NCBI GenBank assembly: GCA_963922205.1
Contig: CAWUHX010000236.1
Span: forward strand, 186,001 to 250,000
DNA length: 64,000 bases
DNA from: Romanomermis culicivorax
Lineage: Eukaryota > Nematoda > Enoplea > Mermithida > Mermithidae
Reading direction: 5' to 3'
Shown here: positions 1-64,000 of the stretch, one piece after another
Numbering within the stretch: the stretch's first letter is position 1
How the letters are laid out: every line of letters starts with the position of its first letter
Position numbers and translations under genes: made by a program
Notes under the pieces: generated by a model
The model's input: only the letters and a program-made list of their open reading frames with translations
Databases searched by the model: none
What the model was told of the DNA's origin: nothing

Positions 1-53
1 ACCGAACTGGACACTGACAAATGACTGATTTGATCGCGTTTGAACTTTTCCAG

Positions 54-208
54 ATCTGCCGTGGCTCATCGGAGGAACACTCTCTGGCTCAGCAATCGGT
101 TACTTTGCGGGCGTTTGGTTTAGGTGGACGATAACTTCTAGGGATCAGGTTATCGATCATTACGTGGAATTGCATCCGGATGATTTTAACGCATTCGATG
201 GTAAATAA
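54..208 (+). CDS. NDUFC2-like complex I subunit, last exon (partial)
   Basis: The sequence opens in an intron that ends in a TTTTCCAG acceptor at 44-53, and an open exon runs to a TAA at 206-208. The last 50 or so residues show a hydrophobic helix (LIGGTLSGSAIGYFAGVWF), a basic stretch (RWTITSRD), then DHYVELHPDDF near the end. The helix followed by a D-x-Y-x-x-x-HP-(E/D)-D-F tail is the C-terminal pattern of NDUFC2 (subunit B14.5b), a small accessory subunit of mitochondrial NADH:ubiquinone oxidoreductase in the inner membrane. The upstream exons lie outside the window, so length and start cannot be judged. The match is from memory of the human family tail and is short; another small single-helix mitochondrial protein is the alternative. 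Confidence 0.5.
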
Positions 209-322
209 TCATTTCAATTTCTTGTATTTTGCGAATTTCATCGAATATTTATTAGAAGTTGTGATTTTCCATTTTTGTATAAAATGACTGGAATCGAAAA
301 TGTGCAATTTATAGATAAATAA

Positions 323-695
323 TTCAGTGAAAAGCGTGAAGCGATTTCAATTCACATTTGAACTTGTTGTTGTATTCGAACTATATAGTGTAAAATTTTT
401 AACGTCGACGAAAATCAGCAGACATCAACTTTTGGAGCTAAAATTTGAGTTTCGAGCAGGGTTTTTTCCGCACCGGTCGTTCCGCATCTTGCGGAAATCG
501 GTCAGAAAAATTTCCGCACCACTATTAAAAACCACTAAAAACATTAAAAAATTTCTGTTCTGTGCGGAAGACTCTCCAAAAATCTTCCGCACAACATCCA
601 AAAAATCCGCATTGCGTGGAAAAAAATCCGTGGTTTCGAAGCGTCTAAAAAACTGAAAAATGGTAAAAATTCCCATCGCTTCACGCTTAACTGAA
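323..695. repeat. foldback repeat with iterated TTCCGCA motif
   Basis: The ends are inverted: AAGCGTGAAGCGAT at 332-345 returns as its reverse complement at 675-688, and TTCAGT at 323 matches ACTGAA at 690-695. Between them the motif TTCCGCA or its complement TGCGGAA occurs about eight times in both orientations (about 467-632). ORFs on both strands in this stretch are by-products of the repeat. It lies in the spacer downstream of the NDUFC2-like gene. Confidence 0.6.
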
Positions 696-1430
696 TCAAT
701 TTCAGTCTTCAACGTGAATTTAACATTTCAGAGTATTTGTGGACAATTGATTCTCAAGCATTTTGCGATTTCCTGATTTTGAAAAAAAAACAAAATTCAT
801 ATTAACGTCTTTCAGATGAATCGTCTTTTATTAAACTTTTCCGGAGCGTTCCACACAATTTTTTAAAAGTCGAATTAAAACAAAGTATAATACCGTTTTT
901 TCGCAAAAGCACATTTTTGGTGATGGTATTTCACTTACTGGGTTTCGCGCCATGTTAAGTGTTAATACCGAACGCTATGAAAGAGAATGTTTTTGTATAA
1001 CAGGAATGTTTCCAATATTCATTATTGCACAAAAAATTTTCCTATAAAAACAATTTTAGACATTTTTGTACGATGCAAAAAGGATTTGTGAAAAACAAAA
1101 CACTGGTTACTATAGACTTTGACAAAAACAAAATTTTAGCAGAAAATTAAAGCATGATGCACGTTCTGAATTTCCCTTTAAGTACTAATTTTCTGTTGCC
1201 AGACGTACTGAACCTTATAAGGTCTACTTGATGTGAAATTTTTCTCTCTTCTTTCTCATTTTTATGACATTTGCAAGTTACTGTTAATGTCCAATGAATT
1301 TCAATGGAATATCTTTACTTTTACAATTATTTCTTCTCTTAGAAAAATGGAAATTTCCCATTTTTCTCATTGATTCTTATAAAAAAACTGAATTACATTT
1401 ATTTAATTTTTAAGTTTTTCAACTTTCTCA
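696..1430. other. AT-rich spacer
   Basis: This stretch contains no convincing exon. It is AT-rich with several TTTCAG-like strings but no coding-like reading frame long enough to support a gene. Confidence 0.4.
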
Positions 1431-1516
1431 GTCCATTCAGTTTTTTCCTGAGAAACAGTTCAAGTCTGCTACTGAATTACGTACGTCAATTTACGTCAAT
1501 CAAAATAGCGTCCAAA

Positions 1517-1663
1517 ATGACCTTTGCTCATTTTTCAGCCCCAAAGAGACAATATAAAGATATTTTATTGCCGTGGAATCCGAATAGAAACTTCGAACGC
1601 CCTATACCTTGGATGAAAAGATGCGAATGGAGCGATGGTACCGAAATCGAAAATATTGAATGA
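1517..1663 (+). CDS. possible small protein, 48 residues, unrecognised
   Basis: A short frame begins at the ATG at 1517 and ends at the TGA at 1661-1663. Its second half is rich in W, P, charged residues and aromatics (LLPWNPNRNFERPIPWMKRC), which does not look like chance translation of AT-rich DNA. A TTTCTCAG acceptor ends at 1431, about 85 bases upstream, and a second TTTTTCAG acceptor ends at 1538 inside the frame. The exon may therefore be a trans-spliced single-exon gene or the last exon of a longer one. From 1432 another frame is also open for about 40 codons (starting SIQFFPEKQF), so the frame choice is uncertain. I do not recognise the product. Confidence 0.3.
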   Translation: MTFAHFSAPKRQYKDILLPWNPNRNFERPIPWMKRCEWSDGTEIENIE

Positions 1664-1837
1664 AATACTGGTTTTGCGGAGAATTGTTTTAATTTTTGCT
1701 TGATTTAGAAATTGTTAAGCGTGCATTCTTTCAATAGACTTCCTTAGTTCAGTCATCTTTTTTCTCCATTTTCTGTGGACCTTTCGAATACATATTTTAT
1801 TTTTCGGTAGCAAATTGTAAAATGTTGAAACACGAGG

Positions 1838-1847
1838 AATTTTTCAG
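1838..1847 (+). promoter_or_regulatory. putative spliced-leader acceptor
   Basis: AATTTTTCAG ends 12 bases before the ATG at 1860 and no upstream exon is visible. In nematodes an acceptor this close to the start codon usually receives a trans-spliced leader. This is inference from position; a conventional 5' UTR intron would look the same. Confidence 0.5.
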
Positions 1848-1859
1848 CAAATTTTCTAA

Positions 1860-4800
1860 ATGTCGGATAGCGAATCGGAACAGGAAATTTTAGCATCGAT
1901 TTCGAAGCGAAAAAACTCGTACGATTGCGAAAGAGTTGAAGAAACCGGTGAAAAAGCGAATATCAAATCCAAAGAATTCCTATCATCGACTGATGATTCT
2001 TCGGATTCGGATAACGGGATAAAACTGAGCGATAAAGATGTGAGCGTTGAAAATTTTTTATTTGATATGAATCAATTTTTTTCATCTCCGTATTTTAGAT
2101 CCAACAAAAATTTTCACCAATAAAAGCCCAGAATTCAACGCATTCGAAGCCCTGCGAAGGAGAAAATTTTGCATCTGAAGATGAAGAACCATCCTGCAGC
2201 ACGGTACATATGTATAGATTGCTTTTTACAAAATGCTTCTTAACTGAAAAATTACGAAAATTAGACTCATCCGGATCGTTACGCGAAGCTTTACTGTAGA
2301 ATATTTTTCCCAAAAATTGTAAAAGCAAGTCGAATACGCCTATATGTTCACAGTCCGTATAGTTTCGCAGAAAAAGTGAAGGAGGACTTCAATTTCAGTG
2401 CTATGATATAGAAGCATTTCAAGAATCGGAAATTATCCATTGATAGTGTATTTTTCGGAAGTATATTTTTCAGCAGGATGCGGAAGACAAAGATGATAAA
2501 AATGTGGATAAGAATTTGAAGGTTAGTTTCTCGGTTTTGCACTGTACTCAATACCTTAATGTTATAAATACAAAATTTACTGGTATAATGCGTGGTAAAC
2601 AATTTGCCGCTTTTCAGTCTGAAAAACGACCGAGGATCGATTCTTCTTCCTCGTCGAAGAGTGACCCCTCGCGAAAAAACAACGACGAAGTTATTTTTCA
2701 ACAAAATTTTTCTATGTTCGCTCTAAATCTCCGAAAAATAATTTCAGAGTAATGCTCGAAACCCAAAGAAAATTAAAAAAGCGACATTGAAGACAAAAGG
2801 AAACGAAGATTCGGATTTGGAATCGGATGAGAAGTTGATTATTTTCAAGGTAAAAATATTTTTTTGTCTTGTCTGCGAAAATGCAAAGATGTCTTAGTTT
2901 TTTAGTGTTTTCGTTTTTTTTAATCTTGGTTTCGTTTTTTATATCCAGGAAAAAGAAGATGAAAAAGAAAATGTAAGCAAATCTGAGGACGATTCCGAAA
3001 CGAAGGTGATTTTTTTAATTAGTCAACAATTTTCTTTATTTTTTCATTTTTCTCCAGAAAGAGAAGCCTAATAAAGAAACGAAGAACGAAAAAAGCAAGA
3101 AAGTAATACCAGCGATTTCCCCTAATTTTTTTTAAACACTCATCGCAAAATGTTTTTGGTTGTGTATCGGGATCCCGAATGTATCGGTATGCCGTATTTA
3201 TCAGTATCCCGGATGTTTCAGTATCTTGCACTGTAAATCAAAATAGAATCAAAACTTCTCCGTATACCGAATGTATCCGTATTTCGTACGTATTGGTATC
3301 CCGAATTAAGCAGTATCCCGAACAGTGTTTACAATAAAAAGAATTTCTCCGTAGACCGAACGTGTCGGTACCCTGAATAATGTCAGGGCCAAGGGCTAAG
3401 CCTCACACAAATTTTTAGGCAAAATGAGACTGGACAACATAGACAAAAAATGTGTATTCGGGATAATGAGAATCAGTCAGTGTGACAAAATGGAAAATAA
3501 AATTCGTTGTGTTCGGCATACCGAGAATTAATGCATTATTCGGGGTGACGATACTTTCAGTATAACGGTACATTCGGGATATCGATACACAACGGTTTTT
3601 TCTCCCTTAGAAATCCATTTCGACGGTGGAAAATCAATTGGGCAAATTGAAAAAATTCATACGGGCCGCTGGTCTACGAATTCAAAATTACGCGGCATTT
3701 TTCGAAAATTGTAAAAATGATAAACAAAGAGTGGAAAAATTGCGAAATTTTTTCGTGGAAAAAGGATTGACCGGTATGTTACATTTTTGTTTTTTTTACT
3801 TTTGGTGTTTAATTAAATATTTCAAGAGAATTTTTCGCAGGTAAATTATCCATGAAAGCTTGTCAAAAATTTAAGTTGGAAAGGGAAACGGAACGCGAAA
3901 TTGCCGAGTTAGATAAGAACAATATATTGTCTAATGGTAAAAAACAGTTTTTAAATGAGAATTGTTGTAACGGATATTGAAAAACGTTTCATGATTTTTC
4001 GGCTCCCGTACCCATTGTCTTTTTCCATCTTTTCCCCAAGTCGTTTTTCGCTTGAAAATTATAACTGAAGCTTTGCTTTTAGCATTTTGAGATTACTCAA
4101 AAATTCTGATGTCTTTTGAGTCGCTGATTTGTCAAAGATCGTGGAAAATTTAAAAAAAATGAAAAAAGGATGCATGTAACATAGTTTGGAGGTCTAGTAG
4201 TCATGTGGCGTTTTATGGTTTAGATGAGTATTAGATTGGTCAGAATTTAGGATAGCTCATTGAATGGGAAAAAGTTTTGCCTAAAAGTCCGAAAAAATGA
4301 TAATTGTTGTTTAAAAAACCATGAGAAGTTGACTTTATGAAAAGAACATTGAATCAAACTTTATATCCAATTCGAAATTTCATTTTGGGAACTTATATGT
4401 CAACAATTTTTGTATGCAATTTTTTTTTTAAATAAAAAGTTTGATCCCTAATGTAGTTTGAAGTTTTTTTGTTGCATATTGTTTTCTGGTCCTGAAAGAT
4501 CTTTCTCCGGTATACCAACTGGCCTAGTGTAGTTAACTAATAACCAAGTTTATAATTAAGCAAATCGCATTCACAGAATGCGGACGACAGTTCAGAGAAA
4601 CGAATACTTGAAAATCATGCAACTACAGTCTGACGACCAAAATTGGCACTGTCGTCGAAAAAGTTTACACAAAGCTTTTACGATCTTTTTTCCCACAAAA
4701 TTGTTGAAGGTTGGTTAAGTTAGTTGGTAAATACATAAAATAGTACTTGCTTTCAATTGTTCAAGAAAAACAGACAATAGGAGAATAGAAGAAGCATAAG

Positions 4801-7682
4801 AATCTCGAGATTGTTACTAAAAAATCCATTGAATTATCGATTGGCTTTTTTTGCTTGATATCCGCTGCCGTGACTATAATTGGAAAATCAGGGTTTTCGT
4901 AATTGAAATTAGCGGAATGAATTCAATAATAATGGATCGAGTTCATCAAATTTAGCAGTTTGGAGATACAAAAAGTCTCCTATTTTCTTGAATAGCCTTA
5001 AATAGAAATTTGATACTTCACGTTTTTTGTTGTTCAGTGCGTTTATTTTCCATCTATTTTTCGATGGTTTTTTTGTACGAATTTTCTCTCATAATTTTTG
5101 TTGATTTCGCGGTTCTTGTTGTTTTAGTACTTTCGACTGTATTACAATTTTTCTTTCATTCTAACTTTCGAATTGCATAGAAAAATAGGGCTCACTAAAT
5201 CAAGGCTCTGATTCACTATATCTACAAATTTTAATACGACCCAAGATTCCTCATATTAAGAATTCCGTTTTTCATTCAACTTCGGCCGAATATGAAAAGT
5301 TGAGTTGGAAAATTTATACTGTAATTATAATACAATGTCTGAGAAATGTTAGCTTCTGTAATTGTGGATTGTGATCATTCGAAACAAAACTATACTTCAG
5401 AGCACCCCATGGAGGGGGGGGGGGTATTACCCCCGTCTTAGATTTGGAAATTCATTTACTACCCCCATAAAAACAGCTCACTATAGCAAAAAATTTTGGT
5501 AGACTTCATCCTCTCCCCAGTAGGTTATACTAATTCGAGAAAAATTGCAGAATGTGTGATTCTGAGGAATTACTCACTGCTCGTTTTGACTTTTTGACAC
5601 ATTTACTGAGCAAATGATAACGAGAAAGTATGCAACTTCTGTGCCATATAGCGATTTTTAGGAAAGGATATCAGCACATTAATATATACTACTTGTAGGA
5701 AATCATTATAAATATAATTGGGAGATGAAATAATGACTTATGTATATGTGATTAATCAAAAAATCGCCCCTTGGGAAGAAAAACATTATGTTCTTGAAAT
5801 TCTGCCTCTTCATGCTCTCCTTTCCTTTTCCCCGCTTCTGCGTTGGGTCTTCTGTGCGCATATGGTTACCCAAGCTGTGGCATACTTTCCTGCTATGAGT
5901 TGAGACATGTGAGGTCTGTTGACGTGGATCAGGAGTGGTACTTGGTTTCAAACTCGTAGTTCATAGTCTAATGGGATTAATAATACTAAAGCCACATTCA
6001 GCATCAGGACTTTCAATTGGAAGCACTGTTCCAAGCCGTGGTTCAAATAATATTTCTAAACGTACGTTGTGCCCAAATCTTGAAATGTGCAGGAAGTTGG
6101 CTCGACAGTCTTCAAAGTGTGACTATTCTGTTCGTATAATTAGTGCATTCAAGTTGCATGATTGGGAGCTGGAAAATGGAGTTGAAATAGTAAATGTTTT
6201 TCGACTGTAAAAAACATAAAGTAGTGGCATTATTCATTTTTGTAAGCTCTCTGTGGTGAGAGTATTACACTACCCCCCTCCTCCGCAAAAAAGTTGGGAG
6301 CAAAAAAAACGTCACGGCATATTTCAAGTACTACCCTTAAAATTTTCGGTTTTACCCCTACCTGAATTTTGGACCTTGGGGACCTCTGCTATACTTCTTA
6401 ACATATTTGAGGTAGTTTTTCACGCTGATAATGAACCTTACGTTCATTCAGCATGAAAGTGTAAATTTGATGTGCTACAGTGAACTGAAAATCAGAATAT
6501 TATGATTTTATGTCAGTTTTTGTGCATTTTCCTTCATTATATATATTTTGTTGTGCGAATACGATACCTTAATGAATTTTTATCCAATAGCACCCAGATG
6601 AGTCACGAACACTTTACATTAAGATTCATCGACCCTGTGTTTAATGTTGACTTTGAAAAGATCACTATAGTCGATCCTTTTAGAAATGACGTGATTTTTC
6701 TCAGAAAAAAATATGCCAATACATCAATCCTACGAAGCAATACGACTTATTTCTGCATCTTACTGTAACTATTCAAAAATTGAGAAAACTTTAGTTATGA
6801 CTGGTTTCCTCTTGACAAAATCGTATTGTTTATGATATTTCAATATGACATGTACAGACAAAGCATCTGGGTATGATACTAAGCTAAAAGAAAGCTTGAC
6901 GATGTAGTCACCAACAGAATGATGTGTGTTGATGCAGGGTATGAGACGAAGAAAAATTTCAGCGAGGTGGGCTGGCCAAATCACAGCGGACACGCGCTGA
7001 AAGACACGCGAGTGTTCCAGTATTTTTGCGTGAAACTGCATTTTAGCTTTACCACAGTGATGTAAAGTTCTCGAAAAAATGATGACTGCCTATTGCGTAC
7101 GCAGTAAACTGATCAAATCAAAATTTTATATTTTTGTGTTAAATTTCATTCGTCCGTAATACAACTTTTTGAGATTTTCTCCAAGTTCTTATCATACACA
7201 ACTGAGTTCATATTTTTAACACGTTTTTCGACAGAAAAAATCTATTGGCTGTTTTTCATAAAATGCTTCCAAATATAATGAATCTGAAAAGCAAGTACTA
7301 TTTTATATTTTCAGCATTTTCTGCCGAGCCGTACGTCAGGTAGAATTAAAATTTTGTGATGACACTCAACTGACGCTTGGAAATTTTTTGAGTGAAAAAA
7401 TCTACAGTAAAAGCTTCATGTGCTGGATTTTCAAGACACCTAATACTTGTGTCATTTTTCGTTTTAGAAGCATTTTATGAAAAAACTGACTATAGAACCC
7501 ATTATCATTTAGGACGACCGAAACGACGTAACGTTTCCAGCTTGTTCAATGTTCGTGATGCACATAGCGGGAAAGTGAACGACGATGACTCGGCGGATGA
7601 AATCGACGAAGATTATTTATCGACGAAAAAAGAATTGAGTCGGTTGAAAGGTATAATAGACAGCGAAAACGACGACGACTAG
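1860..7682 (+). CDS. HIRIP3-like histone chaperone with CHZ domain, 10 exons
   Basis: Exons I can join in frame are 1860-2039, 2099-2203, 2474-2521, 2618-2689, 2748-2849, 2949-3005, 3058-3102, 3611-3773, 3841-3936 and 7513-7682, giving about 345 residues and ending at TAG. All introns use GT-AG. The first ~200 residues are disordered, acidic and Ser/Lys-rich, beginning MSDSESEQE. Residues ~204-295 form the conserved part: LKKFIRAAGLRIQNY, then FFVEKGLTGKLS, KLERETEREIAELD and finally GRPKRR. This order matches the C-terminal CHZ-type H2A-H2B binding region of HIRIP3 as I remember it. Such proteins act in the nucleus as histone chaperones linked to HIRA. The last eight introns before the final exon are short except 3103-3610 and 3937-7512, both enlarged by repeats. 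The small 5' exons are the least certain. Confidence 0.68.
3160..3593. repeat. foldback element in an intron, iterated TATCCCGAATG motif
   Basis: The ends are inverted (GTTGTGTATCGGGAT at the left, ATATCGATACACAAC at the right). The arms consist of many degenerate copies of a motif like GTATCCCGAATGTATCGG, for example near 3180, 3210, 3260, 3300 and 3360; complementary copies such as GTGTATTCGGGATA and TACATTCGGGATAT occur near 3455 and 3570. It fills most of the HIRIP3-like intron at 3103-3610. Confidence 0.65.
4590..4780 (-). mobile_element. MITE of the TATAGTCTG family, reverse, partial
   Basis: Read on the minus strand it begins CTATTGTCTGTTTTTCTTGA and continues with the internal AAAGCAAGTACTATTT seen in other members. 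It includes a block resembling the TTTACAGTAAAAGCTT and GACGACAGT segments. The other end is decayed, so the left boundary is approximate. Confidence 0.55.
5390..6396. mobile_element. non-autonomous hAT-type element with 8-bp target duplication
   Basis: The element runs 5398-6388. Its ends are inverted: CAGAGCACCCCATGG on the left against the complement of CCTTGGGGACCTCTG on the right. The 8 bases CTATACTT flank it on both sides (5390-5397 and 6389-6396) without mismatch. An 8-bp duplication plus CAG-starting ends is the signature of the hAT superfamily. The interior (991 bp) has only short unrelated ORFs (about 80-90 codons) and no transposase motif that I can see, so it would depend on a transposase elsewhere. 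Runs of G and of C occur near the two ends. Confidence 0.8.
7243..7494. mobile_element. MITE of the TATAGTCTG family
   Basis: The left end reads TATTGGCTGTTTTTCATAAA and continues ATGCTTCCAAATA; the right end carries AGAAGCATTTTATGAAAAA followed by CTGACTATA. It shares the internal TTTCAGCATTTTCTGC block with the copy at 12172-12419. It lies immediately upstream of the last HIRIP3-like exon and contains its own TTTCAG strings. Confidence 0.75.
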
Positions 7683-9278
7683 AAAAATCGTCGGTCTCTC
7701 CTCAGGCTATTATAAAATGCAGATTTGTATGTCTGAATCGCTACGCAATTTATACGGAAAAATTTTTTTGCTCTTTTCATGATTATCAAGTTTTGCTATA
7801 CTGTGTGTGTGTCCCCATTTTTTGTAAACTTAGAGTCTCAACTTTAATATATAATTGTATATATATCTCAAGTGAATACGAGTTGAAAGTTGAGCTATTA
7901 GAAGTCGAAAAACGCAAATTTTTTTATGCAATCCTGTTATGAAATTAAAATTTGGTATAATTTGAGTCGATTCATCTCGGATGTACGACGGAACAATATA
8001 AGGAATTCCAAAATCCTGTCATTCTAACAATGATCAAGGAGTTATTCGTTTTTTGCTTAGAATTGCATAGTTTACTATAATCCAAAGTGGTGTGAGAATC
8101 GCTCCCCTACTGCCAAACCTGAGTTTCCTCCCCATAGACAAAACATCAATTTTCCGCCGTTGTTTTTTTCGTGAGTGGTTCTGAATTAACTATGATATTT
8201 CATTTTTGAGTCACTACGTACCGAACAGGTTTTTGCATTTGTTGCATTTTGACCGGCTAAAATATATTTTCATCAAATTTAATGAATTAGGCGAATTATT
8301 TTGACCATTTTATAAAGTAAATGGCATAAAATCTTTTGAATTCTGACCATTGTCTTGGTTTCGGAGCGTCTTGCCATGGTATAACGTGAGAAAGCCCAAT
8401 TAATTAACTCTCTCTCTCTCACATTGTGTTTTATCAAGACTATGGTGATTTTAAGATGCTAAAGTAGAAAACATTTTTTACTGTCCAAAACTCATCAAAT
8501 GCTCGCCGGAATTCATGCACCTATTGCATTCGAACGTTAATGATCTGAACGTTTTATCTTTTTTCCGTAAAGTTCCCGCTGTTGATTTCGCTTATCTCGT
8601 TATGAATGGTCACATATATTCGCAGAATGGTCACATATGTTCTGACACTGGTCAGTGATGAGACAGTTTTTTCTTTATTTTGAGAGCAAACGATTTATCT
8701 AAGTTTTCAGTCGCCGGTGCGCCCAAAGTTGTGGCCTCCAAGAGGGAATATAGCCCCGATCTAAGTCAAAATAATTAATAGTGGACGCCTTAATAGATAA
8801 GCTTGCAAGTTTGAGCCTTGTAGAATTGTGACGTGAAAAGACACGCAATGCTCCTCTCTCCTCTATCGACTTACTGAATTGGCAGCTCATGATCGACAAT
8901 AGCTTCGAGAAACCTTGTTGCAAGACAATGTAGATCGAGCAGCTGTTGCTGACGTAGCTCAAGCTGAACCGATGAAGCTGTTAAGTAGATTGAAAAATAA
9001 CTGGACACATTTATTGATAACAGATAAATGCTAAGTAGACAATAAAGGCATAAAAACAATCACAGAGAAATCAGTATAACCGAAAAGATACTGAAAAACG
9101 CGAAAAATAGCATGGAAAATTCAATTGGCTAAAACATACAAAATACTGCCTGACTAATTTTATTCACAAAAAAGAAAAAATTACTAGAAAGAAAGAGATG
9201 TCCAGTAGTGAAGATTAGCATATAAATAAACTAAAGAGACGGTTGTGTCCCCTTACCTCGAACATCCCGTTACTTACT
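7683..9278. other. spacer downstream of the HIRIP3-like gene
   Basis: No gene is supported. It holds the 3' UTR of the gene, a short CT-dinucleotide run near 8408-8420 and only shadow ORFs. A minus-strand frame at 8699-8962 has no recognisable motif. Confidence 0.4.
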
Positions 9279-9517
9279 GTAGTCGGTTTTTCTTGAAATG
9301 CTTCTAAATAATGAAAGTGGAAAACAAGTAGTATTTAAGATTTTCACGATTTGCTGATAAACAATATATCGTATTGGACTGGAAATTTGTCGACATGCTT
9401 ACCTATCCTTTACGAATTTTTCGAGCGAAAAATTTTACAGTAACATCTCTATGTTGACGGCAGTACTGATTTGTGTAATTTTTCTATTTGGAAGCATTTT
9501 ATAAAAAACAGACTATA
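9279..9517. mobile_element. MITE of the TATAGTCTG family
   Basis: The left end is GTAGTCGGTTTTTCTTGAAA followed by TGCTTCTAAATAATGAAAG; the right end is TTTGGAAGCATTTTATAAAA followed by AACAGACTATA. The interior matches the copies at 16624 and 18968 (AAACAATATATCGTAT, GGACTGGAAATTTGT, TACTGATTTGTGT). Confidence 0.78.
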
Positions 9518-10777
9518 CGAATATTTATTTGTAGGTGTAATTATAAAATTCCGACACTATACTCCATTCATTTTGAAATGAGCGATGCAGCGATCCCAAG
9601 AAAGTAAGTTCAGTACGGAAAGAAATTGATAATCTTATTATTGTAATCGATAAAAAAATTTTTCGTCAATGTGCGGTTGACAGAACAGCTGAAAATTTCT
9701 TTCAATAATCTGAATGATGGTCCATATTTTTCAATTAGCACTCAGGTATCGACGCAGTTTTGTTCAAATCGACGATGTTAGATAAGCATGAAGTTTTTCA
9801 TAGATTTCCGCCTTTCCCATTCTCATGAAGACATTTAGCGTTCCTCTACAGTACTAAGTTTAACACTGAATGAAAACTGTGTATCAATCAATTTTTGGTT
9901 TTTGGCAGGAGCCAGCTCATCACTCGAAGAAAAAATAAAATGTAATCGCACACCCAATTTCAAACAATGCCGAGCAAGTCGTCTCAGATTGACACAACGT
10001 TCTCACAACGACAAAACCGCCCAAAGCCTATTGTTTTGAGCATCAATAGAAAGTTTGATAAAACGGGAGGTATGCTGGACTTATCATGCAGTGACCGACC
10101 TCGCAATCTACGTAAAATATTTAATCGGTTCTTGATGAATTCACTGAAGAGCCAGAACGTCCATTAAAATCAGATCAAATTGATGACACACATTGCCTAG
10201 AGCTGAACTGAAGGAGTAGGCCTTTTCGGCTAAGATGAAACACATGGACCTCTAAATCTACAAACGCAGAGAAATTGTGATGAAAAGTTACATCTTGAAA
10301 TTTTCACCAAACTGGACTGTCGAAAAAAATTTCGAGATAATTCGACCCAAGGGATAGAGATCGTCTTCAAGCGATAAAGAATTTTTCGAGAGATGTCAAA
10401 GTTTTTTAAGTAGTAGCAAATTTTGCCCGATGGCTTTTGTATTCCAGATTTTATCTACGAAAAGGCGCTCAAGCTTTCATCATTATGCAATGGAGGAAGG
10501 CACGAACGGGCGATAAGGAACTTTAAAATCAATATTGACAACATCGTTCGTTTGCAAGAGTACGTTAAATCGACGAAAAATAGAATTCACAAGAACAGGT
10601 CCACTTATGTTGAAGTACAATATACAAACATACACTGAATGCCTTGAAAAGTAGACTTTTCTCAATGCTTCTTGCAAAATAAAGATACCATTGTAATAGT
10701 TAATGAAAAATAATAGATAATTTTGCTTTGGCATTGGTTGTAGATTTGAAAAAACTGAATAATACAAAATTCTATCA
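9518..10777. other. unassigned region with a diverged dispersed repeat
   Basis: A segment at about 9585-9830 reappears in inverted and diverged form at about 19690-19960 (shared strings such as AAGTAA, TACGGAAA, TTATTGTAA, CGCAGTT and GCCTTTCCCATT in the same order). A plus-strand frame at 10423-10638 (71 codons, containing IPDFIYEKALKLSSLCNGGR) has fairly protein-like composition. It has no recognised family and no clear splice partners, so I do not call it a gene. Confidence 0.35.
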
Positions 10778-11716
10778 TCAATGTCTTAACCCAGAATTCG
10801 CTTGCATTTGTACGTCCGAAACTCTGTTTTTTGTTCTTATAAATAATGGGCGCAACTCTTGCCTAAAATCTGAACTAATCAATATATAGCCAGTAAATGT
10901 AGCAAAATTAAGCAAAACGTATAAATATCCAGTTATTATTATTAATGTGTATAATGTTGAGGGATAAAAATGAAAGGTCGAAATCAAAGTGATAGTGCAC
11001 TCAATGGCCAGTGTGCATATATACGCTAAAAAATTTACAATTGCAGAAAAAATCGCAAACAATATCTTTGTTCGCTGCTCCATATTACTATTTGTAGTCT
11101 GGTTTTGACCGATTTGCATTAAAATGAAAGTTTTATAGCGACGAATGAATTTACATATAAAATAAATGTAATACAGCAGAAGACTTGCTGTTAAAGTAAT
11201 TCGCATTATATGTAAAGCCGTTGAAGTTATAATTAGAGCAGGAATGCTGCTCCCACTGATAAAAGGGTATAGACCAATAATTACACTTGTGATTAATCCA
11301 CAGAATATATACTTGACATAACTTCATCTTCTATTCTCATTGTCGTAATCCAGTGGTATCTCTATCGCTGCTAATCTGTCGTGAGTGATAATCACACCAA
11401 CAATAAATTGGAACAGCTCGAAAGTTATAGTTAGCGCCAGTGGAACAGATCCCAAAGCTATCTCTATCCATTTTACCTGATTACATGCTATGCAACATTT
11501 CTTCAGCAAGTGTGGGAAGTATGTTCCAATTGATAGGTTATAGAAAACGAGCTTTATCAAATCTGCTATTACTGACGCCAATTGGTAGTTGTAGCCAAAT
11601 TGTAGTTTAGTCAAGGTGTATAGGATTTTGATAAGGAATATATCGACGACGATACACAGTGATATAAATATAAACATTGAAATATCAAACGAATTGTAGA
11701 AAGCTTCTATACACAT
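10778..11716 (-). pseudogene. nematode-type 7TM chemoreceptor-like gene with one in-frame TGA
   Basis: On the minus strand a single frame runs from the ATG at 11716 to a stop at 10778-10780, about 312 codons, broken only by a TGA at 11324-11326. Seven hydrophobic segments can be placed: near residues 12-34, 46-66, 84-113, 133-152, 160-195, 222-249 and 258-280. TM3 ends in ITHDRLAA, a variant of the DRY/DRL motif of rhodopsin-like receptors, and the tail SSDFRQELRPLF after TM7 resembles helix 8 of nematode serpentine receptors. The TGA falls just after TM3 in the second intracellular loop. Length and topology suit a chemoreceptor of an SR family, though I cannot name which. Either it is a recent pseudogene or a very small unrecognised intron spans the TGA. 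No introns are needed elsewhere. Confidence 0.65.
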
Positions 11717-12171
11717 TAGAATGGTGCAGGTGGTAATTTGAAAATACAGGTTACTGCAAATAATTGGCGTTTTATTGATGTATCTTACCGATTCGACAAA
11801 TCTAGCAAAACATATAATTGTAGGAATTTCCTGAAATGATGCTCAAACAGTTTCTACTGCGTGACCTAAGTTTTATCATCAGAAGCGAGTGGTCAAGTTG
11901 TACATTAAATTAGAAATGGCCAAGACAAGACCAAAAGGGGAATTCAAGTGTGTATCACCGCCACCATTGTAAATTTGTACAGTCAGAAGCACATAATCAA
12001 TCCATAAATGGTCAATGAAAAAGCACGAATGGGTTTCTTGTGAAGACTGAAAGCTTGATTGACCAAAGAATTTTGGGTTGCTTGATTATCTTTTAAAAAT
12101 GATGAATACCTTTAGGAGGAAGCCAAATACTTCAACAGAAAAAACAATGACTTGAATAAATGCTGGAAGTC
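11717..12171. other. spacer upstream of the receptor gene
   Basis: This is presumably the promoter side of the minus-strand receptor gene. I see no motif I can name. Confidence 0.3.
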
Positions 12172-12419
12172 TATAGTCTATTTTTCATAACATGCTTCCA
12201 AATAATGAATCATGAAATCAAGTTCTATTTTATATTTTCAGCATTTTCTGCAAAGCCATACATCATACGGAAGTATAATTTTGTGACGACACTCAGCTAA
12301 CACTTAGAAATTTTCTGAGTGGAAAAATGTACAGTAGAACCTTCCTGTATAGGATTTTCAAGTCACCTAATATTTGTGTCAATTTTCATTTTGGTAGCAT
12401 TTTATTAAAAACAGTCTGT
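12172..12419. mobile_element. MITE of the TATAGTCTG family
   Basis: The left end is TATAGTCTATTTTTCATAAC followed by ATGCTTCCAAATAATGAA; the right end is TTTGGTAGCATTTTATTAAA followed by AACAGTCTG. It shares GCATTTTCTGCAAAGCCATA and CACTCAGCTAACACTTAGAA with the 7243 copy, so these two form a subgroup. Confidence 0.75.
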
Positions 12420-13245
12420 TTGTTCATTCGTTTTGTGCAACATTTTGCTACAAATCGTGCACATTTGGAATTGGGGCATACAGGTGTGGGGGCTTAGCGG
12501 TTTGACTTCAATAGTAAAACCAGTCCGTTAGGGGATGTAATGGAGATACCCACATTGTAATGAGAAAGGAAGCTTTGGGTCCACACAGGGGGTGTAGAAA
12601 CTGAAGGGAGGAACAAATTCTATTGGAAATCATCTGGAATTAGAGGAAATGCAGAAAAAACTTTAATCCAAAATTGTTTAAAAAATGCGTATAAATAATA
12701 ATGGAATACAAAAATACAGTACAACTATACAAAATTGATAAGTCCTTTGAAATTTTAAAAATGCGTGAAATGAATGGAAAAATTTATGGCTATTGCTTCA
12801 CTGGACAGTGTGCAGATTAAAATAATCAAGGTGGACGCCAATACTGTGTCTGTAATGGCCAACCAGATTATTTGTAAAGTTTCATGGACGACTACGCTCC
12901 TTCATCATATGGTGGACCACAAAGAGCGAGTTTTTTTATAGGTCGAAAATGTTTATGAAAGGTCGACAATTCATACTGGACAAAATTTTGAAAAACGTTA
13001 ACAGAATAGCCATTAAATTCTATGCGTATTTTGAGAAAATTCTGCAAAATACAGTAATACTTTAATACTGTAAACAGTATTCAAAAAGCGTTTTTATGCA
13101 GTCTTATGGTTTAACTATTCAATTTATGCAACATTTAAAGAAATTTTGTAAGACCAGAATACTTTTCGGTATCAAACGTGCGTTTTCGCACAGTCTTACT
13201 ATATTTAAAACACAAAAACGATTTTTCCTATAGTTGATGCAAAAG
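12420..13245. other. unassigned AT-rich spacer
   Basis: No gene or complete repeat is supported. The sequence lies between a MITE and the foldback element that begins at the TTAA at 13246. Confidence 0.3.
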
Positions 13246-14216
13246 TTAAAGACACGATTTCTGAGAGATTCTACTTTCCCTATGATAAGTTAAAAGTTAA
13301 TCGTATCTCAAAATCAGATATTTTGGGTAGTTTCGTGCGCTGAGTCCCATGGTACCATTCTTTTTGCTTGTAAACAAAAATCCGCGCCGCTACAGTATGC
13401 CAAAGTTTGAAAATTGATGATTTTTTTGCATTTTTCAGTGGTCTTGCTAGCCAAGCGATATTTCAAGATCGGATTGATCTTATTTGATGAATGAATATTC
13501 GTTTTACAGAGGACAGAATAAGCTCAGCTCTCTTTTGATGTAACATTTACAGTAAACAATTGCATATTACACCTTTTCATAGAGTTTAAAGTGTCAAAAA
13601 TTAGCCGTCAAAATTGAAAAAAAATTTTGTTTGTGGGCACTCCCGAGCACCTTCCCATCGGAAGCCGCAGAATTTTATTTGCTTATATTGTAGTTCATGC
13701 ATTTTTACTGCATTGCTTAAGTTTTCATCAAAATTTTGTACCGTTTTGGGAGCTGCACTGCTCTGAAGAAGGCATCTTTATGAAAATTTCATAGAAATTG
13801 TTGTATTTGCCAGCTGGCCCTTGTCTTCCCTTGAGATATATTTATTACCTATTTGATGTATTACCTGTTTCGCAAGCAAACATTTTACACTCTGCAAGAA
13901 AGTTTGAACAGTCAAAAATTAGTGCAAAAATGAAGAAAAATCTTGCTAAGAGGCACTCCCGAGTACCTTCACCTGCGATGCCCCAGAATTTTATCTTTTT
14001 ATTATTTTGTTCACACATTCCTATGGTAGATGTGAAAGCAGCATCACGACTCGAATAACCTTGAGGAGCTACATAGATCCAAAGAAAGCAAAATCCAGAA
14101 AAGTGCCCAAAAATCAATAATTTTTTTGCATTCGGGTGTTTTTATGGAGTAGGTTCATTATATCAGTACTGGAACCGGAAAATACATGTAAAAAGCCACA
14201 ACTTTTCAGACATGTT

Positions 14217-15050
14217 GTAGTGTAAGATAGGTGATAACACATCAGAGTAAACTCATAGTGTAAAACATGTATATCGGATTACTGTATATAATTTTATTCA
14301 TGATGTATTTTCTCGAGCATGTCTGGGTTTTCATCTTGTTGATGGTCTGTACATTTTTCCCAAGTATTGTATAAGTACTTTGTTTTTGAGCATTCCCACA
14401 CGAAAATCCATCAGTAACCCAATTAGGAATCCTTGGATAATAATTTCACACATCCGCACCTGGTCCTATAAACCACTCAAGTCAATTGAAGATGCACATT
14501 CCCAAGAAATACAGTATCCCCCTGCCCGTGTAAGAAAATGCAAAAACCCCGACCCAGATGCAAGACTCAAGTGGGACACATGGAAAACAGTAAAGCACAC
14601 GAAAAACTAAAAGCATGTAGGCGTGGAAGTTAAGCATAAATTAAAGCATGAAGGGGTGGTAATAAAAGCATACAGTAAATGGAAGCATGTAAAGTGAAGC
14701 AATGATCGGTTAGAAAAGCAAAATGGAAGCAGACCTCCCATGGCGTAAAGGCATGGTCTAAAGAAGCAGTATAAAAGAAAGAAGCATAGTGAAATCATGG
14801 AGTTTTTGTATTTTCTCATATTCATGTGTAAAAGCTTGACTCGTATATTCACGTAAAATCGGGACGTTTGTTATGGTCGACGCTAAGCATAAAGCTGTGG
14901 GCGACGTTGTTGTTTTCAAAGTTTTCATTAAATGTTTTCATTAAATCGTTGTTATTGTCCTAGTATTTTGTCGTGTTATCGCCCCAAGGGCCTCATGGAC
15001 CGTTTGAATTGGACAAGTAAAAGTATCGTAGAAATCGGGCGTTACAGTAG
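14217..15050. mobile_element. solo LTR with 4-bp target duplication GTAG
   Basis: An 826-bp insertion (14221-15046) begins TGTAAGATAG and ends GGGCGTTACA, so it has the TG...CA ends of an LTR with 5-bp inverted tips. GTAG flanks it on both sides. The homologous arm of the foldback element at about 17680-17700 keeps the uninterrupted site with a single GTAG, which proves the insertion and its exact ends. No internal coding region is present. It does not obviously match the LTR start at 28812. Confidence 0.8.
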
Positions 15051-15215
15051 AAAAACAGTGGATTTTAACTGCATTTTCATCTACTTGATAAATTGTGTTC
15101 AATTTCATCGAGTCACTGATCTAAAAGGATGATACAAGCCACCGCCTAATCAAACCTCACAAAGTCTATGTCATTCACCTGAAAAAGATTAATCCTAATG
15201 CTTGCTTTGTGAATT

Positions 15216-17429
15216 ATTGCAGTAAACTTCAGATCAGAATTAAGGAGAATACATTGTGTGTCTTTGTCTGATCTAAACATATTAGAGTGAAAAGATAAAA
15301 ACACCATAGATGTAGGGCCATCATATAAGGAAATTGTCTTTTAATCTTACAGCAATGTGCACTGTACTAAAGATGTAGCATACCCTGAAAGGAGAAGTAT
15401 AGCAACCCAAGCCTTAAAATTGACAGGGTCTCTGCAAATTCGGAAAAACATGCAAAAATAGTCAAAAACCCTCCTGGAATCTCAAAAACTGTTGGGCCCA
15501 AAATCTGGATATTTTACAGGTGTGATTGGGGCCGAGTTTCATCGATAAATTTATGAGGAAATTTCAAACACAGGTTACTCTGCATGAGACGATAGTAACC
15601 CAAACTTCAAGTAAAAACTTTCCTTAGTACTGCACTCGTAATTAGCCTAATTTAAAAATGAAGATATATAAAATATTGTCGACCATGAGTCCTACTCATA
15701 TGCTGAAAAGATGGTGCTGAATCCACAAACCAGAAGTACAGCACCTTCAAACAGGCGAAATTTTCTCCACCATTCGAGTCCTGTCATTCAGGTTATTCGA
15801 ACCATATGTCATGTGGCTAATAACCTGATATTTCCAAAATTTTGCAATAACATCAACATTGTATCAGTGAAATAGTGTATATTCTCCTTTTGATGCTGAT
15901 CAAGTGGCAACAGTTTGGTTTTCAAAGTCCTAAGGCAAAGGTTTGATGCAATGACATCCTCATGTCATTGGAAATTCACTGATGAAATTCGGCTGCATGC
16001 ACACTTACAAAACATCTAGATTTTAGGCTCAACAGTTCTCAAGATTCAGGGGGATGTTGTTGCCTATTTTTACATTTTTTTCCAAATTTGCAGAAACTCT
16101 GTTGATTTTAAGGCCGCGATTTGTATAGTTATATTGCTCGTTTCAGGGTACCCTACATCTTTGATATCTTTGATACAGTGCAGTTCATATATTTTTCTTA
16201 AATGATGGCACCCCCTATGTATGTTTATGGTGCCAATGTTGCCACTAACAATCAATTGGAAGTCGTTGAAGTTGAAAAGTGGTCTCCTACAGTTCATACT
16301 GCAATAAATTTTAGATCAGAATTGAGCCAAATACATCCCTCAAGTTTGTCTGATGAAAAAATTTCAATGACAGAAAATGAAAAGAACATATCCAGCAAAG
16401 TGTCAGTGTACTGCATTCTTTTTGAAATGATCGGAGCAGGGTTGGAGCCAAAATTTTGTTCAAAATTATAGAAGACTCGTTAAGCCTATTCAATAAATTT
16501 TTCCTTCATGATATGGACTCCTTGATGATCACTCTTTCTATTCTAACCATTTCAAAATCTTCGAAATTGATTTCATAATCTCTAGTAAGGTTCTGTTTGC
16601 TCAAAAATTGATTTCATAATCTCTATAGTCTGTTTTTTTAGAAATGCTTCTGAATAATGAAAGTGGAGAGTAAGTAGTATTTCAGATTTTCATGATTTTC
16701 TGATAAACAATACATCGTATGGGACTGGAAATTTGTGAGCATACTAACCTCACCTTTAAAAATTTTTTGAGTGAAAAATTTCATGGTAAGATCTCTACGT
16801 AAAGGTTTTAGACGACAGTACTGATTTGTGTCACTTTTCTATTTGGAAGCATTTTATAAAAAACAGACTGTTTGCTCAAACATTTCTAAATGAAATGAGT
16901 GTGTTAGTGGACCTGGTAACAGGAAACTATAGCCAATCATGATCCAATATTTCCAAATCGACTAACTATTTTTTACTTTTCATTAAGATAGATTTCAATT
17001 TATTGTGTCAGCAAATACAGCGAATTCCTGCACCTGAAGAAAATAAAAATTTGTTACATCAAATTCATTTGTGTTGATTGCTGTATGTATGTATGACAGT
17101 CTGACTAAAAGGAAATTACTAACCGCAAAAAGAAAATGTTTTAGTTTTCAGTGAACAATTTGCTGCCTATGTTAGCTCTGCAATGCTATTGGTAATTACA
17201 GTATTTCCATCTTCAAATTTTTGAAGATAAAAAACACAAAGTATCATTTCTTTTCAAATAAGCCTTCTAACAACAAAAATTTTTCCAAGATAAGCTGTAT
17301 GAGTAGAAAGAAAAATCTTAAGTACTATTTAGATCAGTGATTTGCTCATGATATTCCTTTTATATGTTGCACATCTTCAAGTCTAAAAGAAGGATCATTT
17401 CTCGAAATGTATATGACAAACGTAAAATG
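15216..17429. other. centre of the foldback element
   Basis: This is mostly non-coding. A minus-strand frame at 17346-17543 (containing KAHKVYVIHLKKKNHNACC) overlaps the inner edge of the right arm and is protein-like, possibly a transposase scrap. Frames at 16070-16297 (minus) and 16202-16471 (plus) overlap each other and are unassigned. Confidence 0.35.
16624..16870. mobile_element. MITE of the TATAGTCTG family
   Basis: The left end is TATAGTCTGTTTTTTTAGAA followed by ATGCTTCTGAATAATGAAAG; the right end is TTTGGAAGCATTTTATAAAA followed by AACAGACTG. It is inserted in the centre of the foldback element. Confidence 0.78.
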
Positions 17430-18967
17430 ACTTGCAAATACAGGTATCAAACTGCTATTCACACAGCAGGCGTTATGATTTTTCTTTTTCAGGTGAATGA
17501 CATAGACTTTGTGAGCTTTGATTAGGCCGGGTGCTTGTATCATCCTTGTAGATCCGTGACTTGAATCAGTTTGGTGAAAATTGATTGGGCGAGAGGTGCT
17601 TGTATCATCCTTTTAGATCAGTGACTCAATGGAATTGAACAAAATTTATCAAGTAGATGAAAATGCAATTAAAATCCACTGTTTTTCTACAACATGTCTG
17701 AAAAGTTATGACTTTTTAAATGTATTTTCCGGTTCCAATGAACCTACTCCATAAAAATACACAAATGCAAAAAAAATTATTGATTTTTGATCAATTTTCA
17801 GGATTTTGCTTTCTTTGGATCTATGTAGCTCCTCAAGGGGTATTCAAATCGCGATGCTGTTTCACATCTACTGTGAAATGTAAAAAACTACATGTGTGAA
17901 CAAAACAATAAAAGACAAAATTCTGGGGCATTGCAGGTGAAGGTGCTCGGGAGTGCCCCTAAGCAGGATTTTTCTTCATTTTTCCACTATTTTTTGACTG
18001 TTCAAACTTTCTTGCAGAGTGTAAAATGTTTGCTTGTGAAACAAGTAATACATCAAATTATAGTCTATTAGTTAATTGAGAATTCTGCAGTGTAGGTAAT
18101 AAATATATCTCAAGGGAAGACAAGGGCCAGCTGGCAAATACAATGATTTCTATGAAATTTTCATAAAGATGCCTTCTTCAGAGCAGTGCAGCTCCCAAAA
18201 CGGTAGAAAAATTATGATGAAAACTTGACCAATGCAGTAAAAATGCATGAACTACAATATAAGCAAATAAAATTCTGCGGCTTCCAATGGGAAGGTGCTC
18301 GGGAGTGCCCATAAACAAAATTTCTTCAATTTTGACGGCTAATTTTTGACACTTTAAACTCTATGAAAAGGTGTAATATGCAATTGTTTACTGTAAATGT
18401 TACATCAAAAGAGAGCTGAGCTTATTCTCTCCTCTGTAAAACGAATATTCATTCATCAAATAAGATCAATCCAATGTTGAAATATTGCTTGGCTAGCAAG
18501 ACCACTGAAAAATGCAGAAAAATCATAAATTTTCAAACTTTGGCATACTGTAGCGGCGCGAATTTTTGTTTACAAGCAAAAAGAATGGTACCATGGGACT
18601 CAGCGCACGAAACTACCCAAAATATCTGATTTTGAGATACGATTAACTTTCAACTTATCATAGGCCTATGAAAAAAGGTAGAATCTCTCAGAAATTGTGT
18701 CTTAAAGATAGTCGAAAGTCGTACTGCAGACGTAAAATTTTACATGACTAAGTCTTTTAGACACTTGCAAAAAATAAAAATCCATCGGGTGATCTTTATG
18801 ATAAAAGGTCATAGAAAGTTTTATTTCGGATCACTTTGAATTAACGTTCAAGATGCGTATGTCCATTTAATTTCGATTTTATGTAGAATAGCAGAATTTG
18901 AATAGAGAATCAAAGGGCTATAGCCTGTTGTTTCTAAAATTCTTTTAGACTGAAAAATGACACGAAT

Positions 18968-19216
18968 TATAGTCTGTTTTTCTTGAAATGCTTCCAAATA
19001 ATGAAAGTGAAAAACAAGTAGTATTTCAGATTTTCACGATTTTCTGATAAACGATATACCATATAGGACTGAAAATTTGTAAGCGTACTGTCCTCACCTT
19101 GAAAAATTTTCCGAGTAAAAAATTTCACGGTAAGAGCTTTATGTAAACGATTTTGACGACAGTAATGATTTGTGTCAATTTTCTATTTGGGAGCATTCTA
19201 TAAAAAACAAACTATA
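18968..19216. mobile_element. MITE of the TATAGTCTG family
   Basis: This is the clearest member: TATAGTCTGTTTTTCTTGAA then ATGCTTCCAAATAATGAAAG on the left, and GGGAGCATTCTATAAAAAAC then AAACTATA on the right. Length is 249 bp. Confidence 0.8.
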
Positions 19217-19410
19217 GTACTGCAGTCAAAAACGCTTAATCAAAGCTTTTACTGTAGAGTTTTTCTCCCTAAATAGTTGTTGGTCAGTTGGGCATGCTCA
19301 CAAAATTGCAGTTCCACGTGACATATGGTTTAGTAGAAAACCGAAAAATATGAAATAGTACTTGCTTTCCACTCTTATTATTTATTCATTTTCAAGAAAA
19401 ACAGACTATA
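19213..19410 (-). mobile_element. MITE of the TATAGTCTG family, reverse, abutting the previous copy
   Basis: Read on the minus strand it begins TATAGTCTGTTTTTCTTGAA and continues with AAGCAAGTACTATTT. Its far end merges with the end of the 18968 copy, sharing TATAG. It resembles the reverse copy at 4590-4780 (AGTACTTGCTTTC, AAAGCTTTTAC). Confidence 0.7.
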
Positions 19411-20882
19411 GTATTGTAGGACATTCAACACTCTTTTGCAAGTTCGCTATTTACCTGTCCAAAATATTGCGTACTGATAAAGATTTTGAGACATGTAATT
19501 ATGAAAATTGATCATTTTAAATTAAAGCTAAAATTAACATGTTTTTTCAAATTGAGTGGACGAAAGCTTGTCGGACATTCGATACTTTTGCAAGCCATAG
19601 CCCATTCAGTTTAAAATGATAGACGCATACAGCTTAAACTAGAGAAATTAGTTCAATTTCATACGCAATTTTCACTAGCGGGAAGAAGCTTTACACTGTA
19701 GAAAAACGCCATATTTATTCATAATAATGGGAAAGGCCAAAATCATTCGAAAAACGTCATGGTTATCCACTGTCGATTTGGAAAGAACTGCGTGGATAGA
19801 TGAGTGCTACTTAACTAGGTTATTGAAGGAAATCTTCAGCTATTCCATTTGCCGCTCACGGACGCGAAAATTCTTTAATTGCTTACAATAACTAGCTTAC
19901 TAACTTTTCCGTATTGAAGTTACTTTCAGAGGATCACTGCACCGATCATGCCACAATAAAGGGGCATAGTTGCACGAACGCAGGAGATGTTTCGATGCGA
20001 AAAATTGCTAACCTTTAATAGAAACACTATACACGATGACAAATACAAAGTTCATCATTCAAAAAGTTGGGAAAAGAAAAGTAATACAGTGATTTGATGG
20101 CGCTCTTACAGTTATATGGAAATCAGTAATTCTAGAAATGTAAATTAAAAGCAAATAGGAGAACAAAAAATTTTTACTGCATCAAATTCAAGTTTTTCTT
20201 AGAGAATGCCCATCAGCCACGGTGAAAAATTTTTCAACAAAAAAAGTTCAAAAACGTTAATATATCCGACTCTTTTGCCATAAATATTGATTTTTGTGAC
20301 TTTAAGACAAAAAATATTTTTGAACCGTTTTTTAGAATTTGTAGGGGAAAAATTTTATTTTTTGCTTTAGCAGCCCGCACCCCAAAAGTTTTGAGCAGTC
20401 GATGACTCTAACCATAAATAAACAGCATTACTCTCCCACCACCAGACGTCAGATCTCCGTTATGTAGAATACCACACTTCAGCCAAACCGGTATTATCCA
20501 TTATTCTCTCAAACTACAGTAAACTCATAATATTCGAACCCATTAACAAGAAAATATACACTTGCTTTCGTATTTTCGTTTTGTTTCCTTATAACATATT
20601 TGCATGAATCGTTTTGTGTTGTTTCGGCCATAAAGGCATATGTAATTTAGTCTTCATTTTTTCTTGTCTTATAAAAGGTTGTTTTCTATTCTCCACCTGG
20701 ATTCTCTGCCTGACTAGCACATTGCCTTGATTATTGATTAGTAACCTAAGGACTTACCGGTACTCACCAGAGCCTTCTCCAACAACCCCGAACTGTGACT
20801 TCCCTCGCACCTTCCTCCTCTATCACAACCTCCTTATCACCCACCCAGAGATTTCCCTTATGTTGCAGTTACATGTATGATC
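19411..20882. other. spacer with diverged repeat copy
   Basis: About 19690-19960 is the inverted, diverged counterpart of 9585-9830. The remainder, including a C-rich stretch near 20760-20850, has no recognised gene. Confidence 0.35.
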
Positions 20883-21152
20883 TATAGTCTACTTTTCATG
20901 AGATGCTTTTAAATAATAAGAGTTCTAAGCAAATACGATTTTATGTTTTTACGATTCCGATTACGTTTACGTTTACAATTCTCTGCTGAATTATATGTCA
21001 CATAAGACTGAAAAATTGTGAGTCGGCTCAACTAAGCTTTAATAAATTTTAAAGGAAAAATATTTATCCTAAAAGCTGTGTGCAAACGATTTTGACGACA
21101 ATGCTTACTTTTGTCATTTCCTTTGATCAAGCATTTTATAAAAATCAGACCG
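20883..21152. mobile_element. MITE of the TATAGTCTG family, diverged
   Basis: The left end is TATAGTCTACTTTTCATGAG followed by ATGCTTTTAAATAATAAG; the right end is ATCAAGCATTTTATAAAAAT followed by CAGACCG. The interior keeps the order of the other copies with an inserted purine/pyrimidine stretch near 20950. Confidence 0.65.
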
Positions 21153-21498
21153 TAAACCATTATGCGCCATGACTAAAAACATAGTTCAAATAATTAAGTT
21201 GGAAAGCATGAAATAAACGAGAATAAAAAAATTTTTACAGTCTACAAAAAGTTGAGTAAAGTTATGTAAACACCCCTATCTATACTTGCTACTGACATAA
21301 TTAAAGTGCCTTGATTTCATATGTAAAGCGGGTGAATATCCTGTTATTTATACAAATGTTTATACCGACGTTGTGTTGGAAAGCGGTGCAGCATTACAAA
21401 AAATTTAAGTGTAAACTTTTATACCTTTCATATGTTTTGTAATAATTGTGAAAACCTTTCAAGTAGTCCTGATATTTTAGAATGTTCAGTGATAACTT

Positions 21499-21709
21499 CA
21501 GTCTGTTTTTTCCAAATGAGCCTCGATCTACATGTTCATGCAAATAATGAATAACCTATGTATGAGGACATTTTTCTCGAGTTGACTGTAACGGTTAGAC
21601 AAACAAATTGAGAAAAAAATTTCGCCTACAATGCAGGTTTATTGTTTGCTCCCCAATTTCTGCGGATTATTTTGCTTCCAGGGGCTCATTTAGAAATAAA
21701 TAGACTATA
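21499..21709. mobile_element. MITE related to the TATAGTCTG family, second subtype
   Basis: The ends are CAGTCTGTTTTTTCCAAATG then AGCC on the left and GGCTCATTTAGAAATAAATA then GACTATA on the right. The outer tips match the family, but the subterminal block is different and forms its own inverted pair. Confidence 0.6.
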
Positions 21710-22529
21710 AAGGCAACTATTCTGAAGAAAACTAGATGCCTGAAACATTGTACAATAAAATCTAAATTCTGTTTTACCATCATGCAGTCATCGATCTAAA
21801 GATGCACATTTTTATTTTACTCTTTGTTTGTTGGGCACCCTGTTGATGGCAAGCTGCATTGGGGAATCGCCATGCAAATCGACAAATTGGACAACCAGTG
21901 GCGCAGACATTTGCATAGAAGTGGAGCGCTACAGAAAGACCAAAAATGATAATGATTAATCATTGTCATAGTTTTATATATGTTTGGATAGTTTATGCTG
22001 GCGTCCAATAAACCTTCACCCAGCTCACTTGTATTTAATTTACATAAATTCTATAGTGGTTTAACCACATTCTTTTTAATATTCATCGGAAATTATTGTT
22101 TAATATATTTTTTATTATTTAGAGTCGCCCAATAATTTGGAGGGAAGGGCCAAAGGCCCAGGCGCCTGGTTGCTGACTGCAAGTTCAGGAAAACCTATCA
22201 AGGGATCCTGCAAGTAAGTCTATGGCAGAGGGGATACCTTTCTCTCCTAGGAGACTATGAGGGCTGCATTGTGAGGCCCCTCAAGTAAGGTAAGTTATTC
22301 TTTGTTGTTGCCAGGTCTGGGGGAACCAGACTGTTGCATAATCTCCGAGGCTTAGCCAAGGAATTAGTTCTAACAGGTCAGTTCAGACCAGCACCAATCT
22401 TTTTTTACACCCTAAGGAAAGACGTGCACAACAAGTGGTGGCTTTACACTCCTCATAACAGAACTTCGTAGCCAGACTAGGAGAAAGGAATATCCTCCAG
22501 GTTTCTACAGAAAATTAGCAGGATTTAAA
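21710..22529 (+). other. 5' flank and leader of retrotransposon copy A
   Basis: The sequence becomes more GC-rich from about 22131, right after a TTATTTAG acceptor-like string. It contains a strong splice-donor-like AAGGTAAGT near 22288. No LTR matching the one at 28812 is found upstream, so the 5' LTR of copy A is missing or unrecognisable. There is no gag-like frame. Confidence 0.4.
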
Positions 22530-22913
22530 ATGCCTAATGAAAGGATACTGAGAGGTAATACCTTGCATAGATCACCACCCAGAGTGGCGAGTGCTGGGAA
22601 TCTTGTAAATTTGAGAAACAGTGATCAGCAACGGCATGCTGCTCCGGACCCAGTGATCCCAGATCAAACTCCTGCGAGGGTTCAACCATAGCAACAGAAT
22701 GCAATGCATTTTACGCCTTTAGATCCCCCACCAGCGATTGCCATCGATCCACAAGAGGCAGGACCGGCAAATCCTAACCCAGACGCTGATGGACCGCCGC
22801 CTCAAAATTTGAAAAGGTCACCGCCAAAGGTCGAATTAGCAGGACCAAAAAAGGACGTTATTACACCCAAATTTCGACCAAATCTGGATGAAAGGGATCC
22901 CGAAATCGAATGA
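22530..22913 (+). pseudogene. copy A: Pro-rich N-terminal ORF, one stop
   Basis: A frame from the ATG at 22530 runs to TGA at 22911-22913 with a single TAG at about 22689. The product is short, disordered and rich in proline, aspartate and asparagine (DPPPAIAIDPQEAGPANPNP), with no zinc knuckle and no capsid-like helices. It precedes the protease and is probably the N-terminal extension of the pol polyprotein, not a normal Gag. A further frame at 22974-23354 (starting [20 protein letters not shown]) is helical and leads toward the protease by a frame change. Confidence 0.45.
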
Positions 22914-23166
22914 TGATTAGAGAGGGTTCCACAGGAGCAAGAGTGATTCCGGCCGCAGAAAAGAGCTCCCGAAATGTCCAATCAAGAGTTGGCGACACAG
23001 CTACGAGAATTGAAAGGGACCCTTGAAGCTTTATTCAACATAATCGCGAATGCCGCCACTGAGGACTATGAGAGGGAAGCCGACAGTCGCCGACAGGAGC
23101 CGGATAGACAGGTTAGACCATGTGTTAGGGGTGCAGAAAGAGACAACCGTCTCACTGCTGAAATGA

Positions 23167-23607
23167 ATGCAGGCGCAGGGCCTAGTAATAGGCCTGAATT
23201 TGATGAAGGGCAAAGGCTTAACTTTGAGCCCAAAAGTTGGAGAGGCCTTCATGATACGAGTCAAAGTTGGCAACGTCAAAACGAATGCTTTAATCGACAC
23301 TGGTGCTCAATGTTCTGTCCTTTCATCCGGCCTCATCAAACGAGCTTTCGATAAACAAATGCTTTGCTTGCCTGTTTGCGGAAGGATAAAGGTCGCCGAT
23401 GGTACCACTGTGCTCATGGTCCCGTTATCATCCCGATGGGATCCCCATTTGGCGAACATTTGGTCAAATGTGTTGTTCTGGACGATGATGATCAAGATCA
23501 ATTTATTATCAGCACCGACTTCCTCGCTCATCCTGAAATCAATGTCATTCTCAACTTCAAAGAAAAATTTCTCGAAATCCAAGATGTCAAAATGCTGCTC
23601 AAAGTAG
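23167..23607 (+). pseudogene. copy A: retroviral-type aspartic protease, frameshifted
   Basis: The frame contains [15 protein letters not shown], the D-T-G-A active-site loop of a retropepsin. The protease would cut the polyprotein into mature enzymes. The homologous continuation is in the next frame from about 23364 (containing [20 protein letters not shown]), so the fold is split by a frameshift near 23350. A dimer of such subunits would be needed for activity. The frame then runs on out of phase to 23607, so its C-terminal third is not meaningful. It sits immediately before the RT of copy A. Confidence 0.7.
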
Positions 23608-25586
23608 TCGCTTCGATCAAACCACAACTATTTCTATCGACATCCTGTGACAATATTTTGGAAGAAATCCCTACAGAGGAACAAGTGAGTATTTGTGATA
23701 ATTTTTCAGAAACTGATGGTCAAGTTGAAGAAATCAAAGCTGAACAACTGATACGGCAGGCTCAACCTAGTCCACACCAACCGCCATCACGGCAGCTGGA
23801 GGTCACAGAGCTCACTGAACCTATCTTCTTTGTCGCTCAAGCATCCGTCTCGATTTCACCAAACTGTCAGCAATGGATAACTGGCACCGTTTTTCCCTCC
23901 ACGCTTGTTTCTATTCCTGATTTGATTGTTCAACCATTGACCACCAACAATGTCGCCGCTGAATTCCCAATTGAAACCGCAGTCGTCAATGTCACCAACA
24001 GTCAATGCCTGCTCCTATTTGTCAACAATACGCCAAATTGCATCAAACTTCGACCGAACCAAATCGTCACCATGGCCAAACACACGTTGAAGTCTATTGC
24101 TGCCCTGATCCAGGACTGCGATATCTGTGTTTCAGTTGCCACAGCCGATTGTGATTTAACAGACCATGAACCGGCTGCGCTGGACAAATCGCTACCACTA
24201 CTTCATACGGACAACCAAAAATTGGAATTCGCTTTGAACAAGATGACTGAAAAAACCCGCGTTACTGCCGCTCAAAAAGCAAGGGCCCTCAGTATGCTTC
24301 GACAACACCGAGACGTCTTCAGCCTCCCCGGCAACAAACCTACCTTCACCAAGGAATTGACCGTCAGCATTGACACTGGCACTGCAAAGCCTGTATCTCG
24401 TCATTATTACCGCACCGCGATGGAGCAAAGACCAATTGTACTTCACCATATTCAAGAAATGCTGGACAATGACTTCATTGAACAATCCCACTCGCCCTGG
24501 GCTGCACCGCTGTTCCTCGTAAAGAAAAAAGATGGCTCTTGGAGACCCGTTGTCGACTACCGTGGAATAAACAATGTTACGCCCAGCGACAAATTCCCAA
24601 TCCTGGGCATTGACGACTATTTGGATGCTATGGGACAAGCAAAATTTTTCACCACCCTCGACCTCAAAGCCGGGTACTGGCAGGTACCCCTCAACAACGA
24701 CTCCTGTGACAAAACAACCTTTATCTGCCAAGAAGGTTTGTTTCAGTTCAAAGTTTTGCCGTTCAGTTTGAAGAATGCGCCTGCCAAATTTCAACGCTTG
24801 ATCAAACAAATTCTCCACCCATATATTTGGGAAATTTGCCTCGTCTACATTGATGATATTATCATTTTCTCGAATTCGTTTGAAGAACATTTGGAGCATT
24901 TACAAATCGTTTTCGACACCCTCGGCCCAGCCAATCTCATGCTTTGGCCCGACAAATGTGAATTCCTACCGCCGCAAGTCAAATTTTTGGGACATCTCCT
25001 TAGTGCTCGTGGAATCGCTGCCGATCCGGAGAAAGTCAAAGCCATCGCAGAATATAAATTTCCGATGACCAAGAAAGGTATGCAAAGCTTTCTAGGCTTA
25101 GTCCAATGGTGCAAGCGATTTATCCCGAAATTGGTGACCTTGTCCAGTCCTTTGTACAGACTCCTACAGAAAGACGCTCAATATATCACCACGGATGAAC
25201 ACCATGCCGCGTTCGAAGGTATCAAGAAAGCTCTCACATCATCGCTTTTTCTTCGCTACCCAGTCTATGATGGTAAAGCCCAATTTGTCATCCAAACTGA
25301 CGCCAGTACGACCACCATCGGAGCAATTTTGTACCAGGAAAATGGCAACGATCAATGGGTCATCACCTACAACAGCCGCGTACTCACTGATGCGGAAACC
25401 CGCTGCAGTACAACTGAGTGCGAATGCCTCGCCATTGTCTACAGCTTCAGGATGTACCGCCATTACGTTTACGGCCAAAAAGTTATTGTTCGCACTGACC
25501 ACAAGCCACTCGAATGGCTCAAAGAGGAAAAGCACCAAAATTCGCGCCTCCAACGTTTCGCGATAAGCCTCCAAGACTACAATTAA
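23364..25586 (+). pseudogene. copy A: Ty3/gypsy reverse transcriptase and RNase H
   Basis: The 740-codon frame begins inside the protease and includes the second half of that domain. RT motifs follow in order: [34 protein letters not shown] (about residue 430), [18 protein letters not shown] and the catalytic YIDD (about 495-498). The thumb follows with [20 protein letters not shown]. RNase H shows the catalytic Asp in [16 protein letters not shown] and RTDHKPL. The frame ends at a TAA at 25584-25586, in the middle of RNase H. The same frame continues beyond it with [16 protein letters not shown], so this TAA is a nonsense change and the copy is probably inactive. Codon use is C-rich, unlike copies B and C. 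The family assignment (Ty3/gypsy, by domain order PR-RT-RH-INT) is firm. Confidence 0.88.
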
Positions 25587-27082
25587 AAAGTCGAATACGT
25601 CAAAGGTAAAGACAACGCCTGCGCCGATTTTTTGTCCAGAAAAGATGACCGGGACAAACCACTGATCCCGAATACTGAAAACTTAACCGCTGGAATTTTC
25701 CAGAAAAATTTTCGCCCTGCTGGTGCATTATCAGATGCTGACTTACTGGTACCCGATATACTCCCAGCAGCGGCCTCACCGCCCACGGAAATTGACGCAG
25801 ACATCAACGCCATCACCGGTGCCATGACAAAGAAACCCATCACTCAACCCACACTCTCGGATTCCATGCTGTTGGCCGCCAACTACGCCCCGCCTCTGGT
25901 TGATGCCATAACCATGGCCTCCGCCAGGTCAAGGATACCCGACAGTTAGTCATTCCCATGTCCATGGTTGACCAAACGCTGCATCAATTCCATGGCCCGA
26001 AAATTTTGAATCACCAAGGATCAAACTGCACGCTAGCAGCCATCAAAGCTCATTTTTGGTGGCCCCACATGGAATAAAACGTCCGTGATTGGATCAAGTC
26101 CTGCAAAATTTGTCAGTTGATGACACCGCGCATATTGCCGCCCCCGCCACTATTACCAATCCAGCCCATGCACCCTTTCGAGATTGTCACCACCGACATT
26201 GTCAATATTTCCCCCGTAGGTGAGAAACGCCACTATGTTATTGTTTTTCAGGACTACTTCACCAAATGGGTTCCCGTGCACCCCATTCCAGATCAAAAGG
26301 CGTCAACCATTGTCGAATGCTTTGTGAACAATGTTGTCCTCGCCCATGGTAGCCCACTCATCCTTCTTTCTGATCAAGGTGGATGTTTCACCTCGAAATT
26401 TATGCAAGAAATTTGTGAACTAAAAGTCCGAAAAGTCAAAACGACCGCCTACCACCCACAATGCAATGGAATGGTCGAGCGCTTCAATCAAACGCTTATC
26501 GCTCAACTAAAGAAATATACCGCCGACGACCCCAACAATTGGGAACGCTACCTACCATGCGCCATCTTTGCCTACAATGCAACACCGCATACAGCAATGC
26601 GCCATTCACCCTTCAAATTATTACGCGGTCACGAACCCCGAATTCCATTGGACTAGGATTGTGCTCGCCGTCTTATGCTACCGCTCAACTACGATGCCTA
26701 CCAGCACATCTTGACTCAAGCGCAGCTCAAAATGTACGAATTGATCAAATTGAACATCAATAAGGCCGCCAATGCCAGCAAGAGATACTATGACCAGAAA
26801 GCCGGCAAAAGAGAAATTAGCGTGAACAACCTTGTCCTTTTGGTCAACAATAAAAAAGGTAACAAAATTCAACCAGATTTTATAGGCCCATTCATCGTCA
26901 CCGACATCAGCAATATTGATAACAATACCGTTACAATTGACACCTTGGATACGCCTGACCGACCGCAGCTTGTCGCCATTTCTCGACTGAAGCCTTTTAT
27001 TCCACACCCAGCCCGAGATACTTTCATCGCCGAAGCCCATGGATCACAATGCCAACAAATCGATGCCACCCAGCAACACTAA
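25587..27082 (+). pseudogene. copy A: end of RNase H, then integrase
   Basis: After the stop the RNase H tail continues, followed by a variable linker and an integrase. The HHCC zinc finger spans about 25975-26117 (HQFHG, NHQGSN, CKICQ) and is broken by a TAA at 26075-26077. The catalytic core begins in the frame from 26117: TTDIVNIS with the first Asp, LLSDQGGCF with the second and NGMVERFNQ with the Glu. I count 34 residues between the second Asp and the Glu, against the usual 35, so one residue may have been lost. A TAG at 26654-26656 interrupts the core's end, and the frame resumes at 26675-27082 with the C-terminal domain (FIGPFIVTDISN, ISRLKPFIPH). Integrase would insert the cDNA; this copy looks dead. 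Confidence 0.85.
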
Positions 27083-28797
27083 CGTCAGAGTGCAAATTTT
27101 TGGTTGGGATGACCCTCTGGATTTTTCTTCTTTCCCTTTTATTTTTCTTCATTCGATCCTATTCTACAGCAAGGCGTAAATTGTTTGCTGATCCCGACTG
27201 CCAAAACGTTGATGCCTACAATGGACGATTTTTATTTCAACTACTTTTTGCATACTAATTTTTGTTTATTTATCCCCTTATTATATATATGTATATTTTC
27301 ACTTGCCCCATAACCTTGGGTTCCCACTCGACTCATCCTCACCACAGCCGCAAAACAGTGGTCAGCTACCGTGACTTTTGCCCATGGCCTAGCTCGTGCA
27401 ATTTCCGACGCCATGGTTCGCCACTGCCTCGACTGGTGCCATAGACCTTTTTCTCGATGCCTCGCTCAAGTGGGATGTTTGGAAATGGCAAGACCGTTCC
27501 AGTCTTGGTGAATTTTGTGCCCAATGTTACCGCCACCTGAGTGAGAATATCATTTTTGCAATTTTTCCATCAATTTCCATCAAAATTTTCTTTTCATTTT
27601 CAAATCAAAAATCCAGATGTCATTCAGTTAGTGAGTGGGAAGTCTGCCCCATAGTCTCCTTCTATGGTGTCACACCACTATTCTAATTTTTCGAATGCAC
27701 TCTTTTTTTGGTATAACTACGGAGCTGGCTCGAGCTTTCAGCTTATTTGCTAACTGTTCCCGCCACCTTTTGCCGACAACAGTTTGGACTCGGACCATCG
27801 ATTTGACGCATCACAGCTTATCGTGCATCTCCTGCTGCTTGAACGCCACTTTGTGAAGTTGACGGCCACTCAAAAACCAAAATTTGACTTGACACCCGTA
27901 CCAAAGAACAGATCGGCAACATGGAGCCCATCACAGTTTAGTTTTTCCAAAAATTTATTTTTCATTTCAAAAACTACCCTCATTCTTGTGCAAAATTCAC
28001 TATCTAAATATAGCCTTTGAATCGCCCCAAAAAAAATTGTTCATCTGTTTACTGTATAGTATAATCGTATTTCTCACTGTTTTCTTGTATATATCTTTGG
28101 TTTGCTCGTTTGTTTTGTATCAATCATCTTCTCCAACTTCAACCATCTTCGATGGATGCCCACCCAATTGCAGCATGCAACTAGGATGTTCAACTTGGCT
28201 GGCTCTACCGCTTTCAATTTTCAATTTCCTCACAATGTCAGATCAACATAACTCGGCTGGCCCTGCCACGGATGTTTAACTCCCGTGGCACCACTGCTTG
28301 GTTTTCGTCACCAGTCCGATTTCCTGCTACAACTTTCTCATCTGCCCCGGAATGTTCCACCGCAAGCCGCTGCCGATAGTTTGTCATTTTCGCCTGCCAT
28401 GTAATGTTTTCGCTATCTTCAATCTTCCCCGGGACTGGTCGGACCTTCGCTCTCCGAATCCCCAAGGTAGTGGCCAGCCTCACCCTCCCATCCACATGGC
28501 GTCGTATGCTGGTGCACTCCAGTATATCGGTGCGGATGGAGTGACAACGCGAGCTGCGGTGTTGCTGAATTTACAGCCTCGCTAATCATGCATAGTCGGA
28601 AGGTCTCACCATATGCGCTGTCCAAAATTGGCTCAAACAACCCCAACAACTCCGTCAGCCCCACTGTGTGATACTGAAGATCCCTTCGGCTACCCCAGTG
28701 AAGGCCAGTGGCGGAGCCCTTCCCCTTGCATGTGGCAGAGCCCTTCCCCTTGCATGTTTTGGTTGTTTCTTGACGATCACTTAAGGTGATCTACCGC
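27083..28797 (+). other. copy A: long 3' region without a clear gene
   Basis: Between the pol stop and the polypurine tract lie 1.7 kb. One small frame at 27049-27258 holds a hydrophobic segment (MTLWIFLLSLLFFFIR). No counterpart of the large ORF2 of copies B and C is visible. From 27537 this stretch belongs to the 1,829-bp direct repeat. Two tandem copies of GCCCTTCCCCTTGCATGT lie near 28717-28762, and a small hairpin (GATCAC...GTGATC) lies near 28776-28791. Confidence 0.45.
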
Positions 28798-28811
28798 AAG
28801 GGGGGGAGGGG
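28798..28811 (+). other. polypurine tract of copy A
   Basis: AAGGGGGGGAGGGG directly precedes TGTTGTAGTG. A purine run next to TG marks where plus-strand DNA synthesis starts in LTR retrotransposons. The same occurs at 38378-38391. Confidence 0.7.
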
Positions 28812-29173
28812 TGTTGTAGTGTGTTTCTGCCGATTTTTCACAATTTTCTAATAGATTTATCAATTTGTAAAAACGCCCACAAGTACAACACATCCAACCA
28901 TGCCCTACCTGGCCCAGCGCGACGGTTACTGTAGAAGACGGTTTTGGTGAATTAGTCAGTGTATATTATTGATTATTCTCGTGTGCCTCATCTCTCATAT
29001 TATAATTATCATTTTACCTGTACATTACTCGCTTCGTTTTTATACTGGTAAGACGTCATATTTTTTGGAAGGGGCGATTTGAAGGTAAGTTGTATAAATA
29101 AATGTTTAGTTAGAAAAGTGTTTTATTTGTGTCCAAAAGTGTGTTACCTTGTCTGACTAGTTTTAGTCAGGCA
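28812..29173 (+). mobile_element. copy A LTR (start firm, end approximate)
   Basis: The LTR begins TGTTGTAGTG after the polypurine tract. TGTTGTA is repeated inverted as TACAACA at about 28880. It holds a possible polyadenylation signal (ATAAATAAATG near 29101) and a strong splice donor GAAGGTAAGT at 29091-29100. The end is placed at TTTTAGTCAGGCA, but this could be off by tens of bases because no second LTR of the same element is available for comparison other than the duplicated one. Confidence 0.5.
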
Positions 29174-29365
29174 TTTCTTGGAAAGGTAGTATCCTGTTCT
29201 TGACTTCTCGCCCCTGAGTGAGGAGTCATTCCAAGGTTTAGGGCAAGCCCAGGGAAGCACTGGCGTTAAGGTCGATCCCTGGCTATCTCTCCTGCACATC
29301 AATTCCCCTTGCTGATTCTACACCCCTTCCTCCGACCTGACGGATCAAGGAGGCAAGAAATTGGT

Positions 29366-30413
29366 TTGAGGGAGAGGCTCGAGGGATGTCAGGGAATGGA
29401 TAAAATACTGCGTTGTCTGTCAAATGGCAACTGCAGGAAAGCCATCCATTCCTCCGTTGATACCCATTGTGCCACAAGGTCCATTCGACATTGTATCTGT
29501 GGATATAGTAGGAATTTCGCCTTTGGGAGAAAGAATGCCTTATGTTATAGTTTTTCAGGACTATTTCACAAAATGGGTTGAAGCTGAGATGATCCCAGAT
29601 CAATCAGCAAATTCAGTTGTGAATGCGTTCTTAGAAGCTATAATATTTAGGCATGGAACACCAACGAAACTCCTAAGTGACAATGGATCTTGTTTTACTT
29701 CGGATTTAATGAAATCAGTTTGTCATTTATTAGAGTGTAAGAAGATCTTCACTACTGCTTACCACCCTCAGGGTAATGGTATGGTAGAGAGGTTCAACCA
29801 AACTCTAATAAAACAACTGAGAAAAGTAGCTATCGGTGAACCTGATAGCTGGCCAAGATATCTCAAATCAGTGGTCTTTGCCTACAATGCTACCCCACAC
29901 GCAGTGACGAAGGCCTCGCCATTCGCGTTGTTACGGGGCCATGAGGCAAAGTTCGGGATGAATTTGTCAAAAGCCCTTAAAATAGTAATGCCCATGAATT
30001 ATGAGGCATACAAATTCATCCTAACAGACCACTTAACCAGGCTTTATAGTATTATTGCCGAAAATATCCAGAAAGCAGCGGAAGCTAGCAAAAGATATTT
30101 CGACAAGAAAATTAAAACCTCGGTTTTTAAAGAAAATGATTGGGTACTTCTTAAAGTTGATAAGCAAAAGAAACTAGGCTTAACTTGGGAAGGACCCTTC
30201 ATTATAACTGATGTTTCCAGGTTAGAGGATAATGTCATAACAATCGCACGTTATGATAATCTTTTGCTACGGCAAAAGGTTTCAGCAAGTAGGCTGAAAA
30301 TTTTTCGCTACGAGACTACACGATGGCAGAACTACGTAAAAAATCGATCGAATCGTCTTACTGTACCTTCGCAATTAGCGGAGAGTAGTGCGACGCCCGG
30401 TGTAGTTTCGTAG
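29366..30413 (+). CDS. copy B: integrase, 5'-truncated but otherwise intact
   Basis: Homology starts immediately at the repeat border, in the frame reading RDVREWIKYCVVCQMA, the second half of the zinc finger. From the ATG at 29424, 329 codons are open. The catalytic triad is complete: Asp27 (VSVDIVGIS), Asp86 (LLSDNGSCF) and Glu122 (NGMVERFNQ), with exactly 35 residues between the last two. The C-terminal SH3-like part contains DWVLLKVDKQKKLG and WEGPFIITDVSRL. RT, RNase H and the first half of the finger are absent, replaced by the 1,829-bp repeat. The intact frame suggests a young copy or purifying selection. It is followed by the separate ORF2. Confidence 0.88.
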
Positions 30414-30772
30414 CGGCAAAATCTGCCGATTTGCGTGTATTTATTTTGTATATTTAATAAATATTTATTCTAATCGTGTTTTGTAACGGTTGAAATCCGT
30501 TTTAATATTTTTTGAAATGTAGGATTGTGTTTTAACGAAGCGGGGGAAAAGCTTTTAAAGCGAAAGACCCGTTTTCGTGCATTTTTTCATTTTACACTGT
30601 CTTGGGTAACAACTCCAAATCATTCAAAAGTTTCAAAAGTCGTGTCCCGCGTCTGCTCTTCATTTTCAAATCTTTTCGAAAAATTGTGAACGGAGGAACC
30701 CTCCCGTGAGGTAATTTGCAGCCGCAAGGGAATAGACTGTAAATGTTTTATACATCTGTCTACTTTTCACAG
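30414..30772 (+). other. copy B: spacer between pol and ORF2, ending in an acceptor
   Basis: The spacer has a purine-rich stretch (GCGGGGGAAAAG near 30541) but no TG start after it, so I do not see an LTR here. It ends in CTACTTTTCACAG at 30760-30772, a good splice acceptor for the first ORF2 exon. Confidence 0.5.
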
Positions 30773-30843
30773 CTGCAGATTCGGTTTTAAAAAATTTTAA
30801 AAATTATTTCGGTGCAAAGAATCGGGCCCAGAAAAAATTTCGA

Positions 30844-33800
30844 ATGGGTACGCCGAACGATTGTACTCGGACGTACAACGCGACGGACGATGAAGTCCAA
30901 TTTGGGGAGCCGCACCCGCGGCAGAACAATCGCTATTTTTTGGTCGACGGTAAGCAACCATTTTATATTTGTAAATAGTTAGGTAAGAAAATGAGCGGAG
31001 GTTACGCTCGTCAGGGGTGTTTTGTAAGACTGTTTCTGTGCCCTTTCTCGGACGAGCTACCAACTGGGAGTTGAGAATTTAACACAAAAAATTAGGTAGA
31101 AGGGGGTGGCAAGGGCCAAACCTAGGTGATCCGAAAAAGACTTCGGTCGAATTAGGTGATCCGATTAGGGGAGGTTTTTGTCATTCCCGCTCCCTCTGGT
31201 TTCCGCAAAGCGGCGAAGAAGGGGATTAGCAGGAGTTAGTCGCGGAGATCAAGGTTGTGATCGATTAAGCGCTGATCGAGTAGCAAAGGTGTGTTGGGTT
31301 AGAGTGAAAAACACCTAATTTCACATATTTTTGCCTATCAATTTTGGTTTCTATAAAGGGACACCCAACGGCCAGAAAGGCTAAAAATCAAGTTCCCGCT
31401 CCAAAATTTCAAAAGTTTAAAAGTTAAAACGGTGTTCTGCACAAAGGTGCTAGAGTTTCCCCAAAGAGTTAAAGGAGTAATAATGGGTAAAATTACCCAA
31501 AGAGTGTAAAAAGGGTCACGAAAATGCACATAAGGAGTTAGTAGAGTATGTCTGGCTAAAACTTAAATCTCTCCTGGATTTTTCAGACCACAATATCCGT
31601 CGGGCAATGCGGATAGCGGAGTTAGAAAGGTGGTTTTTTGCCACTTTTGAGTTCTGGCCGACCAACCCCATCGAGCCGATAATTGTTCCCATGGGAAGTG
31701 TGGAAAGGGTGATAAAACACCTAGAAAGCAGCACTTTCCGAGGCATGAGCATTATCGGCTTCGATGTAGAGAAGGTGAACCGAGAGGACGCTGGAAAGCT
31801 GTTTAGGTGGGGGTGCGAAAACGAAAAAGGCAACCAGTTTGCCAGATTAGTTTCGTTCGCCCATCTAAATGGCAAAACGTTCGTAATCGACTTAACGTTG
31901 CTGCAAGAGCAAGAGTGGAACATATTGTTACACTTTTTACGCTCAGCGACGTTGTTAGTCGGTTACGCCGTTTTGGAAGATATAGTTTCAATTATCAATG
32001 TCCGTGGATGCGGAAAAAGCACCGATGGTCGCGATTTGTCTGACGCGATTAGGTGTAGTATCAAAGATGGAAATCTAGGAAGATACTATGACCTAAGCGT
32101 CACGGCAAAGCAGATCATGGGAAGCGAGATTACCAAATCCAGGAAAGCAGGTATCTGCCCTGAGACATTGAAATTGAAGGGACTCTTTGCCGAAATGTAT
32201 TTGGCTGACATCGGTCCTCACCAGACTGATTTCAGTCTCTTACGTAATAGACAAAGTGTTGCCAAAGAAAGAGTTCCTGAAGAAATGCTGCAGTACGCTG
32301 GTATGGACGCGTATTTTTCGTTGGCAATTTTTATGGGAGCATTTCACTATGGGTACGTGATTGAGCTATGTGGGGGAGTTGCCAACTTTCCTCACGATAT
32401 AGTCGATCCGGCCCAGATTGAAATACTCTCATATAAATTTTATCAGTTCTACTCATATATAGTTACGGACTACAAACTACGTAACTTTGTGGGTACACCT
32501 GATATTGTGGTTAGGCAGCCTGAGGCCACCTACCACATGATGCGCCAAGAAATGTACGCAAGATGGGCCACACAAGTGCAAGAAATAGGGCCTAATTTTC
32601 GTTGCCATCGGGACATATGCAATCCTAGGAAGGGGAAAGAAAATTTGCCGTGGCGAGGCATTTATCCAAGTGCTTATCACCAGGGTAAAAAATTAAAGCC
32701 CAATTCCTATGATGAGGCAAGTGATCCCGATGACGACGAAATGATTAGGCCTGAACAGCGCTTGTCGGCCAAGGATAGGTTGCGCCTACAGCTAGTGGAG
32801 GAGATGGCGCAGGGAAAGCAGTATCAGGAACTCACTCAACCAGCATCTTTAGTTTGGTTCATCGATACAGCCAGGAAAGTTGTCAAGCTACCCCAAGATC
32901 GTCAAAAGCAAGCACTACTAGATGCTCTAAAAAATCATCTGGTTCATGTGCCTATTGATATCGATCCTGGGGTAGGCTATTTTGACAAAGATCACTGGAA
33001 GCCTCAGTTGGCGGAGTATGCTAAGGCATTCGAGGAAAAGCGGTTCTCGGAACTGCAAGCCGCGTGTGCCTTAGTCCCGCTGGCCTTTCACGTGATCTGG
33101 CCCCACAGCAGAAAGGAACTGGACTTTGTAATGGCCGAAATGTTCAGTTACAGGTTCATTACATCGTTCAGCCCAGAGCTGCAGGGCAAAATAAAAGAAA
33201 TGGCTTGGCGGTCAGACGAAAGGCTGTCCCAATATCTTATGTTGGCGAAAACGCTTCCAAACATAGAGTATGAGGTACCCCGCAAAGGTGCCGGAATGTA
33301 TGTTTGGATGAATCGATTCGGATTTATGCCGATTCGATTAAGATTGTGGAAAAATGCTGATGTGTGCGCGCCGATCCCTGGCAGCCCTGACAGGATAACT
33401 ACGGACAGTAAGAGCTATAGCTCAAATCCGTATTATTATGTTAGGTTCTACCATATCGAGCTGGCACAAAGAACGCCATCATTAAGATATGGGGCAACCT
33501 GGCAAACGAAAATCGACAAGGTTGGAGACGTCTATGCGTCAAAAGCGGAAAATAGGGAGTATAGTATAGCCTTCCCTACAAAGATTTTTGACCTTAGACC
33601 TCTGGCCTCGGATTTACCGGGAATTCTACACACATTTAGTTATAAAACGGGTGAAGGTGTTGTCACCAAATTAGCTGGCAAGATTAGCCCCATCAAGACT
33701 GATAGTCTGAAAGATGAGAGCAAACAGCAGGCTGATGTCGGTGTTGTTGAATTTCCGATACTTTCAGGTCAGGAAGTCCAAACGTCGGAAAGCGAAATCT

Positions 33801-35680
33801 TCAGCGATGCAGTGGGACTGCCGGCTGAAGATGAATCGCCAGACCAAGGACTTCAGGACGAGGACGTGACTGAGCTGTCGGAAGATGAGCAGCAGCAAGA
33901 GCAATCAGTTCCGGCAACGGAACTGATGCAAGCTCAAACTGCTCAGACGCAGTCCGACCTCGACAACCAACGTCGATTAGCAATCATTCTAAAGATGGAA
34001 GAGGAGGCGAAGCAAAGAATTCGGCTCCAACGTGAACAAATGGAGGAAGAATTTGCAAAGAACGCGGCGATTTACAACGAAAAACTTCGCCAAATGTCAA
34101 TTCAATTCGGACTCCAAAAAGATGATACCGCAGCGCCCGAATTGGAAACAAAGGTAGTCGTATTAGAGCCACCATCGCCAATGAAGGTAGACGACGATAT
34201 GCCCTCCGATAAGCTGGTTATTGACGAAACGAAAGCGGAAACGCCGGATTCGGAGATGACGGAAAGTAGGGAGGTAATAGCGTTTTCTGCTGATGGGGGT
34301 GTTCCAGGGTTATACTCAGCCAAAGTCGTTCAAAGTATGAGAGAGAAGGGTTGGAACGACGAGAAAATATTATTTATGGCTGAGAGGAAAAAGAAAATGA
34401 GAGTAAAGGAGAAGGAAAAGAGGAAGAAGGGTATTAAGGGAGCAAAAGTAGAAGCGAAAGAGGAAGAAAGTAAGACGGCGTCTTCGTCCGTCATATCGAC
34501 CTCAACTCCTACGATTACCTCCACTACTACCCCCACTTCTCAAATTACTTCTACCTCAACTGGAACACCATCATTGGCCACATCTTCAGTGGTCACTGCA
34601 ACTCTGGATAGCACATCCACAACTAGTCAAGCTTCAGGCGCAATAGGCCTTGCGATGGGGAAACCGATACCGAAAGGTCAGGCAAAACCCAGCAAGGACC
34701 AAAAACCTGGAGTGGCAGCTAGTCAAGTGCAAGGGACTGCTCCTAGCAAAATTAAGCAGGCACAGGCTGCTCAGGTAACTGAAACGCCGGAAGTGACTGC
34801 GGAAAAATTTAAGGACAGTCTCTTGGACTTCTGGGACGTTTATCAGCCAAAAGCCAGAGAAGCTGGCCCAATATCATTTTTTACGAGTGCAGTGGCCAAA
34901 TATTTTGCTTTCGAGCAATTTGAGTCAGAAAGAGTCTTCTTCATGGTAAACGACGCCGTTAGGGAAATCTACCGGGACTACGAACAACAGTTCAGAGTCC
35001 AGGGAGCGTTTCTCTATGATCGGACAAATTTACCTGAAGAACTCTGGGAGAGGGTCATGTATGACTTTCTCCCCAGGTGGCTCAAGTCGGAGAGAGCACC
35101 TGATGCTTTTTCCTCGGTAAGGTATTTGGTTATGATGCTATTCCTCGTGTTGGAATGCGCCCCGCTATCCCCGATGCATATTGGAAACATTTATGCCAGG
35201 GCGATGGTGGCGGCGAATAACCGACTGTTGAGGGTGTATAATAACCACGATACCCCCTTGGAATATAAAACGGCCTTTCGATCTGTGATGCTTAGTAGCA
35301 ATCACCAGGTCGGAGTGATGGGAGCCAAAAGAAGTGCCAGTTCAGACTTGCAAAGCTCTGTTAAGTTCAGTAAAGCTCAAGACGGAAAAACTGGCGCTAC
35401 TTTGAAGGTTCCCGGACCTCAAGGTCAGGGTCAAGGCCAAGGAAGCCAGGAAATAGCTCCAAGTACGCAAGGAAAGGTGCAAAAGACTGGTAACCGAGGC
35501 CGAGGCCAGTTTCAGTTCCACAACCCCAACCGGGGTGGTCGTGGAGCGGTGCGTGGCAGAGGTGCCGCGCCTCAGGTGCAAGGAAGAGGAGGCCAACAGG
35601 GCCAATGGGTATGGAGGCCTTACGGAGGTCGTGGAGGAGCCCAGAGAGGGGCGCAAGGAGGCGGCGGGCCGCAACAGTAA
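30844..35680 (+). CDS. copy B: ORF2, DEDDy 3'-5' exonuclease with coiled coil, helical domain and RGG tail
   Basis: Two exons join in frame: 30844-30949 (the exon itself opens at 30773) and 31587-35680, with a 637-bp GT-AG intron, giving about 1,399 residues. Numbered from the Met at 31607, residues ~48-245 read as an RNase D/WRN-like exonuclease. Exo I is GFDVEKV (Asp53, Glu55), Exo II is [10 protein letters not shown] (Asp125) and Exo III is [15 protein letters not shown] (Tyr230, Asp234), so all five DEDDy residues are present. A conserved region with [10 protein letters not shown] follows (~460-580). Then come an acidic/Gln stretch, a coiled coil (~785-835), a Lys-rich patch (~926-955), a Ser/Thr linker, an all-helical domain (~1064-1240) and an RGG/RG tail (~1290-1357). 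Copy C preserves the same domain order. The family predicts 3'-5' trimming of RNA or DNA. The RGG tail and helical domain may bind nucleic acid or form particles. The role is inference. Confidence 0.85.
30950..31586 (+). other. ORF2 intron of copy B
   Basis: The donor GTAAGC follows GTCGACG and the acceptor GATTTTTCAG precedes ACCACAAT, leaving a split GAC codon (phase 1). Copy C has an acceptor at the same codon position (42951), which supports a real conserved intron. The intron contains GATCCG-rich direct repeats near 31125-31165. Confidence 0.65.
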
Positions 35681-36379
35681 ATTAGCCGCATAATTTTTGG
35701 CCAAAAAATATTGTTTTCGCATTTATTTTTCACAAAAAACACAAAATACAAAAAAATACAAAACCACAAAAATACAAAAAAAAATATAAAATACAAAATA
35801 CAAAAAAAAAATTTTTTCTTATTTGTTGCGTGCTTTAAATTTTTTATTCGTTTTCGTACCTCGCATCGCCAAAACGGGCATGTACAAAAAATTTATTTTT
35901 TCACTTAATCTCATCTAAATCTCGCCTTATTTTTTCTTTTTTTTTTTTTTGCTCAAATCGATACGCCCGGGAGATTTTTGATTTTTTTTGTGATATGCGT
36001 ACTAATGTATATATTTTGTAAATTATTTAGATATTTTAGAAAATGTTTTTTTTGGCGAGGGCAACGTTGGAAAAAAGACGGAGGCTTCACGGCGAAACAC
36101 ACAACCAGAAAGAGATAGACAGACAAATGTTCTGTCCCTGGCGTCCAGCGTAAAGCACGAAGCGAAAGGTCACGGGATGGACGGCAACCGAAGACCCTCG
36201 GCCCTGGTGCAGGTCAAATTGGATTTCGGCGGTACGCCAACAAAGTCAAGCCGACGCGGAGTCGTCGATCCGTCGGCGTCCAGACCAAGAGGTAGCGCAC
36301 CCGGACGGCCTTGTGGACATTCCGGTATGCCTGGTAAAAGACTTGACGTAAGAGGGTGGTCATTCAGAAAGCTTTCCGC
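35681..36379 (+). other. copy B: 3' untranslated region
   Basis: It starts with a low-complexity AAAATACAAA-type stretch (35735-35815) and continues GC-richer from 36050. A frame at 36177-36395 has no recognisable motif. Confidence 0.45.
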
Positions 36380-36644
36380 AAGGGGGCATGAATGACCAAA
36401 AAGGTTCAGAAAACTGCTTTGACTGTATTAGGGCCTGAAAAGGTTCCAAAATTGTCATTGCGGCGTAATATGAATCTTTTTAACCTCCCGTTGGTCAGTT
36501 TCGAGGCTCGAGGGATGTCAGGGATGGACATAGTCTATCTCAAAGTTGTGAAGAAATAGCCGAAGTCGACGCGTTTTGCGTCGACGCCGATTTGCATAGA
36601 CACCGTGCATAAATATGCCGGTCGTCTATGTTTTTGGTCATTCA
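36380..36644 (+). mobile_element. copy B: polypurine tract and candidate short LTR
   Basis: CCGCAAGGGGG at 36376-36386 resembles copy A's polypurine context (CCGCAAGGGGGGG). Two bases later TGAATGACCAAAAA (36389-36402) begins a segment that ends with its exact complement TTTTTGGTCATTCA (36631-36644). TG...CA ends with a 14-bp inverted tip after a purine tract suit an LTR of about 256 bp. A MITE inserted at this place would look similar, and no flanking duplication is visible, so the LTR call is tentative. Confidence 0.45.
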
Positions 36645-37116
36645 GTGATTTATTGTTTGTTTTTTATTGAAAGAAAAATATCGGCGGCCCAGTAGGGCAT
36701 AAATTTATATTATTTGTTATTTTATTGTGGTGGAGCACGTCCGCCGTAAATACAACGACCCTCGGCCGATCGCCTTTGGATTACTCGCAGCGGAGGGAAC
36801 GCAGGTTAGACCCCGGACTTCTGGAGAGCCACCCAGCGTGCAAGTCTACATTTACAACTCAGTTCTCGGCCTGACTTCTGATTTTGCCCCTGGTTTGAAG
36901 TTACTTGAGCTCAGGGTGTTATCATTTCTTCTGCAGTTCTTCGGGACGAAAGCAGGAGATTTTTTGTTGAACTTGAGACTGACTGAACTGTTGCAAGCTT
37001 ATTCTACCTAAGGTTTCGGCCTGATTAGGTGAATTTGTGAGTGACTGATTAGGTCTATTTTTGGTATCAAATCCTTTATTTATATCTCTCAACTTCCACC
37101 AAGTCTCATTTCAACA
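36645..37116. other. linker between copy B and the right direct repeat
   Basis: A frame at 36727-37011 (94 codons) has no recognised motif. The segment could be LTR remainder or flanking DNA. Confidence 0.3.
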
Positions 37117-38945
37117 CTGAGTGAGAATATCATTTTTGCAATTTTTCCATCAATTTCCATCAAAATTTTCTTTTCATTTTCAAATCAAAAATCCAGATGT
37201 CATTCAGTTAGTGAGTGGGAAGTCTGCCCCATAGTCTCCTTCTATGGTGTCACACCACTATTCTAATTTTTCGAATGCACTCTTTTTTTGGTATAACTAC
37301 GGAGCTGGCTCGAGCTTTCAGCTTATTTGCTAACTGTTCCCGCCACCTTTTGCCGACAACAGTTTGGACTCGGACCATCGATTTGACGCATCACAGCTTA
37401 TCGTGCATCTCCTGCTGCTTGAACGCCACTTTGTGAAGTTGACGGCCACTCAAAAACCAAAATTTGACTTGACACCCGTACCAAAGAACAGATCGGCAAC
37501 ATGGAGCCCATCACAGTTTAGTTTTTCCAAAAATTTATTTTTCATTTCAAAAACTACCCTCATTCTTGTGCAAAATTCACTATCTAAATATAGCCTTTGA
37601 ATCGCCCCAAAAAAAATTGTTCATCTGTTTACTGTATAGTATAATCGTATTTCTCACTGTTTTCTTGTATATATCTTTGGTTTGCTCGTTTGTTTTGTAT
37701 CAATCATCTTCTCCAACTTCAACCATCTTCGATGGATGCCCACCCAATTGCAGCATGCAACTAGGATGTTCAACTTGGCTGGCTCTACCGCTTTCAATTT
37801 TCAATTTCCTCACAATGTCAGATCAACATAACTCGGCTGGCCCTGCCACGGATGTTTAACTCCCGTGGCACCACTGCTTGGTTTTCGTCACCAGTCCGAT
37901 TTCCTGCTACAACTTTCTCATCTGCCCCGGAATGTTCCACCGCAAGCCGCTGCCGATAGTTTGTCATTTTCGCCTGCCATGTAATGTTTTCGCTATCTTC
38001 AATCTTCCCCGGGACTGGTCGGACCTTCGCTCTCCGAATCCCCAAGGTAGTGGCCAGCCTCACCCTCCCATCCACATGGCGTCGTATGCTGGTGCACTCC
38101 AGTATATCGGTGCGGATGGAGTGACAACGCGAGCTGCGGTGTTGCTGAATTTACAGCCTCGCTAATCATGCATAGTCGGAAGGTCTCACCATATGCGCTG
38201 TCCAAAATTGGCTCAAACAACCCCAACAACTCCGTCAGCCCCACTGTGTGATACTGAAGATCCCTTCGGCTACCCCAGTGAAGGCCAGTGGCGGAGCCCT
38301 TCCCCTTGCATGTGGCAGAGCCCTTCCCCTTGCATGTTTTGGTTGTTTCTTGACGATCACTTAAGGTGATCTACCGCAAGGGGGGGAGGGGTGTTGTAGT
38401 GTGTTTCTGCCGATTTTTCACAATTTTCTAATAGATTTATCAATTTGTAAAAACGCCCACAAGTACAACACATCCAACCATGCCCTACCTGGCCCAGCGC
38501 GACGGTTACTGTAGAAGACGGTTTTGGTGAATTAGTCAGTGTATATTATTGATTATTCTCGTGTGCCTCATCTCTCATATTATAATTATCATTTTACCTG
38601 TACATTACTCGCTTCGTTTTTATACTGGTAAGACGTCATATTTTTTGGAAGGGGCGATTTGAAGGTAAGTTGTATAAATAAATGTTTAGTTAGAAAAGTG
38701 TTTTATTTGTGTCCAAAAGTGTGTTACCTTGTCTGACTAGTTTTAGTCAGGCATTTCTTGGAAAGGTAGTATCCTGTTCTTGACTTCTCGCCCCTGAGTG
38801 AGGAGTCATTCCAAGGTTTAGGGCAAGCCCAGGGAAGCACTGGCGTTAAGGTCGATCCCTGGCTATCTCTCCTGCACATCAATTCCCCTTGCTGATTCTA
38901 CACCCCTTCCTCCGACCTGACGGATCAAGGAGGCAAGAAATTGGT
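37117..38945. repeat. 1,829-bp direct repeat, right copy
   Basis: This is the second copy of 27537-29365, at a constant offset of 9,580 bases. It includes the polypurine tract at 38378-38391 and an LTR start at 38392. It ends at GAAATTGGT, here joined to the N-terminal part of the reverse transcriptase of copy C. The upstream flank differs completely from that of the left copy. Confidence 0.9.
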
Positions 38946-41900
38946 CAGAGCCGGTCCGAAACGCCCATTTATTCCTCAAATACAACAAGAGTTCAGGAAA
39001 GCTTTATACACTATGCTGGCTAAATCCAACATACCATCTGATCAATTGGAACAAGCTCTGAGATGTCTTGCAAAATATGGAGACGTATTCAGCTTGCCAA
39101 ATGATCCTCAAACTACTACACTTTATTTGACCTGAAATAAATACAGGTGATGCAGCACCTGTTGCAAAACAGTATCACAGGACTGCCATAAATTTAAGGC
39201 CACATGTTTGTGAGCATGTATAAGATATGCTCAAAAAGGGTGTGATAGAGCCATCAAAGTTGCCTCAGGCAGCTCTGTTATTCTTAGTAGGTAAAAAGGA
39301 TGGTACCAAGCGACTGGTAGTGGACTTTAGAGGTATAAACGAGGTCACCAAGGATGATAAGTATTCCATTCCAAGAATGGATGACTATCTAGACTGTCTA
39401 GGGGGAGCCAAATTTTATACCACCTTAGATCTCAAATCTGGATATTGGCAAGTGCCAATAGATGAAGAAAGCAAGGAAAAAACTGCTTTCCTATTCCAGG
39501 AAGGGCTATATCAATTCAAAGTCATGCCTTTTGGCTTAAAGAATGTGTCAGCAGAGTTCCAGTGCATGATGGAGACGGTCTTGCACCCATATGTGTGGAA
39601 AATCTGTCTTGTATATATAGATGATATTATAGTATTCTCAAACACATTTGAGGATTATTTAGTTAATATAGAGCTAGTCCTGCAAGCTCTTAGGAAGGCT
39701 CACCTGACCTTGAAGCCAGAGAAGTGTGAATTTCTCCCGGAGAGAGTCCATTGTTTAGGACATATCTTAAATTGGGATGGCGTTTCCCCAGATCCGAAGA
39801 AGGTTGAAGCCATTAAAGAGTCTCCATTTTAGAGTCCAAAAGAAAACTCCAAAGGTTTCTAGGCATGCTACAGTGGTGTAAGAAATTCATACCAGGTCTA
39901 GCTAAACCTGCAGAACCTTTATACAAGTTAACTGGAAAAAGCAGTGTTTGGGTAGTATCCGAGGTTCACCATCAGGCTTTTTAGAGCCTAAAGGATGCAT
40001 TGTCATCAGTGTCTTTTCTAAGGTAGCCGGTTTTGGACGGGTCTGCGGACTTTGCCCTTCAGACGGATGCCAGCAGAGCAGCACTGGGAGCAGTTCTCTA
40101 CCAGGAGACCAAGTCCAACAGCTGGGTTATAGCTTATAATAGCAGAATTTTAAAAGTGGATGAGAAAAAGTGGTCAGCCACGGAAAGAGAAAGCTTGGCC
40201 ATTGTATATGGCTTGAAGTTATACAAGCACTATCCAGTAGGTCACAGAGTGATCATAAGAACTGATCACAAGCCATTGCTTTCGATGAAGGTCAATGTGA
40301 TGACTAATGGTAAGTTGAAGAGATGGTACTCATTTATCTCTCAGTTCAACCATAAACTAGAGTATGTGCCTGGAAAACAAAATGCCATGGCAGACTTTCT
40401 TTCTAGAATGGATAAACCAGATGATCAAATGGAAAAGATACCGCCAAAGTGGGAACAAATGTTCTCAGAAGATAGAGGAGAGTCAAATCTCAAAGATTTG
40501 GAAGCACAGAAGATTGAGAAAATGTATCTTAATCTGGTGAGTAGATTCAGAATTTTGACAGATCGGAATCCTGAAGACGGTACTCCATTGTATCCAGAGA
40601 AGAAAACTGAGGAAAATCAAGGGATCAATACAAATCCAATATTTACACAGATATATCTTGAAGATTCTGAGGGTGATCCAGAATCCATTTCACCAGCAAA
40701 CTTGGTAAATGCGGTAACTACAAGGAGCATGGGGAAAGAGGCGGAAAAGAGTAATCAGGCTCAGGTCCAGCCTGATGGCAATCAGGGCCAGGTAAAAGGA
40801 AGTAAAGGTAACCAGGAGAAAAGTAAGGAAAAGAGAGTTACCTGGTTATATTCCCAAAAGGAACCGGAATTTACTTTGGCAGACCCCAAGGAAAGTAAGT
40901 TGTCAAAAGGGCTCATTAGAGATGATCTCATGGCCCTCTTGCAGAGAAAAGATGAGGTATTGAAACCCTACTTTGATAGATTGGTTCTGAATGGGGCAAC
41001 CAAGTATCATAGTGGATTTTATATCCAGAACAAGGTGTTATACCAGGAAGTCGGACAAGGAGCTGATGATCAAGTATTTGTCCCATCCTGCCTAAAAGAC
41101 AATACTTTGCACCAGTACCATGGTGCCATTAGGATGACTCATCAGGGGTTCAAGAGAACTCTTGCTATGATCAAAAAACGGTTCTGGTGGCCTGGAATAG
41201 AAAAGGATGTTAGGCACTAAATCAAGTTTTGTGGAGTATGTCAAATGGCTAACCCGGAAAAGGCTGAAGTTCCACTGATACCAATAATCCCAGAAGGTCC
41301 TTTGGACATTGTATCAGTGGGCATCATGGGTATTTCTCCACTAAGTGAGAAGAGATCATATGTCATAGTCTTTCAAGACTACTTTACAAAGTGGGTTGAA
41401 GCTGAACTGATCCCAGATTAGTCAGCTAGCACCATAGTAGATACATTTCTACAAGCCATTGTATTTAGACACGGGACTCCACGGAGATTACTCAGTGACA
41501 GAGGAGGTTATTTTACCTCAGATCTGATGAAAGAGATCTGCAATTTGTTAGAGTGTCTAAAAATTTACACAACAGCTTACCATCCTCAGGGAAATGGTAT
41601 GGTTGAAGGATTCAATCAGACACTCATAAAGAAGCTCAGAAAAGTGGGGATTGAGGAAAAAGACAACTGGCCACGATATTTAAGAGCTGTGGTCTTTGCC
41701 TACAATGCTACCCCACATGCAGCAACAGGACAATCCCCTTTTTTATTGCTTAGAGGTCAGGAGGCAACCTTTGGGTTAAACTTATCGAAGGCATACGATA
41801 TTGTAATGCTGGACATTAATGCAGAGGCTTACAAATTTGTGTTGACAAATTATCTAGTCAACTTGTACAGAGATATTGCTAAAAATATCCAGAGTGCTGC

Positions 41901-42156
41901 CGAAAAATCAAAGAAATACTTTGATAAAAAGTCCAAAGAACACAAATTCAAAGAAAAGGACTGGGTTCTGCTAAAAGTAGATAAGCAGAAAAAATTAGGA
42001 CTGCCTTGGTCTGGTCCATTAATAATTTTGGACATTTCACGAGCAGTATAAAATGTTGTCACCATTGTTCATTTGGACAACCCGCTAAATTGCCAAATTG
42101 TTTCTATCAGTAGGTTGAAACATTTTCATTATGAGACCACTAGGGTCTTGCCGTGA
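38946..42156 (+). pseudogene. copy C: Ty3/gypsy pol (RT, RNase H, integrase), decayed
   Basis: Homology begins at the repeat border, just before the RT, so protease is missing. RT motifs include LVVDFRGINE, TTLDLKSGYWQVP and the catalytic YIDD near 39616. Stops or shifts occur at 39133, 39222, 39830 and several between 39830 and 40030. RNase H resumes in the frame from 40033 (QTDASRAALG, RTDHKPL). A charged linker rich in K, Q and N (about 40720-40850) precedes the integrase finger (HQYHG, THQGF), which is broken by TAA at 41218-41220. In the core the first catalytic Asp is replaced by Gly (VSVGIMGIS against VSVDIVGIS in copy B), while the second Asp and the Glu remain. Another stop is at about 41419. 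The copy is dead but clearly of the same family as B. Confidence 0.85.
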
Positions 42157-42951
42157 ATAGCGGGAGCCAATCAGGACACATAACAAGAGGAAAATACATC
42201 ATTTTCTTATATGGCGCATACAGTTACGACTGGAGCACCAGAGCAATTGTTCTCATTTTGAAATTTGCTCAAGGGGAATCCATGCCCAAAGTTGCACCAA
42301 TTTTTTTTGTGTATATCTTGCACGTGTAGGTGCTCATTTTAAAAATATTTAGTAGTGTTTTGTAATATAAATATGAGTTAGAAGGGATGAAAAATGGGAG
42401 TACCGAGAATCGGAAACTCATAGCCAATCAAGGAATTTCCTAATTTAGAAATAGACCTGCTATCAGCGAGAATTAGACCTTTCCAGGGAAACCTAGAACC
42501 TTGGGTTCAGCCCGTTCAATTTTTATTCATTGAATTTCAACAAAAATCAACTATTTTCAAATCAAATTATATCACTTTTTGAAATCAAAATCATAAAAAA
42601 TTATCAATCTCCAGTGCTATAAAAATTGTAAATACTGAGCGCCACAAATGGGGCGTAGTTGGTTGCTCAAGCAGCTGGTCAGAGATTGGTGTCCGATCAA
42701 ATGATGGACAATCAGATCAGGTCTACCCTTCCCAACATATAGAGGTAGCAAGGGAAAGATTTGGTAAGGTGTTAGTTGCTTACCAGCAATGTTTGTTATA
42801 TCAGTGGCTCACCTAACACAAGCCTGCACTAATTTATTTTTCTGCAAAACTTAACCCGCTTGGTGTAGTGGTGTTGGTGTATTATAGACCTAAAATAGAT
42901 GCTGAAAAAGGGGAATAAATAACCAAACTTATATTATTTTTTATCATTTAG
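42157..42951 (+). other. copy C: spacer between pol and ORF2
   Basis: It corresponds in position to 30414-31586 of copy B. A possible remnant of the first ORF2 exon lies near 42650-42740, ending before a GAGGTAGCA donor-like site. The acceptor TTATCATTTAG ends at 42951. I see no polypurine tract plus TG start here, which argues against an LTR between the two genes. Confidence 0.4.
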
Positions 42952-45900
42952 ACTATAACATCAAATGGGTCATTCAAGTCCATGAATTGAACCAATGGTT
43001 CAAGGGAACCTTTGGGTACTGGCCGGCTAATCCCAAGGAACCAGTCTTGGAAGACATGGGTAAGGCCAGCCAGGTACTCCAATACGTCCTAGAAGTCTCC
43101 ATCTTCAGAGGACATCCAATTTGTGGATTTGATGTCAAAAAAGTACATCAAGATAAAGTTGCCGCCTTGTTCAAGACGAGAGAGGTTGACAATCTGATAG
43201 GAAAACAATTTGCCCGATATATTAGCTTTGCCTTAATAAGTGGTCAAACCTATGTCATCGATACCACCAGCTTAATGGAGAACGAATGGGTAAGTTTACA
43301 TGATTTCCTAAATTCAGATATGCTATTTGCCGGTTATTCGGTACTAGAAGACCTTATTATCATATATAATGTATGCGGAGAAGGTTGAGATGGCAAAGAC
43401 AGGGACAAAACTGTCCTATTGTGGGAACATCTAAGGAGGACCAGAGGTCAATAATTTGATTTAGACTGCTTTGCCTTGACTATAGTAGGGCCAAACCTAG
43501 AGAAACAGTGTTTTCAGATGGGTATATGTCCCGAAACCTTTAGGTCAAAGGGACTGTTCACAGAATTTTACTTAATAGATGTGGGCCCTTACCAGTATGA
43601 TTTCACACTTAAGGCGAACCGTGATCAGTTTGCCAAAAGAGGCATATTACCGGAAGAGCTAAGGTACACAGCTCTAGACTCGTACTATTCTTTATTAGTT
43701 ATGCTTGCCGCGATCCATTATGGCATGGCCGATTACCTGCTGATGCAGATGCAGGTTTTTGAGCATGATAGAATGGAGCCCAAGCAGATCAATACAATTG
43801 CCCTTCATTTTTATCAACAATATTTGATAATTCCAGGGCATATAAATTGTGAAATGGGACTAGGTTACCAGGCCATGGAAACTGATCAGGTACAGCCAAA
43901 CATGGTGTACCACATGATGAAGTGTGAAATTTATAACTGTTGGGCCGTCAAAATGCAGGGAAATAACACAGGTTATTATACCCCAGCAACCGACTGAAAT
44001 CCGGCCAGGGCACCAGATGTGCCATTACCAAGTGGATTCTACCGAAGGGATAGCAAACCACTTAAAAATGACGGTTATAGTGAAGACACGGATCCCTACA
44101 ATATTCAGGATGTTCAAGTACCAGACTGGAGTAATATCAGCCAAGATATCCTGGAAAATCTCAGAAGTGGTAAGTCTTACTGGGATTTAGATGGTAAGAT
44201 ATTGCTGATGCTGTATGAAAATGCTAAGCTATACTGGCTACAAGCCAGGAAGCCTGATGATATCCCATAAGAAGCATTCTCTGGTAATAATCATTACCCA
44301 GTAGACATTGAAGGCCACAAAGGAGTCTATAAGACAAACTTTTATACACCAAACTTGGCCAAAATATCCAAAGTTTTAGATGAGCAAAACTTTATGGAGT
44401 TAGAGCGAGTCTGTAAATTTATGCCTTTGGCCTATCATTCGGCATGGCCTCATTCGAGAGCAGAGTGGGATTTCGAAACAGCACAGCTGCTAAATTATAG
44501 CTTTCTAAATAGTTATAGTAGAGATGGCCAGGAAGCGATAAGACAAATGTCCTGGAAGTCAGGTGACTGCCTGGCCTACTATTTAGAGTTAGCAGCAATA
44601 TTGCTGCCATTGAAACCCTGAGATCCACTGAGAATAGGGGTATATGCAAAGCAAAATCGATTCAGATTTGTCCCGTTGTGATTTAAAGAAGCTGAGGAAG
44701 CTTTGCAAATTGGTGGCTATAAATTGATACTAAAGGAGGAAGCCTATAAAGTAAACCCTTACTATTTTGTAATCTTTTATTATATATGCTTCGAGACTTT
44801 GACACTGGGGTTGTGGTATCCCATGAGGGAAGACGTCGATCCAACGGACTAACCCATGGCATACGCCCCACGAAATCCACTCGAAATCAGACTGGAGTTA
44901 GTCAGCAACAGCTTTCCGGAGAGAACATTGGCCTCAGATATGCCTGAGTATACATTAAGCTATACCCCAGCCAGTGAGTTAGTCTCAAAGGTACCCTTAA
45001 ATCGTCCTTCAATATCCAAGACAGCGCAAGCTGGAGGGTCAGGACAGACAGGTCAAGTCACAGCAGCAAGCCCTGGTGCGGATAGTCAAAACACAGCAAC
45101 CAGCGTTGGTCACTGGAACTACACAAGCTGCTGTGGTGGTAGTTGTGGTGCCGCCGCAAATGCTACCAGCGGTGGCACAGCCGACTCCAGTACCTCAAGT
45201 TTAGCAGCTGGTAGAAGTAGAACCGGAAGTCGTCACCATAATGCAATCTGTGCCTCCAGCGCCAGCTGTTTTACCAGCTAAAATTAAACAGCTGTTGCCG
45301 AGCATACGGAATTCAGACTCTGAGTCCAGTTCGGAGGAGGAAGAAGAAGGTGAGATTCTGGAATCTGCGAGCCAGATAGTGGAGGAAAAAGACTCCATGG
45401 AGGCTAAGATGCAACAACAGGAAATTGAGGAGGAAAAAATCCAGACTCAAATAGACAAGGCTGCAACCAAAATGTTGGGAATCAATGTTAGACTGGATAA
45501 GATGCAGGAAGCATCCCAGGAAATACCTGTCAAGGCTAAAGATACTAAGGCTCATGACCTGCAAGCCAAGCATGAGGTCCTTCAGGCCAAAATTCAGGAA
45601 CAAAAACGCCTGGTGCAGCAGGAATTCCTGCACCAGCGGGCGTTGCAGAAAAAGTTGTAGGAGCAGTCATACGCTGATGACAGCTCAGATTCAGCTGTTG
45701 CGGCCACAGAGCAGATGAAAAGGGGAAGAATTTATGATGAAGGAATCCCCAGAGTTTATTCTCCTGAAAAAGTTCAGCAGATGTTGGTCAAAGGAATGTC
45801 GGAGAGATTTATCCGACAACTAGGTAGAGAAAAGATAAGACGCTGAATCCGACTAGGTAAGGCGCGGGCACATAGACTAGCAGCCAAACAGCAGTTGCAA

Positions 45901-47247
45901 GGAATGCTCATGACTGGTTCTGAAAATGATGCCTACAACACAGCCAAAGAAACCATGACCCCAGACATGATGACAACACAAAAGTCGAAAACGGAGACCT
46001 CAAAGAGTCAAATGAAATGGGATAGATCGACAACATCTGCTGCAATGTACACCCAGACCCGAACTGTATCGAAAATGGGCGTAGAGGTTAGTATGTCATC
46101 TGGCAAATCTAAGTCCATTCCCACAAGCTATACGGCCAAGAGTAAGAAACAGGCGGGAAGCATGTTGGTAAAGCCTGATTTTGAATCAGAGGAGAAATTG
46201 ATCAAAAAAGTCAACTTGAATGTGGTAGTTGGTAGACCCCCAAGGGAACCACCACAATATGTCAATTCTGGTCAATTAGCCAACACTCTGATTGATTATT
46301 GGGAATGGCAAAGGGAACAGAGGCAAATGATTGGCCCAATCTCATTTGAAAATCCAGAGGTGGCCAATTATTTTGCCTTTGACTGCCAAGAACAGCCAAT
46401 GGTCAATAGAATGATCAATGATGCCATGGCCGAAATTTATAATAATTACCACGAGCAATTCCAAATGCAAGGTGGTTTCATGTTTGACGGAGAATGCGTA
46501 CCTGAAGAAATTTGGGAATGGATCATTTTGGCTCTCATTCCCAGATGGCTTCAGGATTACGATGCTTCAGACGTCTTTACAGCCATCAGGTATGTGAGCC
46601 TGATGATATTTTTACACTTGAATTCTGCTCAGATCACGCCCACGGCAATCAGTAGATGGTATGCCCAGGCGTGTTCATTTGCCAACAGACAACTAGTCAT
46701 CGAAGCCCAGGGAAACCATGTAGATGAATTCTACATTGCAGCCTTTAATCAATATATCTTCATGGGTTCACAAAGGTTAAACCATATGGGTGTGAAAAGG
46801 AAGGCACCGAGCAATGACAAACTGCAGCCTGATAAATATCAGGGCATGGATGCCAAGAGCCCAGGTAAGTTTAAAGTGCCTAGACTTCCACCCGCCAAGA
46901 AACAACAGCTGTCGAAGCAACAACCATCAACTTCGACCAGCCAGAGGTCTTATAGTGGAGCCCCTAGTTCTTCATAAAAAAGTCCACTTTCTCAATCTCA
47001 ATCAATATCTTCAAAATCATTAAATTCAACTTTTGGATAACAAAGTTAACAATATAGGAGTTCTACTAGCAGTGGCTCAGCACGGAGACAACAGGGGAGA
47101 GATGATGCATTCTCAAACCCTGCTCCATACCGGGGTAGACCCGGGTACGGCAGAGGCAAAGTCAGAGGAGGTTTTCCGAGGGTGCCCTCAGTGACCCTAC
47201 TGAGGCTGAGGAAACTGGCAATGCTGAGGCCAAGACCCATAATCTGA
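42952..47247 (+). pseudogene. copy C: ORF2 with exonuclease domain, decayed
   Basis: Fragments of one protein occur in order at 42952-43388, 43476-43997, 44019-44270, 44355-44621, 44856-45281, 45241-45660, 45895-46977 and an RG-rich tail to about 47247 (YRGRPGYGRGKVRGG). They align along the whole of copy B's ORF2. Exo I is mutated (GFDVKKV, Glu to Lys), Exo II keeps VLEDL, and Exo III keeps the Tyr and Asp (YTALDSYYSLL). The motifs WPHSRAEWDF and the C-terminal helical block ([17 protein letters not shown]) are recognisable. At least six stops or frame changes separate the pieces. Preservation of domain order in a strongly diverged copy shows that ORF2 belongs to the element and was not captured only once. 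Confidence 0.82.
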
Positions 47248-47277
47248 ATTTCCAACATAATCTGAATTTCCAAGTCT

Positions 47278-49897
47278 AAAGTACGTATTAAGAATACAGT
47301 GGTGCTCGAAACATAAAATTTTGAGAGCAAAAATTGACATTTTTTCACAAAAATCACTGTATCTACCATTAAAGCCCATGTCTTCTACCTGCTGACAAAA
47401 AATTACAGAAATTCATGTGCTGCTAGAGGGTCACAGAATCTGGAGTATAAATACCATCTGATAATTAAATTTTCTGATAATTGCGGCCTCTATTGTGAAA
47501 GAATCAAAACTTAATACATTTCAAAAATGAGATCTTAGAATACGTTTCGTTTGCTGATTATATTAATGTAATGCTCACCAGTCACCTGGCATAAAAAATA
47601 AGATTCCCATAGCTACAGCACCCCAAAGTAGGGAATTTCCACATTTATGGGCATTTATCAGTCTTTTTACGGGACTTAAGATCTGTTGGCCTAGACATGA
47701 GTGACCTAGCTTTATGCTTGAACATTCATTAGATGCTAAATATAATGTTCTATAATGTGGTATAAAAATTTTTTCCTATTTTGCATTTTAAAGTTTTTAA
47801 CAAGATTTAAAATGTTGAAAACAAGAAGATAAAAAATGGATGAAAAGCTAATCATTTCCACAAAAATGACTGCTTCTACTGCTAAAGCTCAAAAGAACTG
47901 AAAACTGCCTCATACAGTGGATAGTTCACGATATCTACTAGCTGCCGACAAAAAATGATTAAACTTTTTTAAATCTACAAAGTCTACAAAAAACAGTGAA
48001 CTATTTTAGTTGATAAATTTTGATTTTCATTCTTGATCAACAACAATAATCTTTTCTCGAAATTTTATGTTTCAGATTGGATGATCTTAAAGCATTAGGA
48101 ATGGGCATAAAGAAAAAACAAAGCATCCGACTTAAAGCAGTCGATTTGGAATAAATCACTTCCCATTCAAATTCTGGTCATAGCTTGGGATATTTCATAG
48201 CTTCTGCCTCATCTGCCTCACATAGATCGTTTGATTCAATACAATAGTAGTAGGCTCGTTGGTCTTCAGGAAAGCAACTTGCTTCTGATGACCAGAAACC
48301 TGCAACTTGTTGCACTCTTAGTTCTGGAAACTGTACTTTTTTGTGTGTCACTTTGAATATCATTTCAGGGTCAAACTCTTGTTTGAGACAAAGCTTTTCA
48401 TCAAACTTTCTTTGCAGAAACTTCTTTTGCTGTGGTATGAGCCACAAATTTTTAAATTCTCATCCCTATCCTACAATATTGGTGTCTCCTGTAGTGTAGA
48501 AAGCTTGTAATGCTTCTTGAGGATGTGAAATTAATGGAGTAAAATAGACTGCTTCATTATAAATGCACCAATCCAAAAGAATTTATTCAATGTGCAATAG
48601 TGGTGGAGTCAAAGGTACAATCTCAATCCAAGGTTGATTCGAATATTCTGCATTTTAAAAACGGAATAGGGACTCAAAAGTCAAATAACATGTAAAACGT
48701 TCAAGTAATGCAGAATACATTTTTACAGAAAAAATTGACGAAGGAATTCATCTAAAAACAAAGCTTGATGCTGAAATGATTACCAGACTTACATGCCAGG
48801 ATAGTTTTCCTAAGAGGAGTTTCTAACAGTGCAAAAAGTTGCAAGTTTCTCGTCATGGGAGAAAGTTCAATGGCCTTCCTCAACATGGAGAAACCTACTA
48901 TCTTTCTGAAGCAGACGATTTAGGTGAGGAATATGAAACCAATCATATGAATGGCCGAACATTATATGACCCAAATGGATAGCACTATGTGACACAAAGT
49001 AATTTCTTAGAAGCCTATATGCTTCAAAAGCTTGTAATGCATTGCTCTTCTATTTATGTCCATTCCCAATGCTTTACTATCCATTAATCTACAACATAAA
49101 ATTTCAAGCAAAGCTAATTTTTGTTATTGACTGAAATAGTTGGCAGTTTTTTGTAGATTCAACTCCATAGCAATAAGTGAATTTTTGTCATTTTTTGTAA
49201 AAAATTAGGAGACATCATGAACTATTCACTGCACAGTTGGGTTATCCATCCTTTTGAGCTTCACTACTGGGTATAGTAATTTTTATGGAAAAACAGCTTT
49301 TTAGACATTTTTGTCATCTCATTTTGAACACTTCAAAACTTGCTGTGAAATGTAAAATGCAAAATAGGGAAAAAAATTTTTCCACTTTGTAGAGCATTGT
49401 ATTCCGCATTTAATGAATTTTCAACCGTAAAGCTAGGTCATGTCTAGGCCAATATATATGAAGTCATGTAAATAGACATAAAAACGCTAAAAAATTCGAA
49501 AATTCCATACTTTTGGGTACTGTAGCTGTATAAATTTTCTTTTTATGCAATATGAAAATCACCTCGATATTCAGCACACAGAACTTGATCTAATGTCTCA
49601 TTTTTGAAATTTATCAAGCTGTGATTCTCCCACAATTGAGATCACAATTCTCAGAAAATTTAATCAAAAGATGGTATTCATACTCGAAGTCCTGCAACCC
49701 TCTAGCAGTACATGAACTTCCATAATTTTTTGTCAGCAGGTAGAAGACATAATGAAATATCTATTGCATAGGGAATTTTGTGGTGCTTCTGAGCTTTAAT
49801 GGTAGATATGGTAATTTTTGTGAAAAAATGACAATTTTCGTTCTCAAGATTTGATGTTTCGAGCAACCCTGTAATCTTAATATGTACTTTGCACTAA
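47278..49897. mobile_element. foldback element with ~800-bp inverted arms
   Basis: The left arm (about 47278-48115) and right arm (about 49040-49897) are inverted, diverged copies. Outer tips correspond as AAAGTACGTATTAAGAATAC with CAGTGGTGCTCGAAACAT against the complement of the right end (CAGGGTTGCTCGAAACAT). CAG at the tip is hAT-like, but the similarity runs beyond it and I find no matching 8-bp duplication. The centre carries a minus-strand gene fragment. Confidence 0.65.
48178..48660 (-). pseudogene. unrecognised gene fragment inside the foldback element
   Basis: On the minus strand a coding-like frame reads from about 48660 to a stop at 48178, with stops near 48590 and 48470. Protein-like pieces include YSNQPWIEIVPLTPP, YFTPLISHPQEALQAFY and, after an ATG at 48447, VQQVAGFWSSEASCFPEDQ and YYYCIESNDLCEADEAEA. 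I do not recognise the family. A transposase remnant or a captured host gene are both possible. Confidence 0.4.
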
Positions 49898-50506
49898 TAA
49901 ATCCTACAGTAAATTATAGCCCATTCATTGGCCTAATATTGTGTAAATTTTCAGACAACATACTAGACATACCTAAACTTACAAAAGTTGAGAAGTGTAT
50001 GTCAAAAATTGGAAAAATCGAAAATTGTCAACTTTTGACTTGCTGTAGCTATGCGAGTTTTCATTTTCATACAAAATGAAGATCATTTTTGTTCCTAGTC
50101 CATCAAGTTACACCAAATATGTGATTTTCAGGTAGTGTTAATTTTTTACTTATCACAACTAAGCTGAAATCCTCTCAGAAATTGCATCTTAATATGAACT
50201 TAACACTAATAAATCCTACCCCTACCGTATTATGTGGCCCATTACTTGGCCCAATATTGGGTAAATTTTCAGAATACGAGGTTTGATGTACCTAGACTTC
50301 AAAATTTGAAAGAAGTGTATGTCAGGAATGAAAAAAAAAACGAAAATTGTCCTATTTTGTCTTGCTGTAGCTATATGAGTTTTGATTTTCAGACAAATTG
50401 AATATCGTTTTCATTCCTAGCAGACAAAATTACACTAAATGTCAGATTTTCAGGTAGAGTTAATTTTTTACTTATCACAACTAAGTTGAATCCTCTCAGA
50501 AATCAC
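49874..50506. repeat. tandem duplication of a ~315-bp unit
   Basis: Unit 1 (49874-50185) and unit 2 (50186-50506) both start ATCTTAATATG, followed by CACTAATAAATCCTAC. Both end with TTACTTATCACAACTAAG and CCTCTCAGAAAT. A third copy starts at 50507 and stops after about ten bases. Unit 1 overlaps the tip of the foldback element. Confidence 0.7.
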
Positions 50507-50613
50507 ATCTTAATTAAAACACAAGGATTTTTTGAAAAATGTGCATCTGGTATTACTGCAAGAAGGGTTCAAAAATGTCAAATTTTGGGGATGTCCTTGA
50601 CATAGTTGCTCTA

Positions 50614-50740
50614 AAGTCTGTTTTATATTAAATGCTTTTCAACCGAAAAAATAAAAAAGAATGCACTGTCGCCAGAATCGCTCATGCCATGCTTTTGTGA
50701 TATGCTTTTTCTCAAAAAATGTTGAAGGCTAGTTGAGTGA
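50614..50740. mobile_element. MITE of the TATAGTCTG family, left half, split by an insertion
   Basis: It begins AAAGTCTGTTTTATATTAAA followed by TGCTTTTCAA. The matching right end (GCAAGCATTTCAACATTCAGACC) lies at about 55247-55336, beyond a 4.5-kb insertion. Confidence 0.5.
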
Positions 50741-50819
50741 AGTAGTCATAGGGGCCTGTACAGGGGGTACACAAAAGATCCCTCTGCCACCTTAACTGTG
50801 TGGGGTCATACAGGGGTGT

Positions 50820-51020
50820 AGAAAGTACGCCCAAAGCTTTGACCATACTTTCTGCATTGAAGTAGAATTTTACACATTGAAGCTTCAATCCTTGAATTCT
50901 ACGTCCATGTAGAAAGTAGGCCCAAAGCTTCAATGTGTAAAATTCTGCTTCCACGTAAAAAGTAAGCCCGAAGCCTCAAGGTGAAAAATTCTACTTCCAT
51001 GTTGAAACTAGACTCGAAGC
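50820..51020. repeat. tandem repeat, about 46-bp unit
   Basis: Copies of a motif like GTAGAAAGTAGGCCCAAAGC followed by TTCAATGTGTAAAATTCT start near 50828, 50911, 50955 and 50999; one intervening piece is inverted (50865-50905). It lies just inside the left end of the nested element. Confidence 0.65.
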
Positions 51021-51239
51021 AAAATCGACCTCAATGTGCAAAGTGTACCTTGGTCGACTTGACTTGGATGTTAAAGTTTATGATGTAATATCTCTATCCA
51101 AAAATTAAAAAAAACAAGGATCATAGAATCGAATGGTTTTACTCATTTTTTACAAAATTTTTGGCAAAAAAATTTATTTTGGGATACATTTTTTGATGGT
51201 TCCCTATGTTTAAGCATGATTGAATGAAAAGCCAACTTG

Positions 51240-51620
51240 AGCATTATCATCAATATTTTGTGATACACTATCAATAATCCTTTCAAAAAGTGGGATCAAT
51301 TGACTGTTTAAATCATCCTTACAATCAACATTTCAGACGCATAATGGATTTCCCAGCCCTGTGTATTAAATCATTGAATACTAGAATCATCCATTTCGAA
51401 AAATTTGTCAGGATTAATTGAGCTGTAACGTTCTTAATCCAATTCAGCAATGCTAGGGTTAATACATGATAGTTCAAGATCATAAATTTTACTTTCATCA
51501 TCAGAATTTTCATATCATGATGCATCATTTTCTTCATTGTCTGAAGTGAAATCTTCCAAGATTGGATCAAGTTTAGCATCATTGGATGAATCTGAGCTAA
51601 TGTTTTCAAACTCTTTGTCC
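51240..51620 (-). pseudogene. acidic protein fragment, minus strand
   Basis: On the minus strand a frame with a few stops reads SSDSSNDAKLDPILEDFTSD, then YENSDDESKIYDLELS and FERIIDSVSQNIDDNAQVGF. Acidic disordered N-termini of this kind occur in transposases of piggyBac and similar elements, but no catalytic part is present, so this is only a suggestion. Confidence 0.35.
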
Positions 51621-51959
51621 AAACTTATTTCTTCAAATATAATTGAAAGGACATACTGCTTCTCTATACCAAAAATTCATTATAAATATGTAAGTTTCAA
51701 ATTACATTCTATTTTTATATTGCATAACTGTAACTTGATTAAAGTCAAAATGGAGAGTATTAAATTGTATATAGACCTAAAACTTTAACAAAACTTCCAA
51801 ATTCATTGTCCCTCTTTTTTGGAAGCTGGAAGGTTGGAAAATATTGTGCTCTAGTTTTTACTCTATTATAACATTTTTGTACTTGGAGATTATACATTCT
51901 ACTCATTATGGAACAACAAAACTTATTATCGCAGTCAGCAATGCAGCTGGTGCAAACAA

Positions 51960-52015
51960 CAATAATGATGCCATAGATGATACCATCGATGATACCATCA
52001 ATGATACAACAATTT
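51960..52015. repeat. short tandem repeat GATGATACCATC
   Basis: Three to four copies of a 15-bp unit such as ATAGATGATACCATC occur in a row. Confidence 0.6.
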
Positions 52016-52283
52016 CAGTTGAGTGATGCTAAAGTTTTATGGATTATTATTGAGGGGAAATTTATAAATGTAGTCCTTGCATCTACAACGGACAATACTA
52101 GAGCTTTACCACAGTTCTGAATGATTCTACCTCAATAGGGTACTTTGGGTATTCATGCTATGAGAATTCAAAGATCGATTATCAACAATGTACAATACAA
52201 TGCTAGTTTGGACTTCAAAATGATAGTCGAGAGTAACGGTCAAATTTTAGAACTGATCCATTTGTACAAAAGAAGAAATTGTC

Positions 52284-52400
52284 AATTAACTAAACAGGTA
52301 ACCTATTTTAATAAATTAATAAACTAACTAAACAGGTAACCTATTTTAATAAATTGATAAACTAACTAACTAAAAAAAATTCATAAACTAATAAACTAAT
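52284..52400. repeat. 36-bp tandem duplication and AACTAATAAACT-type repeat
   Basis: The stretch AAACAGGTAACCTATTTTAA with TAAATTRATAAACTAACT occurs twice in a row, followed by short TAAACTAA-type repeats. Confidence 0.65.
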
Positions 52401-52639
52401 GAACTAATGAAAACGCATTTTATATTTAGGAAATTTGTAAATGGTTAAATTATAGAGACGAAATTTTGATCTATATAAGTGAAGAATATGATGTGTTACA
52501 TAATTCGTCCAAACATCCACTTCTGGAAGTTCCTTCATCTATTTGTCAGAGGGTCAATTCCTCTGACCTTTGGTCCTCTATTTATTATATTTTTATTTTC
52601 TAGAGCTCTTTGTTGTTAAAGTAGCTCCAATTTTTATTA

Positions 52640-53400
52640 AGTAAACAAACCGACAAAACGGTTTGTGCCACACATTTTTGGTCCAAAAACAAATAAATGG
52701 TGAGCGCAAAAGTTTTGCATAATACATGCAAGTTGATGTTAGGCGCGTCGCAGTGTATTTTTTCATTCTTATTAATTCTTCTTATTATTCTTGGTCGTTT
52801 TTTTATTGGTGGAGAGACGTCTCCTTTTGCACATTTCGTGTCGTCCTATCCCGAGGATCGGACGCTTTGTGAATATTCGCGGTGACTCGGAGAGGAACGT
52901 GGTCGAAATCGCCGCTTACGTTTATTGTGTATTTTTGGTTTCACGTCGCGGATTAGCTTTGAGAGCGCCTACGCGGCCTGAGGAGTTTTCGATGCTCAAT
53001 TTTGGTCAAGACAGTAGTGAGTTGTTGTTCTGGAGTCAGGTAGATTTGTTCCGTCTTTTGACAAGTTTCAGCTTAGGCCGTGGATTAAGATATCCTGAAG
53101 TCCCTGTGGCTCTGTGCACAGGGACGAACAGAAGGATCTGTGAAGCAGGGAGGAGTCAGGCGTTTGTGTCCACGTATTTTGGCATTTTGCATATTCGTTT
53201 CCCACTTACTTTTGCTGTTGTATTTTACTGCACTTTCCATTTGCTCAAAATAAATATCTTCGTACATCAAGTCTCAGACACCTGCAGTAGGATTGTAATT
53301 AGTACCGGGTTAGCGTCAGGGGCTGTACCAGATCGGATCTCCCAAGAACTGCAGCTAGGTAGCCGAGGGCATACGAGCACCTCAATACGACATATTGAGA
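52640..53400. other. GC-richer insertion, possibly an LTR fragment
   Basis: Base composition rises clearly compared with both sides. It starts after a small hairpin (AAACCG...CGGTTT) and holds an AATAAA near 53249. A 230-codon frame (52791-53483) covers it but has no recognisable motif and continues past the composition change. TG and CA candidates exist but I find no target duplication. Confidence 0.35.
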
Positions 53401-53599
53401 AAAAAGTCATTCCTCCTCTCCTCCTTTATTTATCAATTATTCCAATCCTGATTATGATGATTCTACCTTTACTGAACATATAGTTAACATGAAAATTCCT
53501 GGATGCATGGAAGATCTTTGGTTCACCAATTGCAATATCATTAGCGTTGAAAAGTTATATATTATAATCTGCAGTGAAGTTGCATTACAAAGCATTTAG

Positions 53600-54636
53600 A
53601 AAGGTATTAAATTCGGCCGCTATTGCATAAAAGATTATGCAAATCAAGAGCATCAATGTCCGGGGCGTCAATCAATTTACAAAACCGATATTTCTCCTAC
53701 AATTATTCATTTATACAAAAAAGTTGAATGTATTATTAATTGTTTCAGTTATATTCTGAAATGGTTTAAAGGCAAGATTTACAAAGAAATAGAAAAATTG
53801 ATTTCTATTTACCGTAATATATTTTTTACTACTTACAGGTGCATAATTATTGAAGAAACTGCATCACAATTTATCAGTAATGATTACTGCTACCAAAACG
53901 AAAATGATGAAGATATGATTCAAAGAATTTGCATGTTTGTTCATCAATATTGATCATTTATTAGTTTGATTGATGTTGAATAGTTTTGTGTGTACGTGTG
54001 TTATGCCTCTTCAAATAAAATGAAACTAATTGTAGAAAGTGTATAGTTTTAGTTTGACTATTCTTTTTACTTGTAATACATTCTTTGATAAAACTACAGT
54101 AATAGTTTGAAATTAAGGTTAGTGGTTATGTTTTTCAGTTTTATGATACATTGCTTATAATCAATTTCTGGATATACAAAAATGTTGGAATTGATCGAAC
54201 GACTATTACAGTTACTATAAGGCAAAATATAAGGTACAAAGATTTTATAATTTCAAAACTTGTATAGTACTGTAAAATTATTTATAGGTCAGTGTTTAAT
54301 GCCTGAACAAAAAATGCGTATTAGAGATATTTTTGGAGTTACTTTTTGCTTGAAACGAAGGCTTCTTATAAACAAATAGCTATGATGTGTAATGATTTGT
54401 GAAGACAAATGGGTCTACCTATGGGTCGGAAGGAGACAACACCTTTCAGCTGTGTTATGCGCAATTTAAAGACAGAACTCGAAGAAGCATGTGAAATATG
54501 CACAGATATCATTGACAGTTTGTATTATAAATTGGATGAAGTACATCGAGATTATTTTATGGCAATAAATAATTTTAGTTGCATTTATAGAAGAGCGTGT
54601 TTAATTCAGCTTATTAAAGAGGAAACTAACTTGTAA
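53600..54636 (+). pseudogene. scattered protein-like fragments, unrecognised
   Basis: Short coding-like pieces on the plus strand include YANQEHQCPGRQSIYKTD near 53640 and IIIEETASQFISNDYCYQ near 53845. A 75-codon frame at 54409-54636 contains ETTPFSCVMRNLKTELEEAC. Composition suggests decayed coding sequence of the nested element. No family can be named. Confidence 0.3.
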
Positions 54637-56144
54637 TTTAGTTCTTTGTATTTTTGTTTGACAAATTATTTAACATACATTAACTTACCGCTTTATTTAT
54701 TCAAATTTTACAAATCCCACATTATCTGCATTTTATTGTCAAAAAATAAAAAAGGTTTTTAAAACACAATATTGTTTTGACATCAGAGTCGATATAGTTA
54801 TCAATCAATGCTCAACACATGATATATACATACTTATACACTGAAATGAAATATATGATTTTTAACACACTCGATAATTTCGAGTTTTACATGTTTCAGA
54901 CATAATTTTTCTACATTAAAATGACCTTTAACAAGCTCGTTAGCTTTCTACTTTTTGTTTCACATTTCTTTCAACTTTTGCTGCAATGCAAATAGTATGA
55001 TGGTCAATTTCCTAATGTAAAAAGTACTTGCCCTAATACAGTATGATCACTTATGACAGCCTTTATGTTCGTGACACACTATAGTGCATTGATCCCCCTC
55101 AAGACAATTTCTTGATGTCAAACTTGTCAGCTGTTCGATGTTGATACTTAGAAAGCAGAACAAAATTCACATGTGGCAAACTTTGAAGTATATGTTTTGT
55201 ACAGGGGTATCTTTTGTGTACCCCTGTATGGGCCCGTATAACTACTGAGTAAGTCCTGTTCAGCAGAAAATTGTAAAAATATAAAATAGTACTGGTTCCA
55301 ACTGTTATTATTTGCAAGCATTTCAACATTCAGACCATGAATGTATAATACATCAAAATCAACTACAGCTGATGTTAAGTGAATTAAGAGACTACGGTCC
55401 ATTTTTTCCAAAAAAGCCTGAGAAATAACAAAAATAGTGCATTGAATGGTTATGAGCAGAGGAAAAATATAGAAACAGAAAAATACAAAAAATAAATAAA
55501 AAAATTTTGAAATTCAGTCAAAATTATAATGCTAATCTATCCCACAGATGGATTGGACTAATTTTCGTTTTTTTCTTTAAATACATATCAGAGAGATTTT
55601 TTCTAATATTGCGATAGATTGTACCATAAAATTAAATGAAATGCCTGCTGAGGAAATTGATTAAACATCTGCAGCTTCTACCCTCGTCTAAGTTATCCTC
55701 AGATATTGAACGTTGGATTTAAAGAAGTGAAAAAGACCATTAACCTCATAAAAAGTTTTACTGTATCGTCATGGAGGAGAGTTGACATTTCCTTATGCAA
55801 AACTTTTACTCATAAAAAATTGTTGACCTTACCTCGAACGTCGCTTTACCATGGCGATCTCATTCGAAGAATGATTTGTAGGTTTAATGATAAAACACTG
55901 ACACTAGCAATATCCTGTTACATCAAATAATGATTAAAAGTGAAAATAAAAATTCTGTGTAATTTCAAATTTTCATTTTCATCTTTCTTAGACTTAGGCT
56001 GAGGCATAGTTTTGCATTCGAGGTAATGGGATGCGTAGCACAAATACATTTTTGAACAAAAATAACATTGCCTGAGGTAACGGGACGTGCGGGGCATCCA
56101 AGAACATATACAAATATGTCAAAACAATGAACAGAGAAGAGCCT
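54637..56144. other. AT-rich stretch with the MITE right half
   Basis: It includes the right end of the nested element and the right half of the split MITE (about 55247-55336). No gene is supported in the rest. Confidence 0.35.
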
Positions 56145-56350
56145 TAGGGGCCAACTATACTCCGCCGTACGGTACATTGAGTTGCTATACTTCGCCGCAC
56201 GCACTGTGCCGCGCCGTACAGCGCCTGATGAGTGGCTGCTATACTTCACGCTGTACGGTGGTAAATGACAATAAGTAAATGAAAATGATAAGTAGCTGCT
56301 ATACTTACGTGCCGTACGGCACCGTACGGCGAAGTATAGTTCGCCCCTTA
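56145..56350. repeat. foldback element with iterated CCGTACGGC motif
   Basis: The ends are inverted: TTAGGGGCCAACTATACTCC on the left against the complement of GAAGTATAGTTCGCCCCTTA on the right. Inside, GCCGTACGG-like palindromes and GCTATACTT recur (near 56163, 56190, 56215, 56250, 56303, 56320). AAGGCCCTGTCATAC at 56350 begins a fragment related to the element at 60790. Confidence 0.65.
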
Positions 56351-56581
56351 AGGCCCTGTCATACCTCGCGGCGCAGTGTCTCTTCTTTACTCTCTGAATA
56401 AAACTTTCTCGAATAATTTGCAAGCACTGTTATTTTTTATTGTTTTTGGAGCTGCTAATTGCACTTGGCTTATTGCTAAGACAACATCAGGCTGTGGAAA
56501 CGTGTTTACACCTACTTTGCATATTAATAATTTTTCCACATTCATATCTCCATTGTAAATTTTGTAATCACAAACAGAACC

Positions 56582-56784
56582 TATAATCTCTTTTTCTGGA
56601 ATGCTTGTGAATAAAAAAGTGGAAACCAAGTTATATTTCTATAATTTACAGAGTCTGCTGAACTGATCCTCACGAATTTTTTACGCCAAAAATCCTATAG
56701 TAAACAGGTTGTGTAAACTGCTTTGAGGGCGGTTCATTTTTTGTCTATTTTCAATTTACAAACATTTTATAAAATCGAACTATG
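56582..56784. mobile_element. MITE of the TATAGTCTG family, shortened
   Basis: The left end is TATAATCTCTTTTTCTGGAA followed by TGCTTGTGAATAA; the right end is AACATTTTATAAAATCGAAC followed by TATG. It is shorter than the other copies. Confidence 0.6.
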
Positions 56785-57639
56785 CATATTTTCAATCCTC
56801 CTGAAAATCTATTTCTGAGAACGTCAATACCTCTGGGATAAAATTACAGGAAAAACCTCATAGGGAAAATTTCTGAGTGCACGGCCAAAAGTTATCAATC
56901 ATGGATTTTTCAGAATGTAGGATGAATTTTTTCCGGATGTAATCGTTTGTACGCTTAATATTTATCAGTTTTTTCATAAAACTCACAGCATTTGAAGACA
57001 CAATAACCTTGTCATTCAATGAATCCCATATAGGAATTAACATTATGCGGAAATCGAAACTTCCAGATGTATAACCTCAATTTCGGCAGTACAGTTTGAA
57101 ACGATTGTAAGAACGCAAAAGATTATGAGGCGAAAAAGAATAACTCAAAAATGTAATTGTGAAAAATTTTATATAGTCTATTATTTTAATCATAAGTGGC
57201 GCGATAGCGTCAGCCTTAATTTACTTGAACCCCAAAATTCATGTCCATCCCACCCTAGAGCCAAAACGGTAAGAGTTAGAACTTTGGGGATTATCAAAAT
57301 TTCGGGTATACGGGCAAACTAGGGGGTGCCCGTTGTCATTTCGTCTCTATTTACCAGTGGTGCTCAGTCGAGCCCCAAAAACATGCAAAACGCGCCCTTT
57401 TAAGGGCCCCCAGTTCCACCATGCCCCACCGTTTATGTGGCATATCCAAGCTACATACTCCGGAATAAGCATCTTGGGAAGCAATCTCAAACGGGTTTTT
57501 TCATTTTTTAAAATATAACCTCAATCCAACCGTGGTCTAAAGTCCGGGGAACCGCGAAATTCAGCAAGATTGTTACATAACACTTATGGCTTCAAAAAAA
57601 CTATTTTTTGAAGTATAATGCACTACGATGCCAGAATTT
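56785..57639. other. unassigned spacer
   Basis: No gene is supported; frames on both strands are short and lack motifs. Confidence 0.3.
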
Positions 57640-58135
57640 TTTGCAGTTTCAATTGAACCAGCAGTGTTATTGGGATTTTCGGGGTGCAAGGGTTTTCGAT
57701 CATGGGGAACTTGATGGACGCGCGGTCACTTTACACAAAAAAATTATCCTGTGTAAACAAATGAATTTCCGCGATTTTGTGTTAAGGGATTTTCGACCAC
57801 AGACAATTGAATGTACCCGAACACTTTACACAAAAAATTATACTAAGTGTAAACAAATGTATTTTTTCGATTTATTGGAGGGAGAGGCTTTCGGCTTCGG
57901 AGAATTCGATGGGTGCAGCGACGTCACACAAAAAATTATCCCGAGTATAAATAAACGTATTTCCGTAATTTTTTGATGAAGAGCTTTCTGAACATGGGGA
58001 ATTCAATGGACGCAGTCACTTTATACAAAAAAATCGTTCAGTGTAAACAAAGGTATTTTTGCGATTTTTGGGTTGAGGGGTTCCTGGCGATTTAGAATTC
58101 AATGGATATGATCACTTTACATTCTGTTTAAACGT
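57640..58135. repeat. degenerate minisatellite, ~97-bp unit
   Basis: The core CTTTACACAAAAAAATTATC with TGTGTAAACAAATG recurs at about 57727, 57824, 57922 and 58018, each followed by TTTCCGCGATTTT-like sequence and a GGGGAACTTGATGGACGCG-like segment. A 122-codon frame across it (57608-57976) is a product of the repeat. Confidence 0.75.
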
Positions 58136-59624
58136 GTATTAAGTACTATGCAGTTTGCACGTCTTTTACTTTTACGGAAAATGAGAATTAGTAGCTTTAA
58201 GATTGTTTTTTATTGTTTCTTTGATGTGAAGATGACCAAATCTAAAATTTCAATGTGCTTCTATGAAGGTTTTCATGTATGGTCGAGGATCACTAAAAAG
58301 GCGTAGACTGGTTTATTAGAAAATGCCCCTATGGGGCAGAACAAAGAAGAATATATCAAGTTGGAAAAAGAAGTGGACTAGATTTTCGAAAAATTGGGTT
58401 AAAGTTTGAAAAATCCATGTTTATTCTTTCTGATTAAAAAATTTCGCATGTCTCTGGAAAAGTATATTCTGCAGCTGAGTGCATCAGCACATCTTAGCAA
58501 CCGTCAGGGCGGTAGGTAAACCCTTCCACTGGGGCTATGGATATTCCTAGCTGGCCTCTGGAAAAAGTCAATTGACTCCCCCTGAAATTTTTCAAAATCA
58601 AAAAACATGTGGAAAAACAGGTTTTTTGACAAGAATTAGTAAAAATTGAAAATTTTTTTGAAAATCCATTTTTTGCTTTTCAACTATCACCCTCGAATAT
58701 TCTTCCCATGCATTTCACTTCCAACCATACATGTGCAGCTCTGAAATTTGACGGGAGGGTTGTTACAGAAGGGGTGAACCCTGATTTTTTTAGACAAAAA
58801 TCCCAAGAAGTTTACTAAAAAATTTTTTCGTACATAAAAAGACTTTCAATTTCAAAACTCTATGGATACATACCCTCGTATCACACCTCACACAAGTATG
58901 CTTCCAACTGCACTGAACTTTTTTACTGAATTTACTGTCAATTAAACAGGAATCAACTGTGGTTGACGCATAAAATCCAACTCGGGTTTTTTAGAGAAAA
59001 AGCTACAGCATGAAGTCTTCTTAGAACTAGATCAATTGTGTGCCAAGCATTAAAATTGTGCAGACAAAAGTCTGAAATTAAAAAATAAGACTGAATCAAA
59101 AATTGCCTTACAAATATGGCATTTTCATTCAACACAGGCGCTATCTTTTAGCTCCATTGTGACATACAATTCAATGCAGAGATTGATCAAAAAGGACAAT
59201 AACACATTGAGATTTCATGGCACAGAGCAGAGCAAGTTTGCTCTTCACATTAGCAGAAACAGATATGAGTAATTAATGAATAGTGTTTCATTATGTGGGT
59301 GCCTGATACAATTTTGTTTCATGTAAGATCAACCATGCCTCCTAGACTCATGGTCTAAAAATAAAAATTATCAAAATAATGGTCAAACGCAAATTATCAG
59401 AAATCTACAAAACTTAATTAAATACTGTAGCCAAAATTAACTTTTTTCGAATTTTTTCTTCTTTCACCTATCCTCTATTTTCTTGCCAGTTCTTTTTTTG
59501 TTTTGTCTTTTTAGAGAAAATTTTAAGAAAAAAAATCGTTTGTATATCGAAGCTAATAATTTAACAAAAATATAAAAATTGTAAATAAAAAATTTCCGCG
59601 CCTTCCCCGAAAAAATGTCTGCGT

Positions 59625-59735
59625 CGACCACAGAGACAACAGAGCGCAGGACAATAGCGGATAGGCGCAATAGGGCGCAATGACATTGGAGCGCAGGACA
59701 ATAAAGCACAGAAAAATTAGATCAGAGCAAAATAA
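59625..59735. repeat. short array GAGCGCAGGACAATA, left part
   Basis: Several copies of a motif such as AGAGCGCAGGACAATAG occur here. This is the complement of the larger array at 60095-60325. Confidence 0.65.
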
Positions 59736-60094
59736 AAAAACGAAAATAAAATAATGCGAAAAATATCAACATTTCAGCCCAAAAATGCTCTCTTTAAATT
59801 TTTCGTGTCAGAAGAGGTCAAAGCCAAAACATTTTTCCACCATGGAATGTTTTGTCAAAAGTTGCGAAAGACACAAAAAAGCGCAGATATTTGACCTTTG
59901 AATCTCCGAATAAAATTGCTATATTTTGTTATTTTCGAATTCATCTTGAATTAGAATCACACAGGCAGTTTTTTGTCAGCTTTTGAAATAAAGCTGCTTG
60001 CTCAGTATCTTTTTTCATGTTCAAAAGCAATTTAAAATTCCCGTTCATTGCAGATCACGGAAAGTTGGTTAAAATGTTTTCGAACCAATAGATA

Positions 60095-60325
60095 CGCCCT
60101 TATGTCCCTGCGCTCTATTGTCCTGCACCCTAATGTCCGCGCTCTAATGTCCCTGCGCTCTAATGTCTACGCTCTAGTGTCCCCGCTCTAATGGCCGCGC
60201 TCTATTGTCCTGCGCTCCAATGTCCCCGCGCTCTATTGTCTTGCGCTCTATTTTTCTGCGCTCTAATGTCTCTGCGTTCTAATGTCTGCGCTCTAATGTC
60301 CCTGCGCTCTAATGTCCGGTCACGG
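60095..60325. repeat. array of GCGCTCTAATGTCC units
   Basis: About fourteen copies of a 14-18-bp unit (GCGCTCTAATGTCCCT and variants) lie head to tail. It forms an inverted pair with 59625-59735. Confidence 0.8.
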
Positions 60326-60789
60326 ATTATAACATGCCAATCCTCACTGTTTTTCTGCTAGAGTTAGAGGCATAGATTCGGATCAGTCAGGACTTACAAT
60401 GCTATATTGCTATTGGTTTAGTATTTCTCCATATTTGAGTGAAGTCAACCATTAGCCTGCATATAATTTTCATTCAGAAAAATTTTACTGTGGTTGAAAC
60501 AATGTTTATGGGAGGAAAAAATGCACGAAGCTGCTGAATATACTTCTCCACAGACAGGAAAAATTTTTTAATAAGAAAAAATGAAAATCCTATATTACAA
60601 AAGTGGATTTTTCAAACTTTAACCCAAGTTCTCGAAAATCTAGTCCTCTCATTTCTCCAGCTTGGCAACTAAGCGAGTATATTCTTCTCTTTTCTGGACC
60701 CATCGGGGCATTTTCTAATAAATTAGTTTAAAATGATGAACGTTTCGAATGCCGAAAATATAACTTCAATTTGATATGTAATTTTCCCC

Positions 60790-61105
60790 GTGGAGAACCT
60801 CAAAGGCCCTGTCATACTTCACCGCACGGCGCCGCGCGGCACCGGTTGTTCTATTCATATTAAGAAGCGGCGCCGCGCGGTACCGCCCTTGAAGTATGAA
60901 TAGGTTTGCGGCGCCGCGCGGCGCCCCATCAGGTTTCAACTGAACCAATACACATTTTTTTGAGAAGAGCAAAATCCAAAAGTAAAAAAGCGGCGCCGTA
61001 GGGCGCCGCGCGGTACCGCGCGGCGAAGTATGACAAGCCACCGCGTGGCGCCGCCTGTTAGTATGAATAGGACAACCGGCGCCGCGCGGTGCTCGTCTCG
61101 ATAAA
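60790..61105. repeat. GC-rich palindrome cluster GGCGCCGCGCGGCGCC
   Basis: Palindromes of the type GCGGCGCCGCGCGG occur at about 60825, 60868, 60910, 60990, 61010, 61050 and 61078. They are separated by CTATTCATA/TATGAATAG and GTCATACTT/AAGTATGAC blocks in both orientations. The 140-codon minus-strand frame here is a by-product. A related piece lies at 62765-62815. Confidence 0.75.
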
Positions 61106-61279
61106 TGCAAAATACGAAAAATGCGAAAAAGATGAAAAATACGAAAAAAATCGAAAAATAAAAAGCGCAATAGAAAAATAAAAATCAATCAAAATAAAAA
61201 TCACTGCTGAGAAATATCAATTTATATAAATTGATTTTGAAAAATTGAATATATATATACACGATTATTCATTCACATA

Positions 61280-61580
61280 TGTGCTATATACAGGATCCAG
61301 ATCTGATCTGGGTCCGGTCGGACCTGCTTTTTAGGACCCAGATTCAAAGTGGTTCCATCTCCTTTCCCTAGTACTCGGGAAATCGGGACGTTCAGGAAAT
61401 AGAGACGGGTGTATCCCCATTCCCCGATTGTCCCTTTTCCCCCAATGTCCCGATTCCCCGAAAGTCCCTTTTCCCCGCAAGTCTCGTTTCCCCGTAGAAC
61501 GCTATAAATCAAACACTGATTTTCCCTTTTCCCCGAACGTCCCTATTCCCCGAAAGTGTCGAATCCCGTTTCCCCGAAAA
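61280..61580. repeat. array of GTCCCTATTCCCCGAAA units (C-rich side)
   Basis: A GATCTGATCTGGGTCCGGTC palindromic stretch (61295-61325) is followed by about ten copies of a 15-17-bp C-rich unit such as CGTCCCTATTCCCCGAAA. The complementary G-rich array lies at 62200-62480. Confidence 0.75.
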
Positions 61581-61763
61581 CAGAGGAAGGCTATTTTTAG
61601 ATTGCACTTTGTAAATTGAAAATTTTTCCATAGAAAAGATTGTAAATTGTAGGTATAAAAATTAAAATTAGAAGTTGCTGACTTTAGATTACGTGCAACT
61701 TACAAATCTGGGTAAATTTTAAAGTATTATTGTGTGTAAACAGCTTTACAAAACTTTTTTCAC

Positions 61764-61885
61764 AATAAGACAACTTTTACTTTGATTTCGCAACTATTAT
61801 TTTGATTTCACAACTTTTACCTTGATTTCACAACTTTTACCTTCATTTCACAACTTCTACTTCATTTCACAATTTTTACTTTTTG
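61764..61885. repeat. tandem repeat CAACTTTTACCTTGATTTCA
   Basis: Five to six degenerate copies of a ~23-bp unit lie head to tail between the two arrays. Confidence 0.75.
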
Positions 61886-62054
61886 AAAAATGACCACTTT
61901 TACTGAATTTCTGTTTGTACAGTAATCATAAATGCTAGGGGCATAAAATTTGGCCCTTGTAACGAAGACAAGCAGGGAATTCTAATGCAGTAATCCGCGT
62001 TATAAAATCTCCGTTATAAAAAATTATGAAAGTCAGCACCGGTCGCCTTTTTTT

Positions 62055-62480
62055 GGCTCCCTGTACATGATCGGGATCTGGTCGGATCTGCTGTTCAGGA
62101 TCTTGATACAGATCCGACAACTGCAGCTATCTAGATCTGGATCATGATTTGACGAAACAATTTTTGAAGATCCGGATTCGATTTAGTCACAAAAATGGAT
62201 CCGTCCTATTCGGGGAATCGGGACGTTCGGGGAATAGGTACTAATGCATTGTTCGAGGAAAAGAGAATTTGATTCATTATTCAGGGAATCAGGATTTTCG
62301 GGGAATAGGGACTTTCGGGGAATTGGGACGTTCGGGGAATAAGGACACAATCATAGAGACTAATGCATTTTTCGGGGAAATAAAAAATTTATTCATTATT
62401 CGGGGAATCGGGTCCTACGGGGAATATGAACTTTCGGACAATTGGGATATTTGCGGAAAAGGGACGTTGGGGGAATAAAG
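62055..62480. repeat. array of TTCGGGGAATAGGGAC units (G-rich side)
   Basis: A second GATCTG/CAGATC palindromic stretch (62065-62150) is followed by about twelve copies of a 16-bp unit such as TTCGGGGAATCGGGACG. This is the complement of 61370-61570, although the palindromic block precedes the array on both sides, so the pair is not a simple inversion. Confidence 0.75.
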
Positions 62481-62764
62481 ACACAATCGAAATGGAGTAT
62501 ACTTGCTGTAGAAACATGATTACACCTACTTTGCATATTCATAATTTTTACACATTATAATGTCTTCATTGCAAATTGAGTGATCAACTTCTTAGTAAAT
62601 CTTTATTGAAAATTAAGTAACCAATTTGGTAAAATAATTTGACAAGTGTCAGAATTCACCATTCAAGTGGAAAATATGATTCAACTACATGTATAGATGT
62701 CACAGTATGCAACAATATGTTACAACAACAGTATGCTGCAACTTTAGAACACATAACTTGTTCG

Positions 62765-62815
62765 AAAATTTCGGTTCAGTTGAAACTTGATGGCGGCGCC
62801 GCGCGGCGCCATCAT
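62765..62815. repeat. single GGCGCCGCGCGGCGCC palindrome, related to 60790-61105
   Basis: GGTTCAGTTGAAAC with a GATGG-GCGCC palindrome repeats, in inverse orientation, the piece at about 60915-60955. It is a truncated member of the GC-palindrome family. Confidence 0.65.
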
Positions 62816-63125
62816 GGACAGAACTCTGTCGATACGTGTGTGCTATTCGAGAAATTTTGACCACTCAATCAGGAAATGATTAAATTTTTAGCTATTCTGC
62901 TTGAAGGCCACTGCCGAACTTACATGCATAGGATCGCTGCCATTGACCATTTCAAAATGAAAGTAATATAGTATCAAATCGAAAGAGAATAGTCTAAATT
63001 GATTGCACAAAGCCTGTCGTCGTTAAGTTTAGGTTTATTCGAAAGTACTCTTTTATGAATACCCATCGCGCTCCTTGAATCATCTTTAAAGCCAAAAATG
63101 AACTATTTAAATATGGAAGCAAAAA

Positions 63126-63362
63126 GGGTCATTTATACTTGCCTTCTTCGACGGAACGGAACGGAATGCAATCGACACAAGGTAACCGAACGAAAGAGAA
63201 ATTTTCGTTACGTTCGGTTCGGTTGGAGGTTACCATCGGTAGTTTTCCACAAAATCGCAGTTATCCTTTCCGACCTAAAGTGGATTTTCAGGGTGAACGT
63301 TTCAAGCTCTTGGCGATCCATATCGTTCCGTTCGGTCGAAAGAGGCAAGTTTAAATGAACCT
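63126..63362. repeat. MITE-like element with iterated GGAACG/GGTTCG motifs
   Basis: The left end GGGTCATTTATACTTGCC plus TTCTTCGACGGAACGG is matched by the complement of the right end (GGTTCATTTAAACTTGCC plus TCTTTCGACCGAACGG). CGGAACGGAACGG and GTTCGGTTCGGTTGG iterations lie inside. Flanking duplication is not clear. Confidence 0.65.
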
Positions 63363-64000
63363 TAAGGTTTAGAAGTTCAAGATTAACTCGAATGAAACCT
63401 GAGGTTTAGATATTGCAACTCGCCACAAGATACACAATAGAATGGCGTTTGTGGCAGGAAATTGCATGTAATTCTCTATGGATCCCTACACAAACTATTG
63501 CATGTATGAAGGAATTAGCGTGATTGCATTACCGCCTACTTGGTATGTTTCATAGCAACCATTTCATTAAGGCTAATACATTTGAGTTACTTCGTATGTA
63601 AGAGATCCAATGAATGTTATAACGTTTTTTTCTGCTGATGAAGATCCACACTTTCATGAGAGCTTTGTTTTTATCTTATTTTTATCGTCAAAAATTTACA
63701 TCAAGAGGGTGGATTAAACCCCTCAAATCATCATTTTCTCCGAAAAATCTGGGGAATAAACAGAACACGTGGATTTAATTCACAAATCATTGCGATAATC
63801 ATAAAACGACACACGAATTTTCTGCGAGAAAGTGGATTCTTTCATGACTGTTCGGGGCCGAAAAAAAGAAGGGTGTACGAGCGCCACCTAGGATAGTCAG
63901 AAGCGCTAGGCATTAATTCTAATGGAGATTTCTCGGTGTATGATTGGTTGTTGGACAGTCGATAGGGTAGAAATCAGGAATAAGTAAACGCATAATGAAC
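63363..64000. other. right-end spacer
   Basis: I see no gene, repeat or RNA signal here. Confidence 0.3.

Follow-up and report, generated by a model that had tools for sequence, protein, structure and literature searches.

A predicted DEDDy-type 3'-5' exonuclease encoded behind pol in a mobile LTR retrotransposon of the nematode Romanomermis culicivorax

Retroelements that carry an exonuclease of the DEDDy type have been described in bdelloid rotifers, where the LTR elements Juno and Vesta were reported in 2017 to encode an RNase D-like DEDDy domain in an ORF3 that follows pol and is separate from gag-pol and that, according to the authors, has no coiled-coil or transmembrane domains (PMC5408684). 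For the function of these ORFs, 3'-end processing of element RNAs is suggested; a silencing role resembling that of MUT-7 is given as an alternative, with the doubt that an element limiting itself in this way would last (PMC5408684). Whether such ORFs serve the element was left open, and the Discussion found no significant departure from neutrality for the extra enzymatic ORFs in general (PMC5408684). The Terminon/Athena Penelope-like elements are likewise retroelements with a DEDDy 3'-exonuclease ORF, but are described as giant, non-LTR elements located at rotifer telomeres (PMC6431247, PMC5408684). A DnaQ-like exonuclease domain is counted among the well-known accessory domains that LTR elements may carry (PMC6338049).

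Here we describe an ORF of this kind, ORF2, in an LTR retrotransposon of the nematode Romanomermis culicivorax. The author of the earlier note on this DNA knew of no LTR element with a DEDDy exonuclease, a claim of novelty that Juno and Vesta contradict (PMC5408684). The host is a nematode rather than a rotifer, and ORF2 keeps the DEDD residues together with the tyrosine, whereas in the rotifer ORFs DEDD is described as changed to DEED (PMC5408684). Compared by description, ORF2 further differs from the Juno and Vesta ORF3s in its length (1357-1398 aa), its additional conserved regions and its RG-rich tail, and its dN/dS lies well below 1, as against the intragenomic evolution of the extra enzymatic ORFs of the rotifer elements, for which no significant departure from neutrality is described (PMC5408684). 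What is new with respect to the rotifers is thus the nematode host, the occurrence in two families of one genome, the long protein with several conserved regions and the purifying selection. Searches of the open-licence PMC library listed no paper describing a nematode retrotransposon with a DEDDy ORF. The exonuclease domains of WRN, EXD2, Pol I, RNase D, Rrp6 and Nibbler belong to cellular proteins, and their likeness in sequence to ORF2 is barely detectable. Nematodes also have a DEDDy exonuclease of their own, MUT-7 of C. elegans, which is encoded by a host gene and is tied to transposon silencing.

The window analyzed here is a stretch of 64,000 nt, taken from a genome assembly of 359 Mb in 595 contigs. 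In this assembly the cuticle-collagen domain PF01484, which is characteristic of nematodes, gave 50 matches, as compared with none in 14 control genomes, a result that supports a nematode host. ORF2 occupies positions 31607..35680 (+; 1357 aa from the ATG), in a frame that is already open from 31484 (1398 aa). As the earlier note had observed, it stands directly behind an integrase (29385..30413, +; rve, E = 1.3e-14), which belongs to an element that is 5'-truncated in the window, homology to a full copy beginning at 29385. Comparison with full copies elsewhere in the genome places a 601-bp 3' LTR (TGTCAGGGA...TTTCAACA) at 36516..37116 (+). The same note had pointed to a second, diverged copy with the same order of integrase and ORF2, and this also holds: positions 39227..42144 (+) contain pieces of a reverse transcriptase (RT), an RNase H, an H2C2 domain and an integrase, and these are followed by a broken ORF2 (42951..46938, +) that aligns with the first over most of its length, in two separate blocks (35% over 719 columns and 30% over 412). 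Copy 2 is interrupted by stops and has lost Glu55, because its motif I reads DVK; no relevant Pfam match was found in four of its pieces, and one piece ranked first among the 272 ORFs of the window with the 63-sequence DEDDy profile introduced below.

Several other features of the window are recorded here as observations in their own right. A third element, at 22416-27258, has RT, RNase H and an integrase about 50% identical to that of the ORF2 element, and tblastn found no ORF2-like sequence there. Positions 27537-29365 and 37117-38945 form an 1829-bp direct repeat (100% identical). Its right member begins immediately after the 3' LTR; its left member begins with the same bases (CTGAGTGA) behind a different flank, and this start resembles an unoccupied insertion site. 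The repeat perhaps reflects empty and filled haplotypes joined in the assembly, or else a real rearrangement; that it is itself an LTR pair is ruled out, the LTR ending at 37116. A further 22 bp are common to 29374-29395, at the truncation point of the integrase, and 36503-36524, a stretch that straddles the 3' LTR start, possibly as microhomology at a breakpoint. On the minus strand, two adjoining frames at 10778-11842 contain many hydrophobic stretches and gave us the impression of pieces of a nematode-type chemoreceptor; no relevant Pfam match was found for them.

Judged from its sequence, the N-terminal part of ORF2 is a DEDDy-type 3'-5' exonuclease domain, spanning residues 38-252 (31718..32362, +). 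PF01612 (DNA_pol_A_exo1) was the sole Pfam family detected in ORF2, with E = 0.054 for the whole ORF and E = 0.0013 for residues 40-248, at scores (13.7-19.0 bits) that lie below the gathering cut-off of 23.6 bits. When ORF2 and copy 2 were compared by hhalign with 63 DEDDy sequences, a probability of 78.6% was obtained (p = 1.7e-5 for this single comparison), and none of 200 column shuffles equaled the score. Adding the second family described below raised the probability to 95% (E = 3e-8); the shuffle control refers to the former comparison. By hmmsearch, the 63-sequence profile placed copy 2 and ORF2 at ranks 1 and 2 of the 272 window ORFs (E = 0.14 and 0.16, respectively). The domain recognized in the earlier note is upheld: PF01612 and the hhalign comparisons bear it out. 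On the negative side, ORF2 remains below the Pfam cut-off and was barely detected (p = 0.023) with a narrower profile of 20 sequences, mostly RNase D, being absent from the hmmsearch list for that profile. With a profile built from the second family only, an unrelated ORF ranked above ORF2.

No DEDDy match for ORF2 was found in PDB sequence searches, NCBIfam or PHROGs, and no relative of ORF2 was detected among approximately 5.8 billion protein sequences (7991 candidates sharing the most words, and 4806 candidates in a second search). Its first 431 residues matched nothing in phage records. Neither viral_contigs nor genome_contigs yielded relatives of ORF2, and the integrase used as a query matched nothing in viral_contigs. 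When E. coli RNase D served as the protein query, the 120 of 5089 matches listed were all close enterobacterial relatives.

The five catalytic residues of a DEDDy site were found at the positions given in the earlier note. Motif I, Asp53-x-Glu55 (31763..31771, +; GFDVE from residue 51), falls in the D and E columns of 43/43 DEDDy comparison sequences that had been pre-trimmed around this motif. Motif III, Tyr230-x3-Asp234 (32294..32308, +; YAGMD from residue 230), agrees with 42 of these 43, the remaining one having a gap. Both are also in register in the alignment used for structure prediction (A5), the DEDDy set of which was trimmed at motifs I and III. The placement of motif II, Asp125 (31979..31981, +; VLEDI from residue 122), depends on the alignment: it was aligned in A5 (as residue 88 of the cut domain) and in 5/8 MAFFT runs, and was misplaced in 3/8 (a wrong-frame piece included) and in one further alignment. 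The surroundings of Asp125 read GYAVLED, as compared with the usual HN...D. An AlphaFold2 model of the domain built with A5 reached a pLDDT of 74.9 and matched WRN, the Pol I exonuclease and RNase D, the first and last of which the earlier note had proposed for comparison; as A5 contained DEDDy sequences, the fold call depends on that alignment. Foldseek TM-scores were modest (0.46-0.54 for WRN, about 0.3 for EXD2), and a longer stretch modeled with the three window sequences alone was unusable (pLDDT 31). The domain is thus predicted to adopt a DnaQ/RNase H-like fold.

Across the genome, 3145 first-look candidates led to at least 143 scored places that match the exonuclease domain, some of them with stops. 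In 39 of the 143 the match lies within a stop-free frame of 1396-1398 aa, and 15, the window copy among them, share the best score. We examined the anatomy of six copies drawn from these 15, all with an open 1398-aa frame and a 100% identical exonuclease domain. All six span 13,942-13,954 bp between paired LTRs (599-608 bp, 98.8-100% identical, with TG...CA ends), and five are flanked by 4-bp target-site duplications. A separate pol-bearing frame precedes ORF2 (2237-2240 aa in four copies, 1385 and 1671 in the other two), and in the one copy in which it was scanned (L186:2085-8804) it contains protease, RT, RNase H and integrase in Ty3/gypsy order. The element therefore reads LTR, gag-like region, protease, RT, RNase H, integrase, ORF2, LTR, and ORF2 is a post-pol ORF3, because the full copies hold it between a separate pol frame and the 3' LTR. 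The Ty3/gypsy type named in the earlier note is supported by the LTRs, the target-site duplications and the domain order, and we regard the element as an LTR retrotransposon that is present in many copies and has moved recently.

A second, distinct LTR family in the same genome supports the pattern of an exonuclease ORF behind an integrase. Searching the genome with PF01612 gave 80 matches at E <= 1e-3, all of them above the cut-off (best E = 4.5e-11). In 26 of the best 30 of these 80 loci, the same strand carried an integrase-like tblastn match (26-43% identical, E of 1e-7 or better) at most 1.5 kb upstream. A 608-aa ORF of this family, located after the integrase, matched PF01612 with E = 1.4e-10 (41.7 bits, above the 23.6-bit cut-off), and the family profile matched the DEDDy profile with a probability of 96.9% (E = 2e-10). 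Paired LTRs (620-628 bp, 99.2-99.8% identical) were found in 3/3 copies examined, L228:6026-L229:3552 and two similar ones; the copy that was measured is about 7.5 kb long. The long frame of the two copies scanned contains RNase H and an integrase zinc-binding domain (one just under the cut-off), and models of RT and of the integrase core detected nothing in them; therefore these copies may be deletion derivatives, possibly non-autonomous and amplified. In a direct comparison, the likeness between ORF2 and the second-family ORF was confined to 21 columns around motif III (probability 42%, E = 2.7e-4; 0/200 shuffles).

ORF2 shows signs of purifying selection. Its dN/dS ranged from 0.026 to 0.084 over the 21 pairs of seven copies, pairs that are not independent and copies whose choice for an open frame and an identical domain may bias the values downward. 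Pooled synonymous and nonsynonymous differences numbered 318:54 in the middle of the protein, 155:70 in its low-complexity part and 112:6 in the C-terminal region. The exonuclease domain had 46 synonymous differences and no nonsynonymous one, which is not evidence, because the copies had been picked for an identical domain. A comparison of the window copy with the copy L187 points in the same direction as the dN/dS values, ORF2 being 99.0% identical and the 3' LTR 92.9%. In the second family the median dN/dS was 0.12 (range 0.042-0.411; 136 pairs of 17 ORFs, some with dS near saturation).

Our preferred reading, to which we assign a probability of about three in four, is that ORF2 is the ORF3 of a mobile nematode LTR retrotransposon and provides an auxiliary DEDDy enzyme that trims 3' ends, being neither an envelope nor a Gag protein. 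In this scheme the protein would be translated from a spliced mRNA, the conserved C-terminal region would serve, together with the RG-rich tail, to bind nucleic acid, and two-metal-ion catalysis of the DEDDy type would take nucleotides off the 3' ends of element RNA or single-stranded cDNA, or of RNAs that act on the element. That ORF2 is an active nuclease, as well as its role, we infer from the sequence. Points against this reading include the missing Glu55 in the broken copy 2 and the sub-threshold Pfam score of ORF2 taken alone. An alternative, which we regard as unlikely, is a DEDD fold that has lost its catalytic function or is dispensable and acts as a module for RNA binding, in the manner of Egalitarian, EXD1 or Maelstrom-type proteins, helping to assemble or localize the element RNA. 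ORF2 has all five catalytic residues, and each of them is kept in 24-26 of 26 aligned second-family ORFs (D 25, E 24, D 26, Y 26, D 26); such retention would be superfluous in a protein of purely structural function, and this reading is therefore disfavored.

The remainder of ORF2 bears on how the putative enzyme may be expressed and on whether it could be something other than an enzyme. A region at about residues 1061-1270 (34787..35416, +), with no Pfam match and no assigned fold, is kept in copy 2 and has few nonsynonymous differences. It is followed by a Gly/Gln/Arg-rich tail (35417..35677, +; 31% G, 9 RG dipeptides) that is possibly RNA-binding. A splice-acceptor-like TTTTTCAG lies 20 nt 5' of the ATG (31579..31586, +); this motif occurs 11 times on the plus strand of the window. 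Its AG is conserved in 6/6 other copies (TTTTTTAG) and in copy 2, and the alignment between the two window copies starts at TTTTTCAG, so that splicing of an ORF3 mRNA at this AG is plausible. Such a site just 5' of the start codon, in the position after pol where env is found, would also suit an envelope-like protein for cell-to-cell transfer, with the exonuclease secondary. We consider this very improbable, as no Pfam env family matched ORF2, its C-terminus is RG-rich, and only one part of it is moderately hydrophobic, with a peak of 1.79 on the Kyte-Doolittle scale at residue 1174.

Two further readings are overturned by the full copies in other parts of the genome. The RG-rich tail, the large size and the fact that no gag is visible in the window copies might suggest a Gag that has moved behind pol and become fused to an exonuclease; in the full copies, however, the usual place of gag before the protease is taken by about 900 residues with an RG-rich stretch of their own, which are gag-like by position and which no Pfam gag model matched, and we give this idea almost no credence. 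That ORF2 is an unrelated host gene, or a gene of another element, beside a truncated integrase could be entertained for the window, where the element is 5'-truncated among other retroelement pieces, but is hardly credible with pol frame and ORF2 enclosed by LTRs in all six full copies examined, five of them with target-site duplications, and with integrase and ORF2 still adjacent in the diverged copy 2.

As to what the auxiliary DEDDy enzyme would do, trimming of RNA or cDNA 3' ends appears to be the likeliest role, and counter-silencing is a possible one. UG tails on RNA 3' ends, the substrate of nematode RNA-dependent polymerases, would be a possible target of such trimming. A broader proposal, that nematode LTR retrotransposons have repeatedly captured a DEDDy exonuclease and selectively keep it against host silencing, with the 3' ends of element RNA fragments or of the small RNAs as its substrate, is speculative and in our judgment improbable. 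If it were true, transposons would be opposing, with a DEDDy exonuclease of their own, a pathway that employs an enzyme of the same type. With ORF2 and its second-family counterpart, enzymatic ORF3s other than env, known from rotifers, are now also seen in nematodes, in two families of one genome and with a sign of purifying selection. Because many copies keep an open frame and transposon silencing is well studied in this phylum, the question of whether an ORF3 benefits its element becomes a testable one.
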